From positions 4,834,001 through 4,898,000 of the forward strand of contig NZ_CP132342.1 of assembly GCF_040529055.1 (NCBI RefSeq): a DNA stretch of 64,000 nt, in the 5' to 3' direction. Below the pieces are notes generated by a model. That model had not been told where the DNA came from. It made no database searches and saw nothing but the letters and a program-made list of their open reading frames with translations. Positions 1 through 64,000 of the stretch are shown here, piece after piece; the first letter of the stretch is position 1; the number at the start of each line of letters is the position of its first letter. The stretch comes from Xanthomonas sontii (lineage in GTDB: Bacteria; Pseudomonadota; Gammaproteobacteria; Xanthomonadales; Xanthomonadaceae). A program made the position numbers and the translations under genes.

Positions 1-19
1 GCCGGGCCGGAGCGCGCAG

Positions 20-1198
20 TCACACGCCGGAAGCGCGCTTCCAGAAGCCGTGCATCAACAACGGCAGCTTGCCGGCCAGGCCCAGCAGCGGGCCGCGCAG
101 CAGGGTGAGGTGCAGCTCGTCGTTGGAGAACAGCCGGTTGATCGCATCGAAGCCGTAGGCGGCCACGGTGTTGTCGCTGCGGCGGCCACGCGCCCAGCGC
201 GCCAACCGCTGCGGCGCCGCCCAGTCGACCCGCTGCGCCTGCGCCTGCCGCACCAGTTTCGCCAGCGCGGCGACGTCGCGCAGGCCCAGGTTGACGCCTT
301 GCCCGGCCAGCGGATGCACCACGTGCGCGGCATCGCCCAGCACCAGCAGACGACCGCGCTGGTAGGCCTCCACCAGTTGCCGGCGCAGCGGGAAGCCCAG
401 CCGCGGCGACAGCGCGCGCACCGCACCCAGGCGGGCGCCGAAGGCCTGGGTCAGTTCGGCGCCGAACGCCGCATCGTCCAGCGCCAGCACCCGCGCCGCC
501 TCGGCCTCGGGCAAGGTCCACACGATCGAGCTGCGGCCGTCGGCGAACGGCAGGAACGCCAGCGGGCCGCCCGGCAGGAAACGCTGCCAGGCCGTGTCCT
601 GGTGCGGCTGTTCGGTCTGTACGAAGGCGACCACGCCGCGCTGGCCGTAGTCGTGCGCCGGCGCGTCCAGCCCGGCCAGGCCGCGCACCGTGGACTCGGC
701 GCCGTCGGCGGCGATCGCCAGACGCGCGTCCAGGCGGCTGCCGTCGTCCAGGCGCAGGCGCGCACGCTCGGCCGACGGCTCCAGCGCCTCCACCCGTGCC
801 GGGCAATGCACCTGCACGCCGGCCGCCGGCAGCGCCGCCCACAGCTGTTCGACCAATAGATTGTGTTCGACGATCCAGCCGAGTTGGTCGCGGCCCAGGG
901 TGTCGGCGTCGAAGGCCAACTCGCCACCGCCGCCGGCATCCCACACGCGCATGCGCCGGTACGCGCTGGCGCGGCCGGCGAGGACCTGCGGCCACACGCC
1001 CAGGCCCTGCAGCAGCGCCGCATTGTCCGGGGCGAAGGCATAGACGCGCAGGTCCGGCGTGTCGGCCGACCAGCGCGGCGGCTCGCGACCCTCGACCAGC
1101 GCCACCGCCAGGCCTTCGCCGGCCAGGGCCAGCGCACAGGCCGCGCCGACCACGCCGCCGCCCACCACCACCACATCCAGCACACCGCGCCGGCTCAT
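20..1198 (-). CDS. ubiI: UbiI/VisC-type FAD-dependent ubiquinone hydroxylase
   Basis: A 392-residue flavin monooxygenase of the UbiH/UbiF/VisC family, which hydroxylates the ring of polyprenylated phenol intermediates in ubiquinone synthesis. The N-terminus carries the FAD Rossmann motif GGGVVGAA (about residues 13-20), and a GDAAHVVHPLAGQGVNLG motif near residue 288 binds the flavin ribityl chain. The start is the ATG at 1198, which overlaps the TGA of the upstream ubiH gene (ATGA), so the two are probably translationally coupled. Which ring carbon it attacks (UbiI, UbiF or UbiM role) cannot be read from sequence alone; the symbol follows the usual ubiH-visC pairing. Confidence 0.85.
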   Translation of the reverse strand: MSRRGVLDVVVVGGGVVGAACALALAGEGLAVALVEGREPPRWSADTPDLRVYAFAPDNAALLQGLGVWPQVLAGRASAYRRMRVWDAGGGGELAFDADTLGRDQLGWIVEHNLLVEQLWAALPAAGVQVHCPARVEALEPSAERARLRLDDGSRLDARLAIAADGAESTVRGLAGLDAPAHDYGQRGVVAFVQTEQPHQDTAWQRFLPGGPLAFLPFADGRSSIVWTLPEAEAARVLALDDAAFGAELTQAFGARLGAVRALSPRLGFPLRRQLVEAYQRGRLLVLGDAAHVVHPLAGQGVNLGLRDVAALAKLVRQAQAQRVDWAAPQRLARWARGRRSDNTVAAYGFDAINRLFSNDELHLTLLRGPLLGLAGKLPLLMHGFWKRASGV

Positions 1199-2409
1199 GC
1201 GCGCGTCTCCCGGCACAGCTGCGGCACATCGCCGCGGAAGCCCATCGCGCCGCCGACCAGGAACGACTGCAGCGGCGCGGCCTGCGCCGCCGCCAGCAGG
1301 CCCAGGCTGCGCAGCGGGCGCAGCAGCGTGGCCGGGTTGGCGGTCAGCCGCGCCAGCCCGCCGGAGAACGTCACCGTGCGCTGGCGATCCTGCTCGCGGC
1401 GCTGCGCGTACTGCTGCAGCAGCGCCGGCGCGCCCGGGTCGGTGCCGTCGCGCTCGATCAGTTCGGCCAGGGTCAGCGCATCGCGCAGGCCCAGGTTGAA
1501 GCCTTGCGCGCCCAGCGGGTGCAAGGTCTGCGCGGCATTGCCCAGCAGCACCGCGCGCGCATCGGTCAGCCGCTCGGCCAGCACCTGCACGATCGGATAG
1601 GCACTGCGCTCGCCGCTACCGAGCAGGCGGCCGACGCGCCAGCCCAGCGCGTCCTGCAGCCGCTGCAGCCAGGCGCCCTCGTCCAGCGCCGCCACCGCGT
1701 CGGCGTCCTCGGCGGCGACCGCGTGGATCGCGCCGTAATGGCGGTCGCCGCGCGGCAACAAAGCGGTCGGGCCGTCATCGCGGAAGCGCTCGTAGGCGGT
1801 GCCGTCGGGCTGGCGGCTGCCGCGCACCCGCGCCACGAACAGGGTCTGCTGGAAATCGTGGCGCGTTGCGGCGATGCCCAAGGCCTCGCGCACCGCGCTG
1901 GCGCTGCCGTCGGCACCGACCAGCAGGCGCGTGTGCAGGACCTGCTCGCTGCCGTCGCGCAGGATCCGCACCCGGCGCTCTCCATGCTCGGCGTCGGGCT
2001 CCAGTGCCACGAACTGCGCCGGGCGGTAGCGGGTCAGCTGCCGCGTCGCCGCCAGGCTGGCCTCCAGCGCCTCGCCGAAGTCGCGCGCGACGACCACCTG
2101 GCCGAAGGCCTCGCGTCCGTAGTCGGCGGCCTCCAGCCGCACCCGGCCGAAATCGCCGGCGCGGCTGACGTGGATGCGGCGGATCGGGCCGGTCGCCGCG
2201 CGCAGCCGCTGCATCACCCCCAACGCGCCCAGCGCGTTGACCGTGGCGGCGGCGAAGCTGAGGTTGCGCTGGTCGAACACCGGCGGCAACGCGCCCGGCG
2301 GCGCGGCCTCGACCAGGCCCACGTCCACCCCCAGCCGGTCCAGGGCGATGGCCAGGCTGGCGCCGACCAGGCCGCCGCCGACGATCACTACGTCATGTCG
2401 TTTGCTCAT
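1195..2409 (-). CDS. ubiH: 2-octaprenyl-6-methoxyphenol hydroxylase
   Basis: A 404-residue FAD-dependent aromatic hydroxylase of ubiquinone biosynthesis. It has the N-terminal dinucleotide fold (VVIVGGGLVGASLAIAL, about residues 7-23) and the form of the second flavin motif typical of UbiH, GNAAQTLHPLGAQGFNLG near residue 290, with Asn in place of the Asp seen in the downstream paralogue. It is first of a two-gene overlapping unit with the UbiI-type gene. No Shine-Dalgarno is seen; a TATCAT hexamer sits 6 nt before the ATG, suggesting a leaderless transcript. Confidence 0.88.
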   Translation of the reverse strand: MSKRHDVVIVGGGLVGASLAIALDRLGVDVGLVEAAPPGALPPVFDQRNLSFAAATVNALGALGVMQRLRAATGPIRRIHVSRAGDFGRVRLEAADYGREAFGQVVVARDFGEALEASLAATRQLTRYRPAQFVALEPDAEHGERRVRILRDGSEQVLHTRLLVGADGSASAVREALGIAATRHDFQQTLFVARVRGSRQPDGTAYERFRDDGPTALLPRGDRHYGAIHAVAAEDADAVAALDEGAWLQRLQDALGWRVGRLLGSGERSAYPIVQVLAERLTDARAVLLGNAAQTLHPLGAQGFNLGLRDALTLAELIERDGTDPGAPALLQQYAQRREQDRQRTVTFSGGLARLTANPATLLRPLRSLGLLAAAQAAPLQSFLVGGAMGFRGDVPQLCRETRA

Positions 2410-2415
2410 CCGGCC

Positions 2416-2421
2416 ATGATA
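2416..2421 (-). promoter_or_regulatory. candidate -10 of ubiH, leaderless layout
   Basis: On the minus strand TATCAT is followed by GGCCGG and then the ubiH ATG. With the usual 6-7 nt from -10 to start site, transcription would begin at or next to the start codon. No clear -35 is visible. Confidence 0.45.
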
Positions 2422-2520
2422 CGACCCGCACCCCTCTGCCCGGTGAGCGCCACCGCCCAGCTTGCGTGCCGTGGCGGCAGCGGCGCACGGCGCTCGCGCG
2501 CGCCGCGCTTCCAGTAGAAT

Positions 2521-2541
2521 CCGGGGTCTTACGTGCCCCGG
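2521..2541 (+). promoter_or_regulatory. hairpin in the leader of the btuM-like gene
   Basis: CCGGGG and CCCCGG arms enclose a 9-nt loop just after a TAGAAT (2515-2520) that could serve as a -10. It lies 11 nt before the ATG. The leader is too short for a cobalamin riboswitch and no B12 box is seen. Confidence 0.3.
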
Positions 2542-2552
2542 TGCCCGCCGTC

Positions 2553-3137
2553 ATGACGCCTTCCGCCCACCGCCTCCCCGCCCTGCTGCTGTTGACCGTG
2601 CTGCTGGCCGCGACCCGCATCAACCACTTCGGGGCGATCCCGGACGCGTCGTGGGCGGTGTTCTTCGTCGGCGGCTTCTACCTGCGCAGCTGGACCCGCT
2701 GGGCGTTCCCGCTGCTGATGGCGCTGGCGGTGCTGGTCGACTACCTGGTCATCCGCAGCCAGGGCCTGGATTTCTGGCAGCACTACTGCGTGTCGCCGGC
2801 CTACTGGTGCCTGATCCCGGCCTACTTCGTGCTGTGGGCCGGCGGCGCCTGGCTGGCGCAGCGCTACCGCGGCGCCGACTGGCGCGCCCTGGGCCTGGCC
2901 GCCGCCAGCCTGCTGGTGGCGGTGGCGCTGTGCCACCTGCTGGCGCAGGGCAGCTTCTACTGGGTCAGCCGCAGCGTGCCGAACCCGACACTGGCCGGCT
3001 GGTGGCAGAACTACAGCGACTGGCTGCTGCCCTACCTGGGCAGCGCCAGCCTGTATGTGGCGCTGGCCGCGGCGATCCAGGTCGGCGTCGAGCAGCTGGC
3101 GCGGCTGGGCCAGCGCGGCCAGCCGGTCGGTCACTGA
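2553..3137 (+). CDS. btuM: BtuM-like solitary cobalamin transporter (S-component fold)
   Basis: A 194-residue, very hydrophobic protein with about six predicted membrane helices, the size of an ECF-transporter substrate-binding (S) subunit. An Asn-His-Phe-Gly stretch near residue 24 and a FFVGGFYLR segment near residue 37 resemble membrane S-component-like proteins. It carries a YCVSP motif with Cys79. In BtuM of Thiobacillus denitrificans, a solitary cobalamin S-component, Cys80 coordinates the cobalt, so the near-identical position is suggestive. The stop lies 5 nt before a cobalamin adenosyltransferase gene, which supports a B12 role. No ECF ATPase or EcfT gene is nearby. The ATG at 2553 was chosen over an upstream in-frame start because it begins just before the first membrane helix. 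It could instead be another small S-component-like family. Confidence 0.6.
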   Translation: MTPSAHRLPALLLLTVLLAATRINHFGAIPDASWAVFFVGGFYLRSWTRWAFPLLMALAVLVDYLVIRSQGLDFWQHYCVSPAYWCLIPAYFVLWAGGAWLAQRYRGADWRALGLAAASLLVAVALCHLLAQGSFYWVSRSVPNPTLAGWWQNYSDWLLPYLGSASLYVALAAAIQVGVEQLARLGQRGQPVGH

Positions 3138-3142
3138 CCGGG

Positions 3143-3697
3143 ATGGGCAACCGCCTCTCCAAGATCTACACCCGCACCGGCGACGACGGCAGCACCGGCC
3201 TGGGCGACGGCAACCGGGTCGGCAAGGACTCGGCACGTGTCGCCGCCTACGGCACCGTGGACGAGGCCAACTCGGCGATCGGCGTGGTCCTGGCCTGCCC
3301 GCTGGCCGAGGACGTGCGGCACCTGCTGACTGCGATCCAGCACCAGTTGTTCGATCTCGGCGGCGAGCTGTGCATCCCCGGCCACGCGGCCATCCATGCC
3401 GCCGACATCGATGCGCTGGAACGGCACCTGGACCGCTACAACGACACCCTGCCGCCGCTGCAGGACTTCATCCTGCCCGCCGGCGGCGAGGCGGCGGCGC
3501 GCTGCCACCTGGCCCGCACCATCGTGCGCCGCGCCGAGCGCGAGACGGTGGCGCTGTCGCGGCAGGACGCGGTGCGCCCGGAAGCGGTGCGCTACCTCAA
3601 CCGCCTGTCCGACCTGCTGTTCGTGCTGGCGCGGGTGCTGGCGCGGGCCGACGGCCACGGCGAAGTGCTGTGGCGCCACGACCGGCGCCAGGCCTGA
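3143..3697 (+). CDS. pduO: cob(I)alamin adenosyltransferase, PduO type
   Basis: A 184-residue ATP:cob(I)alamin adenosyltransferase, which attaches the 5'-deoxyadenosyl group to reduced corrinoid to make adenosylcobalamin. The N-terminal TRTGDDGSTGL motif (about residues 10-20), the GTVDEANSAIG stretch near residue 37 and the helix with RRAERE followed by LNRLSDLLFVLAR are the signatures of the PduO fold and its ATP and cobalamin sites. It starts 5 nt after the btuM-like gene and probably shares its transcript, giving a compact take-up-and-adenosylate unit. Confidence 0.9.
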   Translation: MGNRLSKIYTRTGDDGSTGLGDGNRVGKDSARVAAYGTVDEANSAIGVVLACPLAEDVRHLLTAIQHQLFDLGGELCIPGHAAIHAADIDALERHLDRYNDTLPPLQDFILPAGGEAAARCHLARTIVRRAERETVALSRQDAVRPEAVRYLNRLSDLLFVLARVLARADGHGEVLWRHDRRQA

Positions 3698-3721
3698 GCC
3701 ACGCCCGGGCCGCGGCCGCGC

Positions 3722-4627
3722 ATGCTGATCTATACCCATCCTGCCTGCCTGGGCCACGCGCCCGGACCGGAACACCCGGAACGGCCCCAGCGCCTGGAGG
3801 CGGTGACCACCGCACTGCGCGAGGCCTTTCCCGCGCTGGAATGGCGCGAGGCGCCGCTGGCCAAGCTCGGCGACCTGGCCCGGGTCCATGAGCGCGAACT
3901 GATCGATCGTGTTCTGGCCGATCTCGACGGCCCGCAAATGCTCGACGTGGACACGGTCCTCTCGCCCGGCTCGCGCGCGGCCGCACTGCGCGCCGCCGGC
4001 GCCGGCGTCGCCGCCGTGGATGTGGTGATGCACGGTGTCACCGACACCGCCTTCTGCGCGGTGCGCCCGCCCGGCCATCACGCCACCGCCGACACCGCGA
4101 TGGGCTTCTGCCTGTTCAACAACGTGGCCGTGGCCGCCGCCCACGCCCGCGACACGCACGGCCTGGAGCGGATCGCCATCGTCGATTTCGACGTGCACCA
4201 CGGCAACGGCACCCAGGCGATCTTCGAGCGCGAGCCGAAGGTGCAGTACCTCAGCACCCACCAGTCCGGGCTGTTCCCGCACACCGGCGGGGTCCACGAC
4301 CGCGGCGTCGGCAACCTGCACAACGCATTGCTGCCACCGGGCAGCGGCGGTTTCCGCTTCCGCAACACCTGGGCCGACCAGATGCTGCCGCTGCTGGACG
4401 CGTTCAAGCCACAGCTGCTGCTGATCTCGGCCGGCTTCGACGCGCACATGCGCGACCCGCTGGCCGACCTGATGCTGGAGACCGAGGACTTCGGCTGGAT
4501 CACCGCCGAACTGCGCGCAGTCGCACAGCGGCACGCGCGCGGCCGGGTGGTGTCCCTGCTGGAAGGCGGCTACGACCTGCAGGCCCTGCGCGAGGGCAGC
4601 GTCGCCCACGTCGACGCGCTGCGCTGA
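3722..4627 (+). CDS. histone deacetylase family protein (AcuC/HDAC-like)
   Basis: A 301-residue zinc-dependent deacetylase of the arginase/HDAC superfamily. The sequence shows RPPGHHA (near residue 117), DFDVHHGNGTQ (about 155-165) with metal-binding Asp and His, and a SAGFDAH motif near residue 240 supplying the second metal Asp. Bacterial members act on acetylpolyamines, acetoin-related substrates or acetyl-lysine; the substrate here is unknown. It follows the adenosyltransferase by 24 nt and may be the last gene of that transcript, as a GC-rich hairpin follows at 4706. Confidence 0.85.
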   Translation: MLIYTHPACLGHAPGPEHPERPQRLEAVTTALREAFPALEWREAPLAKLGDLARVHERELIDRVLADLDGPQMLDVDTVLSPGSRAAALRAAGAGVAAVDVVMHGVTDTAFCAVRPPGHHATADTAMGFCLFNNVAVAAAHARDTHGLERIAIVDFDVHHGNGTQAIFEREPKVQYLSTHQSGLFPHTGGVHDRGVGNLHNALLPPGSGGFRFRNTWADQMLPLLDAFKPQLLLISAGFDAHMRDPLADLMLETEDFGWITAELRAVAQRHARGRVVSLLEGGYDLQALREGSVAHVDALR

Positions 4628-4705
4628 GGGTACGCGCCCGCGCGGCGGCGGCCGCGGCGCGGCACGCCCGGATCGAAACCCCGCCCCGCCAGGCCGATGA
4701 ACCCC

Positions 4706-4723
4706 GTCCCCCGCCCCGGGGAC
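4706..4723 (+). terminator. GC-rich hairpin between the HDAC-like gene and lptD
   Basis: GTCCCC and GGGGAC arms surround a 6-nt loop, followed by only a weak T-containing stretch. It may end the upstream transcript. Confidence 0.3.
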
Positions 4724-4790
4724 GCCTTCATTGCCCCTATGCACGGGATGGGGCAAGCTAGCGACCGTTTTCGCCCGATACCTGACGCGC

Positions 4791-7142
4791 GTGCGCCGAA
4801 CCCTTCGCCTGCTCCCTCTTCCGTTCAGTATCGCCCTGTGCCTGCCGGCATTGGCGGCTGAAAAGCCGCCGAACTGGGGCTTGTGCCCGACCCCGGACGT
4901 GCTGCCCAAGTTCGACGACGCGCAGCAACCGGATCCCAAGCTGGCGCAGAATCGCGAGCAGCAGCCGACCAATATCGAAGGCGACCAGCTGTCGGGCACC
5001 ACCACCATCCCCAACTACACCGGCAACGTCGCGCTCAAGCGCGGCGACCAGTTCATGGGCACGGACAGCCTGCGGGTGGACACCGAGACCGGCAATTACA
5101 TTGCCGAGGGTCACGTGCGCTACCAGGACTCGTCGATCCGCATGATCGCCGACCGCGCCGAGGGCAATCAGGACACCGACACCCACAAGATCACCAACAT
5201 CCGCTACCAGTTGCTGGCCCGCCGCGGCAACGGCAAGGCTGACTCGGTCGACCTGCAGGGCGCGCTGGGGCAGATGCACCGCTCCACCTACACCACCTGC
5301 GACCCCTCGCAGCGGGTGTGGGAGCTGCACGCGCCGGAAATCGACGTCGACAACGACGAAGGCTTCGGCACCGCGCGCAACGCGATCCTGAAGATCTACA
5401 ACGTCCCGATCCTGTACGCGCCCTGGTTCAAGTTCCCGATCGACGATCGCCGCAGCAGCGGCTTCCTGTTCCCGGCGATCGGCATGTCCAGCCGCAACGG
5501 CTTCGACTACACCCAGCCGTACTACCTGAACCTCGCGCCGAACTACGACGCCACCCTGTATCCGCGTTTCATGGCCCGCCGCGGCCTGATGCTGGGCAGC
5601 GAATTCCGCTATCTCTACGACGGTGGCAAGGGTGAGCTGCAAGCCGCCTACCTGCCGGACGACAAGTTGCGCGACAAGGATCGCGGCCGCTTCAGTTACC
5701 AGGGCTACCACAACATCAATGCGCAGTGGCAGGCGCGCGCCTCGCTGGCCTGGGTCAGCGACGAGCGCTACACCGAAGACTTCTCCAACCGCCTGCTCGG
5801 CAATGCGGTGTCCAACATCCAGAGCACGATCGGCGTCTACGGCACTGGCGAGACCTGGACCGCGGGCGTGATGGCCGACCGCTGGCAGCTGACCGACTAC
5901 ACCCTGACCGAGGATGCGCTGCCGTACAACCGCCAGCCGCGCGCCTTCTTCAACTGGGACCAGTCGTTCGGCAACTATTTCGAAGCCGGGCTGTACAGCG
6001 AAGCGGTGCGCTTCGTGCACGACGATATCCATCAGAAAACCACCGACGGCACCTACGAACGCACCGGCGTGGTCACCCCGCGCCCCGGCGGCAGCCGCCT
6101 GGACCTGAAGCCCTACATCTCGATGCCGCTGGCCGGCGCCGCCTGGTTCCTCAAGCCGACCCTGGCCTGGCGTTATACCGCCTATCAGCTGGACAAGGAT
6201 CTGGCGGCCACGCTCGGCGGCGACACCACGCCCTCGCGCAGCCTGCCGATCGCCACGGTCGATGCGGGCGTGTACTTCGACCGCGATACCAAGTGGGGCA
6301 ACACCAACTATCTGCAGACCCTGGAACCGCGACTGTTCTACCTGTACACGCCGTACCGCGACCAGAACGACCTGCCGATCTTCGACACCCGCGAGTTCAC
6401 CTTCAGCTGGGGCCAGTTGTTCCGCGATTCGCGTTACACCGGTGCCGACCGGCAGAACGACGCCAACCAGCTGACCATGGCCCTGAGCTCGCGCCTGCTG
6501 CGTCAGGACGATGGCAAGGAGAAGTTGTCGGTCAGCCTCGGCCAGATCCTGTATTTCAGCGATTCGCGGGTCAGCCTGCCCAACAGCGACACCACCATCG
6601 AGCAGGGCAAGTCGGCCTGGGTCGCCGATGCCAACTACATGATCAACGATCGCTGGAACCTGGGCGCCACCTACCAGTGGGATCCCAAGTACCGGCGCAA
6701 GGACCTGGCCAGCTTCCGCGCGCGCTACCTGATGCCCGGCGACGGCATCGTCAATATCGCCTACCGCTACCGCCGCGATCTGCTGGAACAGGCCGACGTG
6801 TCGTTCCTGTACCCGATCAATCCGACCTGGAGCGTCGTTGGCCGGCATTACTACTCGCTGATGGACAAGAAGCCGCTGGAAAGCATCCTCGGCGTGCAGT
6901 GGGACAGCTGCTGTCTGGCGGTGCGGGCGCTGGCGCGGCGCTACGTGCGCAACCGCACCGGCGCGTTGGATACCGCCTTCCAGATCGAGTTCGTGCTCAA
7001 GGGGCTGTCGTCTCTGGGCCAGGACACGGACCGCGTTCTGCGCCGTGCTATTCTCGGCTACAACCGCGACGACCTGTACTTGGTCCCGCCCAGCAACACC
7101 ACGACCGATCCGGACGCTTACGATCCGAACCAGATTCCATGA
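4791..7142 (+). CDS. lptD: LPS-assembly outer-membrane protein LptD
   Basis: LptD forms the outer-membrane barrel that, plugged by LptE, inserts lipopolysaccharide into the outer leaflet. The product is 783 residues from the GTG at 4791. That start gives a clean signal peptide (two Arg, a hydrophobic core, cleavage after ALA), whereas the longer reading from a TTG at 4731 buries it. An N-terminal OstA/LptA-like jellyroll (IEGDQLSGT, then a GNYIAEGHVRYQD segment) precedes the beta-barrel. The paired cysteines near the end (DSCC) and the one near residue 10 of the mature protein are those that form inter-domain disulfides in the family. Its TGA overlaps the surA ATG, and it opens the lptD-surA-pdxA-rsmA-apaG-apaH cluster. 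Confidence 0.93.
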   Translation: MRRTLRLLPLPFSIALCLPALAAEKPPNWGLCPTPDVLPKFDDAQQPDPKLAQNREQQPTNIEGDQLSGTTTIPNYTGNVALKRGDQFMGTDSLRVDTETGNYIAEGHVRYQDSSIRMIADRAEGNQDTDTHKITNIRYQLLARRGNGKADSVDLQGALGQMHRSTYTTCDPSQRVWELHAPEIDVDNDEGFGTARNAILKIYNVPILYAPWFKFPIDDRRSSGFLFPAIGMSSRNGFDYTQPYYLNLAPNYDATLYPRFMARRGLMLGSEFRYLYDGGKGELQAAYLPDDKLRDKDRGRFSYQGYHNINAQWQARASLAWVSDERYTEDFSNRLLGNAVSNIQSTIGVYGTGETWTAGVMADRWQLTDYTLTEDALPYNRQPRAFFNWDQSFGNYFEAGLYSEAVRFVHDDIHQKTTDGTYERTGVVTPRPGGSRLDLKPYISMPLAGAAWFLKPTLAWRYTAYQLDKDLAATLGGDTTPSRSLPIATVDAGVYFDRDTKWGNTNYLQTLEPRLFYLYTPYRDQNDLPIFDTREFTFSWGQLFRDSRYTGADRQNDANQLTMALSSRLLRQDDGKEKLSVSLGQILYFSDSRVSLPNSDTTIEQGKSAWVADANYMINDRWNLGATYQWDPKYRRKDLASFRARYLMPGDGIVNIAYRYRRDLLEQADVSFLYPINPTWSVVGRHYYSLMDKKPLESILGVQWDSCCLAVRALARRYVRNRTGALDTAFQIEFVLKGLSSLGQDTDRVLRRAILGYNRDDLYLVPPSNTTTDPDAYDPNQIP

Positions 7143-8500
7143 CCAAGACCCTTTCTGTTTTTCTCGCCGCCCTGGTGGCGATCGCCGGCGTGTCCGCTCC
7201 GGCCGCCGCGCAACAAACCCAACCGCTGGACCGCATCGCCGCGGTGGTCGACGAGGATGTCGTACTGCAGAGCGAACTGGATCGTGCCGTGCGCAACGTG
7301 AAGGCGCAGTATGCCGGCCGCGAGGCGCAGCTGCCGCCGGATAACGTGCTGCAGCGGCAGGTGCTGGAGCGCCTGGTCCTGGTCAAGCTGCAGGTCGCGC
7401 GCGCCAACAGCACCGGCATCCGCGTCGGCGACGACGAACTGAACCGCGCCATCGCCAGCATCGCCCAGCAGAACGGCACCGACGTGGACGGCCTGCGCAA
7501 GAAGCTGGCCGCCGACGGCATGTCCTACACCGACTTCCGCAACTCGGTGCGCGACGAAATCACCGTGCAGCGCCTGCGCCAGAGCTTTGCGCAGAGCCGC
7601 ATCAACGTCAGCGAGGCCGAAGTCGACGCGGCGCTGGCGCAGCAAGCCACCACCGGCACCCAGTACCACCTGGCGCACATCCTGGTCGGCCTGCCGGAAG
7701 GCGCCACCGCCGAGCAGATCAAGACCGCTCAGGGCAAGATCGACGGGGTCAAGAACCTGATCGACAAGGGCGAGATCGATTTCAACGCCGCGGCGGTGCG
7801 CTATTCCGACAGTCCCAACGCGCTGGAAGGCGGCGACCTGGGCTGGCGCAGCCTGGACGAGATCCCCAACGCGTTCGCGCAGCTGATCCGCGACATGAAG
7901 CCGGGCCAGGTCGCCGGCCCGCTGCGCGGCCCCAGCGGCTTCCAGCTGCTGAAGCTGGTCGAAGTGCGCGACGCCTCGGCCAATCCGGAAAAGAAGACGG
8001 TCACCGAGTACCACGCCCGCCACATCCTGATCCGGGTCAACGATGCGCAGCCCGACGCGGTCGCCAAGGCCAAGATCGAGACGCTGCGCGCCCGCATCGC
8101 CGGCGGCGCCGACTTCCAGGCCGTGGCCAAGGAAGCGTCGGAAGACACCAACAGCCGCAGCCAGGGCGGCGATCTGGGCTGGTTCCCGGCCGACGCGTTC
8201 GGCCCGGACTTCGGCCAGCACGTCGCGAGCCTGCAGGACGGCCAGATTTCGCAGCCGTTCCGCACCGAGGCCGGCTGGCACATCGTGCAGCGCGTCGGCG
8301 AGCGCCAGACCGACGTGACCAGCGATACCCAGCGCGCCCAGGTCCGCGAGACCATCGGCCGCCGCAAGCTGGAAGAGGAATACAACCGCTTCCTGCAGGA
8401 AATGCGCGGCGAAGCCTACGTCGACCTGCGCGTGGGCAACACCGACGCCGCCACTGCGCCGGCGGCCACGCCCGCGCCGGCGCCCGCCGCCAAGCCCTGA
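7139..8500 (+). CDS. surA: periplasmic chaperone and peptidyl-prolyl isomerase SurA
   Basis: SurA escorts unfolded outer-membrane proteins, including LptD, across the periplasm. The 453-residue product has a signal peptide (about 24 residues, ending in AAA-QQ), an N-terminal chaperone domain starting with DRIAAVVDEDVVLQSEL, and two parvulin domains that begin with YHLAHILVG (near residue 178) and YHARHILIR (near residue 290). The C-terminus ends in an Ala/Pro-rich low-complexity tail. The ATG overlaps the lptD stop by four bases. Confidence 0.94.
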   Translation: MTKTLSVFLAALVAIAGVSAPAAAQQTQPLDRIAAVVDEDVVLQSELDRAVRNVKAQYAGREAQLPPDNVLQRQVLERLVLVKLQVARANSTGIRVGDDELNRAIASIAQQNGTDVDGLRKKLAADGMSYTDFRNSVRDEITVQRLRQSFAQSRINVSEAEVDAALAQQATTGTQYHLAHILVGLPEGATAEQIKTAQGKIDGVKNLIDKGEIDFNAAAVRYSDSPNALEGGDLGWRSLDEIPNAFAQLIRDMKPGQVAGPLRGPSGFQLLKLVEVRDASANPEKKTVTEYHARHILIRVNDAQPDAVAKAKIETLRARIAGGADFQAVAKEASEDTNSRSQGGDLGWFPADAFGPDFGQHVASLQDGQISQPFRTEAGWHIVQRVGERQTDVTSDTQRAQVRETIGRRKLEEEYNRFLQEMRGEAYVDLRVGNTDAATAPAATPAPAPAAKP

Positions 8501-8503
8501 TCC

Positions 8504-9481
8504 ATGCGCCCCTCGCTCGCGCTGGTGCCGGGCGAGCCGGGCGGGATCGGCCCGGAGCTGTGCGTGCGGCTGGCGCAACAGCCGCGTCACGACTGCCAGC
8601 TCCTGGCCTTCGCCGATCCCGACACCTTGCGCGCCGCCGCGGCGGCGCTGTCGCTGCCGCTGCAGCTGCTGCCCGAATCCAGCCCCGCCCTCGCCCCTGG
8701 CGACCTGCGCCTGCGCACGGTCGCCAATGCCGTGCCAAGCCGTTTTGGCGCGACCGAACCGGCCAACGCGGCTGCGGTGATCGCCGCACTGACCCAGGCG
8801 GCCGATGCCTGCCTGCGCGGGGAACTGGACGGCGTGGTGACCGGCCCGGTCCATAAAGCGGCGATCAACGCCGGCGGCATCGCCTACACCGGCACCACCG
8901 AACTGCTGGCCCAACACGCCGGCCGCGAGGTGGTGATGATGCTGGCCAACGCCATCGTGCGCGTGGCCCTGGTCACCACCCATCTGCCGCTGCGCGCCGT
9001 CGCCGATGCGCTGACGCCAGCCCTGCTGGAACGCAGCCTACGCATCACCGAGGCCGCCTTGCGCCGCGAGTTCGGCATCGCCGCGCCGACCGTCGCGGTG
9101 CTGGGGCTGAACCCGCATGCCGGCGAGGACGGCCACCTGGGCCTGGAGGAAATCCAGGTGATGCAGCCGGTGCTGGACGCCTTGCGCGCGGAGGGCATGC
9201 GCCTGCTCGGCCCGCTGCCGGCCGATACCGCGTTCCTGCCGCAGAAGCTGGCGAGCGTGGATGCGGTGCTGGCGATGTACCACGACCAGGGCCTGCCGGT
9301 GCTCAAGTACAGCGGCTTCGAGCAGGCGGTGAACCTGACCCTGGGCCTGCCCTACCCACGCGTGGCGGTCGACCACGGCACCGCACTGGAGCTGGCCGGC
9401 CGCGGCGTGGCCGACCCCTCCAGCCTGTTCGCTGCCACTGCGCTGTGCGCGCAACTGGCCGCGCGCCGCGCGCAGTTCTAG
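8504..9481 (+). CDS. pdxA: 4-hydroxythreonine-4-phosphate dehydrogenase
   Basis: PdxA oxidises 4-phosphohydroxy-L-threonine with NAD(P) in the DXP-dependent pyridoxal phosphate pathway. The 325-residue protein shows the GEPGGIGPEL start, a VTGPVHKAAIN segment near residue 113 and the metal-binding motif YHDQGLPVLKY near residue 260. It starts 3 nt after the surA stop, in the conserved surA-pdxA-rsmA order. Confidence 0.93.
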   Translation: MRPSLALVPGEPGGIGPELCVRLAQQPRHDCQLLAFADPDTLRAAAAALSLPLQLLPESSPALAPGDLRLRTVANAVPSRFGATEPANAAAVIAALTQAADACLRGELDGVVTGPVHKAAINAGGIAYTGTTELLAQHAGREVVMMLANAIVRVALVTTHLPLRAVADALTPALLERSLRITEAALRREFGIAAPTVAVLGLNPHAGEDGHLGLEEIQVMQPVLDALRAEGMRLLGPLPADTAFLPQKLASVDAVLAMYHDQGLPVLKYSGFEQAVNLTLGLPYPRVAVDHGTALELAGRGVADPSSLFAATALCAQLAARRAQF

Positions 9482-9581
9482 GCGCATAGCCGGGCGGCGT
9501 TCGCGATCTGCCGCAACCAGGGCGGGCCCGGTGATGCCGCTCCTGCGTCGCTGCGAGCGCGCGCCACCCCGTGCATGCCGA

Positions 9582-9587
9582 TAAAAT
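9582..9587 (+). promoter_or_regulatory. candidate -10 of rsmA, leaderless layout
   Basis: TAAAAT lies 7 nt before the ATG at 9595 inside the 113-nt pdxA-rsmA gap. No Shine-Dalgarno separates them, so an internal leaderless start is plausible. Confidence 0.4.
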
Positions 9588-9594
9588 GCCGGCC

Positions 9595-10389
9595 ATGACT
9601 TCCTCTTCCGGCTTCGGCGCTCCGGCCAAGAAATCCCTCGGCCAGCACTTCCTCAGCGACCGCCATTACATCGACAGCATCGTCCGCGCGGTCGATCCCA
9701 AGCCGGGCGACCGGCTGGTGGAGATCGGTCCCGGCCAGGGCGCGATCACCTTTCCGCTGCTGCGCCGGCATGGCCAGCTGACCGTCATCGAATTCGACCG
9801 CGACCTGATCGCGCCGCTGACCGCGGCGGCGGCCGACGTCGGCGAACTGACCATCCTCAACCGCGACGTGCTGTCGGTGGATTTCGCCGCCCTGGCCGAG
9901 GGCGCGCGCATCCGCCTGGTCGGCAACCTGCCCTACAACATCTCCTCGCCGATCCTGTTCCATGCGTTGGACCACGCCACGGCGATCGCCGACATGCACT
10001 TCATGCTGCAGAAGGAAGTGGTCGACCGCATGGCCGCCGACCCGGGCAGCAAGGTCTATGGCCGGCTCAGCGTGATGCTGCAGGCCTACTGCGAGGTGAC
10101 CTCGCTGTTCGTGGTGCCGCCGGGCGCGTTCCGGCCGCCGCCGAAGGTGGATTCGGCCGTGGTGCGGCTGGTGCCGCGGCCGCCGCAGACGGTGGGCATC
10201 GCCGATCCCAAGCGCTTCGCCGACGTGGTCCGCGCCGCATTCGGGCAGCGCCGCAAGACCCTGCGCAACGCCTTGAACGGCGTCTGCGATGCCGCGCAGT
10301 TCGAGGCCGCGGGCGTACGTCCGGACGCGCGCGCCGAGCAGCTCGAGGTCGCCGACTTCGTGCGCCTGGCCAACATCGCGCACGCCTGA
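9595..10389 (+). CDS. rsmA: 16S rRNA dimethyladenosine transferase RsmA (KsgA)
   Basis: RsmA dimethylates the two adjacent adenosines of the 3'-terminal hairpin of 16S rRNA (A1518 and A1519 in E. coli numbering), a late 30S assembly step. The 264-residue protein has the SLGQHFLSD entry motif, the SAM-binding VEIGPGQGAIT (about residues 43-53) and the catalytic NLPYNISSPI (about residue 112). The ATG at 9595 is preferred to upstream in-frame starts because the family begins just before the KKSLGQHFL stretch. It follows pdxA by 113 nt. Confidence 0.93.
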   Translation: MTSSSGFGAPAKKSLGQHFLSDRHYIDSIVRAVDPKPGDRLVEIGPGQGAITFPLLRRHGQLTVIEFDRDLIAPLTAAAADVGELTILNRDVLSVDFAALAEGARIRLVGNLPYNISSPILFHALDHATAIADMHFMLQKEVVDRMAADPGSKVYGRLSVMLQAYCEVTSLFVVPPGAFRPPPKVDSAVVRLVPRPPQTVGIADPKRFADVVRAAFGQRRKTLRNALNGVCDAAQFEAAGVRPDARAEQLEVADFVRLANIAHA

Positions 10390-10724
10390 GCGGACGTCCC
10401 TCGCCGCACGGCATCTGCCTGCTTGTGTGGTGAGGCCCCTGCGCGGGTGTCGCTCCGCACCTGGCATGCCGCCGGCACAGGCCTCGCTGGCCTGCGCCGT
10501 GCGCGTGGCGGCGACGGCATCGCATCGACGCCGCGGCGCCGCAAGCCGCACAACACGGACCGCCCGCCAACGACGCTCCTACACACTGCTTGCCGCAGCA
10601 ACAAGCCCGCACCGGCGGTTCGCGCAGGCGGCCACCAGGGCCATTGCCGCATGCCAGCGGCTCGGCCGTGACAACCGCTGACGCATCTCGCCTCAAACGG
10701 CAAAACACGCTCTAAACTGTGGGG
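10390..10724. other. 335-nt gap between rsmA and apaG, no gene seen
   Basis: This is an unusually wide gap for the cluster. It holds one GC-rich stem-loop at 10474-10498 (CAGGCC and GGCCTG arms, one flanking mismatch) without a U-tract. The only other element seen is an apaG promoter candidate at its right end. Short reading frames here lack start signals and recognisable similarity. Confidence 0.5.
10713..10718 (+). promoter_or_regulatory. candidate -10 of apaG, leaderless layout
   Basis: TAAACT lies 6 nt before the ATG at 10725. This suggests that apaG-apaH can be transcribed separately from rsmA. Confidence 0.4.
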
Positions 10725-11108
10725 ATGAACGATGACGCCCCCTATCGGATCGAGGTCGAAGTGTCGCCCCGATTCCTCGACGACCAATCGGCGCCGGAGG
10801 ACGGACGCTACACGTTCGCCTACACGATCCGCATCCACAACCGCGGCCGCGTCGCCGCGCGCCTGATCGCCCGCCACTGGGAGATCACCGACGGCAACGG
10901 CCGCATCGAACGCGTCGACGGCGATGGCGTGGTCGGCGAACAGCCGCGGCTGCGCCCGGGCGAGGATTTCCGCTACACCTCCGGGCTGGTACTGGAAACC
11001 GAGCACGGCACGATGCGCGGCCACTACGACATGGAAGCCGACGACGGGACCCATTTCATCGCCGCGATCGCGCCGTTCGTGCTGTCCGTCCCGCGGACCC
11101 TGCACTGA
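10725..11108 (+). CDS. apaG: ApaG-domain protein
   Basis: A 127-residue protein made up of the immunoglobulin-like ApaG/DUF525 fold. It shows [12 protein letters not shown] at the start, [11 protein letters not shown] near residue 27 and the GEDFRYTSG loop near residue 84. Its biochemical role is not established, but it is almost always encoded next to apaH. Its TGA overlaps the apaH ATG by one base (TGATG), indicating translational coupling. The ATG at 10725 is favoured over an in-frame GTG six bases upstream. Confidence 0.9.
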
Positions 11109-12031
11109 TGGCGGTCTGGGCGATCGGCGACCTGCAGGGTTGCTACGACATCACCCAGCAGTTGCTGGAGAAGATCCGCTTCGATCCGGCGGTGGACCGG
11201 CTGTGGTTCTGCGGCGACCTGGTCAACCGCGGCGGGCAATCGCTGGAGACCCTGCGCCTGGTGCACTCGCTGCGCGAGCACAGCGTGGTGGTGCTGGGCA
11301 ACCACGACCTGTCGCTGCTGGCGATCGGCGAGCGCAGCCCGGACGAACAGCGCAAGGTCAATCCGGACCTGCAACGCATCGTGCTGGCCGAGGATCGCGA
11401 CGAACTGCTGACCTGGCTGCGCATGCAGAAGCTGCTGCACGCTGACCGCCAGCTCGGCTGGATGATGATCCACGCCGGCCTGGCGCCGAAGTGGACCACC
11501 GCGCTGGCCGAGAAGCATGCACGCGAGGTCGAGCAGCAACTGCACGGCAACGGCTACCGCAAGCTGTTCCGCAACATGTACGGCGACCGCCCGGCCTGGT
11601 CGCCGGGCCTGACCGGCTACGACCGCTCGCGCGCGATCATCAACCTGTTCACCCGCGCCCGCTACTGCACCCCGCGTGGGCGCATCGCGATCGAGGAAAA
11701 GGGCACGCCCGGCACCCAGGCGCAGGGCCTGTACCCGTGGTTCGAGGTGCCGGGTCGGGTCGAGCGCGACCTGAAGATCGTCTGCGGGCACTGGTCGACG
11801 CTGGGCCTGACCATCACCCAGGGCGTGCACGCGATCGACACCGGCGCGGTCTGGGGCGGCAAGCTCACTGCCCTGCGCCTGGACAGCGAGGACCTGCAGG
11901 TCGTGCAGGTCCCCGGCCGACCAGTGCAGGGACCGCCGCCAGCAGCGCGCACCGCCACGCCGCGGCGGCGCAGCGCGCCGAACCGTGGACAACCGGCGCC
12001 GGCTGCCTCTGCTGCGCCCGAGCAGGAATAG
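11108..12031 (+). CDS. apaH: symmetrical diadenosine tetraphosphatase ApaH
   Basis: ApaH splits Ap4A symmetrically into two ADP and removes Np4A caps from RNA 5' ends. The 307-residue metallophosphoesterase shows GDLQGCYD (about residues 5-12), GDLVNRG (about 35) and GNHDLSLL (about 64), all metal-binding motifs of the PPP-like family. The last 35 or so residues form an Ala/Pro/Arg-rich low-complexity tail that the enzyme core does not need. It closes the lptD cluster, and a 60-bp REP doublet follows. Confidence 0.93.
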   Translation: MAVWAIGDLQGCYDITQQLLEKIRFDPAVDRLWFCGDLVNRGGQSLETLRLVHSLREHSVVVLGNHDLSLLAIGERSPDEQRKVNPDLQRIVLAEDRDELLTWLRMQKLLHADRQLGWMMIHAGLAPKWTTALAEKHAREVEQQLHGNGYRKLFRNMYGDRPAWSPGLTGYDRSRAIINLFTRARYCTPRGRIAIEEKGTPGTQAQGLYPWFEVPGRVERDLKIVCGHWSTLGLTITQGVHAIDTGAVWGGKLTALRLDSEDLQVVQVPGRPVQGPPPAARTATPRRRSAPNRGQPAPAASAAPEQE

Positions 12032-12058
12032 GTCTAACGCGAGACGTTGCGGTTTCGC

Positions 12059-12118
12059 AGGAGCGGCTTCAGCCGCGACAGGCGTTCCCGGGAATGCGTG
12101 TCGCGGCTAGCCGCTCCT
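12059..12118. repeat. REP doublet (REPIN-like inverted repeat) between convergent apaH and folA
   Basis: A 60-bp near-perfect inverted repeat runs from AGGAGCGGCT to CCGCTCCT. Each half carries a smaller GCGGCT/AGCCGC-type stem, and the centre is the palindrome TTCCCGGGAA. It lies 27 nt after apaH and 40 nt after the folA stop, so it may also act as a two-way terminator. Confidence 0.7.
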
Positions 12119-12158
12119 AACAATCCCGGCATGTGCGCCGGCATCCGCCAGCCGCTGC

Positions 12159-12737
12159 TTACACCGCGCCCGCCCGGCGCCGGTAATCCACGAACTCGAA
12201 GGCCAGCGCATGCCGCGCATCCACCGGATGCGCCTGCCGCGCCACCACCTCCCATTGCGCCGGATCGAACGCGGGAAAATGCGCATCGGCGCCGTCGACC
12301 ACGGTGTCGACATGGGTGAGGTACAACACGTCGGCCAGCGGCAGGGTCAGGGCGAAGATGTCGCCACCGCCGATCACCGCCAGCTCCGCAGCGCCGGCCG
12401 CGCGCGCCGCGTCGATCGCCGCCTGCAGCGACGCCACCGCCTGCATGTCCGCGAACGGCACCTGCCCGGAACGGGTCATCACCAGATTCAAGCGCCCGGG
12501 CAACGCGCGCCCCAGCGACTGCGCGGTCTTGCGCCCCATCAGCACCGGCTTGCCCAGGGTCAGCGCCTTGAACCGCTTCAGATCGTCCGGCAGGCGCCAC
12601 GGCAAGTCGTTGTCGCGACCGATCGCATTGGCCCGATCCAGCGCCGCGATCAGGCTCAACTGCAGCGAGGTGCGCGTAGACGGCTCCAAATCCGTCCCCG
12701 CCGCCACTGCCGCCTTTTCCGATTCCCCATTCTCCAT
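12159..12737 (-). CDS. folA: dihydrofolate reductase
   Basis: FolA reduces dihydrofolate with NADPH, restoring the folate used by thymidylate synthase encoded just upstream. The core begins SLIAALDRANAIG and continues with DNDLPWRLPDDLKRFK (the active-site acidic residue) and VLMGRKTAQSLG, followed by GGGDIF and a LTHVDT strand. The start is uncertain. The ATG at 12737 has a good Shine-Dalgarno, but its first 25 or so codons fall in a GGGAATGG-type repeat. TTG codons at 12689 or 12659 would give the usual family length of about 165 residues. Confidence 0.88.
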   Translation of the reverse strand: MENGESEKAAVAAGTDLEPSTRTSLQLSLIAALDRANAIGRDNDLPWRLPDDLKRFKALTLGKPVLMGRKTAQSLGRALPGRLNLVMTRSGQVPFADMQAVASLQAAIDAARAAGAAELAVIGGGDIFALTLPLADVLYLTHVDTVVDGADAHFPAFDPAQWEVVARQAHPVDARHALAFEFVDYRRRAGAV

Positions 12738-12750
12738 TCCCCGCTCCCCG
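12719..12750. repeat. GGGAATG/GGGAATC-type low-complexity repeat
   Basis: Read on the minus strand, units of GGGGA, GAATGG and GGAATCGG alternate. The same pattern occurs at 25602-25636 and 31281-31311. It lies between thyA and the folA core and creates a spurious-looking start for folA. Confidence 0.6.
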
Positions 12751-12754
12751 CCAC

Positions 12755-13549
12755 TCACACCGCCACCGGCGCCTTGATCGCCGGATGCGGGTCGTAGCCC
12801 TCGATGGCGATGTCGTCGTAGGTGAAGGCGAACAGATCGGTCACCGCCGGATTCAGCCGCAGCTGCGGCAACGGCCGCGGCGTGCGTGCCAGTTGTTCGC
12901 GCGCCTGTTCGAAGTGGTTGGAATACAGATGCGCATCGCCCAACGTATGCACGAAATCGCCCACGCCCAGGCCGGTGGCCTGCGCCACCATGTGGGTCAG
13001 CAGCGCATAGCTGGCGATGTTGAACGGCACGCCCAGGAAAATGTCGCCGCTGCGCTGGTACAGCTGGCAGCTGAGCTTGCCGTCGACCACGTAGAACTGG
13101 AACAGGCTGTGGCAGGGCATCAGCGCCATCTGCGGCAACTCGGCCACGTTCCAGGCGCTGATCACCAGCCGGCGCGAATCCGGGTTGCGCTTGATCTCGT
13201 CCACCAACCACTGCATCTGGTCGATCTCGCGACCGTCGGCACCGGTCCAGCGCCGCCACTGCTTGCCGTACACCGGGCCGAGTTCGCCCTGCGCGTCGGC
13301 CCACTCGTCCCAGATGCTGACCTTGTTGTCCTTGAGATAGGCGATGTTGGTCTCGCCCTTCAGGAACCACAGCAACTCGTGCACGATCGAGCGCAGGTGC
13401 AGCTTCTTGGTGGTGACCAGCGGAAAGCCGTCGTTGAGATCGAAGCGCATCTGCCAGCCGAACACGCTGCGCGTGCCGGTGCCGGTGCGGTCGGATTTCT
13501 CCGCGCCGCGCTCCAGCACGTGCTGCAGCAAATCCAGGTACTGCTTCAC
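12755..13549 (-). CDS. thyA: thymidylate synthase
   Basis: ThyA methylates dUMP to dTMP with methylenetetrahydrofolate. The 264-residue length equals that of E. coli ThyA. The catalytic cysteine lies in [14 protein letters not shown], followed by [21 protein letters not shown], which binds dUMP. The GTG start at 13549 overlaps the lgt TGA (GTGA) and has GGAGGTGA five bases before it, so translation coupled to lgt is likely. folA downstream regenerates its folate. Confidence 0.94.
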
Positions 13550-14454
13550 TTGCTCACCTCCGGCGGCGGCACCGGCTGCAGCACCGGCGCGCTGCGCGAG
13601 CGCCACAGCAGGAACAGGCCGAGCAGGATCAGCGGGATGCTCAACTGCTGGCCGCGGGTCAGCCAATGGAATGCCAGGTAGCCGAGCTGCGCATCCGGCA
13701 CCCGCACGAATTCCACGGCGAAGCGGAACACGCCATAGAGCAGCGCGAACAAGCCGGACACCGCATAGCGCGCGCGCGGCTTCATCGAAAACGTCCACAG
13801 CACCACGAACATCACCAGCCCTTCCAGCGCTGCTTCGTACAACTGCGACGGATGGCGGGCATAGCGATCGAGCAGGCCGGCGGCGTACTGCTGCTGCAAT
13901 TGCGCGCTGCTCATCAAGCTCTCCAGCGCTGGCGCGTTGGCCACCCCGTCGGTCGCCGGCGCGTGCGGGAAGATCACGCCCCAGCCGGCGTGGGTCAACT
14001 TGCCCCACAACTCGCCGCCGACGAAATTGCCGATGCGACCGAAGCCCAGGCCCAGCGGCACCAGCGGCGCGATGAAGTCGACGGTGTCGAAGAAATGCAG
14101 GCGCGCCTTGCGCGTCCACCACAGGCAGGCCGCCAGCACGCCCAGCAGGCCGCCGTGGAAGCTCATGCCGCCGTCCCACACCTTGAAGATCAGCAGCGGG
14201 TCGGCCAGGAAATCGGACAGTGCATAGAACAGCATGTAGCCGATGCGCCCGCCCAGCACCACGCCGAGCATCGCGTAGAACAGCAGGTCGGAGAAGCCCT
14301 CCTCGTTCACCCCGGGCAGGCGCCCGGCGCGGATGCGGCAGCGTCCAAGCCACCAGGCCGAGATGAAGCCGGCCAGATACATCAGCCCGTACCAATGCAC
14401 CTTCACCGGCCCGAACGAGAAGGCGATGGGATCGATCTGGTGGAGATAGGTCAT
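13546..14454 (-). CDS. lgt: prolipoprotein diacylglyceryl transferase
   Basis: Lgt moves a diacylglyceryl group from phosphatidylglycerol to the lipobox cysteine of prolipoproteins at the inner membrane. The 302-residue protein has about seven membrane helices, the Lgt signature [14 protein letters not shown] (about residue 140) and HPSQLYEA (near residue 200), plus the essential HWYGLMY near residue 20. The ATG at 14454 is preferred to a TTG two codons upstream. It heads an overlapping lgt-thyA pair, with a tandem repeat array immediately upstream. Confidence 0.93.
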
Positions 14455-14497
14455 GCGCAAACGTCGGCCGGGGGCAAAGAGTGCCTATTCTGCCACC

Positions 14498-14892
14498 GAC
14501 TCCGCTGCTTGCCGCGCCTACGGACGGCGCAGCGGGGTAGCGCTTCATCTGCTGGCAGGCGCACGCGTCTGCCACTGACTCCGCTCCTTGCCGCGCCTAC
14601 GGACGGCGCAGCGGGGTAGCGCTTCATCTGCTGGCAGGCGCACGCGTCTGCCATTGACTCCGCTGCTCGCCGCGCCTGCGGACGGCGCAGCGAGGTAGCG
14701 CTTCATCTGCTGGCAGGCACACGCGTCTGCCACTGACTCCGCTACTTGCCGCGCCTGCGGACGGCGCAGCGGGGTAGCGCTTCATCTGCTGGCAGGCGCG
14801 CGCGTCTGCCACTGACTCCGCTAATTGCCGCGACTGCGGACGGCGCAGCGGGGTGGCGCTTCATCTGCTGGCAGGCGCACGAATCTGCCACC
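14498..14892. repeat. five tandem copies of a 79-bp unit
   Basis: Units start at 14498, 14577, 14656, 14735 and 14814, each beginning GACTCCGCT. Spacing is exactly 79 bp and differences are few. Each unit contains an inverted repeat, TGGCAG...CTGCCA with GC-rich inner pairs, nearly closed in units 1, 2 and 4 and decayed in units 3 and 5, plus a smaller GCGCC/GGCGC stem. Since 79 is not a multiple of three, the reading frame shifts every unit, so the short frames here are not genes. The array ends 44 bp upstream of the lgt start. Confidence 0.9.
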
Positions 14893-14944
14893 GACCGACC
14901 CCAGGACAATATGCTCAGCCCAGACGCCACGTGCCTCTCGTTGC

Positions 14945-15047
14945 TTGTGGGAACGGCCCATGTGGCCTCCAGGCCATCAGCGGCAACGAGCAGAGCCATG
15001 GGATTCACTCCGGCGCTATCGCGTCGGGACTGAAGTCCCTCCCACAA
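14945..15047. repeat. REP doublet 1 downstream of the 79-bp array
   Basis: It is bounded by TTGTGGGA and TCCCACAA. The right half carries GGGACT/AGTCCC around a TGA loop, and the left half is more decayed. The spacer contains AACGAGCAGAGCCAT, shared with the next doublet. Confidence 0.65.
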
Positions 15048-15089
15048 CGCCACCCGTCGCCCCCCATGCAGGGAGCGGCATCGCCCTGA

Positions 15090-15175
15090 TGTGGGAGCGG
15101 CTTCAGCCGCGACGAGCAGAGCCATCAGGCCCCAGCCCGGCACTCTCGCCTAGGGACCGAAGTCCCTTCCACAAC
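15090..15175. repeat. REP doublet 2
   Basis: TGTGGGAGCGGCTTCAGCCG opens it and a GGGACCGAAGTCCC hairpin followed by TTCCACAAC closes it. The spacer again has the ACGAGCAGAGCCAT stretch. With doublet 1 and the 79-bp array it fills the gap between lgt and the TPM-domain gene; nothing coding is seen. Confidence 0.65.
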
Positions 15176-15218
15176 ACCGGCGCCTCTGCTGACAGCGCAA
15201 ACCACCACAGCAGCACAC

Positions 15219-15710
15219 TCAATCCAGCACCTGCGGCAGGTTCGGCAGTTCGTTCTCGCCCTGCTGGCCCGGCTGTGCCGGGAAGTGCGCGGCCAGCAAC
15301 GCGGACACCGCGCCGACGCCGGCGATCACCGCCTGTTCGGGTTGGCCCGCACGCATGTCGTGCTCGATCAGCGCGCAGACCTGGCGCCATTGTGCGGCGT
15401 CCACCCGCCCGTGCAGTCCACGGTCGGCGACGATCTCGATGTGGTGATCGGCCAGCAGCAGATAGATCAGCACGCCGTTGTTGGCCTCGGTATCCCAGGT
15501 GCGCAACTGTGCGAACGCGTGCTCGGCGCGCAGCCGCGGCGCCATGCCGCGCAGCACCTGCGCCGGTGCCAGCCCCGATTCCACCGCGAACATCACCTGC
15601 CCGCTGTGCAGGCGCTCGCCCTCGGCGATCGCCGCGCCGATGCGCTCCAGGCTGGCCGCCGGGAACAGGCGCTGTGCGGACGGCGCGAACAGGTGCCGGA
15701 GCAGGCGCAT
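15219..15710 (-). CDS. TPM-domain protein, short form
   Basis: A 163-residue protein with one TPM (TLP18.3/Psb32/MOLO-1) domain. It shows the HSGQVMFAVESGL strand near residue 34, then VLIYLLLADHHIEIVADRGLHG near residue 78, which is the domain core. No signal peptide is evident. The ATG at 15710 overlaps the stop of the longer TPM gene upstream (ATGA), so the pair is co-translated. Its function is unknown; LemA-TPM gene sets are common and have been tied to envelope processes. Confidence 0.8.
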   Translation of the reverse strand: MRLLRHLFAPSAQRLFPAASLERIGAAIAEGERLHSGQVMFAVESGLAPAQVLRGMAPRLRAEHAFAQLRTWDTEANNGVLIYLLLADHHIEIVADRGLHGRVDAAQWRQVCALIEHDMRAGQPEQAVIAGVGAVSALLAAHFPAQPGQQGENELPNLPQVLD

Positions 15711-16693
15711 CACCAGCTCCCCGAGGCGCCACCGCCTCCGGAACTGCCGCCACCACCGCCCCAGCCGCCGCCGCCGAAGCCGCCTCCGCCGCCACCCCAA
15801 CTACCGCCACCGCCACCGCCGCCCCAGCCACCGCCGAAGCCGCCACCACCCCAGCCGCCCCAACCGCCGCCGCCGGCCGAACGGCCCGGTGCGATTCCCA
15901 CAAACAGGCCCAGCAGCAGGCCGATCGCGCCGGTCAGCACGCCGACGAACAGCGACAGGCTCAGCAGCAGGCCGACGCCGCCGCCGACCACGCCGCTCAG
16001 CACGCCGCGCACCGGGCGCGACAGCCGCGCGAACAGCACCTGCGCGACCAGCGCCGCGAACAGGCCGGCGAAGAAACCGAATCCCGGGCCGCCGCCGCGC
16101 GACGCCGAAGCGTGCGCGCTGACCGGCGCCGGCAACGCTTCGCCGTCGATCAGCTTGACCAGCATCGCGGTCGCTTCGGCAATCCCGCCGCTGTAGTCGC
16201 CGGCGCGGAAGCGCGGCACCAGGTACTCCTGGATGATGCGGTTGGCGGTGGCGTCGGGAATCGCGCCTTCCAGGCCATAGCCGGGCTGGATGCGCACGCG
16301 CCGGTCGTTCTTGGCCACCACCAGCAGGACGCCGTCGTCCACGCCCTTGCGGCCGAGCTTCCACTGGTCGAACGCGCGCTGGGTGTAGTGCTCGATGCTC
16401 TCGGGCGCGGTGCTGGGCACCACCAGCACCTGCAGCTGGCTGCCCTTGCGCTGCTGCAACTGCACCGCCTGCCGATCCAGCTCCAGGCGCTGGTTCGGCG
16501 TCAGCGTGCCGGTGGTGTCGACCACCGGCGCATCCAGCGGCGGGATCGGCGCCTCGGCCTGCGCCCAGGCCAGCCAGGGCAGCAGCGCCAGCAGCAGCAG
16601 CCAGACGCAGACGTGTCGACGGCCGGCCGCAGCGCGGGTGCCACCGCACGACGTCGCTGCGGCGGCGCGCTCAGCCTCGGAGGTGAAACGCAC
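15710..16693 (-). CDS. TPM-domain membrane protein with Gly/Trp-rich tail (YgcG-like)
   Basis: A 327-residue protein with a hydrophobic signal segment at about residues 29-45 and a TPM domain (about 47-180, including TGTLTPNQRLELDRQ and DDGVLLVVAKNDRRVRI). Membrane helices near residues 210-270 follow, and the last 55 or so residues consist almost wholly of Gly with Trp and Ser. That architecture matches the YgcG family. The start is a GTG 24 nt after the lemA stop; it places about 28 residues before the signal segment, so the true start is uncertain. It is encoded with lemA and the short TPM gene. Confidence 0.8.
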   Translation of the reverse strand: MRFTSEAERAAAATSCGGTRAAAGRRHVCVWLLLLALLPWLAWAQAEAPIPPLDAPVVDTTGTLTPNQRLELDRQAVQLQQRKGSQLQVLVVPSTAPESIEHYTQRAFDQWKLGRKGVDDGVLLVVAKNDRRVRIQPGYGLEGAIPDATANRIIQEYLVPRFRAGDYSGGIAEATAMLVKLIDGEALPAPVSAHASASRGGGPGFGFFAGLFAALVAQVLFARLSRPVRGVLSGVVGGGVGLLLSLSLFVGVLTGAIGLLLGLFVGIAPGRSAGGGGWGGWGGGGFGGGWGGGGGGGSWGGGGGGFGGGGWGGGGGSSGGGGASGSW

Positions 16694-16717
16694 GGTCGGG
16701 CCGGCCTGCAGCGACGC

Positions 16718-17350
16718 TTAGTGCGCCGGCGCCGGCTGTTGCGGCTGCTGTGGAGCGGACGCGGGCTGGCCACCGAAGTTCACCGCCGGCGCCTCGGAAA
16801 TCTGCGCTTCGTTCTCCACCGAGAAGTTGGGCTTCTCCTTGTAGCCGAACATCTTGGCGGTGAGCACCTGCGGGAAGGACAGGATGTAGGTGTTGTAGTC
16901 CTGCACCGCCTGGATGTAGCGACCGCGCGCCACGGTGATGCGGTTCTCGGTGCCTTCCAGCTGCGCCTGCAGGTCGCGGAAGGCCTGGTCGGACTTGAGG
17001 TTCGGGTAGTTCTCGCTGACCACCAGCAACCGCGACAGCGCGCTGGACAGCTGGCCCTGCGCCTGCTGGAACTGCTGCAGCGAGGCGGCGTCGTCGGCGT
17101 TGACCTGCACCTGGCCGACGCGGGCACGGGCGTTGGTCACGTCGGTCAACACCTGCCGCTCCTGGTCGGCATAGCCCTTGACCGTGTTGACCAGGTTCGG
17201 CACCAGGTCGGCGCGGCGCTTGTATTGGTTCAGCACTTCCGACCAGCCGGCCTTGACCGCCTGGTCCTTCTGCTGGATCGCGTTGTAGCCGCAGCCGGAC
17301 AGCAACACCGCCAGCGCGGCCAAAAACAGGGAGCGGAACAACAGGCGCAT
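16718..17350 (-). CDS. lemA: LemA family lipoprotein
   Basis: A 210-residue protein. Its N-terminal signal ends in a lipobox (VLLSGC, Cys20), so it is probably a lipoprotein; the rest is a helical LemA domain with QQKDQAVKAGWSEVLNQYKRR and VPNLVNTVKGYADQE, and a Pro/Gln-rich C-terminus. LemA proteins have no settled biochemical function. The gene precedes the two TPM-domain genes in what looks like one transcription unit. Confidence 0.9.
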   Translation of the reverse strand: MRLLFRSLFLAALAVLLSGCGYNAIQQKDQAVKAGWSEVLNQYKRRADLVPNLVNTVKGYADQERQVLTDVTNARARVGQVQVNADDAASLQQFQQAQGQLSSALSRLLVVSENYPNLKSDQAFRDLQAQLEGTENRITVARGRYIQAVQDYNTYILSFPQVLTAKMFGYKEKPNFSVENEAQISEAPAVNFGGQPASAPQQPQQPAPAH

Positions 17351-17424
17351 GCGAGGACTCCGGCGGATGACTGCGCGCAGCTTGCCACGCCGCCGGTGAA
17401 AACGCAGCCGACCTCAGCGGTGGC

Positions 17425-18174
17425 TCACCACTTGCCGGCGCCGGGCACCTGGTGCGCCGCGGCGCGCCGGCGCATCAGCAGGTTCAGCCACTCCACCAGC
17501 ACCGAGAAGCCCATCGCCGCGTAGATGTAGGGCTTGGGCACGTGCACGTCCAGGCCATCCAGGATCAGCACCACGCCGATCATCAGGATGAAGGCCAGCG
17601 CCAGCATCTTCACCGTCGGGTTGGCGTCGATGAAACGGCCCAGCGGATTGGCCGCCAGCAGCATCACCGCCACCGCCAGCAGCACCGCGGCGATCATCAC
17701 CGGGATGTGCTGGGCCATGCCCACCGCGGTGATCACCGAGTCCAGCGAGAACACGATGTCGATCACCGCGATCTGCGCGATCACCATCCAGAACACGCCC
17801 GAGGCCTTGCTGGTGGTGGGGTCTTCGTCCTCGCCGCCGGTGATCAGTTCGCGGATCTCCATGGTGCCCTTCACCAGCAGGAACAGGCCGCCGACGATCA
17901 GCACCAGGTCGCGGATCGAGATGCCCATGCCGGCGACGCTGAACAGTTCGCCCTGCATCCGCGCCAGGAACGCCAGCGACACCAGCAGCGCGATGCGGGT
18001 CAGGCACGCCACCGCGATGCCGAACTTGCGCGCGGCCGGGCGCTGCGCTTCCGGCAGTTTGCCCACGGCGATGGAGATGAACACCAGGTTGTCGATGCCC
18101 AGCACGATCTCCAACGCACTCAGCGTCAACAGCGTCAGCCAGGTGTTGGGGTCGGCGAGAAACTCGAGGGCCAT
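17425..18174 (-). CDS. TerC family integral membrane protein
   Basis: A 249-residue membrane protein with about seven helices and the two TerC hallmark stretches, EIVLGIDNLVFI (about residues 22-33) and DIVFSLDSVI (about 137-146), whose acidic residues lie in the membrane. TerC-family proteins are linked to metal export, including manganese supplied to secreted enzymes, and to tellurite resistance; the substrate here is not known. It stands apart from lemA by 74 nt. Confidence 0.87.
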   Translation of the reverse strand: MALEFLADPNTWLTLLTLSALEIVLGIDNLVFISIAVGKLPEAQRPAARKFGIAVACLTRIALLVSLAFLARMQGELFSVAGMGISIRDLVLIVGGLFLLVKGTMEIRELITGGEDEDPTTSKASGVFWMVIAQIAVIDIVFSLDSVITAVGMAQHIPVMIAAVLLAVAVMLLAANPLGRFIDANPTVKMLALAFILMIGVVLILDGLDVHVPKPYIYAAMGFSVLVEWLNLLMRRRAAAHQVPGAGKW

Positions 18175-18213
18175 GGCGTCGGATCCTTTAACGGAAGAAG
18201 AAACGGGCGGCGA

Positions 18214-18594
18214 TCACAGCAGGCGCGGCAGCAGGATCAGGCCCCAGCACAGCACCACGTTGGCCAGCATCACGAAGACCGCGGCAGAGCCCATGTCCTT
18301 GGCGCGGCCGGCCAGTTCGTGATGCTCGGGCCCGTAGCGCTCGATCACCGCTTCGATCGCCGAATTGAGCAGTTCCACCGCCAGCACCAGCAGCAGCGAG
18401 CCGATCATCAGCACCTGCTGCACCGGCCCCTGCCCCAGCCACAGCGCCAGCGGCGCCAGGATCAGGAACAGGCACACCTCCAGACGAAACGAGGACTCGT
18501 GCAGCCAAGCCGCGCGCAGCCCCTGCCACGACCAGCGTGCCGCCATCAGCATGCGGCGCGGTCCGCGCGGCAGATGCCCGAACTGGTCGGCCAC
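18214..18594 (-). CDS. dgkA: diacylglycerol kinase, prokaryotic type
   Basis: DgkA phosphorylates diacylglycerol in the inner membrane, recycling the by-product of membrane-derived oligosaccharide and lipid A modification. The 126-residue protein shows three membrane helices, the SSFRLE segment near residue 34, the active-site ELLNSAIEAVIE (about residues 73-84) and KDMGSAAV (about 97-104). It lies 39 nt upstream of the terC-like gene in the same direction. Confidence 0.92.
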   Translation of the reverse strand: MADQFGHLPRGPRRMLMAARWSWQGLRAAWLHESSFRLEVCLFLILAPLALWLGQGPVQQVLMIGSLLLVLAVELLNSAIEAVIERYGPEHHELAGRAKDMGSAAVFVMLANVVLCWGLILLPRLL

Positions 18595-18782
18595 GGCTCA
18601 GCCCCGACCCAGGGAACGGGGACGCGACGACGACGGCCGGAAGGAATCGGTCATGGGCAAGGCGCAGCGGGATAGGCGGCAATTTTGCCACAAGCCCCGC
18701 GGCACCGCCGGCATCGCCACGGATTTGCCTGCATGCGGCGCCTGCGGCACCATCGCCGATCCCCTTGCTTCGAGGAGGCGTC

Positions 18783-19499
18783 ATGCCCCGTTCGCCGCTG
18801 CGCGCACCGCTGCTCGCCCTGAGTCTGTTCAGCCTGTCCCTGCTGGGCATGTCGCCGGCGCTGGCGCTCACCCCACTCCCGCCGCCCAGCGTGCCCGACC
18901 AGGTCTCCAATGCGGCCTGGGAAGAGGACATGGCGCGTTTCGCCAAGGACGATGCCGCGCATCCGGTCAAACCCGGTGGCGTGCTGTTCGTCGGCAGTTC
19001 CTCGATCCGCTTCTGGACCTCGCTGGCCACGGATTTTCCGGGCGTGCAGACGCTCAACCGCGGCTTCGGCGGCTCGGAGATCCGCGACAGCACCTGGTAT
19101 GCCGACCGCATCGTGGTGCCGTACAAGCCGCGCCTGATCGTGTTCTACGCCGGCGACAACGACCTCAACAGCGGCCGCAGCCCGCAGCAGGTGCGCGACG
19201 ACTTCGTGGCCTTCGTGACCCGCGTGCACCGCGACCTGCCCAAGACCCGTATCGTCTATCTGTCGATCAAGCCCAGCCCCTCGCGCGCGGCGCTGATGCC
19301 GAAGATGGCCGAGGCCAACGCGCTGATCCGCAAGGCCGCAGCCAGCCTGAAGCAGGTGCAGTTCGTCGACGTGTACACGCCGATGCTGGGTGCCGACGGG
19401 CAGCCGCGCGCCGAGCTGTTCGGACCGGACAAGTTGCACATGAACGCGGCCGGCTACGCGCTGTGGCGCGACACCCTGCGTCCGTACCTGAAGGATTGA
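18783..19499 (+). CDS. secreted SGNH/GDSL-family hydrolase
   Basis: A 238-residue protein with a signal peptide of about 29 residues. The GDSL-type block I is GSSSIRFW (about residue 64), followed by GGSEIRD (block II), YAGDNDL (block III, about 115) and DKLHMNAAGY (catalytic Asp-His near the C-terminus). These features fit a periplasmic or exported esterase of the SGNH superfamily. Substrate unknown. The ATG at 18783 has GAGGAGG seven bases before it. It stands alone between divergent dgkA and the convergent sensor-kinase gene. Confidence 0.85.
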   Translation: MPRSPLRAPLLALSLFSLSLLGMSPALALTPLPPPSVPDQVSNAAWEEDMARFAKDDAAHPVKPGGVLFVGSSSIRFWTSLATDFPGVQTLNRGFGGSEIRDSTWYADRIVVPYKPRLIVFYAGDNDLNSGRSPQQVRDDFVAFVTRVHRDLPKTRIVYLSIKPSPSRAALMPKMAEANALIRKAAASLKQVQFVDVYTPMLGADGQPRAELFGPDKLHMNAAGYALWRDTLRPYLKD

Positions 19500-19533
19500 A
19501 CCGTGACGCGCCCGCGCCGCCGTGCGCGGGCGC

Positions 19534-20814
19534 TCACGTGACCGGCGGGAACCGCACGGTCGCAAGAATGCCGCCGCCCTCGGCGCTCTCCAGGGCCACC
19601 TGCCAACCGAAGCGCTCGCACAGCCGGCGCACGATCGACAGGCCCAGCCCCGCCCCTTGCGGGCGCTCCGGCTCGGCGCGGAAGAACGGCTCGAAGGCGT
19701 GCCGCAAGGCGTCCTCGGACATGCCGATGCCGGTGTCGCGGATGCGGATGCGGTCGGCCTCGACCTCGACCTCGATGCGCCCGGCGTCGGTGTAGCTGCA
19801 GGCGTTGCGCAGCAGGTTGCTGACCACCACGTGCAGCACGCGCGGCGGCGCATGCAGTGTCGCCGAGGCCAGCACGCGCACGCTCAGGGTCACCGGCTTG
19901 CCCACCAGCAGCTCGCGCGCGTTCTCGGCCTCGTACTCGACCACGTCGGCGATCTCGAAGAGTTCGCTCTGCGGCACCACGTCCGCTTCCCGCGCCAGGA
20001 TGAGGAAGGCGTCGATCACCGCCTCCATGTCGCGGCCGGCGCGCTGGATGCGCTGCAGGCTGCGGTGCAGGCGCGGCGGCAGTTCCTGCTCGGTCATGGC
20101 GATGTCGGTGGCGACGCGGATCACCGTCAGCGGGGTGCGCAGCTCGTGGCTGGCATCGCGGGTGAAGTTGCGTTCGCGGGCGACGTGGTCGGTGACGCGC
20201 AGGGCCAGCGCATGCAGCGCGGCAGCCAGTTGCCGCGCCTCGCCCTGTACGTCGGCCGGCAGGTTTTCCGGGGCCAGTTCGGCGGCGGCTGGATGCCGCG
20301 GATCCCAGCGCGAGACCCGCCGCGCCAGCCAGTTCATCGGCGACAGCAAGCGCCGCGACACCCGCCAGGTCAGCCAGGCCACCACCAGCACCGCGATCAG
20401 GGTGAGCAACGTCGGCACCACGCCGAACCAGAACGCCAGCCGCTGCGCCGGTGCGCGCAAAAACACCAGGTACAGGCGCCCGTTCTCGGTCTGGTCGACC
20501 AGCACCATCTCGCCGCCAGGGCGATCTTCGTGCAGACCGGGCGCCAACCCGCGCAGGTCGGCAGGCACCGCCGCATCGGATTGCCCGGCGGGCACCAGAT
20601 AACCGCGCAGGCTGTGGCTGTTGGGCGGCGGTTGCTGCGGCAGCTGCGCGCGCAGGCGCCAGTAGTAGCGCGCCTCCTGCTTCAGGATCGAGCCGACCAG
20701 CGAGTGCTGCACGATCGCGACCACCAGATAACTGGCAAGCGTGACCACACAGCCCGCAAACACGATGCGGGCGATCAGGGCGAGGCGAAGTTTGCGCGGC
20801 AACCCGTGCGGCAT
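19534..20814 (-). CDS. two-component sensor histidine kinase
   Basis: A 426-residue sensor kinase with two membrane helices (about residues 15-35 and 130-152) around a periplasmic domain of roughly 95 residues. The HAMP-like linker is followed by the dimerisation box with phospho-His in DASHELRTPLTVI, N-box LLRNACSYT, G1 DTGIGM and G2 GAGLGLSI. The response-regulator gene lies upstream on the same strand. Between them are 108 nt with a hairpin and a perfect TATAAT, so the kinase may have its own promoter. The signal is unknown. Confidence 0.88.
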   Translation of the reverse strand: MPHGLPRKLRLALIARIVFAGCVVTLASYLVVAIVQHSLVGSILKQEARYYWRLRAQLPQQPPPNSHSLRGYLVPAGQSDAAVPADLRGLAPGLHEDRPGGEMVLVDQTENGRLYLVFLRAPAQRLAFWFGVVPTLLTLIAVLVVAWLTWRVSRRLLSPMNWLARRVSRWDPRHPAAAELAPENLPADVQGEARQLAAALHALALRVTDHVARERNFTRDASHELRTPLTVIRVATDIAMTEQELPPRLHRSLQRIQRAGRDMEAVIDAFLILAREADVVPQSELFEIADVVEYEAENARELLVGKPVTLSVRVLASATLHAPPRVLHVVVSNLLRNACSYTDAGRIEVEVEADRIRIRDTGIGMSEDALRHAFEPFFRAEPERPQGAGLGLSIVRRLCERFGWQVALESAEGGGILATVRFPPVT

Positions 20815-20838
20815 ACGGCATCCGTGATCGTTGCCGCG

Positions 20839-20844
20839 ATTATA
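20839..20844 (-). promoter_or_regulatory. candidate -10 (TATAAT) of the sensor-kinase gene
   Basis: A perfect TATAAT on the minus strand, 24 nt before the kinase ATG. No good -35 is visible at 16-18 nt. Confidence 0.45.
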
Positions 20845-20872
20845 GGAAGGCCGATCGTGAGCCTTTCGTGCA

Positions 20873-20897
20873 AGCGGCCCCGTTCACCGGGGCCGCT
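20873..20897 (-). terminator. strong hairpin after the response-regulator gene
   Basis: Arms of ten bases, AGCGGCCCCG and its exact complement, enclose the loop GTGAA on the minus strand, 25 nt after the regulator stop. No clear T-tract follows, so termination may be partial. Confidence 0.5.
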
Positions 20898-20922
20898 GCG
20901 GGGTCCACGATCGGGCGTTGCC

Positions 20923-21636
20923 TCAGCTCATCGGCTGGGCGATGTCGGCGATGCGGTAGCCGGCGCTCTGCACGGTGTGCAGCAGCGGGCGGTCGAACGG
21001 CTTGTCGATGATCTTGCGCAGGTTGTACAGGTGGCTGCGCAGGGTGTCCGAGTCCGGCAGGCCGTTGCCCCAGATCTCGCGCTCGATCTCCTGGCGGGTG
21101 ACCACGCGCGGCGATTCGCGCATCAGGATGGTCAGCAGGCGCAGGCCGATCGGCGACAGCTGCAACTCGGTGCCGGCGCGGGTGGCGCGCATGCTCACCG
21201 GATCCAGCACCAGGTCGGCCACCTTCAGCACTTCCGAGCCGACCTGGCGGCGCTCGCGGCGGATCAGCGCGCGCAGGCGGGCTTCCAGTTCCTGGATCGC
21301 GAACGGCTTGGTCAGGTAGTCGTCGGCACCGAAGCCAAGGCCGGTGAGCTTGTCGTCGAGCGTGTCGCGCGCGGTCAGCATCAGCACCGGGGTCGACTTG
21401 CGCGCGTCGTTGCGCAGGCGGCGGCACACTTCGATGCCGTCCAGACGCGGCAGCATCAGGTCCAGCACCACCACGTCGTAGCTGTTCTCCGCCGCCAGGC
21501 GGTAGCCGTCCAGGCCGTCGCAGGCGTAATCCACTTCGAACCCGCGGCCTTCCAGGTACTCGCCGATCATCTCGGAAATATTGCGGTTGTCTTCCACGAC
21601 CAGCACGAGCCCGGATGTTTCCTTGGTCTGACGCAT
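20923..21636 (-). CDS. OmpR-family response regulator
   Basis: A 237-residue regulator. The receiver domain has acidic residues after VLVVEDN, the phospho-Asp in VVLDLMLPRLDG (about residue 60) and the conserved Lys in TKPF (about 110). A C-terminal winged helix follows (LSPIGLRLLTILM, then TLRSHLYNLRKIIDKPF). It is probably the partner of the kinase encoded downstream. ColR and other Xanthomonas regulators share this architecture, but I could not tie it to a named system. Confidence 0.88.
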   Translation of the reverse strand: MRQTKETSGLVLVVEDNRNISEMIGEYLEGRGFEVDYACDGLDGYRLAAENSYDVVVLDLMLPRLDGIEVCRRLRNDARKSTPVLMLTARDTLDDKLTGLGFGADDYLTKPFAIQELEARLRALIRRERRQVGSEVLKVADLVLDPVSMRATRAGTELQLSPIGLRLLTILMRESPRVVTRQEIEREIWGNGLPDSDTLRSHLYNLRKIIDKPFDRPLLHTVQSAGYRIADIAQPMS

Positions 21637-21728
21637 AACGCTTCCTCAGTCTTCAGCTTTGTGAAACATGCCGGATGGGCGGTGGTGGTGGCGTGAAGGC
21701 CGCTTCATCTGCCTGAGCAACAAAAAAA

Positions 21729-22352
21729 CTACTGCGCGATCAATGGCTTGAGCTGAGGCCAGACATTGTCCAGCACCTTGGGCTGGGCCGCCGCGGTGGG
21801 GTGCAGGCCATCGCCCTGCATCAGCGCCGGGTTCAGCGCCACGCCCTCCAGCAGGAACGGCAGCAGGCCGGTCCGGTACTGCCTGGCCAGGTCCGCATAG
21901 ACCGCACGCAGGCGCTGCCGGTAGCCCGGTCCGTAGTTCGGCGGCACGTCGATGCCCAGCAACAGCACCTTCGCACCGGCGTCACGGCTGAGCACGATCA
22001 TCTTCTCCAGGTTGCCGCGCAGTTCGGCCGGGCTCAGCCCGCGCAACGCGTCGTTGCCGCCCAGTTCGATGACCACCACCGACGGCCGGTGCTTCTGCAG
22101 CAGCGCCGGCAGGCGGGTCAGCGCGCCGGAGGAGGTCTCGCCGCTGATGCTGGCATTGACCACCGCCGGTGGCGCCCGCATCTGTTGCTGCAGGCGCTTG
22201 TCCAGCAAGGCCACCCAGCCGGACTGCACCGGGATGTTGTGCGCCGCGCTGAGGCTGTCGCCGAGCACCAGCACCGGCCCCGTCGCACCTTTGGCACAGG
22301 CGATGGCGGGCAGCAGCACCCACCATGCCAGCAGCAGCCAGGCGCGGCGCAT
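21729..22352 (-). CDS. tesA: TesA-type arylesterase / acyl-CoA thioesterase I
   Basis: A multifunctional periplasmic SGNH esterase that hydrolyses thioesters, esters and lysophospholipids. From the ATG at 22352 the product is 207 residues, with a signal peptide ending in AIACA. Block I is LGDSLSAAH, block III GGNDALRG and the C-terminal Asp-His is in GDGLHP. Another ATG at 22388 would add 12 residues. It is divergent from a YbbA/YbbP-type exporter, the same arrangement as tesA-ybbAP of E. coli. Confidence 0.88.
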   Translation of the reverse strand: MRRAWLLLAWWVLLPAIACAKGATGPVLVLGDSLSAAHNIPVQSGWVALLDKRLQQQMRAPPAVVNASISGETSSGALTRLPALLQKHRPSVVVIELGGNDALRGLSPAELRGNLEKMIVLSRDAGAKVLLLGIDVPPNYGPGYRQRLRAVYADLARQYRTGLLPFLLEGVALNPALMQGDGLHPTAAAQPKVLDNVWPQLKPLIAQ

Positions 22353-22362
22353 CCAGGCCCGC

Positions 22363-23115
22363 TTGCTTCTCGTCTCGTCGCCACGCATTGGAGATTCCCT
22401 CATCGACAGCCAGGCCCCCACGCTTCGCGCCAGCATCGCCATCGACGTGCGCGATGTCGGCAAATCCGTCAGCGGACCGGAGGGTACGGTCCACATTCTC
22501 GACAAGGTCGGATTGACCATCGGTGAAGGCGACAGCGTCGCCATCGTCGGCGCCTCCGGCTCCGGCAAGACCACCCTGCTCGGCCTGCTGGCCGGCCTCG
22601 ACCTGCCCACGCGCGGCGAGATCGTGCTGGCCGGGCAGTCGCTCAACGCATTGGACGAGGAAGCGCGCGCCGCGCTGCGCGCGCGCGAGGTCGGCTTCGT
22701 GTTCCAGAGTTTCCATCTGCTGCCGTCGCTGACCGCGGCGGAAAACATCGCGCTGCCGCTGGAGTTGGCCGGACGCGAGGATCCGGCGCGGGTGCGCGAG
22801 GTGCTGGAAGCGGTCGGGCTGAGCGCGCGGGCGCGGCACTATCCGCGGCAACTGTCCGGCGGCGAGCAGCAGCGCGTGGCGCTGGCGCGCGCCTTCGTGG
22901 CGCGGCCGCGGATCCTGTTCGCCGACGAGCCCACGGGCAGCCTCGACCAGGCCACCGGGCAACAGATCAGCGACCTGCTGTTCGCGCTCAACGAAGGCAG
23001 CGACACCACCCTGGTGCTGGTCACCCACGACATGCGCCTGGCGCAGCGCTGCGAACACCGCTACCGGCTCGACGGCGGCCGCCTGCGCGGCGCCGACGCG
23101 GCGGATGCCGCATGA
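22363..23115 (+). CDS. ybbA: YbbA/LolD-like ABC transporter ATP-binding protein
   Basis: The ATPase of an MacB/LolCDE-class mechanotransmission ABC system. It shows Walker A GASGSGKTT, signature LSGGEQQR, Walker B ILFADEPTGSLD and H-loop VTHD. The start is unresolved. The GTG at 22447 would cut the first beta strand. A GGAG at 22389 sits before ATC or CTC codons rather than ATG, and the TTG at 22363 used here lacks a Shine-Dalgarno. The 3' end overlaps the permease ATG (ATGA). Confidence 0.85.
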   Translation: MLLVSSPRIGDSLIDSQAPTLRASIAIDVRDVGKSVSGPEGTVHILDKVGLTIGEGDSVAIVGASGSGKTTLLGLLAGLDLPTRGEIVLAGQSLNALDEEARAALRAREVGFVFQSFHLLPSLTAAENIALPLELAGREDPARVREVLEAVGLSARARHYPRQLSGGEQQRVALARAFVARPRILFADEPTGSLDQATGQQISDLLFALNEGSDTTLVLVTHDMRLAQRCEHRYRLDGGRLRGADAADAA

Positions 23116-25595
23116 ACGTGCTGCGCCACGCCGCGCGCGCACTGCGCCGCGAGCTGTTCGCCGGCGATCTGCTGACCGTGTTCGCCGCGCTGGTGCTGGG
23201 CGTGGCGGTGATGACCGCGGTCGGCACCCTGGTCGACCGGGTGACCCTGGCGCTGACCGGCAGCGCCGCCGAGGTGATCGGCGGCGACCTCGGCGTCAGC
23301 GGGCGCCAGGACATCCCCGCCGCCTTCGCCGAGGAAGCGCAACGGCGCGGGCTGCGCAGTACGCGCATGGTCAGTTTCCCCAGCGTGCTGTTCCATGGCG
23401 ACGCCAGCCAGATGGCCAACATCAAGGCGGTGGGCGCGGGCTATCCGCTGCGCGGCGAGTTGCTGGTCGCGCGCGACACCGTCGGCGCCGGCAGCGAACG
23501 CGCCGGTCCGCCGCCGCGCGGCGAAGCCTATGCCGATCCGCGCCTGCTCGAGGCGCTGGGGCTGAAGCTCGGCGATGCGCTGGAGTTCGGCGCCGGCACG
23601 CTGCGCGTGACCCGGGTGCTGCGCGCCGAACCGGATGCCTCCGGGGAGCTGATGCAGTTGTCGCCGCCGCTGCTGGTGAACCGCGCCGACGTCGATGCCG
23701 CCGGTCTGCTCGGCCCCGGCAGCCGCGCTTCCTATCGACTGATGTTCGCCGGTGCGCCCGGCGAGATCGCCGCCCTGCGCGAATGGCTGGCGCCACGCGC
23801 CAAGGCCTACCGCCTGGTCGGCATCGAGGACACCCAGCGCGGCGTACGTGGCGCCTTCGACCGCGCCGGGCGCTTCCTGGCCCTGGCCGCGTTGCTGGCG
23901 GTGCTGCTGGCCGGCGTCGCCACCGCGCTGGCCGCCAACCGCTTCGCCCTGCGCCGCATCGACCAGGTCGCGGTCTTGCGTTGCCTGGGCGCGCGCCAAC
24001 GCGACATCCTCGGTGCGCTGGCGGTGCAGTTGCTGCTGCTGGCGATCCCCGCCTGCGCACTCGGCGTGGGCCTGGGCATGCTGGCCCAGGTCGGCCTGGT
24101 CGAAGCGCTGGGCAGCCTGATTCCCGACCGCCTGCCGCTGCCGCAGGCGACCCCGGCGCTGGCCGGCGCCGGCATCGGCCTGTTGCTGCTGCTCGGCTTC
24201 GGCCTGCCGCCGCTGCTGCGCCTGCGCGACGTCCCGCCGATGCGCGTGCTCAACCGCAGCTTTGCCGCACTGCCGCCAACCTCACTGCTGGTCTACGCCG
24301 CGGCCCTGGTCGCCACCGTGGTGCTGGCGGTCTACGCCACCGGCGACGGCGTGCTGGCGGCCTGGGTGCTGGGCGGCCTGACCCTGCTGGCGGCGCTGGC
24401 CGCGGCGGTCGGCGGCGTGCTGCTGGCGGTGCTGCGGCGACTGCAGGGACAGCTGCGCGGGCCTTGGAAGCTGGGCCTGGCGGCGCTGACCCGGCGCCGC
24501 GCACTGAGCGTGGTGCAACTGGTGGGCCTGTCGCTGTCGCTGTGCGCCCTGCTGTTGCTGGCGGTGATCGGCCCCGGCCTGCTGGGACAATGGCGCGACC
24601 GGCTGCCGGCGGACACGCCGAACTACTTCCTGATGAACATCCAGCCCGATCAGGCCGAGCAGGTGCTCGGCACCTTGCGCACGCTCGGTGTCGCCGATGC
24701 GGCAGTCGAGCCGTTCAGCACCGGCAAGCTGGTGGCGATCAACGGCAAGCCGCCGCAGCGCCGCGAGCAGGGGCCGGAGGACGATGGCGATGGCAGCGAC
24801 CGGCCGATCAACTTCTCCTGGCGGCACGAGTTCCCCGCCGCCAACCGGCTGCTGTCCGGACGCTTCTGGGCCGCCGACAGCACCGCCGCCGAGGCCTCGG
24901 TGGAGGAAGGCTGGGCGCAGCGTTACGGGCTCAAGCTCGGCGACCGCATCACCCTGCTGCTCGGCGACCAGCAACGCAGCTTCACCGTCACCAATGTGCG
25001 CAAGGCCGACTGGGATTCGTTCCGGGTCAACTTCTTCCTGCTGCTCAACGCCGGCGCAGTGCAGGATGCGCCGTACAACCTGATCTCCGCCTTCCACCTG
25101 CCGCGCGCCTCGGCCGCGCAACTGAGCGGGCTCAGCCGCGCCTATCCGAACGTGTCGCTGCTGGACATCGACGCGATCCTGCAGCGGGTGCGCGAAGTCA
25201 TCGACCGCGTCGCCCAGGCGGTGCAACTGGTGATGGGCTTCAGCCTGCTGGCCGGCGCGCTGGTGTTACTCGCCGCCCTGCAGGCCACCGCCGGCGAGCG
25301 CCGCTACGACAGCGCGGTGCTGCGCACCCTGGGCGCGCGGCGCGGGCAGTTGCGCGGCGCGGTGCTGGTGGAGTTCGGCGCGCTCGGCCTGCTCGCCGCG
25401 ATCCTCGCGGTCGGCGCGGCGGCGATCATCGGCGTGGTGGTGGCCAGGCAGGCCTTCGACCTCGCGCTGTCGCCGCCGTGGCCGGCGCTGCTGCTCGGCG
25501 GCCTCGGTGGCGTGGCGCTGAGCCTGCTAGCCGGCTGGTCCGGCACCCGCCGCATCCTGCGCACGCCGCCGGCGCTGGCACTGCGCGAGCAGTGA
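23112..25595 (+). CDS. ybbP: YbbP-type FtsX-domain ABC permease
   Basis: An 827-residue permease of the FtsX/MacB superfamily. One N-terminal helix (about residues 20-40) is followed by a periplasmic domain. Then come a central helix bundle starting at FLALAALLAVLLAG (about 255), a second periplasmic region (about 500-700) and a C-terminal bundle starting at VQLVMGFSLLAGALVLLAAL. Two FtsX domains in one chain fit YbbP. It is encoded with its ATPase and divergent from tesA; a link to release of lipid-like compounds has been proposed for the family but is unproven. Confidence 0.87.
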   Translation: MNVLRHAARALRRELFAGDLLTVFAALVLGVAVMTAVGTLVDRVTLALTGSAAEVIGGDLGVSGRQDIPAAFAEEAQRRGLRSTRMVSFPSVLFHGDASQMANIKAVGAGYPLRGELLVARDTVGAGSERAGPPPRGEAYADPRLLEALGLKLGDALEFGAGTLRVTRVLRAEPDASGELMQLSPPLLVNRADVDAAGLLGPGSRASYRLMFAGAPGEIAALREWLAPRAKAYRLVGIEDTQRGVRGAFDRAGRFLALAALLAVLLAGVATALAANRFALRRIDQVAVLRCLGARQRDILGALAVQLLLLAIPACALGVGLGMLAQVGLVEALGSLIPDRLPLPQATPALAGAGIGLLLLLGFGLPPLLRLRDVPPMRVLNRSFAALPPTSLLVYAAALVATVVLAVYATGDGVLAAWVLGGLTLLAALAAAVGGVLLAVLRRLQGQLRGPWKLGLAALTRRRALSVVQLVGLSLSLCALLLLAVIGPGLLGQWRDRLPADTPNYFLMNIQPDQAEQVLGTLRTLGVADAAVEPFSTGKLVAINGKPPQRREQGPEDDGDGSDRPINFSWRHEFPAANRLLSGRFWAADSTAAEASVEEGWAQRYGLKLGDRITLLLGDQQRSFTVTNVRKADWDSFRVNFFLLLNAGAVQDAPYNLISAFHLPRASAAQLSGLSRAYPNVSLLDIDAILQRVREVIDRVAQAVQLVMGFSLLAGALVLLAALQATAGERRYDSAVLRTLGARRGQLRGAVLVEFGALGLLAAILAVGAAAIIGVVVARQAFDLALSPPWPALLLGGLGGVALSLLAGWSGTRRILRTPPALALREQ

Positions 25596-25601
25596 AGGAG
25601 C

Positions 25602-25636
25602 CGGGAGTGGGGAATCGGGAGTGGGGATTGGAGGAG
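25602..25636. repeat. GGGAGTGGGGAATC-type low-complexity repeat
   Basis: Alternating GGGAGTGG and GGGAATC/GGGATTGG units begin 6 nt after the ybbP stop. They resemble those at 12719 and 31281. Confidence 0.6.
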
Positions 25637-25748
25637 CGCGACATGTGATGCTGTCGCCGCCGGCGCTCGACGGCAGTACGTGGCGACAATGGCCGCAACG
25701 CGTGTCGCGCCTCGGAAAGGTGTCTCGAAAGAACGCGACACGCGCAAG

Positions 25749-25783
25749 AAAAAGGGGAAGACGCCATCCCGGCCGCCTTCCCC
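25749..25783 (-). terminator. intrinsic terminator of the haem-uptake unit
   Basis: On the minus strand GGGGAAGGCG pairs with CGTCTTCCCC (one G-T pair) across a GC-rich loop and is followed directly by TTTTTC. It lies 27 nt after the stop of the DUF6607-like gene. Confidence 0.75.
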
Positions 25784-25810
25784 ACCCTGGCTGTGTTGCC
25801 GGCGCTGGCC

Positions 25811-26749
25811 TCAGCGCGCGGCCGGCGCCGGCGCCGTCCATTGCGCGAACACCGCATCGAGTTGCGCATCGCTGACCGGCTTGCCCTGTTGCACCGCCTC
25901 GGCCTGCGCGAACAGCGGCACGATGATCGCCATGCCATCGACCTTGGTCTTCAGCTGCACGCCCGGCGGCTTGCCGAGCAGGCCGTCCCAACGCGCGCGC
26001 ACCCTGGCCCAGTAGTCCCGGGTTGCGCTCCAGTAGGTGCGGGCCGGGGTGAAGTCCACGCTCGTGGTCTTGACGTAGTCGTTGAAGCCGAACTCGCGGG
26101 CGATGGCCTGCTGGCTGCCATCGGGCTTGCGCAGCACCTTGGTGTTGAACTGCTCGTGGGTCCAGCCGGCCGGGGTCAGCGTGTGCCGGTTGATCACCGC
26201 CAGCGCGTTGTAGTCGCTGCGCTTGGTGTACTCGCGGCGCGGCAACGGGCGCCAGCTCAGGTCGCTGGTCCAGGTCGGATGGCCATCGGCGTAGTCCCAG
26301 CGGCCGGTGCCGCAGTAGCGCGGCGCGTCGCTGACCTCGTACACGCACTGGGTCCAGGCACCACGGGTGGTCGCGGCGTCGAGCGGGCGCACCTGCCAGG
26401 TCTGATCGGCGCTGAACTCGAAGCGCTGCGGCGCCTCGTAGATCCAGTCCTGGCGCCAGTGCTTGGTCACGTGCCCGCTCTTGGGCTCCACCAGCAGATG
26501 CTGTAGCACCACCTTGCGCGGACTGTCCTCGACCACGATCACCACTTCGTCGCCACCGCTGCGCATTGGCGCGGCGCGCGCGTAGCCGGGTTGCAGCAGC
26601 ACGGTCTCGTCGAAGGCGAACGCCACCGTGTACTCGCCCTGCATCGCCAGGATGCTGGAACGGTCGCGCGCCGGGTCGGCGCTCTCGGCGTGGACGGGGA
26701 GGCTGCCAGCAAGCAGCAGGGTGCAGAGCAGGGGCGGAGCTTTCTTCAT
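25811..26749 (-). CDS. secreted DUF6607-family protein of the haem locus
   Basis: A 312-residue protein with a signal peptide (MKKAPPLLCTLLLAG..., cut after VHA) and no membrane helices. The body is rich in aromatic and Trp residues, including WRQDWIYEAPQRFEF and YCGTGRWDY, and resembles the DUF6607 family, whose function is not known. It ends a minus-strand series behind hemP, a TonB receptor and another accessory gene, and is followed by a clear terminator, so a role in haem or iron acquisition is inferred from position alone. Confidence 0.7.
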   Translation of the reverse strand: MKKAPPLLCTLLLAGSLPVHAESADPARDRSSILAMQGEYTVAFAFDETVLLQPGYARAAPMRSGGDEVVIVVEDSPRKVVLQHLLVEPKSGHVTKHWRQDWIYEAPQRFEFSADQTWQVRPLDAATTRGAWTQCVYEVSDAPRYCGTGRWDYADGHPTWTSDLSWRPLPRREYTKRSDYNALAVINRHTLTPAGWTHEQFNTKVLRKPDGSQQAIAREFGFNDYVKTTSVDFTPARTYWSATRDYWARVRARWDGLLGKPPGVQLKTKVDGMAIIVPLFAQAEAVQQGKPVSDAQLDAVFAQWTAPAPAAR

Positions 26750-26798
26750 CGAGAGAGGTGTCTTGGTTGATGGGAAACGAGGAAACGCCAGCGGCCGC

Positions 26799-27386
26799 TC
26801 ACAACCGCAGCAGCGGCCACGGCCGCTCGGGATCGGAGCGCGGCGCAGGGCGTCCGGCGCGGGCGCAACAGCAGTAGTCGACCAGCACATCGCCCTCGGC
26901 CGCCTCCAGGCGCGCGATGCGGCGGGCGATGCTGGCACCGAGCGGCGACACGCCGGCGACGCTGGCCGCCAGCACGCCATCGGCCGCGTGCAGGCGCAGC
27001 GCCCGTGCGTGCCAGCCGTCGCCGCGCAGGCGCCCGGCGACGCGCCGCCACAGCCGCTCGGCGACGCCGCCGTCGGCGGCATCCTGCGCCGCGGGTAGCG
27101 CCGACAGCAGCATGTCCCAGGCGACGAAATCGCTGTCGGGCAGCAGGTACAGGCGCCAGCAGCATTGTTGCTGGCGGTCGTAGAAGCGCAGGCTCTCCAG
27201 CACCCCATCGCTGTCCACGTCCAGGTGCGCGGCCACGCTGCAGGCGTGGCGCCAGCCGATCAGTTCGGCGCCGGTGTGGGCGCGGTACAGACACAACACC
27301 GTGCCCAGTGCGGCCAACTGCGCCGGGCGCGGCAGCGGCGCGGCGATCCGCTCCGGGCCGGTACGCGCTGGCGCAGCGATGCGCAT
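26799..27386 (-). CDS. haem-locus accessory protein, hemin transport type
   Basis: A 195-residue, Cys-containing soluble-looking protein (RQQQCCWRLYLLPDSDF near residue 72, VDYCCCARAG near 170) with no signal peptide or membrane helix. Proteins like it are annotated as hemin transport proteins in Xanthomonadaceae because of their place beside haem receptors. The start lies 6 nt after the receptor stop, so it is co-transcribed. Biochemical function is not established. Confidence 0.6.
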   Translation of the reverse strand: MRIAAPARTGPERIAAPLPRPAQLAALGTVLCLYRAHTGAELIGWRHACSVAAHLDVDSDGVLESLRFYDRQQQCCWRLYLLPDSDFVAWDMLLSALPAAQDAADGGVAERLWRRVAGRLRGDGWHARALRLHAADGVLAASVAGVSPLGASIARRIARLEAAEGDVLVDYCCCARAGRPAPRSDPERPWPLLRL

Positions 27387-27392
27387 GTAGGG

Positions 27393-29627
27393 CTACCAGT
27401 CCAGCGCCAGGCTGACCGAGACGTTGCGCCCGGCGCCGGTGTAGCGGTCGAGCACGCTGCTGCGGGCCAGGGTCGCGCCGGGCAGCATGTTCCAGTCGAT
27501 GTAGCGGCGGTCGGCCAGGTTGAACACGCCGACGTCGAGCCGCGCGCCTTCGGTGAAGCGCCAGTGTGCGAGCAGGTCCAGCGTCGCGTAGCCGGCCGGC
27601 GTGTAATAGCTCGGCAGTTCCGGCCGGCGCTTCTTCGCCACCGCGGTGGCGACCAGTTGCGTACCCCAGGTACTGTGGTCGTAGCCCAGGCCGAGCACGC
27701 CACGCAGCGGATCCACGGAATTGAGCGGGGTGCCGTCGGTGCGGTTGTCGCCGCGGGCATAGGCCGCGCTGGCCTGCAGCGACCAGCCGCTCCAGCGCGC
27801 ATCGAGTGCGCCGACGTCGATGCCGGCCTTGGCTTCCACGCCGTGGATCGTCACTCGGTCGACGTTGCGCGATTGATACAGCATCAGGCCGTCGGCGTTG
27901 AAGCCGACGAAGCGATAGGACTCGATGAAGTCGCGATAGGCGTTGCGGTACGCGCTCAAGCCGGCGTAGACCGCCGGACCGGCATAGCGCACGCCCAACT
28001 CCGCGCCGCGACTGGTCTCCGGCTTCAGGTCGGGATTGGCGATCGCGGTGTAGCCGATCAGCAGGTTGGTGAAGCCGATATTGACGTCGTTGTACGGCGG
28101 CGCGCGGAAGCCGTGCGCGTAGTTGGCGTACAGCGACCAGGCATCGTCCAGGCGCCAGATCGCGCCGAGCTTGGGCGAGACGTTGCGATCGCTGATCTTC
28201 TTCGCCGCCACGCCGGGATTGTCGGTGGCGAAGATCGCATCGACCTGCGGCGACAGCCGATAGTAGTCGGCACGCAGCGCCGGCGTCAGGCTGAAGCGGC
28301 CGTCGGCCAGCGCGATCTCGTCCTGCAGGTAGGCGCCGGCCTTGAGCGTCTCGGTGATCGGGAAGTCGCGGACCGGGAAGGTTTCCATGCCCACGGTCTT
28401 GCTGATCGTGCCGGTGCGCAGGTTCAGCGTGCGGCCGTCGCGCTTTTCGTGGGTGTCGGTGTGCGACAGGTCGATGCCGTAGCTGATGTCGTGGACGATG
28501 CGCCCCTGATCGACCCGCTTGTGCAGATTCGCCTGCAGTCCGTACAGGCGCTGGTCGAAGTCGTGCTCCATGTGCCGCAGCGTGCCGTTGCTCCGGCGCT
28601 CGTCGGTGCGTTGCAGGCTCTGGCTGTCCTGGCGGTACAGCTGCCACTGCAGGTCGTCGGCGAGCAGCGTGTCGAGCTGATCCACCTCGTGTGCCAGCGA
28701 CACGCGGGCGCGGGTCTGATGGTCGCGGCCGCGCTGCGACAGGATGCTGGCGGTGACGTTGCTCAGCGCATCGATGCGCGAGTAGTCCTCGTTGCCTTCC
28801 ACGGTCAGCTTGAAGCGCTGATTGGCGCTGGGCGCGTAGACCAGCTTGCTGAGCAGGCTGCGGCCGTCGCTGCTGAGCGGATTGGGCGCGGTGCGGGCGG
28901 CGCCGATGCTGCGGTTGTCGCCCTGGGTCTCGCTTTCCTGGCCCTGGCGATGGCTGAGCGCGGCCATGCCGCTCCAGCGGTCGCCGCCGAAGGCGACCAG
29001 CGCGCCGGCGAACAACCCCTTCCACTCGCTCTCGTAGCCGAACTTCAGGCCGACGTAACTGTCCTTGCCCGGCGCCAGGTAGTCGGCCGGATCCTTGGTG
29101 ACGTAGGCGACCACCCCGCCCAGCGCATCCGAACCGTACAGCGCGCTGGCCGGACCGCGCACGATCTCCACGCGCTTGAGCGTGTCCATGTCGACGAAGT
29201 TGCGGTTGGCGTTGAGGTAGCTGCCGAAGCTGAAGGTGTCCGAGACCGGGATGCCGTCGGTCTGGATCAGCACGCGGTTGCCGTCCAGGCCACGGATGCG
29301 GATGCCGGAGATGCCGCTGAAGCGGCCGCTGTTGCCGGTGGCGGACACGCCGGGCGTATAGCGCAGCAGATCCTTCAGGTCGTGGACCAGTGCGCGGTCC
29401 ATCTGTTCGCGATCGATCACGTCGACGCTGCCGGGCACGTCGACGATGGCGCGCTGGGTGCGGGTGGCGGTGACCTGCAGGCGATCGAAATCGCGGGTGG
29501 CGGCCGCCGCACTGGCGGCGTCGTCAGCGTCGGAGGCAGAGGCGGGTGCGGGAGCGGCATGCGCGCAGGCGGCCAGAGCCAGCCACAGCGCGCCGGTGAG
29601 CGGGGCGGTACGGAACATGGGGAGCAT
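27393..29627 (-). CDS. TonB-dependent haem/haemoglobin receptor
   Basis: A 744-residue outer-membrane receptor with a signal peptide and a plug domain (VPGSVDVIDREQMDRALVHD, RIRGLDGNRVLIQTDG, ALYGSDALGG). The 22-stranded barrel ends in Trp. It carries the FRAP (about residue 505) and NPDL (about 528) motifs that flank the conserved His region in haem receptors, which makes the substrate call firmer than family membership alone. The ATG at 29627 is chosen; a second ATG lies three codons on. It follows hemP by 166 nt. Confidence 0.85.
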   Translation of the reverse strand: MLPMFRTAPLTGALWLALAACAHAAPAPASASDADDAASAAAATRDFDRLQVTATRTQRAIVDVPGSVDVIDREQMDRALVHDLKDLLRYTPGVSATGNSGRFSGISGIRIRGLDGNRVLIQTDGIPVSDTFSFGSYLNANRNFVDMDTLKRVEIVRGPASALYGSDALGGVVAYVTKDPADYLAPGKDSYVGLKFGYESEWKGLFAGALVAFGGDRWSGMAALSHRQGQESETQGDNRSIGAARTAPNPLSSDGRSLLSKLVYAPSANQRFKLTVEGNEDYSRIDALSNVTASILSQRGRDHQTRARVSLAHEVDQLDTLLADDLQWQLYRQDSQSLQRTDERRSNGTLRHMEHDFDQRLYGLQANLHKRVDQGRIVHDISYGIDLSHTDTHEKRDGRTLNLRTGTISKTVGMETFPVRDFPITETLKAGAYLQDEIALADGRFSLTPALRADYYRLSPQVDAIFATDNPGVAAKKISDRNVSPKLGAIWRLDDAWSLYANYAHGFRAPPYNDVNIGFTNLLIGYTAIANPDLKPETSRGAELGVRYAGPAVYAGLSAYRNAYRDFIESYRFVGFNADGLMLYQSRNVDRVTIHGVEAKAGIDVGALDARWSGWSLQASAAYARGDNRTDGTPLNSVDPLRGVLGLGYDHSTWGTQLVATAVAKKRRPELPSYYTPAGYATLDLLAHWRFTEGARLDVGVFNLADRRYIDWNMLPGATLARSSVLDRYTGAGRNVSVSLALDW

Positions 29628-29793
29628 CGGTGGTCGCGTAAGACCCTCGACCGGCACGGCGCGGGGTCCGCGCCTGGCCGAGGGGGAGAGAAGGATCGCG
29701 ACTGCGAGGCGGCCGCGGCCGACGCGCAAGGGCGTGGGCCAGGTGGCGGCAGATCGGGCGGGGAGACCGGCCGCGCGCGGCGGCCGGAGGGCA

Positions 29794-29994
29794 TCACTTG
29801 GTCAGGATCAGCTTGTCGTTGCTGGTGTGGCGCAGACGATAGACGCGGTCGCCGTGCTGGATCAGCACTTCGCGGCGGCCCTTGAGCAGCGCCTGGCTGC
29901 TGATGGTTTCTTCGGCCGGCACGGCGCGCGGCACGGTGCGCTCGCGCAGGCTCAGGGTCTCGGGGTGACGCAACAGCACGGGTTGAGCGGTCAT
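29794..29994 (-). CDS. hemP: haem uptake protein HemP
   Basis: A 66-residue protein of the HemP/HmuP family. The conserved C-terminal part reads SQALLKGRREVLIQHGDRVYRLRHT and NDKLILTK. Members are encoded first in haem-uptake operons and in some bacteria are needed for full receptor expression. A Fur-box match lies about 33 bp upstream, so iron repression of the whole unit is likely. Confidence 0.85.
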   Translation of the reverse strand: MTAQPVLLRHPETLSLRERTVPRAVPAEETISSQALLKGRREVLIQHGDRVYRLRHTSNDKLILTK

Positions 29995-30026
29995 GGTCGA
30001 ACTCCATCCACGGGGTGCATCGAGAT

Positions 30027-30045
30027 GATAATGATTCTCAATACT
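30027..30045 (-). promoter_or_regulatory. candidate Fur box upstream of hemP
   Basis: GATAATGATTCTCAATACT matches 14 of the 19 positions of the Fur consensus and lies in an AT-rich patch of the hemP promoter region. Confidence 0.65.
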
Positions 30046-30186
30046 TAATCAAGACCCATTCTCGCCCGATTCGATTGGCAATCCCGATCGAAACCCCGAC
30101 CACGAAAGATTCCAAAGATCGCCACACATCAACGCCTTCGCCGCCGCGCCACCGCTGCACTGCGGCGGCGCAAGCGCATGCCGTCG

Positions 30187-31158
30187 TCAGCGCACCGCGG
30201 CGTCGACCCGTTCCCACCACGCCGCGTCGTCGCGCGCGGCCAGCTCCAGCGCAGCCAGGTTCTCCAGCAACTGCGCGACCCGGCTGGCGCCGAGGATCAC
30301 CGTGGACACGTGCGGGTTGCGCAGGCACCAGGCGATCGCCAGCGCCGCCGGCGTCACGCCTTCGGCTGCGGCCAGCGCAGTGAAGGCGCGCGCGCGCTCG
30401 ACCCGGCGCTGCGTGGGCGACCCGATCACCTCCTGCTGCAGCCAGGCATTGCGCTCCTGGCCCAGGCGCGAGGCCGGATCGATGCCGTCGTTGTACTTGC
30501 CGGTGAGCAGGCCCGAGGCCAGCGGCGACCAGATGGTGGTGCCCAGGCCGAGTTCGGCGTACAGCGGCGCATACTCCTGCTCCACGCGCTCGCGATGCAG
30601 CAGGTTGTACTGCGGCTGTTCCATCGACGGCCCGTGCAGGCCCAGCGCACGCGCCACCTGCGCCGCCTCGCGGATGCGCTCGGCCGGCCACTCGGAGGTA
30701 CCCCAGTACAACACCTTGCCCTGGCGGATCAGCGCATCCATCGCACGCACGGTTTCCTCCACCGGCGTGTCCGGATCGGGGCGGTGGCAGTAGTAGAGAT
30801 CCAGATACTCCACTCGCAGCCGCTTGAGCGCGGCATGGCAGGCGTCGGTGACGTGCTTGCGCGAGAGCCCGCGCTGAGTGGGGCGCGGCGACTCGACCGC
30901 GCCGAAGTAGACCTTGCTGGACACGCAGAAGCCGTCGCGCGGCAGCCGCAGGTCGGCGATCACGTCGCCCATCACCTGCTCGGCGCGGCCGTGCGCATAG
31001 ACCTCGGCGTTGTCGAAGAAGTTGATGCCGTGGTCCCAGGCAGCGGCGATCAGGTTGCGCGCTTCGTCGCGGCCGGTCTGCCCGCCGAAGTTGATCCAGG
31101 CGCCGAACGACAGCGCCGACAGTTGCAGCCCGGTGGCACCGAGGCGACGGTAATGCAT
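30187..31158 (-). CDS. aldo/keto reductase, Kv-beta (AKR6)-like
   Basis: A 323-residue TIM-barrel NADPH-dependent oxidoreductase. The catalytic tetrad is visible as Asp in INFFDNAEVY (about residue 54), Tyr in the same segment, Lys in VSSKVYFG (about 85) and His in YYCHRPDPDTPVE (about 125). The HRPDPDTPVEET and NLLHRERVE segments match the shaker-beta-like branch. The ATG at 31158 has AGGAGGAG upstream. Substrate unknown. Confidence 0.87.
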   Translation of the reverse strand: MHYRRLGATGLQLSALSFGAWINFGGQTGRDEARNLIAAAWDHGINFFDNAEVYAHGRAEQVMGDVIADLRLPRDGFCVSSKVYFGAVESPRPTQRGLSRKHVTDACHAALKRLRVEYLDLYYCHRPDPDTPVEETVRAMDALIRQGKVLYWGTSEWPAERIREAAQVARALGLHGPSMEQPQYNLLHRERVEQEYAPLYAELGLGTTIWSPLASGLLTGKYNDGIDPASRLGQERNAWLQQEVIGSPTQRRVERARAFTALAAAEGVTPAALAIAWCLRNPHVSTVILGASRVAQLLENLAALELAARDDAAWWERVDAAVR

Positions 31159-31280
31159 GGCAACTCCTCCTGCTGAACGAACCCGCGGCACGGCCGGGGG
31201 GCGGCCGCACAGTGTAGCGGCGCTGCCGCAAGGCCCCGTCGGCGCCGCCACGCCGTCGGCAGCCAGGCGCCCCGCTCTTG

Positions 31281-31311
31281 CGAATCCCCAATCCCCAATC
31301 CCGAATCCCCC
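31281..31311. repeat. GGGATTGGGGATTC-type low-complexity repeat
   Basis: On the minus strand it reads as GGGATTCGGGATTGGGGATT units. It lies in the divergent gap between the aldo/keto reductase and the nucleoside transporter and is the third occurrence of this repeat type in the window. Confidence 0.6.
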
Positions 31312-31389
31312 GACTGAACACGCCTCGCCTTGCCGGCCGTCACCCCCTGCACTAGGCTTCCCGTCTTTGGTCGGGGACCGGGGACGCAG

Positions 31390-32688
31390 ATGGTCGAGGG
31401 ATTGGGAAGGATCGGCTTCGGCCTGTTCGGTTTGGCGGTGTTGATCGGGATCACCTGGCTGTTCTCCAACAACCGCCGGGCGGTGGACTGGAAGCTGGTC
31501 GCGACCGGCCTAGTCCTGCAGATCGGGTTCGCCTCGCTGGTGCTGCTGGTCCCCGGCGGCCGTGAGGTGTTCGACTGGCTCGGCCAGGTGTTCGTCAAGG
31601 TGCTGAGCTTCGTCAACGAAGGCTCCAGCTTCATCTTCGGCAGCCTGCTCGACACCAAGACCTACGGCTTCATCTTCGCCTTCCAGGTGCTGCCGACCAT
31701 CATCTTCTTCTCCGCGCTGATGGGCGTGCTGTACCACCTGGGGGTGATGCAGGCGGTGGTGCGGGTGATGGCCTGGGCGATCACCAAGGTGATGCGCGTG
31801 TCCGGCGCCGAGACCACCAGCGTCTGCGCCAGCGTGTTCATTGGCCAGACCGAGGCGCCGCTGACGGTGCGTCCGTACATCCCGCGCATGACCGAGTCCG
31901 AACTGCTGACGATGATGATCGGCGGCATGGCGCACATCGCCGGCGGCGTGCTGGCGGCCTACGTGGGCATGCTCGGCGGCGGCGACCCGGCGCAGCAGGC
32001 GTTCTATGCCAAGCATCTGCTGGCGGCCAGCATCATGGCCGCGCCGGCGACGCTGGTGGTGGCCAAGCTGCTGATCCCGGAAACCGGCACGCCGCTGACC
32101 CGCGGCACGGTCAAGATGGAAGTGGAGAAGACCACCAGCAACGTGATCGATGCCGCCGCCGCCGGCGCCGGCGACGGCCTGCGCCTGGCGCTGAACATCG
32201 GCGCGATGCTGCTGGCGTTCATCGCGCTGATCGCGCTGGTCAATGCGCCGCTCACCTGGATCGGCGACGTCACCGGCCTGGCCAGCGTGATCGGCCGCCC
32301 GACCAACCTGTCCACCATCTTCGGCTACGTGCTGGCGCCGGTGGCCTGGGTGATCGGCACGCCATGGCCGGATGCGACCACGGTCGGTTCGCTGATCGGC
32401 CAGAAGGTGGTCATCAACGAGTTCGTCGCGTATACCGAGCTGTCGCGTATCGTCCAGGGCCAGGTGCCGGGCGTGAGCCTGAGCGCGGAAGGCCGGCTGG
32501 TCGCCACCTACGCGCTGTGCGGCTTCGCCAACTTCAGTTCGATCGCGATCCAGATCGGCGGCATCGGCGGCCTGGCCCCCGAACGCCGCCACGACCTGGC
32601 CCGCTTCGGCCTGCGTGCGGTGCTGGGCGGCTCGATCGCCACCTTCATGACCGCGACCATCGCCGGGGTGCTGTCGCACTTCGCCTGA
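31390..32688 (+). CDS. nupC: concentrative nucleoside transporter, NupC type
   Basis: A 432-residue cation-coupled nucleoside symporter. It has about ten membrane helices with the family segments VLPTIIFFSALMGVLYHLG (about residues 103-121), SVFIGQTEAPLTVRP (about 150-165) and the C-terminal YALCGFANFSSIAIQIGGIG. The Gln-Thr-Glu and Asn-Phe-Ser elements line the nucleoside site in the family. The ATG at 31390 begins just before the first helix. A PfkB-family sugar kinase follows, consistent with salvage of nucleosides and their ribose. Confidence 0.9.
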   Translation: MVEGLGRIGFGLFGLAVLIGITWLFSNNRRAVDWKLVATGLVLQIGFASLVLLVPGGREVFDWLGQVFVKVLSFVNEGSSFIFGSLLDTKTYGFIFAFQVLPTIIFFSALMGVLYHLGVMQAVVRVMAWAITKVMRVSGAETTSVCASVFIGQTEAPLTVRPYIPRMTESELLTMMIGGMAHIAGGVLAAYVGMLGGGDPAQQAFYAKHLLAASIMAAPATLVVAKLLIPETGTPLTRGTVKMEVEKTTSNVIDAAAAGAGDGLRLALNIGAMLLAFIALIALVNAPLTWIGDVTGLASVIGRPTNLSTIFGYVLAPVAWVIGTPWPDATTVGSLIGQKVVINEFVAYTELSRIVQGQVPGVSLSAEGRLVATYALCGFANFSSIAIQIGGIGGLAPERRHDLARFGLRAVLGGSIATFMTATIAGVLSHFA

Positions 32689-32695
32689 TCCGGCC

Positions 32696-32727
32696 GCGGC
32701 ATCCGCCGCACCCGTCTTTCTTTTTTT
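32696..32727 (+). terminator. weak stem-loop with T-tract after nupC
   Basis: GCGGC and GCCGC arms are followed, six bases later, by a run of mostly T (32716-32727). The stem is short. Confidence 0.35.
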
Positions 32728-32750
32728 CAGTTCCAGTCGAGAAGCAGTAC

Positions 32751-33710
32751 ATGCCTATGAGTTCGGTCATCGTCGTCGGTTCGTTCAATGTCGACCATGT
32801 GTGGCGTTGCGAGAATCTGCCCGCACCGGGGGCGACCATCGCCGGCCGCTACAGCACCGGCCCCGGCGGCAAGGGCTTCAACCAGGCGGTGGCGGCGGCG
32901 CGTGCCGGCGCGCGCACCAGCTTCGTCTGCGCGCTCGGCGACGACGCCGGCGGCGCGATGGCGCGCGGCCTGGCCGCGCAGGACGGTATCGCCCTGGTCG
33001 CCGAGGCCAGCAGCGAGCCGACCGGCACCGGCGGCATCTACGTCGACGGCCACGGCCGCAACACCATCGTCATCGGCGCCGGCGCCAACGCCGCGCTGAG
33101 CCTGGACTTCGTGCAGGCGCAGCGCCCGCTGCTGGGCTCGGCGCGGGTACTGCTGGCGCAGCTGGAATCGCCGATCGAGACCATCGAGGGCACCCTCGCC
33201 CTCGCCCGCGAGGCCGGCCTGACCACCGTACTCAACGCCGCCCCGGCCAACGCGCAGACCAGCATCGGCCTGCTCAAGCTGGCCGACGTGCTGACCCCCA
33301 ACGAAACCGAGTTCGCCGCCCTGCTCGCCCGCCATGTCGGCGTGCGCGTGGACGCCGACGACGTCGCCGCCACCGATGGCGGCAGCCTGCACGCGCTGTG
33401 CCGCAAGCTGCTGCCGGGCGGCACCGTGGTGGTGACGCTGGGCGCGGTCGGTGCGTTCATCTCGCACCCCGAGGAGCGCCTGCTCGGCGACACCCAGCCC
33501 TACTACCGGATCGGCGCCGAAACCGCGCATACCGTGGACACCACCGGTGCCGGCGACGCCTTCAACGGTGCCCTGGTGGCGTCGCTGGCGCAGTCGCCGA
33601 ACGCCGCGTTCGCCACCCACGTGCGCTTCGCCAACCACTACGCGGCGCGCTCCACCGAGGCCGAAGGCGCGGCGGCGTCGATGCCGCGGCTGACGCCCGA
33701 GGCCGGCTGA
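32751..33710 (+). CDS. rbsK: PfkB-family sugar kinase, ribokinase-like
   Basis: A 319-residue carbohydrate kinase. The N-terminal VVGSFNVDHVW and the GGKGFNQAVAAARAG segment (about residue 40) are the PfkB signature 1 region, and DTTGAGDAFNGAL (about residue 263) carries the catalytic Asp and anion hole. Ribokinases phosphorylate D-ribose; the transporter of nucleosides encoded just before it supports this, but other sugars are possible. The symbol is by similarity only. Confidence 0.8.
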   Translation: MPMSSVIVVGSFNVDHVWRCENLPAPGATIAGRYSTGPGGKGFNQAVAAARAGARTSFVCALGDDAGGAMARGLAAQDGIALVAEASSEPTGTGGIYVDGHGRNTIVIGAGANAALSLDFVQAQRPLLGSARVLLAQLESPIETIEGTLALAREAGLTTVLNAAPANAQTSIGLLKLADVLTPNETEFAALLARHVGVRVDADDVAATDGGSLHALCRKLLPGGTVVVTLGAVGAFISHPEERLLGDTQPYYRIGAETAHTVDTTGAGDAFNGALVASLAQSPNAAFATHVRFANHYAARSTEAEGAAASMPRLTPEAG

Positions 33711-33804
33711 GCGATCGGCGCGACGGTGCCGGCCGTCGCCGTTGCCTGCCATCACAAACCAGCGCCGGCGCTGCGCCGGCCACGCATCCGACAAGGAGTT
33801 GCCG

Positions 33805-34410
33805 ATGCCCCGCCGTTCCGTCAGCCCGTTCGCCGCGCTATGCGCACTGCTGCTCCCGCTGTCCGCGGCCGCGGCACCGCGCTGCGACTGGAACAGCCTG
33901 GCCACCGACGCCGACCGCGCCGCGGTGACCGTCTCCGCCAAACGCCTGCAGCAGGTGATCGCGGCGCATTACGACGATGCCGAGCAGGAAAAGGGCGCGG
34001 CGCTGGCGCGGACACTGCTGCAGCGCGCGCAGACGCCGCAGCAGCCGGGCACATTGGAAGGCCGCTGGAAGGTGCGCTCGATCCAGGTCGACCCGCACTT
34101 CGCCTACGCCTATCCCTACTTCAAGGCCGAGATCCGCCGCGCTCCCTGCGGCTACCACCTGAGCAAGACCAGCGGCTCGCAGCGCCGCAGCGGCACGCTG
34201 TATCCGCTGTCCGCCGGCAGCCATGAGCTGGCCTTCCTCGGCGCAAGCACGGTCAACGACGAGCCGGAAGCGGCCTACACGCCCGGCCATGCCTCCGACG
34301 GCACGCACGGCAACAGCGTCGGCCGCCTGGTCGCGCTGGGTCCGGACGAACTGCTGCTGATCCTGGACGGCAAGGACAACGGCTTCGAGCTGTACCAGCT
34401 GATGCGCTGA
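33805..34410 (+). CDS. secreted DUF4893-like protein
   Basis: A 201-residue protein with a signal peptide of about 23 residues (cut after SAAAA). The mature part has LEGRWKVRSIQVD near residue 93, YPYFKAEIRRAPCGYHLSK near 108 and a run of beta-type strands, resembling the DUF4893 family of periplasmic proteins of unknown function. The ATG at 33805 has AAGGAGTT seven bases upstream. It stands 94 nt after the sugar kinase; no functional link is evident. Confidence 0.7.
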   Translation: MPRRSVSPFAALCALLLPLSAAAAPRCDWNSLATDADRAAVTVSAKRLQQVIAAHYDDAEQEKGAALARTLLQRAQTPQQPGTLEGRWKVRSIQVDPHFAYAYPYFKAEIRRAPCGYHLSKTSGSQRRSGTLYPLSAGSHELAFLGASTVNDEPEAAYTPGHASDGTHGNSVGRLVALGPDELLLILDGKDNGFELYQLMR

Positions 34411-34452
34411 CGGCCGCGCGGGTCGCCCGGCCCGCCAGCGCATGCGCCCCGC

Positions 34453-34458
34453 TACACT
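34453..34458 (+). promoter_or_regulatory. candidate -10 of dusB, leaderless layout
   Basis: TACACT lies 6 nt before the dusB ATG with no Shine-Dalgarno between them. Confidence 0.4.
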
Positions 34459-34464
34459 AAGCGC

Positions 34465-35463
34465 ATGCGTATCGGCCCCTACACGATCGAACCGAAGGTG
34501 ATCCTGGCACCGATGGCCGGGGTCACCGACAAGCCGTTCCGGCTGCTGTGCAAGCGGCTGGGCGCGGGCCTGGCCGTGTCGGAAATGACCATCTCCGATC
34601 CGCGCTTCTGGCAGACCCGCAAGTCGCTGCAGCGCATGGACCACGCCGGCGAGCCGGACCCGGTGAGCGTACAGATCGCCGGCACCGAACCCCAGCAACT
34701 GGCCGAGGCCGCGCGCTACAACGCCGACCACGGCGCGCAACTGATCGACATCAACATGGGTTGCCCGGCGAAGAAGGTGTGCAACGCCTGGGCCGGCTCG
34801 GCGCTGATGCGCGACGAGGCGCTGGTGGCGCGCATCCTCAGTGCAGTGGTGAAGGCCTCGCCGGTGCCGGTGACGCTGAAGATCCGCACCGGTTGGGACT
34901 GCGACCACCGCAACGGCCCGGTCATCGCGCGCATCGCCGAGGACTGCGGCATCGCCGCGCTGGCAGTGCACGGGCGCACCCGCGACCAGCATTACAGCGG
35001 CCAAGCCGAGTACGCGACCATCGCCCAGATCAAGGCGATGCTGCGCATTCCGGTGATCGCCAACGGCGACATCGATTCGCCGCAGAAGGCGGCGCAGGTG
35101 CTGGCCGCGACCGGCGCCGATGCGGTGATGGTCGGGCGTGCGGCGCAGGGCCGGCCGTGGATCTTCGGCGAGATCGCGCACTACCTGGCCACCGGCGAAC
35201 TGCGGCCGGCGCCGTCGCTGACCTTCGTCCGCGACACCCTGCTCGGCCACCTGCAGGCGCTGCACGCGTTCTACGGCGAGGTGCAGGGCGTGCGCATCGC
35301 GCGCAAGCACCTGGGCTGGTATGCCAAGGATCAACCCGAGAACGCCGCGTTCCGCGCCGTGGTCAACCGCGCCGAGAGCGCGCAGGCACAGCTGGCGCTG
35401 ACCGCCGAGTACTTCGATGCGCTGATCGCCGGGGTGCCGCCGGCCTTGTCCGCCGCCGCCTGA
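34465..35463 (+). CDS. dusB: tRNA-dihydrouridine synthase B
   Basis: An FMN enzyme that reduces a uridine in the tRNA D-loop. The 332-residue protein has the N-terminal ILAPMAGVTDKPFR, the catalytic Cys in DINMGCPAKKV (about residue 101) and VHGRTRDQHYSG and GRAAQGRPWIF for phosphate and FMN binding. The MGCPAKKV and GRAAQGRPWIF forms point to DusB rather than DusA or DusC. In enterics dusB precedes fis; here a methyltransferase follows and no fis is seen. Confidence 0.9.
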   Translation: MRIGPYTIEPKVILAPMAGVTDKPFRLLCKRLGAGLAVSEMTISDPRFWQTRKSLQRMDHAGEPDPVSVQIAGTEPQQLAEAARYNADHGAQLIDINMGCPAKKVCNAWAGSALMRDEALVARILSAVVKASPVPVTLKIRTGWDCDHRNGPVIARIAEDCGIAALAVHGRTRDQHYSGQAEYATIAQIKAMLRIPVIANGDIDSPQKAAQVLAATGADAVMVGRAAQGRPWIFGEIAHYLATGELRPAPSLTFVRDTLLGHLQALHAFYGEVQGVRIARKHLGWYAKDQPENAAFRAVVNRAESAQAQLALTAEYFDALIAGVPPALSAAA

Positions 35464-35489
35464 CGTCTTCTTCTCCCTGGAGCATCGCC

Positions 35490-36317
35490 ATGCGCTCGTC
35501 TCCCGAAACCCCGACCTATCTGCACGGCTATTCCGACACCGAACAGGCACGCCTGTTGAAACAGGCGCGGCTGCTGGAAGCCACCCTGTTCAACCAGATC
35601 GACTACACCGGCGCGCGGCGCCTGCTGGAAGTGGGCAGCGGCGTCGGCGCCCAGACCGAAGTCTTGCTGCGGCGTTTCCCGGAGCTGCACGTCACCGGCA
35701 TCGACCTGAGCGAGGCGCAACTGCAGGCCGCGCGCGACAACCTGCAGCGCATGCCCTGGTGCCAGGACCGCTACACGCTGCAGCAGGCCGACGCCGGCGA
35801 CCTGCCGTTCCAGCCGCGCAGCTTCGATGCGGCGTTCCTGTGCTGGGTGCTGGAACACGTGCCGTCGCCGGCGCGGGTGCTCAGCGAAGTGCGGCGGGTG
35901 CTGGCACCGGGGTCGCCGGTGTACGTGACCGAGGTGATGAACGCCTCGTTCCTGCTGCATCCGTACTCGCCGAACGTATGGCGCTACTGGATGGCGTTCA
36001 ACGACTTCCAGTACGACCATGGCGGCGACCCGTTCGTCGGCGCCAAGCTCGGCAACCTGCTGCTGGCCGGCGGCTATCGCGACGTCAGCACCGAGATCAA
36101 GACGCTGCACCTGGACAACCGCGAGCCGGCGCGGCGCAAGACCATGATCGGGTTCTGGGAAGAGTTGCTGCTGTCGGCGGCCGAACGGCTGCTGCAGGCC
36201 GGCGCGGTGGATGAGGAAACCGTGGCCGGCATGCGCCGGGAAATGGCCCAGGTGCAGAGCGACCCGGACGCGGTGTTCTTCTATTCGTTCGTGCAGGCGC
36301 ACGCGACGGTGTATTGA
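35490..36317 (+). CDS. class I SAM-dependent methyltransferase
   Basis: A 275-residue methyltransferase with a Rossmann SAM site LLEVGSGVGAQTEVLL (about residues 45-60), an acidic residue in GIDLSEAQL, and the motif IV-like FDAAFLCWVLEHVPSP (about 110-125), typical of the methyltransferase-11 group. Substrate unknown. It starts 26 nt after dusB with CTGGAG upstream. Its 3' end abuts a remnant of a convergent hydrolase gene. Confidence 0.85.
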   Translation: MRSSPETPTYLHGYSDTEQARLLKQARLLEATLFNQIDYTGARRLLEVGSGVGAQTEVLLRRFPELHVTGIDLSEAQLQAARDNLQRMPWCQDRYTLQQADAGDLPFQPRSFDAAFLCWVLEHVPSPARVLSEVRRVLAPGSPVYVTEVMNASFLLHPYSPNVWRYWMAFNDFQYDHGGDPFVGAKLGNLLLAGGYRDVSTEIKTLHLDNREPARRKTMIGFWEELLLSAAERLLQAGAVDEETVAGMRREMAQVQSDPDAVFFYSFVQAHATVY

Positions 36318-36510
36318 GCCGTGTTCGCGGCGACGCTGCCGCATCGACCGGCTCGGGCGCGGCCGGTTCGACCCAGATCCGCCGCCACACCCACGCCAGC
36401 GCTGCGCCGCTCTGCCCGCGCGCCACCGGCGCCCGGTAAGCCGCCTGCAGCTGCCTCGGCGCGATCGCCTCGCAGCCATCGCCGCACTGCCGCGCCACCG
36501 CGAAGTTGGA
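36318..36510 (-). pseudogene. remnant of the C-terminal part of the DUF457-type hydrolase gene
   Basis: The minus strand encodes NFAVARQCGDGCEAIAPRQL and then a segment very like the last 60 or so residues of the intact hydrolase at 38059-39132 (AAYRAPVARGQ is identical in both). The rest of the gene is missing. It marks the left edge of a tandem duplication and runs up to the end of the methyltransferase gene. Confidence 0.8.
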
Positions 36511-36635
36511 GTTGTCGCGCAAAGCCACTGTGCTGGCGATGCGGAGTTGGCTCGGCCAGCTCCAGAAGCCCGGATCAACCATGCGCCTGCACACCGGAAC
36601 AGTAGCGACACGGCCACATCCCCTGTTTGGTGAAA

Positions 36636-36657
36636 AGGCGTCCCGTCAGGAACGCCT
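36636..36657 (-). terminator. intrinsic terminator of secreted paralogue A
   Basis: On the minus strand AGGCGTTCC pairs with GGGACGCCT (one T-G pair) over a TGAC loop, then TTTTC. It lies 43 nt after the stop of the gene at 36701. Confidence 0.7.
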
Positions 36658-36700
36658 CCCTTCATCCGCACCGCCTGAAGCAGGCTTAGGGGGAACGCTA

Positions 36701-37384
36701 TTAGTAAGCGTAGAGCGGGAAATATCCTTGTGAAGCGAGCGCATGAAAGGCTGCGCGGGAGGTGGAAGCGCCCATTTCGCCGTCATGAAACACGAAGTAA
36801 CCCACTGCATCGCACGCTGCGACAATCGCCCAGCCCTTTTTCGGGTCCAGAGACGCAGCGTATTTCGATGCGGTGTCGACCGCAAATTTGGACCAGTAAC
36901 GCGCGGAGTGTCTGATCACGCTCAGCCCGCCCAGAACCAGCGCGCCATTCTTCGACGTTGGATCGAGCCGCGCAATGCCTTCCCGTTCCAATTCCTCGAA
37001 TTGCACCGCCGCCGCATCCAGGCCCTCGGCGTTCTGCACGATCTGATCCATTCGCACGATGAACGAGAACTCGTAGGCACTGAGCTGTTGGCGTAGCCCG
37101 GCCAGGTTTTCGGTCATCGGCCGGAGCGGATCGATGGCATCCAGCATGGGCTGCCGCGTGGCAATGAAGCGCTCCAGCGGCATCCCTGGGTTGTAGCCGC
37201 ACTTCTCGACCAGGACGGCGAGAATCTCGTCGGGTGAGGCTTTGGCATCCATCAAGCAGCCGAGGTACATGTTGTGCCGGATGCCCGCCTGGTCGATCGG
37301 GTTCTCGGCCGCCAGCACGGGGGCGGTACCGAAGGCACTGCCGACCAGGAGCGCGGCGGTTGCGACAAGAAGCTTTTTGTTCAT
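36701..37384 (-). CDS. secreted protein of unknown function, paralogue A
   Basis: A 227-residue protein with a signal peptide (MNKKLLVATAALL..., cut after VLAAE) and two cysteines early in the mature part (YLGCLMD, EKCGY). It is about 70% identical by eye to the product at 39303 up to residue 165 or so, sharing long runs such as RPMTENLAGLRQQLSAYE and EELEREGIARLDP. After YWSK the two differ, this one ending GYFPLYAY. I recognise no domain. It is the surviving gene of the degraded left copy of a duplicated cassette and has its own terminator. Confidence 0.75.
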   Translation of the reverse strand: MNKKLLVATAALLVGSAFGTAPVLAAENPIDQAGIRHNMYLGCLMDAKASPDEILAVLVEKCGYNPGMPLERFIATRQPMLDAIDPLRPMTENLAGLRQQLSAYEFSFIVRMDQIVQNAEGLDAAAVQFEELEREGIARLDPTSKNGALVLGGLSVIRHSARYWSKFAVDTASKYAASLDPKKGWAIVAACDAVGYFVFHDGEMGASTSRAAFHALASQGYFPLYAY

Positions 37385-37755
37385 CAACGTTCTCATGAAA
37401 TGGATGGAGGGTGGCCAAGATCTCCCGACGTTCCTGCGGAGGACCCAGGCGAGGCGACCACACCGCATCGGCACACGGCGCGATGCGACGGTTTCAGGCT
37501 AGGCAGATCTGCGGCGACGCACGAGGACGAAACCGGGTCGCGACGGGAACGAACCGGGTCGAATTGGCGAATCGATGGCACCGTCACCGCATCGCGCAAA
37601 CGTAGCCCTGGCTGCCGGCGGACATTCCATGATCGAAGAATCAATGCCTTGCGCCGATTCGTTCCCGATCCATCGCCGCGGATGCGCTGGAATCGCGGCG
37701 TCGCTGCAACGCGGCTGTTGCGCGCCTTGTGGTTAGGAAGCTCACCCACTCACCA
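37385..37755. other. duplicated non-coding spacer, left copy
   Basis: This stretch is alignable along most of its length with 39960-40321. Shared blocks include GCATCGGCACAC, TTCAGGCTAGGCAG (CCAGGCTAGGCAG on the right) and GGAACGAACCGGGTCG, ending with CGCGGATGCGCTGG. It presumably holds divergent promoters; no gene is seen. Confidence 0.7.
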
Positions 37756-38040
37756 GCGTCGCGTCGTCCATGCCGCGCTGGCCGCACCGCGGCCGCCGGC
37801 GCGCATTCCGTCGTCGCGGCCCTTCGAGCTTGCCGTTAGCCGCCCACGGGCACGACACCGCACCTACCGTCGGACTGCCGCCTGCAGCAGGATCACAAGC
37901 CGCAGGTGGTGACGAAGTTCGATTTCAACCGGGAATCACCGCGGCAGGTGATGGTCACGTGCGGGGCAGCCGGGCACGAGAAGTATGCGCCTAAGTTCTG
38001 GCAGCCAATGCCGCTTCGTGCGACTTGGCGCCGGCAATGA
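37756..38040 (+). pseudogene. broken copy of the small secreted protein gene at 40322
   Basis: The start codon is lost and an insert of about 30 nt lies in the signal-peptide region. The LPLAAHGHDT segment is then separated by a frameshift from KPQVVTKFDFN and RQVMVTCG. Matching residues in the intact gene are LPLIAHGHDT, EPEVVVKFDF and RQTMDKCG. Similarity ends about 20 nt before the next hydrolase stop, so the 3' half was lost at the duplication junction. Confidence 0.8.
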
Positions 38041-38058
38041 AGGCGCATCGCGCCGCGC

Positions 38059-39132
38059 TCAACGCGCCGCGGTAGGCACCTGAGCGCCGACCGGCGCGGG
38101 CGATGCCGGTTCGGTCCAGATCCGTTGCCACATCCGCGCCAACGCCGCACCAATCTGCCCACGTGCCACCGGCGCCCGGTACGCGGCCTGCAGCTGCCGC
38201 GGCGGTATCGCCGCCCAGCCGTCGCCCTGCTGTCGCGCCACCGCGAAGTTGAAGTTGTAGTCCGGCTCCAGGCCCATGCGCAGGTCGCTGAGCACCAGTT
38301 CGCCGTCCTTGACCTGCGCGCGCATGAAGCCGCGGTTGAACCACGTCAGGCGCTGCACCGCCGGCAGGTCGCGCACCTGCGCCAGCGCCTGGGTGTTGGA
38401 AGGATAGCCCTGGAAGCGCATCGGCCCGTGGTCGGCGACCAGCGAGCGCTCGCCGATCACGTAGCCGCTCGGGGTCATCGCCACCACCCGCCACAGCAGC
38501 GTGTTGAACGGCATCGGCACCGAGAAGCGCGGCGCCTGCGCCAGGCCCATCGCCGCCAGCGCGCGGTCGGCCTCGCGGTCGACCAGTTGCTTGGCCTGCA
38601 GCGACCAGCCCAGGTAGACACTGCTCAACAGCAGTCCGACCAGCAACGCCTGCTGCGCCACGCGCCGCGCGCGGGCGAACCAGGCGATGGCGCAGGCCAG
38701 CAGCAGCCACAGCGTGTAGACGGGATCGATGATGAACACGCTCGACCACATCGTCGGCGATGGCCGCAGCGGCCACCACAGCTGCGTGCCGTAGACGGTG
38801 AACGCATCCAGCAGCGGGTGGGTGATCAGCGCCAGCTGGATCGCCCAGAACCAGCGGTGTGGCGCTTCGGCCACGCGTCCATGGCCGAAGCGCCGGAACA
38901 GCCACCAGATCAGCCAGCCGAGCAACGGCAGCACGAACAGCGAATGGCTGACGCTGCGATGCACCGTCATCAGCGTCACCGGATCGCGGGTCAGCGGCAG
39001 CAGGATCAGCGCATCGAGATCCGGCAGGGTGCCGAGCGCGGCGCCGGCAAGCAGTGCCGCGCGCCGATGTGCGGCCGGGGCGATGGCGGCGGCAATGGCG
39101 CCGCCGAGCACGATCTGGGTGAGGGAATCCAT
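38059..39132 (-). CDS. DUF457/YdjM-type inner-membrane metal-dependent hydrolase
   Basis: A 357-residue protein with about five membrane helices in the N-terminal half. The motifs MDSLTQIVLG, LGTLPDLDAL, VHRSVSHSL and ITHPLLDAF supply the His/Asp metal ligands of the LexA-regulated membrane hydrolase family (DUF457). The C-terminal 150 residues are outside the membrane. The reaction is unknown. A TAGCAT hexamer sits 6 nt before the ATG. A remnant of a second copy lies at 36318-36510. Confidence 0.85.
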   Translation of the reverse strand: MDSLTQIVLGGAIAAAIAPAAHRRAALLAGAALGTLPDLDALILLPLTRDPVTLMTVHRSVSHSLFVLPLLGWLIWWLFRRFGHGRVAEAPHRWFWAIQLALITHPLLDAFTVYGTQLWWPLRPSPTMWSSVFIIDPVYTLWLLLACAIAWFARARRVAQQALLVGLLLSSVYLGWSLQAKQLVDREADRALAAMGLAQAPRFSVPMPFNTLLWRVVAMTPSGYVIGERSLVADHGPMRFQGYPSNTQALAQVRDLPAVQRLTWFNRGFMRAQVKDGELVLSDLRMGLEPDYNFNFAVARQQGDGWAAIPPRQLQAAYRAPVARGQIGAALARMWQRIWTEPASPAPVGAQVPTAAR

Positions 39133-39138
39133 CGGCCG

Positions 39139-39144
39139 ATGCTA
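39139..39144 (-). promoter_or_regulatory. candidate -10 of the DUF457 hydrolase gene, leaderless layout
   Basis: TAGCAT, then CGGCCG, then ATG on the minus strand. The layout is the same as at ubiH. Confidence 0.4.
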
Positions 39145-39245
39145 GCAGCGATGCGGCGATCGAGGCACAGCGGTAGCCGTGGCGGGCGTGCTGCGCCTTG
39201 ACGAGCGGATGGGCGAACACGCTCCACTACATGCCAAATAGAACA

Positions 39246-39273
39246 GGCAAGGCGCCCGCTGGGACGCCCTGCC
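39246..39273 (-). terminator. terminator hairpin of secreted paralogue B
   Basis: On the minus strand GGCAGGGCGTCC pairs with a nearly complementary GGGCGCCTTGCC, followed by a T-containing stretch. It lies 29 nt after the stop of the gene at 39303. Confidence 0.6.
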
Positions 39274-39302
39274 CTTCTTCATGCGCTGTTTGAATCAGCC
39301 GC

Positions 39303-39959
39303 TCACTTGAACCATCCGTGGACAACATTGGAGACGGTTGCCGCCACGCCGATGTTGCTTGAGAGCGCATAGCCGACCACGTCCGAGCCGATGGTGGCAA
39401 ACCACTTCCAGAAGCCCTTCTTCGAGGTAGCTCCGCCAGCGGTGGACTCCCCATGCTCGGCGGCATACTTGGACCAGTACTGCGTGGAGTGCCTGGCCAC
39501 GCTAAGCGCGCCCAGGACAAGCGCGCCATTCTTCGACTTGGGGTCGAGCCGCGCAATGCCTTCCCGCTCCAGTTCCTCGAACTGCAACGCCGCCGCGTCG
39601 AAGTCCTCGGCGTTCTGCACGATCTGGTCCATCCGCTCGATGAACGAGTATTCGTAGGCGCTGAGCTGCTGGCGCAGCCCGGCCAGGTTCTCGGTCATCG
39701 GCCGGGTCGGATCGACGCCATCGACGATGGGCTGCTGCGTGGCGACGAAGCGTTCCAGCGGCACGCCGGGGGCATAGCCGCACTTCTTGACCAGCAGGGT
39801 CAGCGCGTCTTCGGCCGTGGCATTCAGGTCCATCAGGCAGCCCAAGTACATGTTGTGCTGGATGCCAGCCTGGTCGACCGGGTTTTCGGCCGCCAGCGCA
39901 GGGGCGCCGACGACACTGCCCACCAGCAGAGCGGTTGCGACAAGGAACTTCTTCTTCAT
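39303..39959 (-). CDS. secreted protein of unknown function, paralogue B
   Basis: A 218-residue protein with a signal peptide (MKKKFLVATALLVGSVVG, cut after ALAAE). The mature N-terminal part matches paralogue A closely, including both cysteines (YLGCLMD, KKCGY). The C-terminus differs: a Gly/Ser-rich linker, then an aromatic and Gly-containing segment (KGFWKWFATIGSDVVGY) and a hydrophobic end. No domain is recognised. It lies upstream of the membrane hydrolase and divergent from a small secreted protein, in the intact right copy of the cassette. Confidence 0.75.
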   Translation of the reverse strand: MKKKFLVATALLVGSVVGAPALAAENPVDQAGIQHNMYLGCLMDLNATAEDALTLLVKKCGYAPGVPLERFVATQQPIVDGVDPTRPMTENLAGLRQQLSAYEYSFIERMDQIVQNAEDFDAAALQFEELEREGIARLDPKSKNGALVLGALSVARHSTQYWSKYAAEHGESTAGGATSKKGFWKWFATIGSDVVGYALSSNIGVAATVSNVVHGWFK

Positions 39960-40321
39960 GAGCGTTCTCTCGCTATATGGAAGGGATTGGAGATGGCTGG
40001 GGTGCGTGGATCGCCCCCGGGGGATGGCCACCGCCGCATCGGCACACGCTGCGATCCGGCGATTCCAGGCTAGGCAGCGCGTCGGCGTGGCACGAGGGCG
40101 AAGCCGGGCCGCCCACGGAACGAACCGGGTCGGATTGGCGACGCCGTGCCAGGCGGAGCGACTGCACGGTGGCGCGCCTCGCGCCTGCGGCACGGATGCC
40201 ACTGCCGAAAAATCAAGGCCTTAGGCGGATTTGTTCCCGGTCTATACCCGCGGATGCGCTGGCATCCGCGCCGCCGCCATTCGTAGGCTGCAGTCTCTTC
40301 TCTGCGCGTTGCGAGGTTCCG
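39960..40321. other. divergent spacer of the intact cassette
   Basis: This 362-nt region lies between paralogue B and the small secreted protein and is homologous to 37385-37755. It must hold two outward promoters. No RNA gene or reading frame with support was found. Confidence 0.6.
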
Positions 40322-40708
40322 ATGCCTGCCTGCCGTTCCGTCTTCCATGCCGCCCTTGCCGCGGCCCTGCTGACCTTGCCGCTGATCGCCCACGGCCACG
40401 ACACCCTGCCGCCGGACTGGTGCCTGGAGGAGAGCCAGGAACCGGAGGTGGTGGTGAAATTCGATTTCGACGGCGAGCAGTTGCGGCAGACGATGGACAA
40501 GTGCGGCGTGGTCGATAGCCACGAGCCGTACACCAATACGCTGAACACCATTGCAGCCTATTGCGAGGTGGTGGCGCCGTCGCGCTCGGCCAAGCCCATC
40601 GTGCTCGGCCCGACGACCTTCCTGGCACGCGACCACCACAGCGCCTACCGCATGGAGCAAGGCTTGAAGGGCGCCTGCGTGGTCTGCCCGGCCAAGCGCG
40701 GGCGCTGA
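40322..40708 (+). CDS. small secreted cysteine-containing protein
   Basis: A 128-residue protein with a signal peptide (cut after AHG, about residue 25). The mature part contains four cysteines (PDWCLEE, MDKCGVVD, AAYCEVV, ACVVC), a spacing suited to two disulfides in the periplasm or outside the cell. It is acidic near the start and basic at the end (CPAKRGR). No family is recognised. GAGGTT lies before the ATG. It is divergent from paralogue B, and a truncated, frameshifted copy stands at 37756-38040. Confidence 0.7.
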   Translation: MPACRSVFHAALAAALLTLPLIAHGHDTLPPDWCLEESQEPEVVVKFDFDGEQLRQTMDKCGVVDSHEPYTNTLNTIAAYCEVVAPSRSAKPIVLGPTTFLARDHHSAYRMEQGLKGACVVCPAKRGR

Positions 40709-40777
40709 CGCACCATGCAGGCGCGCTCGCCGGTTAGCGCAGCCGACGATCGCCGGCAGGAGAAGTGCCGGGCTTGC

Positions 40778-42976
40778 TCAGCCGAGCGCGTCCCGGCGGG
40801 TGTAGGCCAGCACCGTGTCGATCCTCGACTGCAGGGCGGCGCGCGCCTCCGCCGACAGCTCTCCGCAGTGCGCGAGCACGAAATAGGCCGAGCGCAGCAC
40901 GTCCCGCCAGCGCGGGTTGCTAGGCAATTTGGAGACCGCCAGGTAGCGCTCCATCGCCCGCGCACGCAGGCGGCCGTCGTCGATGTTCACGCGCCAGATG
41001 CGGCTGCGCTCGGCCAACTCCAGGCGTCCGGTCGCGGTGGCGCGCTCCCAGGTGTCGATGACCGCCAGCATCAGGTCGACCAGCGCACGCCGGAAGGCAT
41101 CGCGCAACGCAGGCGCGGCGGCCTCCGCTGGCGTGTGCTCGGCCTGCGCGGTGTCCGCCACCGCGCCACGGTCGCGTTCCTGCAGGCCGAGGACGACCAG
41201 GCCATCGCCACCGCGCCAGGGCGTGAAGGTCACGGCGAGCGGCGTGCCATGCCGTGCGACGATCTCCAGGCGCTGCGCGGCGCTGTCCTCCATCCGCTCC
41301 AGCGCCGCCTGCAACGCCGGGCGGTCGCCCTTGGCAACGCAGGCGAACACCGGCTGCCCGACCGGTTCGGCGTCGTCCGCGCCGCCGAGCAGCAGGCGGC
41401 CGGCACGATTGGTGGCCAGGACCTGGCCTTCGGCATCGAGCAGGCACAGCGCGTCCTCGCGGCTGTCGAGCAGGGTCTGCAGCAGGCTGCGATCCTCGGC
41501 CAGCGCGTCCGCCTCTCGCCGATAGCGGGCCAGTTGCTCCTCGTGGCGGACCTGCCGTGCGGCTTGCAGCAAACGTTCGCGCTGGCGGCGACGCTGCAGC
41601 CACATCCAGAGGCCGAGCGCGGCGGCGACGCCGGACACCAATGCCAGCCACAGCAGCAACGTGCGTTGCCGCAGCTGGACCTGGCGCAGGCGGTTCTCGC
41701 TTTGCAGGGCATCGATGGTGCGCTGCTTTTCGGCGGTGTCGAAGCGGATCCGCAGCCAGTCCAACTGGCGATCGTGCTGCGCGCGTACCAGCGCCGCGGC
41801 CTCCGCATTCGCGCGCCGCAGCGTGGCGATGGCCGCCGCCGTCTCGCCACTGCTTTCCTGCAGCCGCGCCAACTCCTCCAGCAACGGCACCCGCACCGGA
41901 TCGCCGCCGGCGGCCGCTGCCAGCGCCGCGCGCAGGCGGGCCGCGGCGGCGGCCGCGTTGCCTTCGAGGCGGGCGGTCCGCGCCAGCTGCAATTGCAGCG
42001 CGGACGGCAGCGGCAGCGCCCATGCCTCGGCGAGCGCCAGCGCACTGGAACTCCAGCGCTGCGCCTGCGCGACGTCGCCGAGCGCCAATGCCGCGCGGAT
42101 CAGGCCATCGTGCACACGCAGTTCGTACACGCGGCGGCCCTGCGCCCGGTACACGGCAAGCGCCTCCTGCAGCCAGGCCAGCGCCTGCGGCGTGTCGCCG
42201 CTGTCAAGCGCCAGCTCGGCCATGGTTTCCTGCACGTGCGCGGCCTCGATGGCGTCGCCCTGCGCGCGGTTGGCGGCAAGCGCATCGCGGTAGTAACGCA
42301 TCGCGGTGTCGGACTCGCGCAGTTCGCGATACACGTCGGCGATATTGGTCAGCACGGACGCAGAGACCGCGCCGCGCGCGCGCTGGATGTCCAGGCTCAG
42401 CGTCAGGTTGCGCAGGGCGCCGCGAAAATCCCCGAGCCGGCGCAGCGCCGCACCGACGTTGTTCAGATCGCGCGCCTCGCCCATGCGGTCGTGCAGCGAG
42501 CGGGACAGCGTGGCCGCACACTCGAAGCGCGCCAGCGCCTGCGGCAGGCGTTCGCGGCGGAAATCGAGAATGCCGCGGCGGCGGGTGAGCTCGTAGCGCA
42601 AGCGCGCGCCGCCGGCATCGCCGAGGTTGGCCTGCGCGCAATCCAGCGCCTGTTCGGCGGCGTCGAAGCGGCCGCCATCGAGTTGCTGCTTGGCAAGTGC
42701 GAACAATGCCTCGACCCGCGCATCGCCCGCCGAGTGCGGCGTCGACACGCCCGCCTGCTGCACGCACAGCAGCGGATCGGGAAGCGGACGCGGCGCCGCA
42801 GGCTCCGCGCAGCCATAGATCGTGTTCTGCGCAATCGCGGCCGCGCTCGCCGCAAGCAGGACGCCCAGGCACGCCCATCGCAGGCATGTCCGCGGCCGCG
42901 TGCCAGGCGCGGTGACGTTCGCCTGGACGGAATCGCCAGAAACGCCGGACCCGACCAAGCCGAACCATGTCCCCAT
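40778..42976 (-). CDS. TPR-repeat membrane protein with PAS domain, possible sensor
   Basis: A 732-residue protein. A signal-like helix (about residues 30-49) leads to a periplasmic TPR region (about 85-390: NNVGAALRRLGDFRGALRN, TNIADVYRELRESDTAMRYY, AELALDSGDTPQALAWLQEAL). A membrane helix lies at about 439-462, followed by a short coiled coil and a PAS-like domain (about 500-610, DALCLLDAEGQVLATNRAGR). The last 90 residues (LAERSRIWRVNIDDGRLRARAME) form a domain I do not recognise. No kinase, GGDEF or HD-GYP motif is present. The ATG at 42976 is chosen because it lies close to the signal segment. Confidence 0.75.
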   Translation of the reverse strand: MGTWFGLVGSGVSGDSVQANVTAPGTRPRTCLRWACLGVLLAASAAAIAQNTIYGCAEPAAPRPLPDPLLCVQQAGVSTPHSAGDARVEALFALAKQQLDGGRFDAAEQALDCAQANLGDAGGARLRYELTRRRGILDFRRERLPQALARFECAATLSRSLHDRMGEARDLNNVGAALRRLGDFRGALRNLTLSLDIQRARGAVSASVLTNIADVYRELRESDTAMRYYRDALAANRAQGDAIEAAHVQETMAELALDSGDTPQALAWLQEALAVYRAQGRRVYELRVHDGLIRAALALGDVAQAQRWSSSALALAEAWALPLPSALQLQLARTARLEGNAAAAAARLRAALAAAAGGDPVRVPLLEELARLQESSGETAAAIATLRRANAEAAALVRAQHDRQLDWLRIRFDTAEKQRTIDALQSENRLRQVQLRQRTLLLWLALVSGVAAALGLWMWLQRRRQRERLLQAARQVRHEEQLARYRREADALAEDRSLLQTLLDSREDALCLLDAEGQVLATNRAGRLLLGGADDAEPVGQPVFACVAKGDRPALQAALERMEDSAAQRLEIVARHGTPLAVTFTPWRGGDGLVVLGLQERDRGAVADTAQAEHTPAEAAAPALRDAFRRALVDLMLAVIDTWERATATGRLELAERSRIWRVNIDDGRLRARAMERYLAVSKLPSNPRWRDVLRSAYFVLAHCGELSAEARAALQSRIDTVLAYTRRDALG

Positions 42977-43385
42977 GGATCTGCGCGACCGGCCGCACAA
43001 CGCCTTCCCTGGTTTCACTGTCTCCACAACTCCAGAACTGATCGGGATGCGGCGCACGCGCGCCGCAGCGACATGGATCAGCGTGAGGCCCGGGCGCGAA
43101 CGTGGGTTCCTGCCCGGGCATGTCGCGCCGACGCATCGCAGTAGACCCGATGCCACGGAAGCCGGGCAAGCGCGCGCGGTGGTGATGCACACCACACACG
43201 GGTCATCGTGGAATAGCGGTCACACCGCGTTCTACGCTTCCGTCCACTGCAGGGACGGCGGTGCCACGCCCAGGGCGATTCGCGACAAGGACACCTGCGG
43301 AGCGCGCAGGCGCGGCAGCAGTGGAACGCACGACCTGCCAGTCACGCGCCAGGCTGTGCAGCACCGCCTGGCACGATCGTCTGAT
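42977..43385. other. 409-nt gap upstream of the TPR-PAS gene
   Basis: No gene, repeat or hairpin of note was seen. An upstream in-frame extension of the TPR-PAS gene could read into it (to 43195), but it would put about 70 low-similarity residues before the signal segment. Confidence 0.4.
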
Positions 43386-44204
43386 TCACGCCGCGCGCGG
43401 CCAGACGTTCTCCTGCACCAGCCGCAGACGCGGCGGCAGTTCGCGCAGCACCTCGCCGCGGTGCGAGAGCAGACGCAGGGTGCCGTCGGCCTCTTCGGCG
43501 AGCGCGGTGAGGTTTTCGACCCAGTCGCCGTCGTTGGCGTAGACCAGGCCGTCGCGCTCGAACAGTCCGGCGCGATGCACGTGGCCGCAGATCACCCCGT
43601 CCAGGCCGCGGCGGCGCGCGTCGTCCAGGCCGGCAGTGACGAAGCGCTCGATGTAGCGCTCGGCGGCGCTGCTCTGCCGCTTCAGGTAGTCGGCCAGCGA
43701 CCAGTAGCGCATGCCCAGGCGGCGGCGCACGCGGTTGGTCAGCTGATTGCCGGTGAGGATGCGGTAGTAGAGCCAGTCGCCGAACTTCTCCTGCAGGCCG
43801 CCGAACTGGGTCACGCTGTCGTAGTCGTCGCCGTGCACCACCAGCAGGCGGCGCCCGTCGGCGGTGGCGTGCACCGCGCGCCGTCGCACCTGCATCGCCG
43901 GCAGCGCCAGCCCGCAGAAACGGCGGATCGGCCGGTCGTGGTTGCCCGGCACGTAGATCAGTTCGGTGCCGCCGCGGGCCAGCGCGTGCAGCGCATCGAC
44001 CACGCGCTGGTGCGCCGCGCTCCACACCGCGCGGCGCTGCGCCATCCACCAGAAGTCGACGATGTCGCCGACCAGGTACAGCTGGTCGCAGCGCAGGCCG
44101 CCGAGGAAGTCGGCCAGCTCGCGTGCGTGGCAATGCGGCGCGCCCAGGTGCACATCGGAGACGAACACCGCGCGGCGCGGCGCCAGGCTGTTGAGCGGAC
44201 TCAT
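43386..44204 (-). CDS. LpxH-like UDP-2,3-diacylglucosamine diphosphatase family phosphoesterase
   Basis: A 272-residue calcineurin-like metallophosphoesterase. The metal motifs are FVSDVHLGAPH (about residues 14-24), VGDIVDFWW (about 45), GNHDRPIR (about 80), VHGDDYD and GHVHRA. They match the LpxH family, which cleaves UDP-diacylglucosamine in lipid A synthesis, but other members act on unrelated substrates. The ATG overlaps the stop of the OlsF-like gene (ATGA), tying it to a lipid-making enzyme. Confidence 0.8.
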   Translation of the reverse strand: MSPLNSLAPRRAVFVSDVHLGAPHCHARELADFLGGLRCDQLYLVGDIVDFWWMAQRRAVWSAAHQRVVDALHALARGGTELIYVPGNHDRPIRRFCGLALPAMQVRRRAVHATADGRRLLVVHGDDYDSVTQFGGLQEKFGDWLYYRILTGNQLTNRVRRRLGMRYWSLADYLKRQSSAAERYIERFVTAGLDDARRRGLDGVICGHVHRAGLFERDGLVYANDGDWVENLTALAEEADGTLRLLSHRGEVLRELPPRLRLVQENVWPRAA

Positions 44205-45916
44205 GCCACCACCTCTGCTTCGTTGCGGGGACGTTCGAGGTAGCGCGCGCGCTTCTTGCTGCGGATGCGCTGCAGATCCAGCTCGATCAGGCCGTCGACG
44301 GCGTCGTTGAACGCGGGGTCCACGCCGAAGGCGAGGAAGCGCGCACCGCCGGGTTCGCACAGATCGGTGTACTGCTTGTAGAGCATCGGCACCGCCGCGC
44401 CCAGCGCGTCGAGGTTGCCCTTGAGCACCTTGAAGGCGGTGTCGGCGTCCAGTTCGTCGAACGCCGACGGCGCTTCCGGATACGGGAACGGCCGCGCCGA
44501 CGCGGCTTCGCCGCTGGCGTCGCCGTAGTAGCGGGCGTAGTAGGCCACGATCTGCTCGCGCGCCGCGTACGGCAACGCGGCGCTGATCGACACCGCGCCG
44601 AACAGGTAGCGCACCTGCGGATGGTCCTGTAGATAGGCGCCGATGCCCTGCCACAGGTAGTCGATGCTGCGACTGCCCCAGTAGTCCGGCACCACGAAGC
44701 TGCGGCCCAGTTCCATGCCCGCGGCGATCCGCGGCAGCATGCCCTCGCCGTAGCGGAACAGTTCGGCGGTGTAGAAGCCGGCCAGGCCGCGTTCGGCCAG
44801 CACCGGCGCGCCGCGGGCGACCCGATACGCGCCGACCACGCGGGTGGCGGCGCCGTCCCACAGCACGATGTGCTCGTACCAGGTGTCGTAGTCGTCCAGG
44901 TCCAGGCGCCGGCCGGTGCCCTCGCCCACCGCGCGGAAGGTCAGCTCGCGCAGGCGGCCGATCTCGCGCAGTAGCGCCGAGCCGGCGCGCAGCCGGCCGA
45001 CGCGGATCTGCTTGCCGTCCAGGGTATGACCGAGGCTGCGCAGGCCGGCCACTTCAACGGCCAGTTGCGCCGAGTCCTCGGCGGCGACCAGCGCTTCTTC
45101 GTTCGGCGCGGCCTGCCCACCGCTGCGGCCGAGCGCATACAGCTCGCTGCGCAGGCGCCGCATCAATTCGGCTTCGGGCAGGTCCTGCGGCAGCGCGCGG
45201 GCGCGGCCCAGGCTCAGCGCGATGCGGCGCTCGCGGCGGGCGAACATCTCCCGCGCCAGCAGCGCGGTGCCGGCCGGCTTGAACAGCGCCGAGGCGCCGT
45301 AGAACAGCGCCGAATTGCGTGCGTGGATGCGCACCGGCAGCACCGGCGCGGCGGTGCGCAGAGCGAAGCGCAGGAAGCCGCGGCGCCAGCGCCCGTCGGC
45401 GACGCCGCCCCAGCCCAGCCGCGAGACCTCGCCGGCCGGGAACACGATCACGCATTGCTCCTGCGCCAGCGCCTGCTCGATCGCCCGCACGCTGGCCGGC
45501 GACGGTGCGCCGCCGAGGATGCGCACCGGCAGCAACAGGTCGCGCAGGCCTTCCAGCGCCCACAGGAAATCGTTGGCGACGATCTTCACGTCGCGCCGCA
45601 CCTGGCCCACGCAGTCCAGCAGCGCCAGCGCATCCAGCGCCCCGGAAGGATGGTTGGCGACGATCAGCAGGCGCCCGCGCGCCGGGATGCACTCGGCGGC
45701 GGTCGGTGCAACCACGTAGCGGGCCTGCAGGAAATCCAGACCGGCCTGGACCAGAGCGAAGCCGCGCAGGTCGCGGTTGGCCTCCAGGAACGCGTCCAGC
45801 GCGTCCAGTCCCGACCATTTCTGCAGGCCGCGCAGCAATGGCCGGACCAGCCGCGAGCGGCGTCCGGCAAACCAGTGCGGGTAGCGGTCCTGAAGACGGC
45901 GTTCGAGTGCGAGCAC
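44201..45916 (-). CDS. olsF: OlsF-type bifunctional acyltransferase (ornithine lipid synthesis)
   Basis: A 571-residue fusion. The N-terminal half is a PlsC-like O-acyltransferase (NHPSGALDAL at about residue 88; FPAGEVSRLGWGG at about 155). The C-terminal half is a GNAT-like N-acyltransferase of the OlsB group (VGRLRAGSALLREIGRLRELTFR at about 305, then DYDTWYEHIVLWD and RSFVVPDYWGSRSIDYLWQGI). In Serratia and Flavobacterium OlsF carries both steps of ornithine lipid synthesis in this order. The GTG at 45916 has AAGGGGG upstream. It overlaps a downstream phosphoesterase. Confidence 0.75.
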   Translation of the reverse strand: MLALERRLQDRYPHWFAGRRSRLVRPLLRGLQKWSGLDALDAFLEANRDLRGFALVQAGLDFLQARYVVAPTAAECIPARGRLLIVANHPSGALDALALLDCVGQVRRDVKIVANDFLWALEGLRDLLLPVRILGGAPSPASVRAIEQALAQEQCVIVFPAGEVSRLGWGGVADGRWRRGFLRFALRTAAPVLPVRIHARNSALFYGASALFKPAGTALLAREMFARRERRIALSLGRARALPQDLPEAELMRRLRSELYALGRSGGQAAPNEEALVAAEDSAQLAVEVAGLRSLGHTLDGKQIRVGRLRAGSALLREIGRLRELTFRAVGEGTGRRLDLDDYDTWYEHIVLWDGAATRVVGAYRVARGAPVLAERGLAGFYTAELFRYGEGMLPRIAAGMELGRSFVVPDYWGSRSIDYLWQGIGAYLQDHPQVRYLFGAVSISAALPYAAREQIVAYYARYYGDASGEAASARPFPYPEAPSAFDELDADTAFKVLKGNLDALGAAVPMLYKQYTDLCEPGGARFLAFGVDPAFNDAVDGLIELDLQRIRSKKRARYLERPRNEAEVVA

Positions 45917-46122
45917 GGCAAGCCCCCTTGCTGACTGCGCACAGCTTCGGCCGCGGCGGCGACACCGATCTTGCAATCTGACTACGGCAAGGTGACGGGC
46001 GCACCATGGCGCGCCAACCGGTTAACCTTGGGCAACGTCCGCCCCGGGCAGCATGCACGCCGCCCGGCGCCCGTGTATCATTCGCCTCCATCTTTTCATC
46101 CGAATACAAGGATATAGCCGCG

Positions 46123-47334
46123 ATGTCCAGCTATCTCTTCACCTCCGAGTCGGTCTCCGAAGGCCACCCGGACAAGATCGCCGATCAGATCTCCGATGCG
46201 GTGCTCGACGCGATCCTGACCCAGGACAAGCGCGCGCGCGTGGCCTGCGAAACGCTGGTCAAGACCGGCGTGGCGATCGTCGCCGGCGAAATCACCACCA
46301 GCGCCTGGATCGATCTGGAAGCGCTGACCCGCAAGGTGATCCTGGACATCGGCTACAACAGCTCCGACGTCGGCTTCGACGGCGAGACCTGCGGCGTGCT
46401 CAACCTGATCGGCAAGCAGTCGCCGGACATCAACCAGGGCGTGGACCGCAAGAAGCCGGAAGAACAGGGCGCTGGCGACCAGGGCCTGATGTTCGGCTAC
46501 GCCACCCGCGAGACCGACAGCTTCATGCCGGCCGCCATCCACCTGTCGCACCGTCTGGTCGAACAGCAAGCCAAGGTGCGCAAGAAGAAGAACTCGCCGC
46601 TGGCGTGGCTGCGCCCGGACGCCAAGAGCCAGGTCACCCTGCGCTACGAAGACGGCGTGGCGACCGCCATCGACGCGGTGGTGCTGTCCACCCAGCACGA
46701 TCCGGACATCAAGCAGAAGCACCTGGTCGAAGCCGTGCGCGAGGAAATCCTCAAGCCGGTGCTGCCGGCCAAGTGGCTGCACAAGGGCACCAAGTTCCAC
46801 ATCAACCCGACCGGCAAGTTCGTGATCGGCGGGCCGGTGGGCGACTGCGGCCTGACCGGGCGCAAGATCATCGTCGACACCTACGGCGGCTGGGCGCGCC
46901 ACGGCGGCGGCGCGTTCTCCGGCAAGGATCCGTCCAAGGTCGACCGTTCGGCCGCCTACGCCGCGCGCTACGTCGCCAAGAACGTGGTCGCCGCCGGCCT
47001 GGCCGACCGCTGCGAAGTGCAGGTCTCCTACGCCATCGGCGTGGCCGAGCCGACCTCGATCTCGGTCACCACCTTCGGCACCGGCAAGATCGCCGACGAC
47101 AAGATCGAGAAGCTGATCCGCAAGCATTTCGACCTGCGTCCGTTCGGCATCATCCAGATGCTCGACCTGATCCACCCGATGTACCAGCAGACCGCCTCGT
47201 ACGGCCATTTCGGCCGCACCCCGAAGGCCTTCACCTACACCGACGGCACCGGCGCCCAGCACCAGGCCACCGCGTTCTCGTGGGAGAAGACCGACCGCGC
47301 CGAGGCGCTGCGCGCGGACGCCAAGCTGAAGTAA
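46123..47334 (+). CDS. metK: S-adenosylmethionine synthetase
   Basis: MetK makes S-adenosylmethionine from methionine and ATP. The 403-residue protein has the ATP-binding [17 protein letters not shown] (about residues 13-29), [12 protein letters not shown] (about 118) and the C-terminal [23 protein letters not shown] with substrate and metal residues. A lysine-rich [20 protein letters not shown] loop also occurs. AAGGA precedes the ATG. No SAM riboswitch is recognised in the 206-nt upstream gap, and a strong terminator follows. Confidence 0.95.
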
Positions 47335-47360
47335 GCCGGCCTGCCCGCGCTTGCAAGAAA

Positions 47361-47385
47361 GAACGGGCCGCATTGCGGCCCGTTC
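47361..47385 (+). terminator. terminator hairpin of metK
   Basis: An 11-bp perfect stem, GAACGGGCCGC with its complement, encloses a 3-nt loop 26 nt after the metK stop. The following CTGCGTTTG is a weak T-tract. Confidence 0.75.
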
Positions 47386-47474
47386 TGCGTTTGGGTGGTG
47401 GGAACTGGCCAGTGGCGGACACTGGCAGCGGCCATGCAGGCAGAGGTGCGCCATGCCGCAGGAACGCTTCCGCG

Positions 47475-47583
47475 CAGCAGCGGCTTCGGCCGCGACAGGC
47501 GTTGCTTGGAACGCGCGTCGCAACGGAAGTCGTTCCGCAGGATGGACTGGGCCTCCTTGTGGGAGGGACTTCAGTCCCGACGA
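47475..47583. repeat. decayed REP doublet and single REP in the metK-phytase gap
   Basis: From 47475 a CGGCTTCGGCCGCGACAGGC half is paired with a decayed half ending at 47537; its spacer resembles that at 12059-12118. A single REP with GGGACT/AGTCCC arms follows at 47557-47583. The remaining gap, 47584-47764, shows nothing recognisable. Confidence 0.6.
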
Positions 47584-47764
47584 CGGAGGGTGTCAGTCGG
47601 CTGTCGGCGGCGCTTGCCGCGGCTGCATGACAGTCGACTCCCGCAGGCAGCCGCGCGCGTTACCGCATCGTCGGCGTGCGCTCAAGGGCGGCCGTACAGG
47701 CGGCACGGCATGTGTGCTTCGCCCAGGTCCGCCAGGCAGCAGCGATGGTCACGGTGGGAGCGCC

Positions 47765-49006
47765 TCAGCCGCGGCGCTGCAGCGCCGCCTGCAGCAGCGC
47801 CTGGAACTTCGGCAGCGGGCACAGCCCGGTCGCGGCATCGCTGCAACCCGGAATCTGCAGCGTCTGCAGCAGCGGCGGGTGGCGCAGGCTCAATGGAGTC
47901 AGCGCGCGCAGTTGATCCAGCGACTGCGCCTGGTAGCGCACGCGCACGTAGCGCTGGCCGTTGCGTGCATCGCGCACCTGCTCCACCACCAGCGCACCGC
48001 CCGGGGGCGCGTCGTCGCGGCCGAAGCCGGGCAGATGGAAGTGCAGGTCGAGCAGGCCGCTGAGCGCGGCGATGTGGGTGTCGCTGGCGACCAGCACGCT
48101 CAGCCGCGGCGCGTCGTCCGCGCCCAGCGTGTCCAGCAGGCGGTGCGCCAGCGGCGCGCCCGCGCGCGCGGCCATGTACTGCGGCCGTGCGTAGATCTCG
48201 AACAGCAAGGCGTGCAGTCGCGACACCGCGGCGATGCGCGCCGGCGTCGCGCGACCCCAGCCGACCTGGTCCAGCGGCATGCCTTCTGCGTACTGCAGGA
48301 TGAACACCTCGGCCGTGCCCGAGGTCAGGTCCAACGGGCCGTGCAGGGCCAGGCTGCGCCCGTTTGCGCCCGGGGTCAGCGACGAGGGCATGTGCACGAA
48401 GTCGCAGCGCTCCGTGCAGCCGAGGATCTCCTGCATGGTGCGCAGTTCGCGCGCATACGGTGCCAGCACCGCGCCCGGGCCGCCGGTCTGGCGCTGGATC
48501 GAGGCCACCGCGGCGGCGGCATCGAACTCCACCGCGCCGGCTTCCACAGGGCGGAACAGCGGATCGTCGCTGCCCTCGGCCTGGTGGCCGGCCTGCAGAT
48601 GGCAGCCGGGCGCGAGGGTGTCGGCGAGCAGCTCCGCACTGACGATGGTGCGCTGGTCGGTGTTGGCGTAGATGCTGACCGTGCCGTCGGCCGGGCAGCC
48701 CTGCGCCGGCAGCACGCCATCGCGCAGCAGCCATTGCCGGGTGTAGTCGCCGCTGCGTTCCACCGCCGTGCGGCCGTGCGCGGTGAGCAGGCTCGGCGGC
48801 GTGTCCCACACCGGCCAGGGCTGCGACGCCAGCGCGGCGGCCGCGGCCTCGCCCGGCAAGGGCGCGCGCACGCCGTGGCGGAACAGCATCCAGACCTTTT
48901 CGACCTGCAGCGCGGGCGAGGGCTTCGGCGCCGGCCGCGCCTGCGCGCCCAATGCCGCCACCAGCAGCACGACCCACAGCATCCAACGCGTTCTTGTTTT
49001 CATCAT
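47765..49006 (-). CDS. histidine-type acid phosphatase, phytase/glucose-1-phosphatase group
   Basis: A periplasmic branch-2 histidine phosphatase of about 413 residues with a signal peptide. The nucleophile motif is FRHGVRAP (His near residue 44), and the proton donor region reads ASDTHIAAL near residue 300 (HAP-type HD position occupied by His-Ile). Phytases and glucose-1-phosphatases share this architecture. ATGs at 49018, 49006 and 49003 are all possible. It is the last gene after a PI-PLC-like enzyme and a TonB receptor, which favours an inositol-phosphate substrate. Confidence 0.8.
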   Translation of the reverse strand: MMKTRTRWMLWVVLLVAALGAQARPAPKPSPALQVEKVWMLFRHGVRAPLPGEAAAAALASQPWPVWDTPPSLLTAHGRTAVERSGDYTRQWLLRDGVLPAQGCPADGTVSIYANTDQRTIVSAELLADTLAPGCHLQAGHQAEGSDDPLFRPVEAGAVEFDAAAAVASIQRQTGGPGAVLAPYARELRTMQEILGCTERCDFVHMPSSLTPGANGRSLALHGPLDLTSGTAEVFILQYAEGMPLDQVGWGRATPARIAAVSRLHALLFEIYARPQYMAARAGAPLAHRLLDTLGADDAPRLSVLVASDTHIAALSGLLDLHFHLPGFGRDDAPPGGALVVEQVRDARNGQRYVRVRYQAQSLDQLRALTPLSLRHPPLLQTLQIPGCSDAATGLCPLPKFQALLQAALQRRG

Positions 49007-49026
49007 CGTCCCCAACATGGAAAGTC

Positions 49027-50142
49027 TCACGGTGCGCTCGTGCCGCATGCGGCCGTGACCCGGTCGCAGCGCAGGCCCGTGGCGATACCGAGCCAGTAGC
49101 CCAGCCGCTGCGGATCCGGGGCGCCAGCGTAGTAATCGGTGCTGATCCATTGCGCGCCGGCCTCCAGCGCCGCCCGTGCGCGGCGGCGGTCGTGCGCGCG
49201 CGCCTCGCGGCCATCGGTATCGGCGCGGGTGCGCACCAGGAAGCCCTGCGTCACCAGCGCGCGGATCCGCGGCGCCTCGGCCAGCGGATCCTCGATCGAC
49301 AGCACCGCCGCTTCCGGCTGGTCCGGCGCGTACCAGCCGAACATCATGCGGCCGCGCAGCGATGGATGATCCTGTCGATACAGCGCCTCGTGCCGCGGAT
49401 TGCCGTCGAGCACGAACAGCAGGCGGCCGCGCGCCTGCGCCACCCGCGGCCAGGCATGCGCCAGCACCGCCTCGCGCAGGCTCGGCGCGTCGCCGCGCAC
49501 GTCGTCGGGCACGATCAGGCGCGCACGCCCGACCACCTCGGCGATGTCGCGGTCCAGTGAGTCCAGGTCATGAGCGTCGAAGGCGGAACGGTGCGGCCAC
49601 AGGCCCGGCACCGGATCGAAATCCACCGCATTGACCAGCACCACCAGCGGCGTGTGCCGCGGGTGCGCGCGCGACCAGGCGGCGAGGATCGCCAGGCAGT
49701 CGCGGAAGCGCAGGCAATGGCTGGCGTAGTCCAGGCCCGGCTGGTGCAGGACCTTGGCGCCGGGCGCGTGCATGCGGGCCCGGGTCGCCGCATCCGCGCG
49801 TGCATACGGCGCGGCGTACAGGCCGCCGTGCGGATCGGCGGCCACGTCGAGTTCGAGTTGCCGCAGCCCCAGCGCGAGCTGGGCCTGCAGCGAAGGATGG
49901 CCATAGGCCAGTGCCGGCCATTCGGCCGCATCGTGCGCCTGCAGGCGCTGGCGCACCTGCGCGGTCGGCACCGGCCGATAGCTGTTGTGCGAGCCGAGCA
50001 GTTGCACCTGGTCCAGGCGCAAGCCGTCGATCGGCACCGTCACCGGTGCCGCTGCCGCGCTGGCCGCTCCCGGCAGGCCGATCAGCGCCAGCCAGACGAG
50101 CAGCAGCGCGCGGCCGACAACGCCCCACCCGCCGCGCGGCAC
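49027..50142 (-). CDS. secreted PI-PLC-like phosphodiesterase (Ca2+-dependent type)
   Basis: A protein of about 371 residues with a hydrophobic signal (VVGRALLLVWLALIGLPGA) and the PLC-like TIM-barrel entry LRLDQVQLLGSHNSYRPVP, where His is the likely catalytic base, then QLELDVAADPHGGL and WYAPDQPEA near the end. This fits the calcium-dependent phosphoinositide phospholipase C group of bacteria. The GTG at 50142 is a tentative start, as no ATG lies in a suitable place. It is 47 nt after the TonB receptor stop and 20 nt before the phosphatase. Confidence 0.75.
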   Translation of the reverse strand: MPRGGWGVVGRALLLVWLALIGLPGAASAAAAPVTVPIDGLRLDQVQLLGSHNSYRPVPTAQVRQRLQAHDAAEWPALAYGHPSLQAQLALGLRQLELDVAADPHGGLYAAPYARADAATRARMHAPGAKVLHQPGLDYASHCLRFRDCLAILAAWSRAHPRHTPLVVLVNAVDFDPVPGLWPHRSAFDAHDLDSLDRDIAEVVGRARLIVPDDVRGDAPSLREAVLAHAWPRVAQARGRLLFVLDGNPRHEALYRQDHPSLRGRMMFGWYAPDQPEAAVLSIEDPLAEAPRIRALVTQGFLVRTRADTDGREARAHDRRRARAALEAGAQWISTDYYAGAPDPQRLGYWLGIATGLRCDRVTAACGTSAP

Positions 50143-50189
50143 AGGGCCGTGCGGCGGGTGGCGACGTCCCGCGTGCGCAAGCGCCCGCT

Positions 50190-52976
50190 TCAGAACGTGT
50201 ACTTCACGTTCAGCAGCGCGGTACGGCCGGCATCGACGATGTCGGAGATCGCGGTGCTGTTGTGGCCCACGTGCGCCCAGTAGCTCAGGCGGTTGGTGAG
50301 GTTGGCCACCGACAGGTCGGCACGCAGGTGCTCGTTGAAGGTGTAGCCCACGTGCAGGTCCACACGCGTGATCGGCTTGACCCACAGGTCGTCCCAGGTC
50401 GCGCCGCGGTTGTAGTAGTCGTACACCGAGACGTACTCGCCGGAGTAGTGGTAGGCCAGGTTCACCGACAGCGGGCCCTTCTCGTAGAACAGCTCGGCGT
50501 TGGCCATCAGGTCCGGCGCGTTCTGGATGCGCTCGTCGTGGAAGCCGTCCATGCCCAGGTCGACGCGGGTGGTCTGGCGGGTGACGTTGGCGCCGATGCC
50601 GAAGCCGTCCAGCGGTGCCGGCATGCCCTGCAGGGTCTGCCGCACCGCGGCCTCGACGCCGAGCACCTTGCCGTCGCCGCCGTTCTGCGGACGCACGTAG
50701 CGCACATTGCCGGCGCCGGTGCTGGTGCCGGCGTTGGCCGGATCCGAGCCGCTCTCGTAGATGTAGTCGGTCAGGCGCTTGTAGTAGCCGGCCAGCATCG
50801 CGTGGCCGCCGTGGCCGTTGTCCCACTCGCCGGACAGGTCGACGTTGAGCGACTTGATCGGCTTCAGATCCGGATTGCCCTCGGTGATGACCGTGGTGCC
50901 GTCGCTGGAGACGTCGTAGTTGGCGCCGCCGCCGAGCTGCACCAGCGCCGGCCGGGTGTAGCTGGTCCACACCGAGGCGCGGTACACCGCGTTGCCGTTG
51001 CCCGGGCGGTAGTTCAGGAACACGCTCGGCAGCGGCACGTCGTAGCTGGTGTGGTTGCTGCTGAAGAAGCCGGGCAGTTCGTTGCCGTTGGCGTCTTCGG
51101 GCATGGTCCAGAAGGTGTTGCGGATGCTGGTGTGCTCGAAGCGCACGCCCGGGATCACTTCCAGGTCGCCGCTGCGGAAGGTGGCCATCGCATACGCCGA
51201 GGTCACCGCCTCGTCGCCACGCATGGTCGCGCAGTTCTGGTTGTTGATCGCCAGGCTGCCGCAGGTGTCGAAGCTGGCCGCGGTCAGGTGCTGGGCGATC
51301 ATCGCCTTGAGCCCGCCGTTGCTGAGCTTGACCGTCGGCCATGCGTACTTGCCCGGGTACACCGAGTCGTACTGGCCGACCACCAGGCCGGTGTCGCGCA
51401 GCAGGGTGCCGTCGGTGAACTTGCTGTTGGTCCAGTCGCGCGAGGTGAAGTCGCGGGAGCTGTCGACGTACTTCACGCCGAACTGGATGTTGCTCAGCGC
51501 GCCCTGGTCGAAGTCGTAGCGCACGTCGAACTTGGCGCCGCCCTTGGTCTGGCCGCTGTAGGACTTGGTCAGCTGGCCGTAGCGACGCGCATACAGGCTG
51601 CCGATGTCGCTGGCCTGGGCCTGCAGCGCCGGGGTCAGCAGCGGCTTGGGGAAGCCGTCGCCGTCGTAGCCGGAGAAGGTGCTGGCACCGCCGTACGGGA
51701 ACTGGGTGGAGGCGTACTGGTCCACGCGCGCGGAGATTTCCACGTGGTCCGGGCGATCGTTGTCGCCGTAGCTGTAGAACAGGTTCGGCGACAGCGTCCA
51801 GTTGCCCAGTTGCTTGTCGGCGCCGAACTGGAAGGTGGCCAGGTCCGCCACTTCCGGGTTGGTCTCGTACCAGTAGCGCACCGCCACGCGGTTGATCTGC
51901 GGCTGGTACACGCCGGTGGTGCCGATCTGCGCAAGGCTCACGTTGGCCGGCACCAGCTGGGTGTAGCCGGTGTTCTGCTCGGTCTTGGCGTAGGCGTAGG
52001 TGGCGCGCGCGTACAGCTGCAGGCTCGGGTCGACGTGCCAGTCGAAGGACACGTTGCCGCCGTAGCGCTTGGTGTCGCCGGCGGAATAGCCGATGTTGGC
52101 GCCGGTGGCCATCAGCAGATCCTGCGGATCGTAGCCGGGCGCCGGCTGGCCGCTGACCGTGGTGCGCGAGAAGTACTTCTTGCCCCAGTCGCCACGCGAG
52201 GCGGCAGCGTTGGCCACTTCGCTGTTCACGTAGTGGCGCTCGTCGTAGTACGCGCTGGTGTACACGCCGAACTGGTTGTCGGCGCCGAACTTGGCGTGGA
52301 ATTCGCCGGCCGCGCCCTTGCCCAGGCCGTCGTCGCCGTAGTCGCGCGCACGGCTTTCCATGCGCCCGCTGGCGGTGACGCTGCCGCCCATCGCCTCGCT
52401 GTAGTCGAAGCCGCTGGGGGTGCGGTAGTCGATGGTGCCGCCGATCGCGTCGCCGTCCATCGCCGCGGTGGAGGTCTTGTTCAACACGATGGTCTGCAGG
52501 CCCGACGGCGGCAGCAGGCTCAGCTGCACGCTGCGGCTGTAGGGCAGGCCCTGGGCCACGTTGACGCCGTTGATCAGGTTGACGTTGTACTCGGCATTGA
52601 GGCCACGCACCGAGGCGAACATGCCCTCGCCGCGCGCGGCGCCGTCGACGCCGCCGAAGTACGACTGCCCGGTGTTGACCACGTTGACGCCGGGCAGCAG
52701 ACCCAGCGCCTCGGCGATGTTGTGCACGGCGGTGTACTTCAGGTCCTCGGCCGACAGCACGTTGGCCGTGTTGGTCGCGGCCATCTGCATGTCCGCGGCG
52801 TTGTAGCGGGTGACGGCGACGGTGATCTTGTCCAGGGTCTTGGCGCTGGCGTCGGACGCGGCGGTCTGCGTCTCCTGCGCATCCTGCGCCTGGGCCAAGG
52901 CCATCGGCGCGACACCGAGCAACGCGGTGGCGATCGCCAGTGACAGGCGTTTCTGAAGATGGATCGAGTGCGACAT
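50190..52976 (-). CDS. TonB-dependent receptor of the inositol-phosphate-type locus
   Basis: A 928-residue outer-membrane receptor. A signal peptide (cut after MALAQ) is followed by a plug with NIAEALGLLPGVNVVN, RGLNAEYNVNLINGV and DGDAIGGTIDYRT, then a large barrel with NPDLKPIKSLNVDLSGEW and a terminal LLNVKYTF ending in Phe. The substrate is not given by sequence. The PI-PLC-like and phytase-type genes downstream suggest phosphorylated inositols or phospholipid headgroups. A palindrome at 53094 may be its operator. Confidence 0.88.
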   Translation of the reverse strand: MSHSIHLQKRLSLAIATALLGVAPMALAQAQDAQETQTAASDASAKTLDKITVAVTRYNAADMQMAATNTANVLSAEDLKYTAVHNIAEALGLLPGVNVVNTGQSYFGGVDGAARGEGMFASVRGLNAEYNVNLINGVNVAQGLPYSRSVQLSLLPPSGLQTIVLNKTSTAAMDGDAIGGTIDYRTPSGFDYSEAMGGSVTASGRMESRARDYGDDGLGKGAAGEFHAKFGADNQFGVYTSAYYDERHYVNSEVANAAASRGDWGKKYFSRTTVSGQPAPGYDPQDLLMATGANIGYSAGDTKRYGGNVSFDWHVDPSLQLYARATYAYAKTEQNTGYTQLVPANVSLAQIGTTGVYQPQINRVAVRYWYETNPEVADLATFQFGADKQLGNWTLSPNLFYSYGDNDRPDHVEISARVDQYASTQFPYGGASTFSGYDGDGFPKPLLTPALQAQASDIGSLYARRYGQLTKSYSGQTKGGAKFDVRYDFDQGALSNIQFGVKYVDSSRDFTSRDWTNSKFTDGTLLRDTGLVVGQYDSVYPGKYAWPTVKLSNGGLKAMIAQHLTAASFDTCGSLAINNQNCATMRGDEAVTSAYAMATFRSGDLEVIPGVRFEHTSIRNTFWTMPEDANGNELPGFFSSNHTSYDVPLPSVFLNYRPGNGNAVYRASVWTSYTRPALVQLGGGANYDVSSDGTTVITEGNPDLKPIKSLNVDLSGEWDNGHGGHAMLAGYYKRLTDYIYESGSDPANAGTSTGAGNVRYVRPQNGGDGKVLGVEAAVRQTLQGMPAPLDGFGIGANVTRQTTRVDLGMDGFHDERIQNAPDLMANAELFYEKGPLSVNLAYHYSGEYVSVYDYYNRGATWDDLWVKPITRVDLHVGYTFNEHLRADLSVANLTNRLSYWAHVGHNSTAISDIVDAGRTALLNVKYTF

Positions 52977-53351
52977 GAAAAATCCGAACGTAGGCGCGAC
53001 CAACGGAACGGGCCGCAGGCCGGGCATGGAGGGGAGAGAGGCCGTGATCGTGTTCGCGGCGGCGCGCATTGTTGGCGGACGCGGCTGCAATTTGATGACA
53101 ACGATGTCATCTGAAACCAAAGCCTGGCGATTCGGCGCGTTTCCTGCGCAATTCGGCACAACTGCGGCGCTGCGTGCGCCGCGATGCAGGGGTGGCACTC
53201 AGGAGCAAGCGGCGCGTCGGGCGCTCGGGTCAGGTGCGCGTCGTCGCGCGCGCAGGCGATTGCGTCGCCCGTCTGCGGATTGGCGCGGCGCGACCACGCA
53301 GCGACTCCGGCGTGCGACGACGCGAGCGCGCGGCCCACGTCGCGGGCGGCG
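52977..53351. other. 375-nt gap with the TonB receptor promoter region
   Basis: Apart from the palindrome at 53094-53111 nothing stands out. The part next to the alpha/beta-hydrolase stop is GC-rich and holds no supported gene. Confidence 0.5.
53094..53111. promoter_or_regulatory. candidate operator palindrome upstream of the TonB receptor
   Basis: GATGACA and TGTCATC are perfect 7-bp arms around ACGA, 118 bp before the receptor ATG. The TGACA-x4-TGTCA form resembles operators of LacI-family regulators. No such regulator is encoded in the window. Confidence 0.5.
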
Positions 53352-55301
53352 TCAGCGCGGCGCGGCGGCGTCCGCCTGCAATTGCGCGTGCAGGATGCGG
53401 CGGATCTCCAGGATCGCCTGCGGGGTCTCCTGCACGCTGTGGCCGGAGGTGATCACCAGTTCGGAGACCGCGCCCGGCAGATGCGCGCTGCGATACGGCA
53501 CCAAGCCGTCGTCGGAGTCGGCCAGCGGCACCGCCGGATCGCGGCGGGCGATGATGGTGTGGTAGCGCACCGCCGACGAAATCGGCAGGTCCGCCGCCGC
53601 GCGCACGAACGGATCGGTGTCGCGCAGGTTGTCGATGCTGTTGGGCACGCGCACCGGCGCGCCGTCGGGGCCGTCGATCCCCTGCAGCAAGGTGTTCAAG
53701 CGATCGAGCAGCGTCACCGGCAGGCGCACCAGGCGCCCGGCCAGGCGGCCGAGGCGCCCTTCGGCGAAGGTGGTGCCGCGTTGCGGCGCGGCGATGAAGA
53801 TGGCGCGGTCCACCTCCGGCAACGGCGCGAAGCGCAGCAGCGGCTGCAACTGCGCCAGCGCCTGCGGGTCCAGCGGGCGCCGGTCGCCGCGCGCACCGAT
53901 CAGGTCGTTCCACAGCGTGTCGCCGGAGTCGCTGACCAACAGGCGCCCGATCACCCCGCCCATGCTGTGGCCGATCAGGACCATGTGCTGCGAGGCCGGC
54001 GCCTGCCCCTGCGGATCGAAATGGCGCAGGGTCTGCTGCACCAGCGTCTCGATCTGCGCGCGGTTCCAGGCGATCGGCATGTTGGTCGGGTAGTAGACCT
54101 GCCAGATCTGGTAGTGGCGGCGCAGTTGTTCGTCGCCCATCAGTTCGTTGGCGACGTTGACCCAGGCCTCCGGACTGCTGGCCAGGCCGTGCAGCATCAG
54201 GATGATGCGTCGGTCCGGATCGTACGGCTGCATCAGGTACAGATGCGGCTGGTCGATGCCATCCTCGCGGCCGAGCATGGAGCGCAGCGACTGCCGCGCG
54301 AAGCCGGCACGGGCCAGCCACAGGCCATAGGCCGCAGTGAAGTTGGCCGCCAGCGGCAGGCGCTGGCCGTGCACCTCGACCTCGCCATCGCGGTACGGAT
54401 CGTAGGGCGCGACCACCACGCTGCGGGTGTCCAGCACCTGCGCCAGGCTGTCGCCGTCGAAGCGCAGCAGCACCGTGGTCGGCGCATACGGCATCTCGCT
54501 GAACGCGGGCGCGTGCGGGTTTGGCGCGGCCTTGGCGGCCGCCGCCGCGGTCGGATCGCCGACCTTGGACGGCGCGATCTCCGCGACCAGTTCGGCGCCG
54601 AAGCCGTCGCGGCGGTAGGTGCTGCGCAGGCCATCGAAGCGCAGCGTCGACGCCGGCAGCATCGCGTCCGGCCGTGCCACGCCACCCGGCAGGCGGAAGC
54701 TGCCCATGTCCGCGCGCACCTGCCAGCCGGCCGTGCGCAGCGTGTCGTCGTCGTGCAACTCGCCGCTGGCGCTGCCGGCGCGCCAGCGCAGGAACAGCTC
54801 GCCGACCACCTGCTGCACGGCGTAGTTGTAGTAGTCGCGCACCTGGGTCTGCCGGTCCTCGAAGGCGCGCGCACTGGCCGGGCGCTGGGTGTAGAACAGG
54901 TAGGCGTAAGCGTAGCGCGCCGCCTCCAGCCAGGCCTGCAGCGTCGCGTCGTCCAGCGCCCTCGCCTGCCGCGGCGTGCGCACATTGGCCGCATGCACCC
55001 ACAGCTCCGACAGGGTCGCCAGCCGCCGCTCCTGATCCAGCCCCTGCAGGGCGCGCAGCTGCGTGGCGCAGGCCGCAACGTCGGCCTCGCAGGTCTTGGG
55101 GTCGAGCGCGAGCACGCGCAACGTCTCCAGACTGGCATCGCTGAGTTTGCCGGTGCTGAGCACGTCGCCGCGCTGGGTGGCGATGTAGTCGGCAGCGCTG
55201 CGCGACTGCACGCTGACCATCGCACAACCGCTGCCGAGCAGCAGCCCGGCAGCCAGCAGCGCGGTGCCCGCGCACCGCGCAAGACGTAAGTACCGGGTCA
55301 T
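53352..55301 (-). CDS. lipoprotein alpha/beta hydrolase
   Basis: A 649-residue protein with a lipobox (LLLGSGC, Cys26). The N-terminal 330 residues resemble no known domain to me. The C-terminal alpha/beta hydrolase has LMLHGLASSPEAW (about residue 355), the nucleophile elbow GHSMGG (about 437), VPYRS and a late GHSVQ with the likely catalytic His. An esterase or lipase at the cell envelope is inferred. The ATG overlaps the stop of the DUF4105 gene (ATGA), so it is part of the TetR-led unit. Confidence 0.82.
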   Translation of the reverse strand: MTRYLRLARCAGTALLAAGLLLGSGCAMVSVQSRSAADYIATQRGDVLSTGKLSDASLETLRVLALDPKTCEADVAACATQLRALQGLDQERRLATLSELWVHAANVRTPRQARALDDATLQAWLEAARYAYAYLFYTQRPASARAFEDRQTQVRDYYNYAVQQVVGELFLRWRAGSASGELHDDDTLRTAGWQVRADMGSFRLPGGVARPDAMLPASTLRFDGLRSTYRRDGFGAELVAEIAPSKVGDPTAAAAAKAAPNPHAPAFSEMPYAPTTVLLRFDGDSLAQVLDTRSVVVAPYDPYRDGEVEVHGQRLPLAANFTAAYGLWLARAGFARQSLRSMLGREDGIDQPHLYLMQPYDPDRRIILMLHGLASSPEAWVNVANELMGDEQLRRHYQIWQVYYPTNMPIAWNRAQIETLVQQTLRHFDPQGQAPASQHMVLIGHSMGGVIGRLLVSDSGDTLWNDLIGARGDRRPLDPQALAQLQPLLRFAPLPEVDRAIFIAAPQRGTTFAEGRLGRLAGRLVRLPVTLLDRLNTLLQGIDGPDGAPVRVPNSIDNLRDTDPFVRAAADLPISSAVRYHTIIARRDPAVPLADSDDGLVPYRSAHLPGAVSELVITSGHSVQETPQAILEIRRILHAQLQADAAAPR

Positions 55302-56341
55302 GGCGCGACGGCGGGATCGTCGCCGGGAATGCCGGCGCGGATGCGCGTGGAGAAGTCGTCGCCAACGCCAGCCGCGCGCGCGCGTTCGCCGATGCGGCCG
55401 CGCGCGCGCAGCGTGGCCAGGCTGTAGCCGGGCACGAAGCCGTGCTGCGCATAGACGTAGGACGGCAGGTAGCCGGACAGCAGCAGGCGCACATCGAGCG
55501 GCAGCGCCGGATCGAGCTTGCGCGCCAGTTCGAACACGATGGTGGTGCAGTTGCTGGTGGCGGTGTTGTAGAACCGCGGCGTGCGCTGCAGTTGCTGCGC
55601 CCGCGCCACGTAGCCCAGGAACAGCTGGCGCAGTTGCGCACGCGACAGGTTGAGCCGGTACAGATAGACGTCCTCGCCGCGCACGTTGCTGCGCACCGCC
55701 AGGATGTCGCGTTCGTCGGCGGCCACCATCACCTGCTCGAAATTGCGGAAGAACCCGGCCAGCGCCGAGAACGCCTCGCCGCGCTCCTTGCGGATCTCCA
55801 GCGAGAACACCACGCGACGGCCGTCGTCGAAGCCGAACGAGACCAGGGTGTGGGCGATCGCCGGCCCCATCCAGTACGACAGCGCCAGGTCCGCCGAGGC
55901 CAGACGCTCCAGGTCGTAGCGGCGCGTCTCCCAGCGCGGGGTGTAGTCGTGGTCGCTGCGCCAGGCGAAATTGCGCACGTTGTGCAGGGTCACCACGTGC
56001 CCGTCCACCTGCGGCTGCAGCAGTTGCGCGACATCGTCGGCCCAGTCGCGGTTCTGCTGCGGCTGCAGCGCCGACCAGCCCACCGCCATGCCGGCGCAGC
56101 CGACCGCGAACAGCAGCGGCAGCACGCGGTACTCGCGCGGATGCCGCAGGCCCCACAGCGCCGCGCCGCCCAAGGCGGCCCACAGCAGCGCCGAGCCGTA
56201 GCGCACCACCGCGCCGGTATGCGGCAGATAGCTCAGGAACAGCGCGCCCCACAGGCTGGCGCCGAGCACCGCCAGCATCGCCAGTGCGCGCGCCAGCCGC
56301 CATGGCCAGGCGCGTCGACGCGCGGCGCCGTCGGCGCTCAC
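55298..56341 (-). CDS. DUF4105 membrane protein
   Basis: A 347-residue protein with three N-terminal membrane helices (about residues 13-90). A soluble DUF4105 domain follows with ETRRYDLERLASADLALSYW and TATSNCTTIVFELARKL. The conserved Asn-Cys-Thr-Thr group is reminiscent of a cysteine-based active site. Function unknown. The GTG at 56341 overlaps the tetR stop (GTGA), and its own stop overlaps the hydrolase ATG, so all three are tightly coupled. Confidence 0.8.
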   Translation of the reverse strand: MSADGAARRRAWPWRLARALAMLAVLGASLWGALFLSYLPHTGAVVRYGSALLWAALGGAALWGLRHPREYRVLPLLFAVGCAGMAVGWSALQPQQNRDWADDVAQLLQPQVDGHVVTLHNVRNFAWRSDHDYTPRWETRRYDLERLASADLALSYWMGPAIAHTLVSFGFDDGRRVVFSLEIRKERGEAFSALAGFFRNFEQVMVAADERDILAVRSNVRGEDVYLYRLNLSRAQLRQLFLGYVARAQQLQRTPRFYNTATSNCTTIVFELARKLDPALPLDVRLLLSGYLPSYVYAQHGFVPGYSLATLRARGRIGERARAAGVGDDFSTRIRAGIPGDDPAVAP

Positions 56342-56904
56342 AACTCGGCCGCCGCCGCGGGCGTGGCCAGGGCGTGGCACAGCAGGCGGCAACAACGCTG
56401 CGCCAGCGCCTTGCGTTCGGCCTCGTCGCTGCCGCGCTGGCAGGCGCCGAGCATGTCCATCGCCAGGGCCAGGTCCTGCTCGCCCAGGTCCGCGCGGCAC
56501 AGGCCGGCGGCGATCGCACGCTGCAGGTACGGCAGCAGGATCGCCATCGCCCGTGTATGCGCCGCGGCGATCGTCGGATGCTCGCGCGGCATCGACCGCC
56601 AGTAGTCGGCCAGCGGCGCCGACATCGCGATGTGTTCGGCGACGTCGTCCATCAGCAGGAACAGCCCGTCCGGCCGCGTACCGATCTCGCGCGCGCAGCC
56701 CTCCAGGCCGTCGAGGCCGCGTTCCAGCAGGGCGGCCATCAGTTCGGTGCGGTCGGCGAAATGGCGGTATAGGGTGGCGCGGCCGAGGCCGGCGCGCTCC
56801 ACCACCAGTTCCAGCGGCGCCAGCACGCCGTGCGCGCAGAACACCTCGTCGGCGGCGTCCAGCAACAGGCGGCGGCGGTGGGCGGTATCGGCTCGCATTT
56901 CCAT
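56338..56904 (-). CDS. TetR-family transcriptional regulator
   Basis: A repressor of about 188 residues. The N-terminal helix-turn-helix reads LELVVERAGLGRATLYRHFADRTEL (about residues 32-56), preceded by RRRLLLDAADEVFCAHG. The ligand domain is helical and rich in Ala, Leu and Met. ATGs at 56913, 56904 and 56898 are possible; 56904 is favoured because a GATAAT -10 lies 7 nt upstream. Palindromes over the promoter suggest autoregulation together with the overlapping DUF4105 and hydrolase genes. Confidence 0.87.
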   Translation of the reverse strand: MEMRADTAHRRRLLLDAADEVFCAHGVLAPLELVVERAGLGRATLYRHFADRTELMAALLERGLDGLEGCAREIGTRPDGLFLLMDDVAEHIAMSAPLADYWRSMPREHPTIAAAHTRAMAILLPYLQRAIAAGLCRADLGEQDLALAMDMLGACQRGSDEAERKALAQRCCRLLCHALATPAAAAEL

Positions 56905-56911
56905 GCGCGGC

Positions 56912-56917
56912 ATTATC
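56912..56917 (-). promoter_or_regulatory. candidate -10 of tetR, leaderless layout
   Basis: GATAAT ends 7 nt before the ATG at 56904 on the minus strand. It touches the operator palindrome. Confidence 0.4.
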
Positions 56918-56942
56918 GGACAATTTTGTCCGCTTGCAAGCG
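56917..56942. promoter_or_regulatory. twin palindromes at the tetR promoter, likely operator
   Basis: CGGACAA-TT-TTGTCCG (56917-56932) has perfect 7-bp arms, and CGCTTGCAAGCG (56931-56942) is a perfect 12-bp palindrome sharing two bases with it. They cover the -35 to -10 region, where a TetR dimer would block transcription. Confidence 0.65.
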
Positions 56943-56996
56943 GATCACGGTCGGCCGCCGCCGGTACCCACCGGCGGCGCCCTGGAAGCACTGGGC

Positions 56997-59711
56997 TCAG
57001 CCGGTGTTCTGCACGCCCTGGGCGACGCCGTTGACGCAGGCCACCAGCGCCCGCAGCAATTCCTCGTCTTCGCCGTCGGTGGCACGCCAGCGCTGCAGCA
57101 GGTCCACCTGCAGCACGCTGATGGGGTCGATGTACGGATTGCGCAGGCGGATCGACAAGGCCAGGCGCGGATCGTGCTGCAGCAGCGACGACTGCCCGGT
57201 CAGCGCCTTCACCCAGCCCTTGGTCAGCGCCAGTTCGTCGCGGATGCGCGGGAAGAAGCGCGCGTGCAGCGGCCCGGACAGGCGCGAGAACATCTCGGCG
57301 ATGTTGAGGTCGCCCTTGGACAGGACCATGGCGATGTCGTCGAGGAAGGTGCGGAAGAACGGCCAGTCCGCGGCCATCGCGCGCAGCGCGTCCTCGTGGC
57401 CGGCGTCCACCGCCGCCTGCAGGCCGCTGCCCACGCCGTACCAGCCCGGGATCACCGCGCGCGCCTGGCTCCAGGCGAATACCCAGGGAATCGCCCGCAG
57501 GTTGGACAGCGCCGCATCCTGGCCGAGCCGCCGCGACGGCCGCGAGCCCAGGGTCATGCGCTCGATCACGTCGATCGGCGTGGCCAGGCGGAAATAGCGC
57601 ATGAACTCGGCATCGCCGACGAAGCCGCGGTACGCCTGGCTGCTGTGCTCGGCGACCAGGTCCATCACCGGCCGCCAGCCGGCCTCGCGCGCATCGGCCG
57701 CACGCGGGCGCAGGCTCGACAGCAGCACCGCGCCGGTCATCTGTTCGAGCGAACGCAGCGCCAGCGCGCGGATGCCGTACTTGCGGTGGATCACCTCGCC
57801 CTGCTCGGTCACGCGCAGGCGCCCGTCGACGCTGCCGCGCGGCGCCGCCTCCAGCGCGCGCGTGGTCTTGCCGCCGCCGCGCACGATCGAGCCGCCGCGG
57901 CCGTGGAAGAAGGTCAGGCGGATGCCCAGTTCGGCCGCCGCCTCCAGCAGCTCCACCTGCGCGCGCTGCAGGCCCCAGCGCGAGGCGGCGATGCCGCCGT
58001 CCTTGCCGCTGTCGGAATAGCCGAGCATCACCATCTGCACGTCGTCGCGCGCGGCCAGGTGGCGGCGGTAGACCGGGTCGGCCAGCAGGTCGCGCAGGGT
58101 CGCGGTGCCGCCGCGCAGGTCGTCCACGGTCTCGAACAGCGGCACGATGTCCAGCGGCACCGCGCCGTCGGCATCGACCAGGCCGCCGCGGCGCGCCAGC
58201 GCCAGCACGGTCAGCACGTCGGCGCGGTCGTGCGCCATCGAGATGATGTAGCTGCCCAGCGCATCGGCGCCGTGCCGCGCGCGCGCATCGGCGAGCGCGG
58301 CGAACACCGCGTCCAGCCGCGCATTGCCTTCGTCGTCGGCCGCCGGCAGCGCCTGTTCGCCGCTGGCGTAGGGGCCGAGCAGGCCTGCGCGCGCTTCCAC
58401 CGCGCGCGCGTCCCAGTCCTGCGTGTCCAGCGCGGCGGCGACCGCGCGCGCGTGCACGCTGGACTCCTGGCGCACGTCCAGCCGCGCCAGGTGGAAGCCG
58501 AAGCTGCGCACCCGCCACAGCAGGCGCCGCACCGCGAACCAGCCGGCGTGCAGGCCCTTGTTGGCCTGCAGGCTGTCCAGGATCAACTGCAGATCGCTTT
58601 CCAGTTCGGCCGGCGCGGCATAGGCACCGGGCGCGTCGTCCAGGGTCGCCTGCAGGCGCGCGCGCATCAGATCGTTGAGCAGGCGGTACGGCATGTCGCC
58701 ATGGCGCGGCCGCGAGCGCGCCGCGGCCTCCGGCAGCAGTTGCCGGTAACGCTCCAGTTGCTCCAGCAGCGGCGCGCTCACCGCGACCAGGGTGGTCGAC
58801 TGGCTGAGCAGGCTGGCGAGCTGCCACAGTTCCTTCAGATAGCGCTCCAGCACCGCACGCCGCTGCGCGTCGAGGGTGGCGGTGATGGTGGCGGCATCGA
58901 CGTTGGGGTTGCCGTCCATGTCGCCGCCGACCCAGGTGCCGAAGCGCAGCAGACGCGGCAGGCTCAGCGCCTGCCCGTAGGTCTGCTCGATGGCGTGCTC
59001 CAGGGTCTCGTACATCACCGGGATCACCCGGTACAGCACCTGGGTCAGGTAGAAGCCGACATGCTCGCGCTCGTCCTCCACGGTGGGACGCACTGGCGAG
59101 GAATCGGCGGTCTGCCACGAGGCGGTCAGCGCCATGCGGAAGCGCGCCGCGTCGGTGGCGCGCTCGCCCGGGGTGCGCAGGCCGTCGAGGTTGTCGACCA
59201 GGCTGGCCACCATCAACTGTTCCTTCTCCAGCAGCGCGCGCCGCACCGCCTCGGTCGGGTGCGCGGTGAACACCGGCTCCACGTCGATGCGCGGCAGCCA
59301 GTCGCGCAGTTCGTCGATGCCGACGCCCTGCGCCTTGAGCCGGCGCAAGGCATCGAGCAGGCCGTCCGGCTGCGGCGTGTCGGCGCTGCTGCGCTGGTAG
59401 TCGCGGCGGCGGCGGATGCGGTGCACGCGCTCGGCGATGTTGACCACCTGGAAATACGTGCTGAAGGCGCGCACCAGCGCTTCGGCATCGCGCGGTGCGC
59501 GGCCGGCGAGTTGCTCGCTCAGCGAGGACAGCGGCGCGGCGCGCTCGCGGCGCGCGATCGCGGTGGTGCGGATGCGTTCGATCTCGTCGAGGAACTGCGC
59601 CGAGACCTGTTCGGCGAGCAGGTCGCCCACCAGGGCGCCGAGGCGGCGCACGTCGTCGCGCAGGGGAAGGTCGGGTGTGGCGAAGACGATGCTGCTGCGG
59701 GACTCGTTCAT
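56997..59711 (-). CDS. ppc: phosphoenolpyruvate carboxylase
   Basis: Ppc carboxylates phosphoenolpyruvate to oxaloacetate, refilling the TCA cycle. From the ATG at 59711 ([14 protein letters not shown]) the length is 904 residues, as in other Xanthomonas Ppc. The sequence shows [12 protein letters not shown] with catalytic His, [22 protein letters not shown] and the [11 protein letters not shown] loop, and ends in QNTG as the family does. A gap of 160 nt separates it from the S9 peptidase upstream. Confidence 0.94.
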
Positions 59712-59871
59712 CGGGAAACGCATGGCTCGGCAGTGGGGGCGCCGCAAGCCTAACCGAAAAGGGAGTGCGTTCCCGTCGGCCGCACGACGGTTTCAAAGCG
59801 AACCATTTGCACTGCACAGCAGCGCCCTGCGCCACGGCGGCACGCACGTGCGGCCGTGGCGCAGGCGCGGC

Positions 59872-62412
59872 TCAGCGCGGCGTGGCGCCTGCCGCAGCCG
59901 GCGTGGACGTCGGCGTGGGCGCCGGTCCCAGATAGGTGCGCAGCCAGCGCTCGCTCTCGGCCAGCATCTGCAGCACCGACTCGCGCGCGCGGTAGGCATG
60001 CGCCTCGTTGGGCAGCATCACCAGCCGCGCGGTGCCGCCGTTGCCCTTGATCGCCGCGTACATGCGCTCGCTCTGGATCGGGAAGGTGCCGGAGTTGTTG
60101 TCCTCGGCGCCGTGGATCAGCAGCAGCGGATCCTTGATCCGGTCGGCGTAGTTGAACGGCGACATCGCCTGGTACACCGGCTGCGCCTGCCAGTAGGTGC
60201 GCTCCTCGGACTGGAAGCCGAACGGGGTCAGCGAGCGGTTGTAGGCGCCGCTGCGGGCGATGCCGGCCTTGAACAGGCGGGTGTGCGCGAGCAGGTTGGC
60301 GGTCATGAAAGCGCCGTAGGAATGCCCGCCGATGGCGATGCGGTTGCGATCGGCGACGCCGCGACGCACCACCTCGTCCACCGCCGCCTGCGCATCGGCG
60401 ACCAGTTGCTCGATGTAGGTGTCGTTGGGTTCGCGCGCACCCTCGCCGACGATCGGCATCGACGGATCGTTGAGCACCGCATAGCCCAGCGCCAGGAACG
60501 CCTGCGGGCCCCAGTAGCCGATCGCGTTGAAGCGGTACGGCGAATCGGTGACCTGGCTGGCGGCGTCGGCGGATTTGAACTCGCCCGGGTAGGCCCACAT
60601 CAGCATCGGCAGCGGGCCGTCGCGCTTGGCGTCGTAGCCCGGCGGCAGCAGCAGGGTCGCGGTCAGCTCCACCCCGTCCTTGCGCCGATAGCGGATCTGC
60701 TCCTTGTGCACGTCGCGCAACTGCGGCGTGGGATGGGTGAAATGGGTCAGCGCCACCGGCTCCGCGTTCGCAGCGTCGAGCCGGTAGAAATTGCGCGGCT
60801 CCTGCGGCGTCTCGCGGGTGATCAGCAGGCGCTGGCCACTGGCGTCGAGCAAGGCCTGCGGCACCGCGTGATACGGCGCCTGCGACTGGAACAGGCGCGT
60901 GCTTTTCCGCGTGTCCAGATCGTAGCGATCCAGGAACGGCCGATCGCCCTGCGGGGAGGCGCCTTCGCCGCGCAGGAACAGGCTGTGGCCGTCGGCGGCG
61001 ATCAACAGGCGCGGGTTGCCGGCCGCATCGCGCTCCGTCACCGGCGTGCCCGGATCCGCGTAGCGGTCCTCCTGCGAACGCTCTACCAGCAGCTGCGGCG
61101 CCTGCGCGGGATGGTCCGGGGCCACACGCCATTGTCTGGTCTGGCGCGTCTTCCACCAGAACTCGTCGATCAGCGCCAGGTCGCCGCGGCCCCAGGCGAT
61201 GCCGGCGAAGCGCGACTGCAGGCGCGCCAGCGTTACCGGCGGTGTCTTGAACGGCGCCGCCTGCATCAGCACCGCGTCGCGCACCGCCGCCTCGCGCGCC
61301 GGATCGCCACCGTCCTGGGCCTCGGCCCAGACCAGGGTGGCTGGGGCGTCGCTGCGCCAGTCGATATCGCGCACGCCGGTGCGCACCGCATCGTTGCCGG
61401 TCGGCAGGCCTTCCACCAGCGGCAGCTGCGCCACCGTGTGCACCGGCTTGCCGGCGCGGTCCAGCACCTCGATGGTGCGCGGGAAGCCGCTGGCCGGCAC
61501 CAGGTAGGAGAACGGCCGCTGCAGGCGCTGCGCCAGCAGATAACGGCCGTCCGGCGACGGCGCCAGCGACAGATACAGGTCGGGAGACGCGATGCGCTGC
61601 ATCCGCCCGTCGACGTCGACCAGCGCCGGCTGCGCGCGTAGTTGATCGTCGAACTGGCGCGCGTCGGCCTCGTTCTTCAGCAGGTCCTGGTAGGTGCGCA
61701 AGGCGGTGGCCCCGCCACCGGCGGTCTGCTGCACCGCCGGCCCGGTCGGCACCGCGTCGGCGGGCGGCGCCGCGCCCTGCGCCTGCGGCTGCAGCAACAC
61801 CAGCAGTTGGCGGCTGTCGGGCATCCACGCATAGCCCTCGCCGGACACCGTGTTGAGCCGCTCGGCGACACGTCGCGCCCGCCGCGCGGCGATGTCCACC
61901 ACCCACAGTTCGTTGGCGCCGCTGCGCCCGTCGACCCGGTTGAAGGCCAGATGCCGCTGGTCCGGCGCCCAGGCCATGCCGGCGATCGACAGCGGCGACG
62001 GCAGGCCCTCGATCTGCAGCTCGCTGCCGTCGGCGATGCGCAGCAGCCACAGCTTGTCGCCGAAGGCGAAGCGACTCTGCGAGCGGGTGCGCGGATGGAT
62101 GCGCAGCCCGGCCAGCTTGAGTTCCGGCTGCGCGACCTGGGCGATGCCGGGCAGCGCAGGCAACTGCAGCATCGCCGCCAGATCGCGCCGCGGGCTCAAC
62201 GACAACTGCGGCGGTCGCGGCGCATCGACGATGGCCTGCAGTGGCGCCGACGGCAGTTGGTAGCCGCTGTCCGCAGGATCGGCGGCGGCAGCCGCCGCAG
62301 GTGCCGAGGCCGCGTTGGCGGCGGCGCTGCCGGCCGCGGCCAGGGCCGCGCACAGCAGGCCGCAGACCGGCCTGGCGACACGGCGGCGCCCGCGCACTGT
62401 GATCTGGTTCAT
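59872..62412 (-). CDS. S9-family serine peptidase, glutamyl-endopeptidase-like
   Basis: An 846-residue prolyl-oligopeptidase-class enzyme with a signal peptide ending around residue 38. The N-terminal two-thirds is a beta-propeller ([30 protein letters not shown]). The C-terminal alpha/beta hydrolase has the nucleophile in GGHSYGAF (Ser698), Asp in HGAEDNN (about 771) and His in NEAHAYRAR (about 805). The form of these motifs resembles the bacterial homologues of plant chloroplast glutamyl endopeptidase. The ATG at 62412 has GGGGAAGAG upstream. Confidence 0.85.
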
Positions 62413-62548
62413 CTCTTCCCCTTTCCTTCGCATCGATCGAACCAGCGACGGTAGCAGGGCCGGCGCGTCCCGCCCCCTGTCGATGGTTGGGCTTGGGCAT
62501 GCCATTGCCCGCCCCGACCCGCGTTCAAGCGCCACACGCGGCAGCCGC

Positions 62549-62554
62549 TATAAT
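62549..62554 (+). promoter_or_regulatory. candidate -10 (TATAAT) of the ahcY promoter
   Basis: A perfect TATAAT lies about 12 nt before the riboswitch aptamer. The upstream TTCAAG at 62524 is a poor -35 at 19 nt. Confidence 0.6.
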
Positions 62555-62566
62555 CGGTTACCCCTT

Positions 62567-62662
62567 GCGCCGAGGGGCGCTGCGACCGGATCGAGACAGG
62601 ATTCTCCGTCTCCAGATCCGGCCAGGCTCGGCGCGAGGCTTGAGCGACAACGGCGCCCGGAC
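62567..62662 (+). ncRNA. S-adenosylhomocysteine (SAH) riboswitch
   Basis: The ahcY leader carries the conserved blocks of the SAH aptamer: GCCGAGGGGCGCTGCGACC at the 5' end, GCCAGGCTCGGCGC in the middle and ACAACGGCGCCC at the 3' end, with a variable hairpin arm between the first two. GAGGGGCGC and ACGGCGCCC provide the long-range pairing. In the family, SAH binding raises expression of recycling genes such as ahcY; it ends about 37 nt before the ATG. Confidence 0.88.
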
Positions 62663-62698
62663 TTCGCGAGTTTCTCGCCATTGACCGGAGCTTTATCG

Positions 62699-64000
<1,302 letters not shown>

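Follow-up and report, generated by a model that had tools for sequence, protein, structure and literature searches.

The window analysed here is a 64,000-nt stretch of the Xanthomonas sontii genome (assembly GCF_040529055.1, contig NZ_CP132342.1, positions 4,834,001 to 4,898,000). It contains two genes for secreted proteins (SecL and SecR), a small-protein gene (Sm) and its left remnant (Sm'), a hydrolase gene (Hyd) with the remnant of a second copy (Hyd'), and a gene (Tpr) that encodes TPR repeats, PAS and a DNA-binding domain (Table 1). The initial annotation had read positions 36318-40708 as a tandem duplication of a three-gene unit with its order kept, the right copy (38059-40708) being intact and the left one decayed. 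When 36318-38058 was compared with 38059-40708 by blastn, three colinear blocks were obtained (171 nt at 83% identity, 839 columns at 77% and 151 at 73%). Both the colinear homologous blocks and the copy-to-copy junction of a tandem duplication with a partly decayed copy are present, and the right copy is intact as described.

Table 1. Features of the duplicated region and the adjoining regulator gene, in window coordinates.
Feature	Position	Strand	Basis
Hyd', remnant of left hydrolase copy, 3' part only	36345..36515	-	end position in hydrolase same as in three other species
Hairpin with short T run after SecL, terminator-like	36615..36665	-	folding energy
SecL, left secreted protein, 227 aa, tail end of YFPLYA type	36701..37384	-	open frame, clade
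Left spacer block 1, two direct repeats of CGAA-CCGGGTCG type; 33-bp pattern at 37528-37560	37519..37568	.	spacer alignment
Left spacer block 2	37638..37690	.	spacer alignment
Sm', left small-gene remnant, 3' end fused to hydrolase 3' end	37770..38040 (right end approximate)	+	junction common to four species
Hyd, intact YdjM-family membrane protein (PF04307)	38059..39132	-	Pfam match
Hairpin terminator after SecR	39232..39290	-	folding, consensus scan
SecR, right secreted protein, 218 aa	39303..39959	-	all-helical AlphaFold2 model
Right spacer block 1; 33-bp pattern at 40099-40131	40090..40139	.	spacer alignment
Right spacer block 2	40210..40262	.	spacer alignment
Sm, small secreted protein, 128 aa, predicted mature N-terminal His, conserved cysteines, HH pair	40322..40708	+	family profile
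Tpr ORF: TPR repeats, hydrophobic stretch, PAS, C-terminal ChiS-family DNA-binding domain (40781-41098)	40778..43195	-	Pfam, phmmer; hydrophobic stretch by eye

The left hydrolase had been described as cut to its last 60 or so codons, and the remnant indeed holds 57 codons' worth of the 3' part; the left secreted-protein gene is open over 227 codons, again as described. The left small gene had been said to carry an insertion, a frameshift and a lost end. The insertion and frame changes were found and the 3' end is missing, but the lost end reads as a duplication junction common to four species and not as later decay. Behind the left secreted gene, for which a terminator had been claimed, folding gave a hairpin (-19.2 kcal/mol, z -2.5, compared with -31.4 and -3.9 after SecR). 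A terminator consensus scan did not list this hairpin, and its total of terminator-like sites was no higher than expected (3, compared with 3.0). A promoter scan returned no sigma-70-like sites.

The hydrolase gene matches the YdjM family (PF04307, E 9.7e-31). In the carriers of the genus, Sec, Sm and Tpr lie between the hydrolase gene and a phosphatase gene, and the block is flanked by the same two genes in all 10 carriers fetched; a methyltransferase marker used in the locus comparison was a position marker only. Since five relatives have the hydrolase gene with neither Sec, Sm nor Tpr beside it, and Sec-Sm-Tpr occurs without the hydrolase in Lysobacter, the conserved cassette consists of secreted protein, small protein and TPR-PAS regulator. 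In Lysobacter antibioticus these three genes stand next to one another. Of the three-gene unit first proposed, the secreted and small genes are therefore kept, while the hydrolase is a resident gene at the insertion place, outside the cassette.

Across 247 Xanthomonadaceae genomes, in raw counts that ignore kinship, Sm was found in 37 and the Tpr domain in 39, with an overlap of 37. Sec was found in 22, of which 21 also had Sm and Tpr; each of the 21 genomes whose Sec was more than a fragment had both somewhere. A convergent Tpr was the next gene for 50 of the 60 Sm frames counted, the other 10 being without an adjacent Tpr, and 46 of the 60 had a divergent neighbour, which by a crude rule had a signal-peptide-like start in 36 cases. 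The Sm gene was also located at L087, L096 and L142, and a contig scan of the genomes gave four loci. A class-wide search for Sm found, besides the window genome, one genome in 369. At other loci the place of Sec is taken by different secreted proteins, among them an apextrin-C-like protein and members of two or more further families. Three cassettes stand in a row in one genome, Sec copy number ranges from 1 to 4, and one intact Sm accompanies four Sec genes in G008. Outside the genus, Sec lies apart from Sm and Tpr at 8 of the family's 15 Sec loci, and it does so too at a locus of another family (G047).

The true start of Tpr is probably well inside the 40778-43195 ORF. Its C terminus matched the DNA-binding domain of ChiS (PDB 7kpo) with an E value of 2.2e-18 over 83 residues (phmmer), and the domain lies within the last 106 residues, preceded by TPR and PAS. 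A Pfam scan (E up to 0.1) listed neither a histidine kinase nor a receiver domain. As in the ChiS family, the C-terminal DNA-binding domain stands behind PAS and a sensory part. Unlike ChiS, which is a hybrid kinase, Tpr shows neither kinase nor receiver, has TPR repeats as its presumed outer sensory part, and is paired with Sm and secreted cargo. The ChiS-family paper (PMC8092284) names five R/K residues as critical and describes R1068 as poorly conserved. Four of the five align with R in Tpr (one of them as K to R) and R1068 aligns with D, a match read off the alignment with inferred numbering, in which 'R0190' of PMC8092284 was taken as R1090. In the same paper, the legend of Fig. 5A lists TPR among the domains associated with the ChiS-family domain, and section 10 assigns no role to members of that kind. 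Tpr is predicted to bind DNA sequence-specifically and to control transcription. It would be a membrane-bound one-component regulator, with TPR outside the membrane and PAS and the ChiS-family domain inside.

Sm matched neither Pfam nor any solved structure, and its predicted model was poor (pLDDT 64.8) and gave no fold match. Histidine occupies column 26 of the Sm profile in 56 of 59 sequences, with A or G just before it in 57 of 59, and the HH pair and cysteines are conserved. Histidine-brace copper proteins include LPMO and CopC. Sm resembles N-terminal-histidine metalloproteins in its predicted mature N-terminal His after the signal peptide (56/59, with the cleavage site predicted by eye) and in its further conserved histidines. 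No Pfam or structure match links it to the copper histidine-brace proteins or to other N-terminal-His families; those named in PMC10952591 include DUF4198, DUF6702, Ang-1 and Ang-2. Sm would be exported, and its N-terminal His, HH pair and cysteines probably serve to coordinate a metal or maintain a fold, which would report to the TPR part of the regulator.

In the divergent spacer, block 1 was recognisable in 19 of 19 aligned spacers and was weakest in Lysobacter. The 33-bp pattern occurs twice in the 5.02 Mb genome, before SecR and before SecL, and not at all in a reversed control. The full block 1 motif, of the GAA-CCGGGTC type, was largely absent from Sm spacers outside close relatives (1 to 3 of 44). 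A shorter element, TTCCCGG?T, was found in 13 of 44 spacers, compared with a mean of 2.9 in simple shuffles. The conserved block is a candidate operator, which Tpr may bind so as to switch Sec and Sm.

The locus was also compared among related genomes, as the initial annotation had suggested, and on this comparison the duplication is old, common to several species and not an event of the window genome. The genus search covered 20 genomes, 10 of which carry the cassette. SecL-type genes form one clade of eight genes in 7 of the 10 carriers, with ultrafast bootstrap support of 100 both for the complete protein and for the core DNA by itself. G000, G019, G011 and G008 share the truncation point of Hyd' at nt 200; in G008 this holds for the outer unit, and the hydrolase remnant of its inner unit is a different one. 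The same four share the Sm'/Hyd junction. Because the fusion to the hydrolase end is shared by four species, the left small-gene copy was probably born truncated. The left unit could instead have arrived by horizontal transfer from another strain, beside the resident right unit, which would fit the 64% protein identity between SecL and SecR, the long stem of the L clade in the Sec tree, and the G+C of the left unit (0.65, compared with 0.70 for the window). We regard such a transfer as distinctly improbable, given the constant flanking genes of the block in all carriers fetched and the structure of the left unit, which is colinear with the right one and in four species abuts the hydrolase end, the arrangement expected of a tandem duplication.

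The initial annotation had proposed selection on the surviving left gene. SecL is open in eight of eight copies from seven species. At 0.1 to 0.2 changes per site, neutral evolution of SecL would be expected to produce 1.7 to 3.4 new stops per lineage, with a chance of 0.03 to 0.18 for each to stay open, an estimate that counts stops only and takes the SecL of G000 as the model sequence. Among six matched pairs, dN was 0.056-0.081 in the SecL core and 0.075-0.245 in Hyd'; it was lower in the SecL core in all six, and in the G019/G011 pair the two values were nearly equal. Codon models rejected omega = 1 for the core of the left type (2dlnL 191.4) and for the core and tail of the right type (311.5 and 93.8, respectively), but not for the SecL tail (0.6), whose omega was close to 1; tail omega exceeded core omega in both types. 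Hyd', which was meant as the neutral control for omega, failed as such and showed a low omega, like that of the intact gene, in both pairwise and codon-model analyses. Its best omega was near 0.15-0.2 (4 sequences, 56 codons; omega = 1 rejected with 2dlnL of about 39), and that of intact hydrolases was near 0.1-0.15; pairwise values were 0.20-0.51 for hydrolase remnants and 0.07-0.55 for intact hydrolases. That omega = 1 was rejected for the core of SecL is therefore no proof of selection, and the argument for selection rests on the open frames and the lower dN. Retention of the left gene thus holds, but the substitution ratios that the initial annotation had proposed as a check cannot settle its cause, since omega = 1 is rejected nearly as well for the hydrolase remnant as for an intact gene.

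SecL might also be a relic that is not yet broken, its open frame and spacer having survived by accident or through recombination with further copies. In the omega tests SecL does not stand apart from Hyd', which is likewise open in G000 and G019 (in the window genome as a 182-aa frame with no internal stop). An omega near 1 in the SecL tail and the unusual likeness of the left spacers of G000 and G011 (94%), which could reflect recombination, point the same way. However, other hydrolase remnants do carry stops, in G011 and G008, whereas no SecL copy is broken despite the small chance of staying open at neutral rates, and left and right types separate on core DNA with full bootstrap support, so that we consider persistence as a mere relic highly improbable.

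The role of the secreted proteins invites two further explanations. Sec could be a secreted antibacterial, in which a conserved helical body bears at its C terminus a hydrophobic hairpin, variable in sequence, for insertion into target membranes, with Sm as immunity or maturation partner and with the Sec gene multiplying and diversifying as interbacterial weapons do. This would fit the copy number and the raised tail omega reported above, and the hydrophobicity of the tail, whose best 15-residue window has a median of 1.67, compared with 0.97 in the core. Among 103 tail entries, in which genus genes are counted twice, 25 have at least three GxxxG, nearly all of them in distant relatives. Proteins with a Sec-like layout may occur in Bacteroidetes, an idea to which we give no weight as evidence. 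CdzC and CdzD are examples of glycine-zipper bacteriocins. Like such bacteriocins (PMC5380434), the distant Sec relatives have a Gly-rich tail with repeated GxxxG. The tails of SecL and SecR have none, and the window proteins further differ in their signal-like start of the Sec type and in their body, which is helical and ~140 residues long. In its AlphaFold2 model (pTM 0.83) SecR is all-helical, and the tail helices have a pLDDT of about 97, suggesting that they pack on the body. The single intact Sm for four Sec genes in G008 is unlike one immunity gene per toxin, no immunity gene was recognised, and PADLOC gave one weak match only. An antibacterial role is thus worth keeping in mind but unlikely. 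Alternatively, Sm and Tpr may travel together for a reason of their own, such as metal homeostasis, and the adjoining secreted genes may be unrelated passengers, as the displaced Sec loci outside the genus and the several unrelated kinds of cargo would allow. We find this quite unlikely, since every genome with more than a Sec fragment has Sm and Tpr, which occur in 37 of 247 genomes, the divergent neighbours of Sm so often have a signal-peptide-like start, and the operator-like block is kept before SecL although the left Sm is dead.

Our preferred reading, to which we assign a probability of roughly 60%, is that the locus comprises a single regulator cassette together with what remains of an old tandem duplication that took in part of it, with Tpr switching secreted cargo and SecL as a second cargo. 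The Sec proteins would exert their effect outside the cell. The duplication would have occurred in a common ancestor of several species and have extended from the end of the hydrolase gene to a point some two thirds of the way along Sm. The extra hydrolase would have been truncated, and the extra Sm, born without its end, would then have decayed. The operator of the extra Sec would have been preserved, and the gene itself would have diverged, chiefly in the tail, and been retained, possibly through selection, as a second cargo under the same regulator. More tentatively, and at somewhat less than even odds, the Xanthomonadaceae may possess a modular system not described before, in which a TPR-PAS-ChiS-type membrane one-component regulator and the exported N-terminal-His protein regularly found with it jointly control interchangeable divergent secreted proteins, with cassettes that multiply in tandem and swap cargo; here the regulator would have gained a second, diverged cargo by duplication. 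A search by title or abstract, with subscription journals mostly outside its coverage, found no literature on the cassette.

With a tight genetic partner, a candidate operator and candidate output genes, one orphan ChiS-type architecture becomes directly testable. The locus also suggests a route to a second secreted cargo, in which the duplicated neighbours disappear while the cargo gene stays, together with its operator block.

The left and right stretches of the tandem repeat are homologous and lie in the order read by the initial annotation (hydrolase, secreted protein, divergent small secreted protein Sm), confirming that the repeat is real. In the left unit, the hydrolase is cut to its 3′ part, with 57 codons' worth remaining (60 or so had been estimated). 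The small gene there carries an insertion, shifts frame and misses its 3′ end. The left secreted-protein gene (SecL, 227 aa) has an open frame followed by a hairpin; a terminator of its own had been claimed earlier. In the right unit, the hydrolase belongs to the YdjM family (PF04307, E 9.7e-31), and no family match above the cut-off was found for SecL, its right counterpart SecR (218 aa) or Sm.

A comparison of copy number in relatives had been proposed, and we found full genes of the secreted protein (Sec) in 10 of 20 genus genomes, our own included, at one to four per carrier. Full Sm was present in the same ten genomes. In all ten, Sec, Sm and Tpr, a TPR-PAS membrane protein, lie in an interval bounded by genes for a tRNA-dihydrouridine synthase and a metallophosphatase. 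The same two genes flank the hydrolase in five genomes (G018, G005, G012, G007, G009), where the interval gave no match to Sec, Sm or Tpr. Even the hydrolase is disrupted or almost lost in two cassette-free genomes (loci L103 and L104 of G010 and G017). Luteimonas aquatica has the arrangement of the genus carriers, and Lysobacter antibioticus has Sec-Sm-Tpr at a site without the hydrolase.

Searches of 247 genomes drawn from the family for each query found Sec in 22, Sm in 37 and the Tpr C-terminal domain in 39. All 37 Sm genomes fell inside the Tpr-domain set, the remaining two being G096 (E 2.5e-4) and G182, and 21 of the 22 Sec genomes also had Sm and Tpr, the exception (G009) being a mere 40-residue match (hypergeometric values, uncorrected for kinship, of 5e-42 for Sm/Tpr and 9e-21 for Sec). 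Among 369 genomes searched across the class, Sm occurred in one besides our own, from the same order. In the fetched loci, which were picked for containing Sec or Sm and not for Tpr, a convergent Tpr was next to Sm for 50 of 60 Sm frames, and a divergent gene was on the other side for 46. Of 15 Sec loci found in the family outside the genus, 7 place the gene in the neighbourhood of Sm and Tpr. At three loci (L149, L153, L154), two Sec genes lie close together with no adjacent Sm or Tpr, both of which are elsewhere in those genomes. Sm occurs in pairs at three other loci (see the table), and therefore can duplicate too.

Coordinates of features in the window and in fetched loci, and cargo types of the divergent slot
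Feature	Genome or locus	Coordinates	Detail
Left hydrolase remnant	G000 (own genome), window	36345-36515	same stretch in loci L088, L089, L092
Short Sec-like fragment, about 40-55 residues	G009:C12	34954-35073	otherwise no Sec match there
Short Sec-like fragment, about 40-55 residues	G007:C1	3440086-3440244	otherwise no Sec match there
Three tandem Sm-Tpr cassettes	L144 (G271)	1244-11967	each with a different secreted cargo
Secreted protein resembling the apextrin C-terminal domain of animal immune lectins	L143	4595-5665	weak apextrin Pfam match
Secreted protein resembling the apextrin C-terminal domain of animal immune lectins	L144	9209-10204	no apextrin Pfam match
Two Sm genes in a row, then one Tpr	L185	6250-7283	
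Two Sm genes in a row, then one Tpr	L191	5072-6078	
Two Sm genes in a row, then one Tpr	L193	5292-6302	
Sm, then a same-strand 1144-aa reading frame in place of convergent Tpr	L195	35-616	
Sm, then a same-strand 1144-aa reading frame in place of convergent Tpr	L216	5598-6371	
Cargo: apextrin-C-like protein			PF16977, E 0.0053, below cut-off
Cargo: family of about 145 aa			GGGYYGSAWY stretch
Cargo: family of about 250-300 aa			LGCCRCLGG
Cargo: small proteins, about 100 aa			

At its C-terminal end, Tpr carries 106 residues that match the DNA-binding domain of ChiS (PDB 7KPO, E 2.2e-18), described as a cryptic helix-turn-helix variant that sits at the C-terminus behind varied sensory domains, including TPR (PMC8092284). 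Ahead of it, Tpr has TPR repeats and a PAS fold, with a hydrophobic stretch read between them; from this architecture, Tpr is expected to act as a one-component regulator in the membrane. The divergent slot is occupied by differing secreted proteins, Sec among them, for which no Pfam match was found beyond weak apextrin and PsbW hits. ApeC domains of animals are reported to bind the bacterial cell wall (PMC8361754).

Ten diverse Sm members (mean identity 33%) share 11 invariant positions: H26, C34, C61, G62, C81, P97, H105, H106, Y109, C119 and C122. Position 26 is histidine in 56 of 59 members, and the residue before it is A or G in 57 of 59, as would be expected of a histidine exposed by signal peptidase. 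A signal-strapping study reports N-terminal histidine on 2.6% of signal-cleaved proteins and regards such chains as likely metalloproteins (PMC12537917); we infer that Sm may bind metal. The AlphaFold2 model of Sec is all-helical and confident (pLDDT 87.5, pTM 0.83). Its tail forms two helices, also modelled with high confidence, and a fold search with the model gave no significant match. Distant Sec relatives carry Gly-rich tails, and the window Sec proteins have no GxxxG. A putative membrane-active or antibacterial role is possible.

We aligned 19 spacers between Sec and divergent Sm (10 right, 7 left, Luteimonas and Lysobacter) and found two conserved blocks. Mean pairwise identities in blocks 1 and 2 and the rest were 91%, 81% and 77% for left spacers and 84%, 86% and 69% for right spacers. 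The 33-bp block 1 pattern occurs twice in the 5.02-Mb genome (≤3 mismatches allowed), before SecR and SecL, both with 0 mismatches, and was absent from 100 shuffles of the window; since it was derived from those two sites, the count measures rarity elsewhere, not discovery. SecL thus retains the putative site that it shares with SecR, despite its dead Sm partner.

A tree was built from 23 Sec genes, of which 21 come from the genus and the others from Luteimonas and Lysobacter; in it, all eight genes with a YFPLYA-type tail, from seven of the ten carriers, formed a single clade (ultrafast bootstrap 100), which core DNA alone also recovered (bootstrap 100); many other nodes were weak. Counted from the 3′ end, the left hydrolase remnant breaks off at nt 200 in four cases (G000, G019, G011 and G008, in the last for the outer unit) and nearby, at nt 195, in G006. 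The left Sm copy is joined to the hydrolase 3′ end by an identical junction in G000, G019, G011 and G008. The simplest reading would be a single ancestral tandem duplication, hydrolase end into Sm, with the Sm copy truncated at its birth; the hydrolase copy would have lost its 5′ part later, yet before these species split. G003 has intact hydrolase, SecL, SecR and Sm, and no remnant was found there, nor a hydrolase remnant in G004; therefore, later rearrangement or loss occurred. G008 (locus L090) holds remnants of three units together with four Sec genes. Its hydrolase remnants come in two sets, the inner one different (to 239, gapped), so that this locus records both births and deaths of copies. 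G013 and G014 have two R-type Sec genes each, without an L-type gene.

Selection on the surviving SecL, as first proposed, is likely; this judgement relies on the frame being open in seven species and on the spacer block having been kept, and does not rely on omega. All eight L-type genes are open, and the chance of a lineage gaining no stop is 0.03 to 0.18 at 0.1 to 0.2 neutral changes per site. For the SecL core, pairwise omega was 0.149–0.336 in 28 of 28 pairs and omega = 1 was rejected (2dlnL 191). However, the suggested substitution ratios do not decide the matter, because the hydrolase remnant also rejects omega = 1 (best omega 0.15–0.2, 2dlnL about 39), close to intact hydrolases (0.1–0.15). 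The truncated remnants thus show low omega like the intact gene; their frame is open in G000 and G019, and not in G011 and G008. In six of six matched pairs from four genomes, the SecL core had a lower absolute dN than the remnant, the narrowest margin being 0.068 versus 0.075. The SecL tail was indistinguishable from neutral (2dlnL 0.6), and the SecR tail was distinguishable (2dlnL 94).

No description of a regulator-cargo system of this kind was found in the literature searched. Within this modular regulator-cargo system, the repeat represents a pair of old paralogues.
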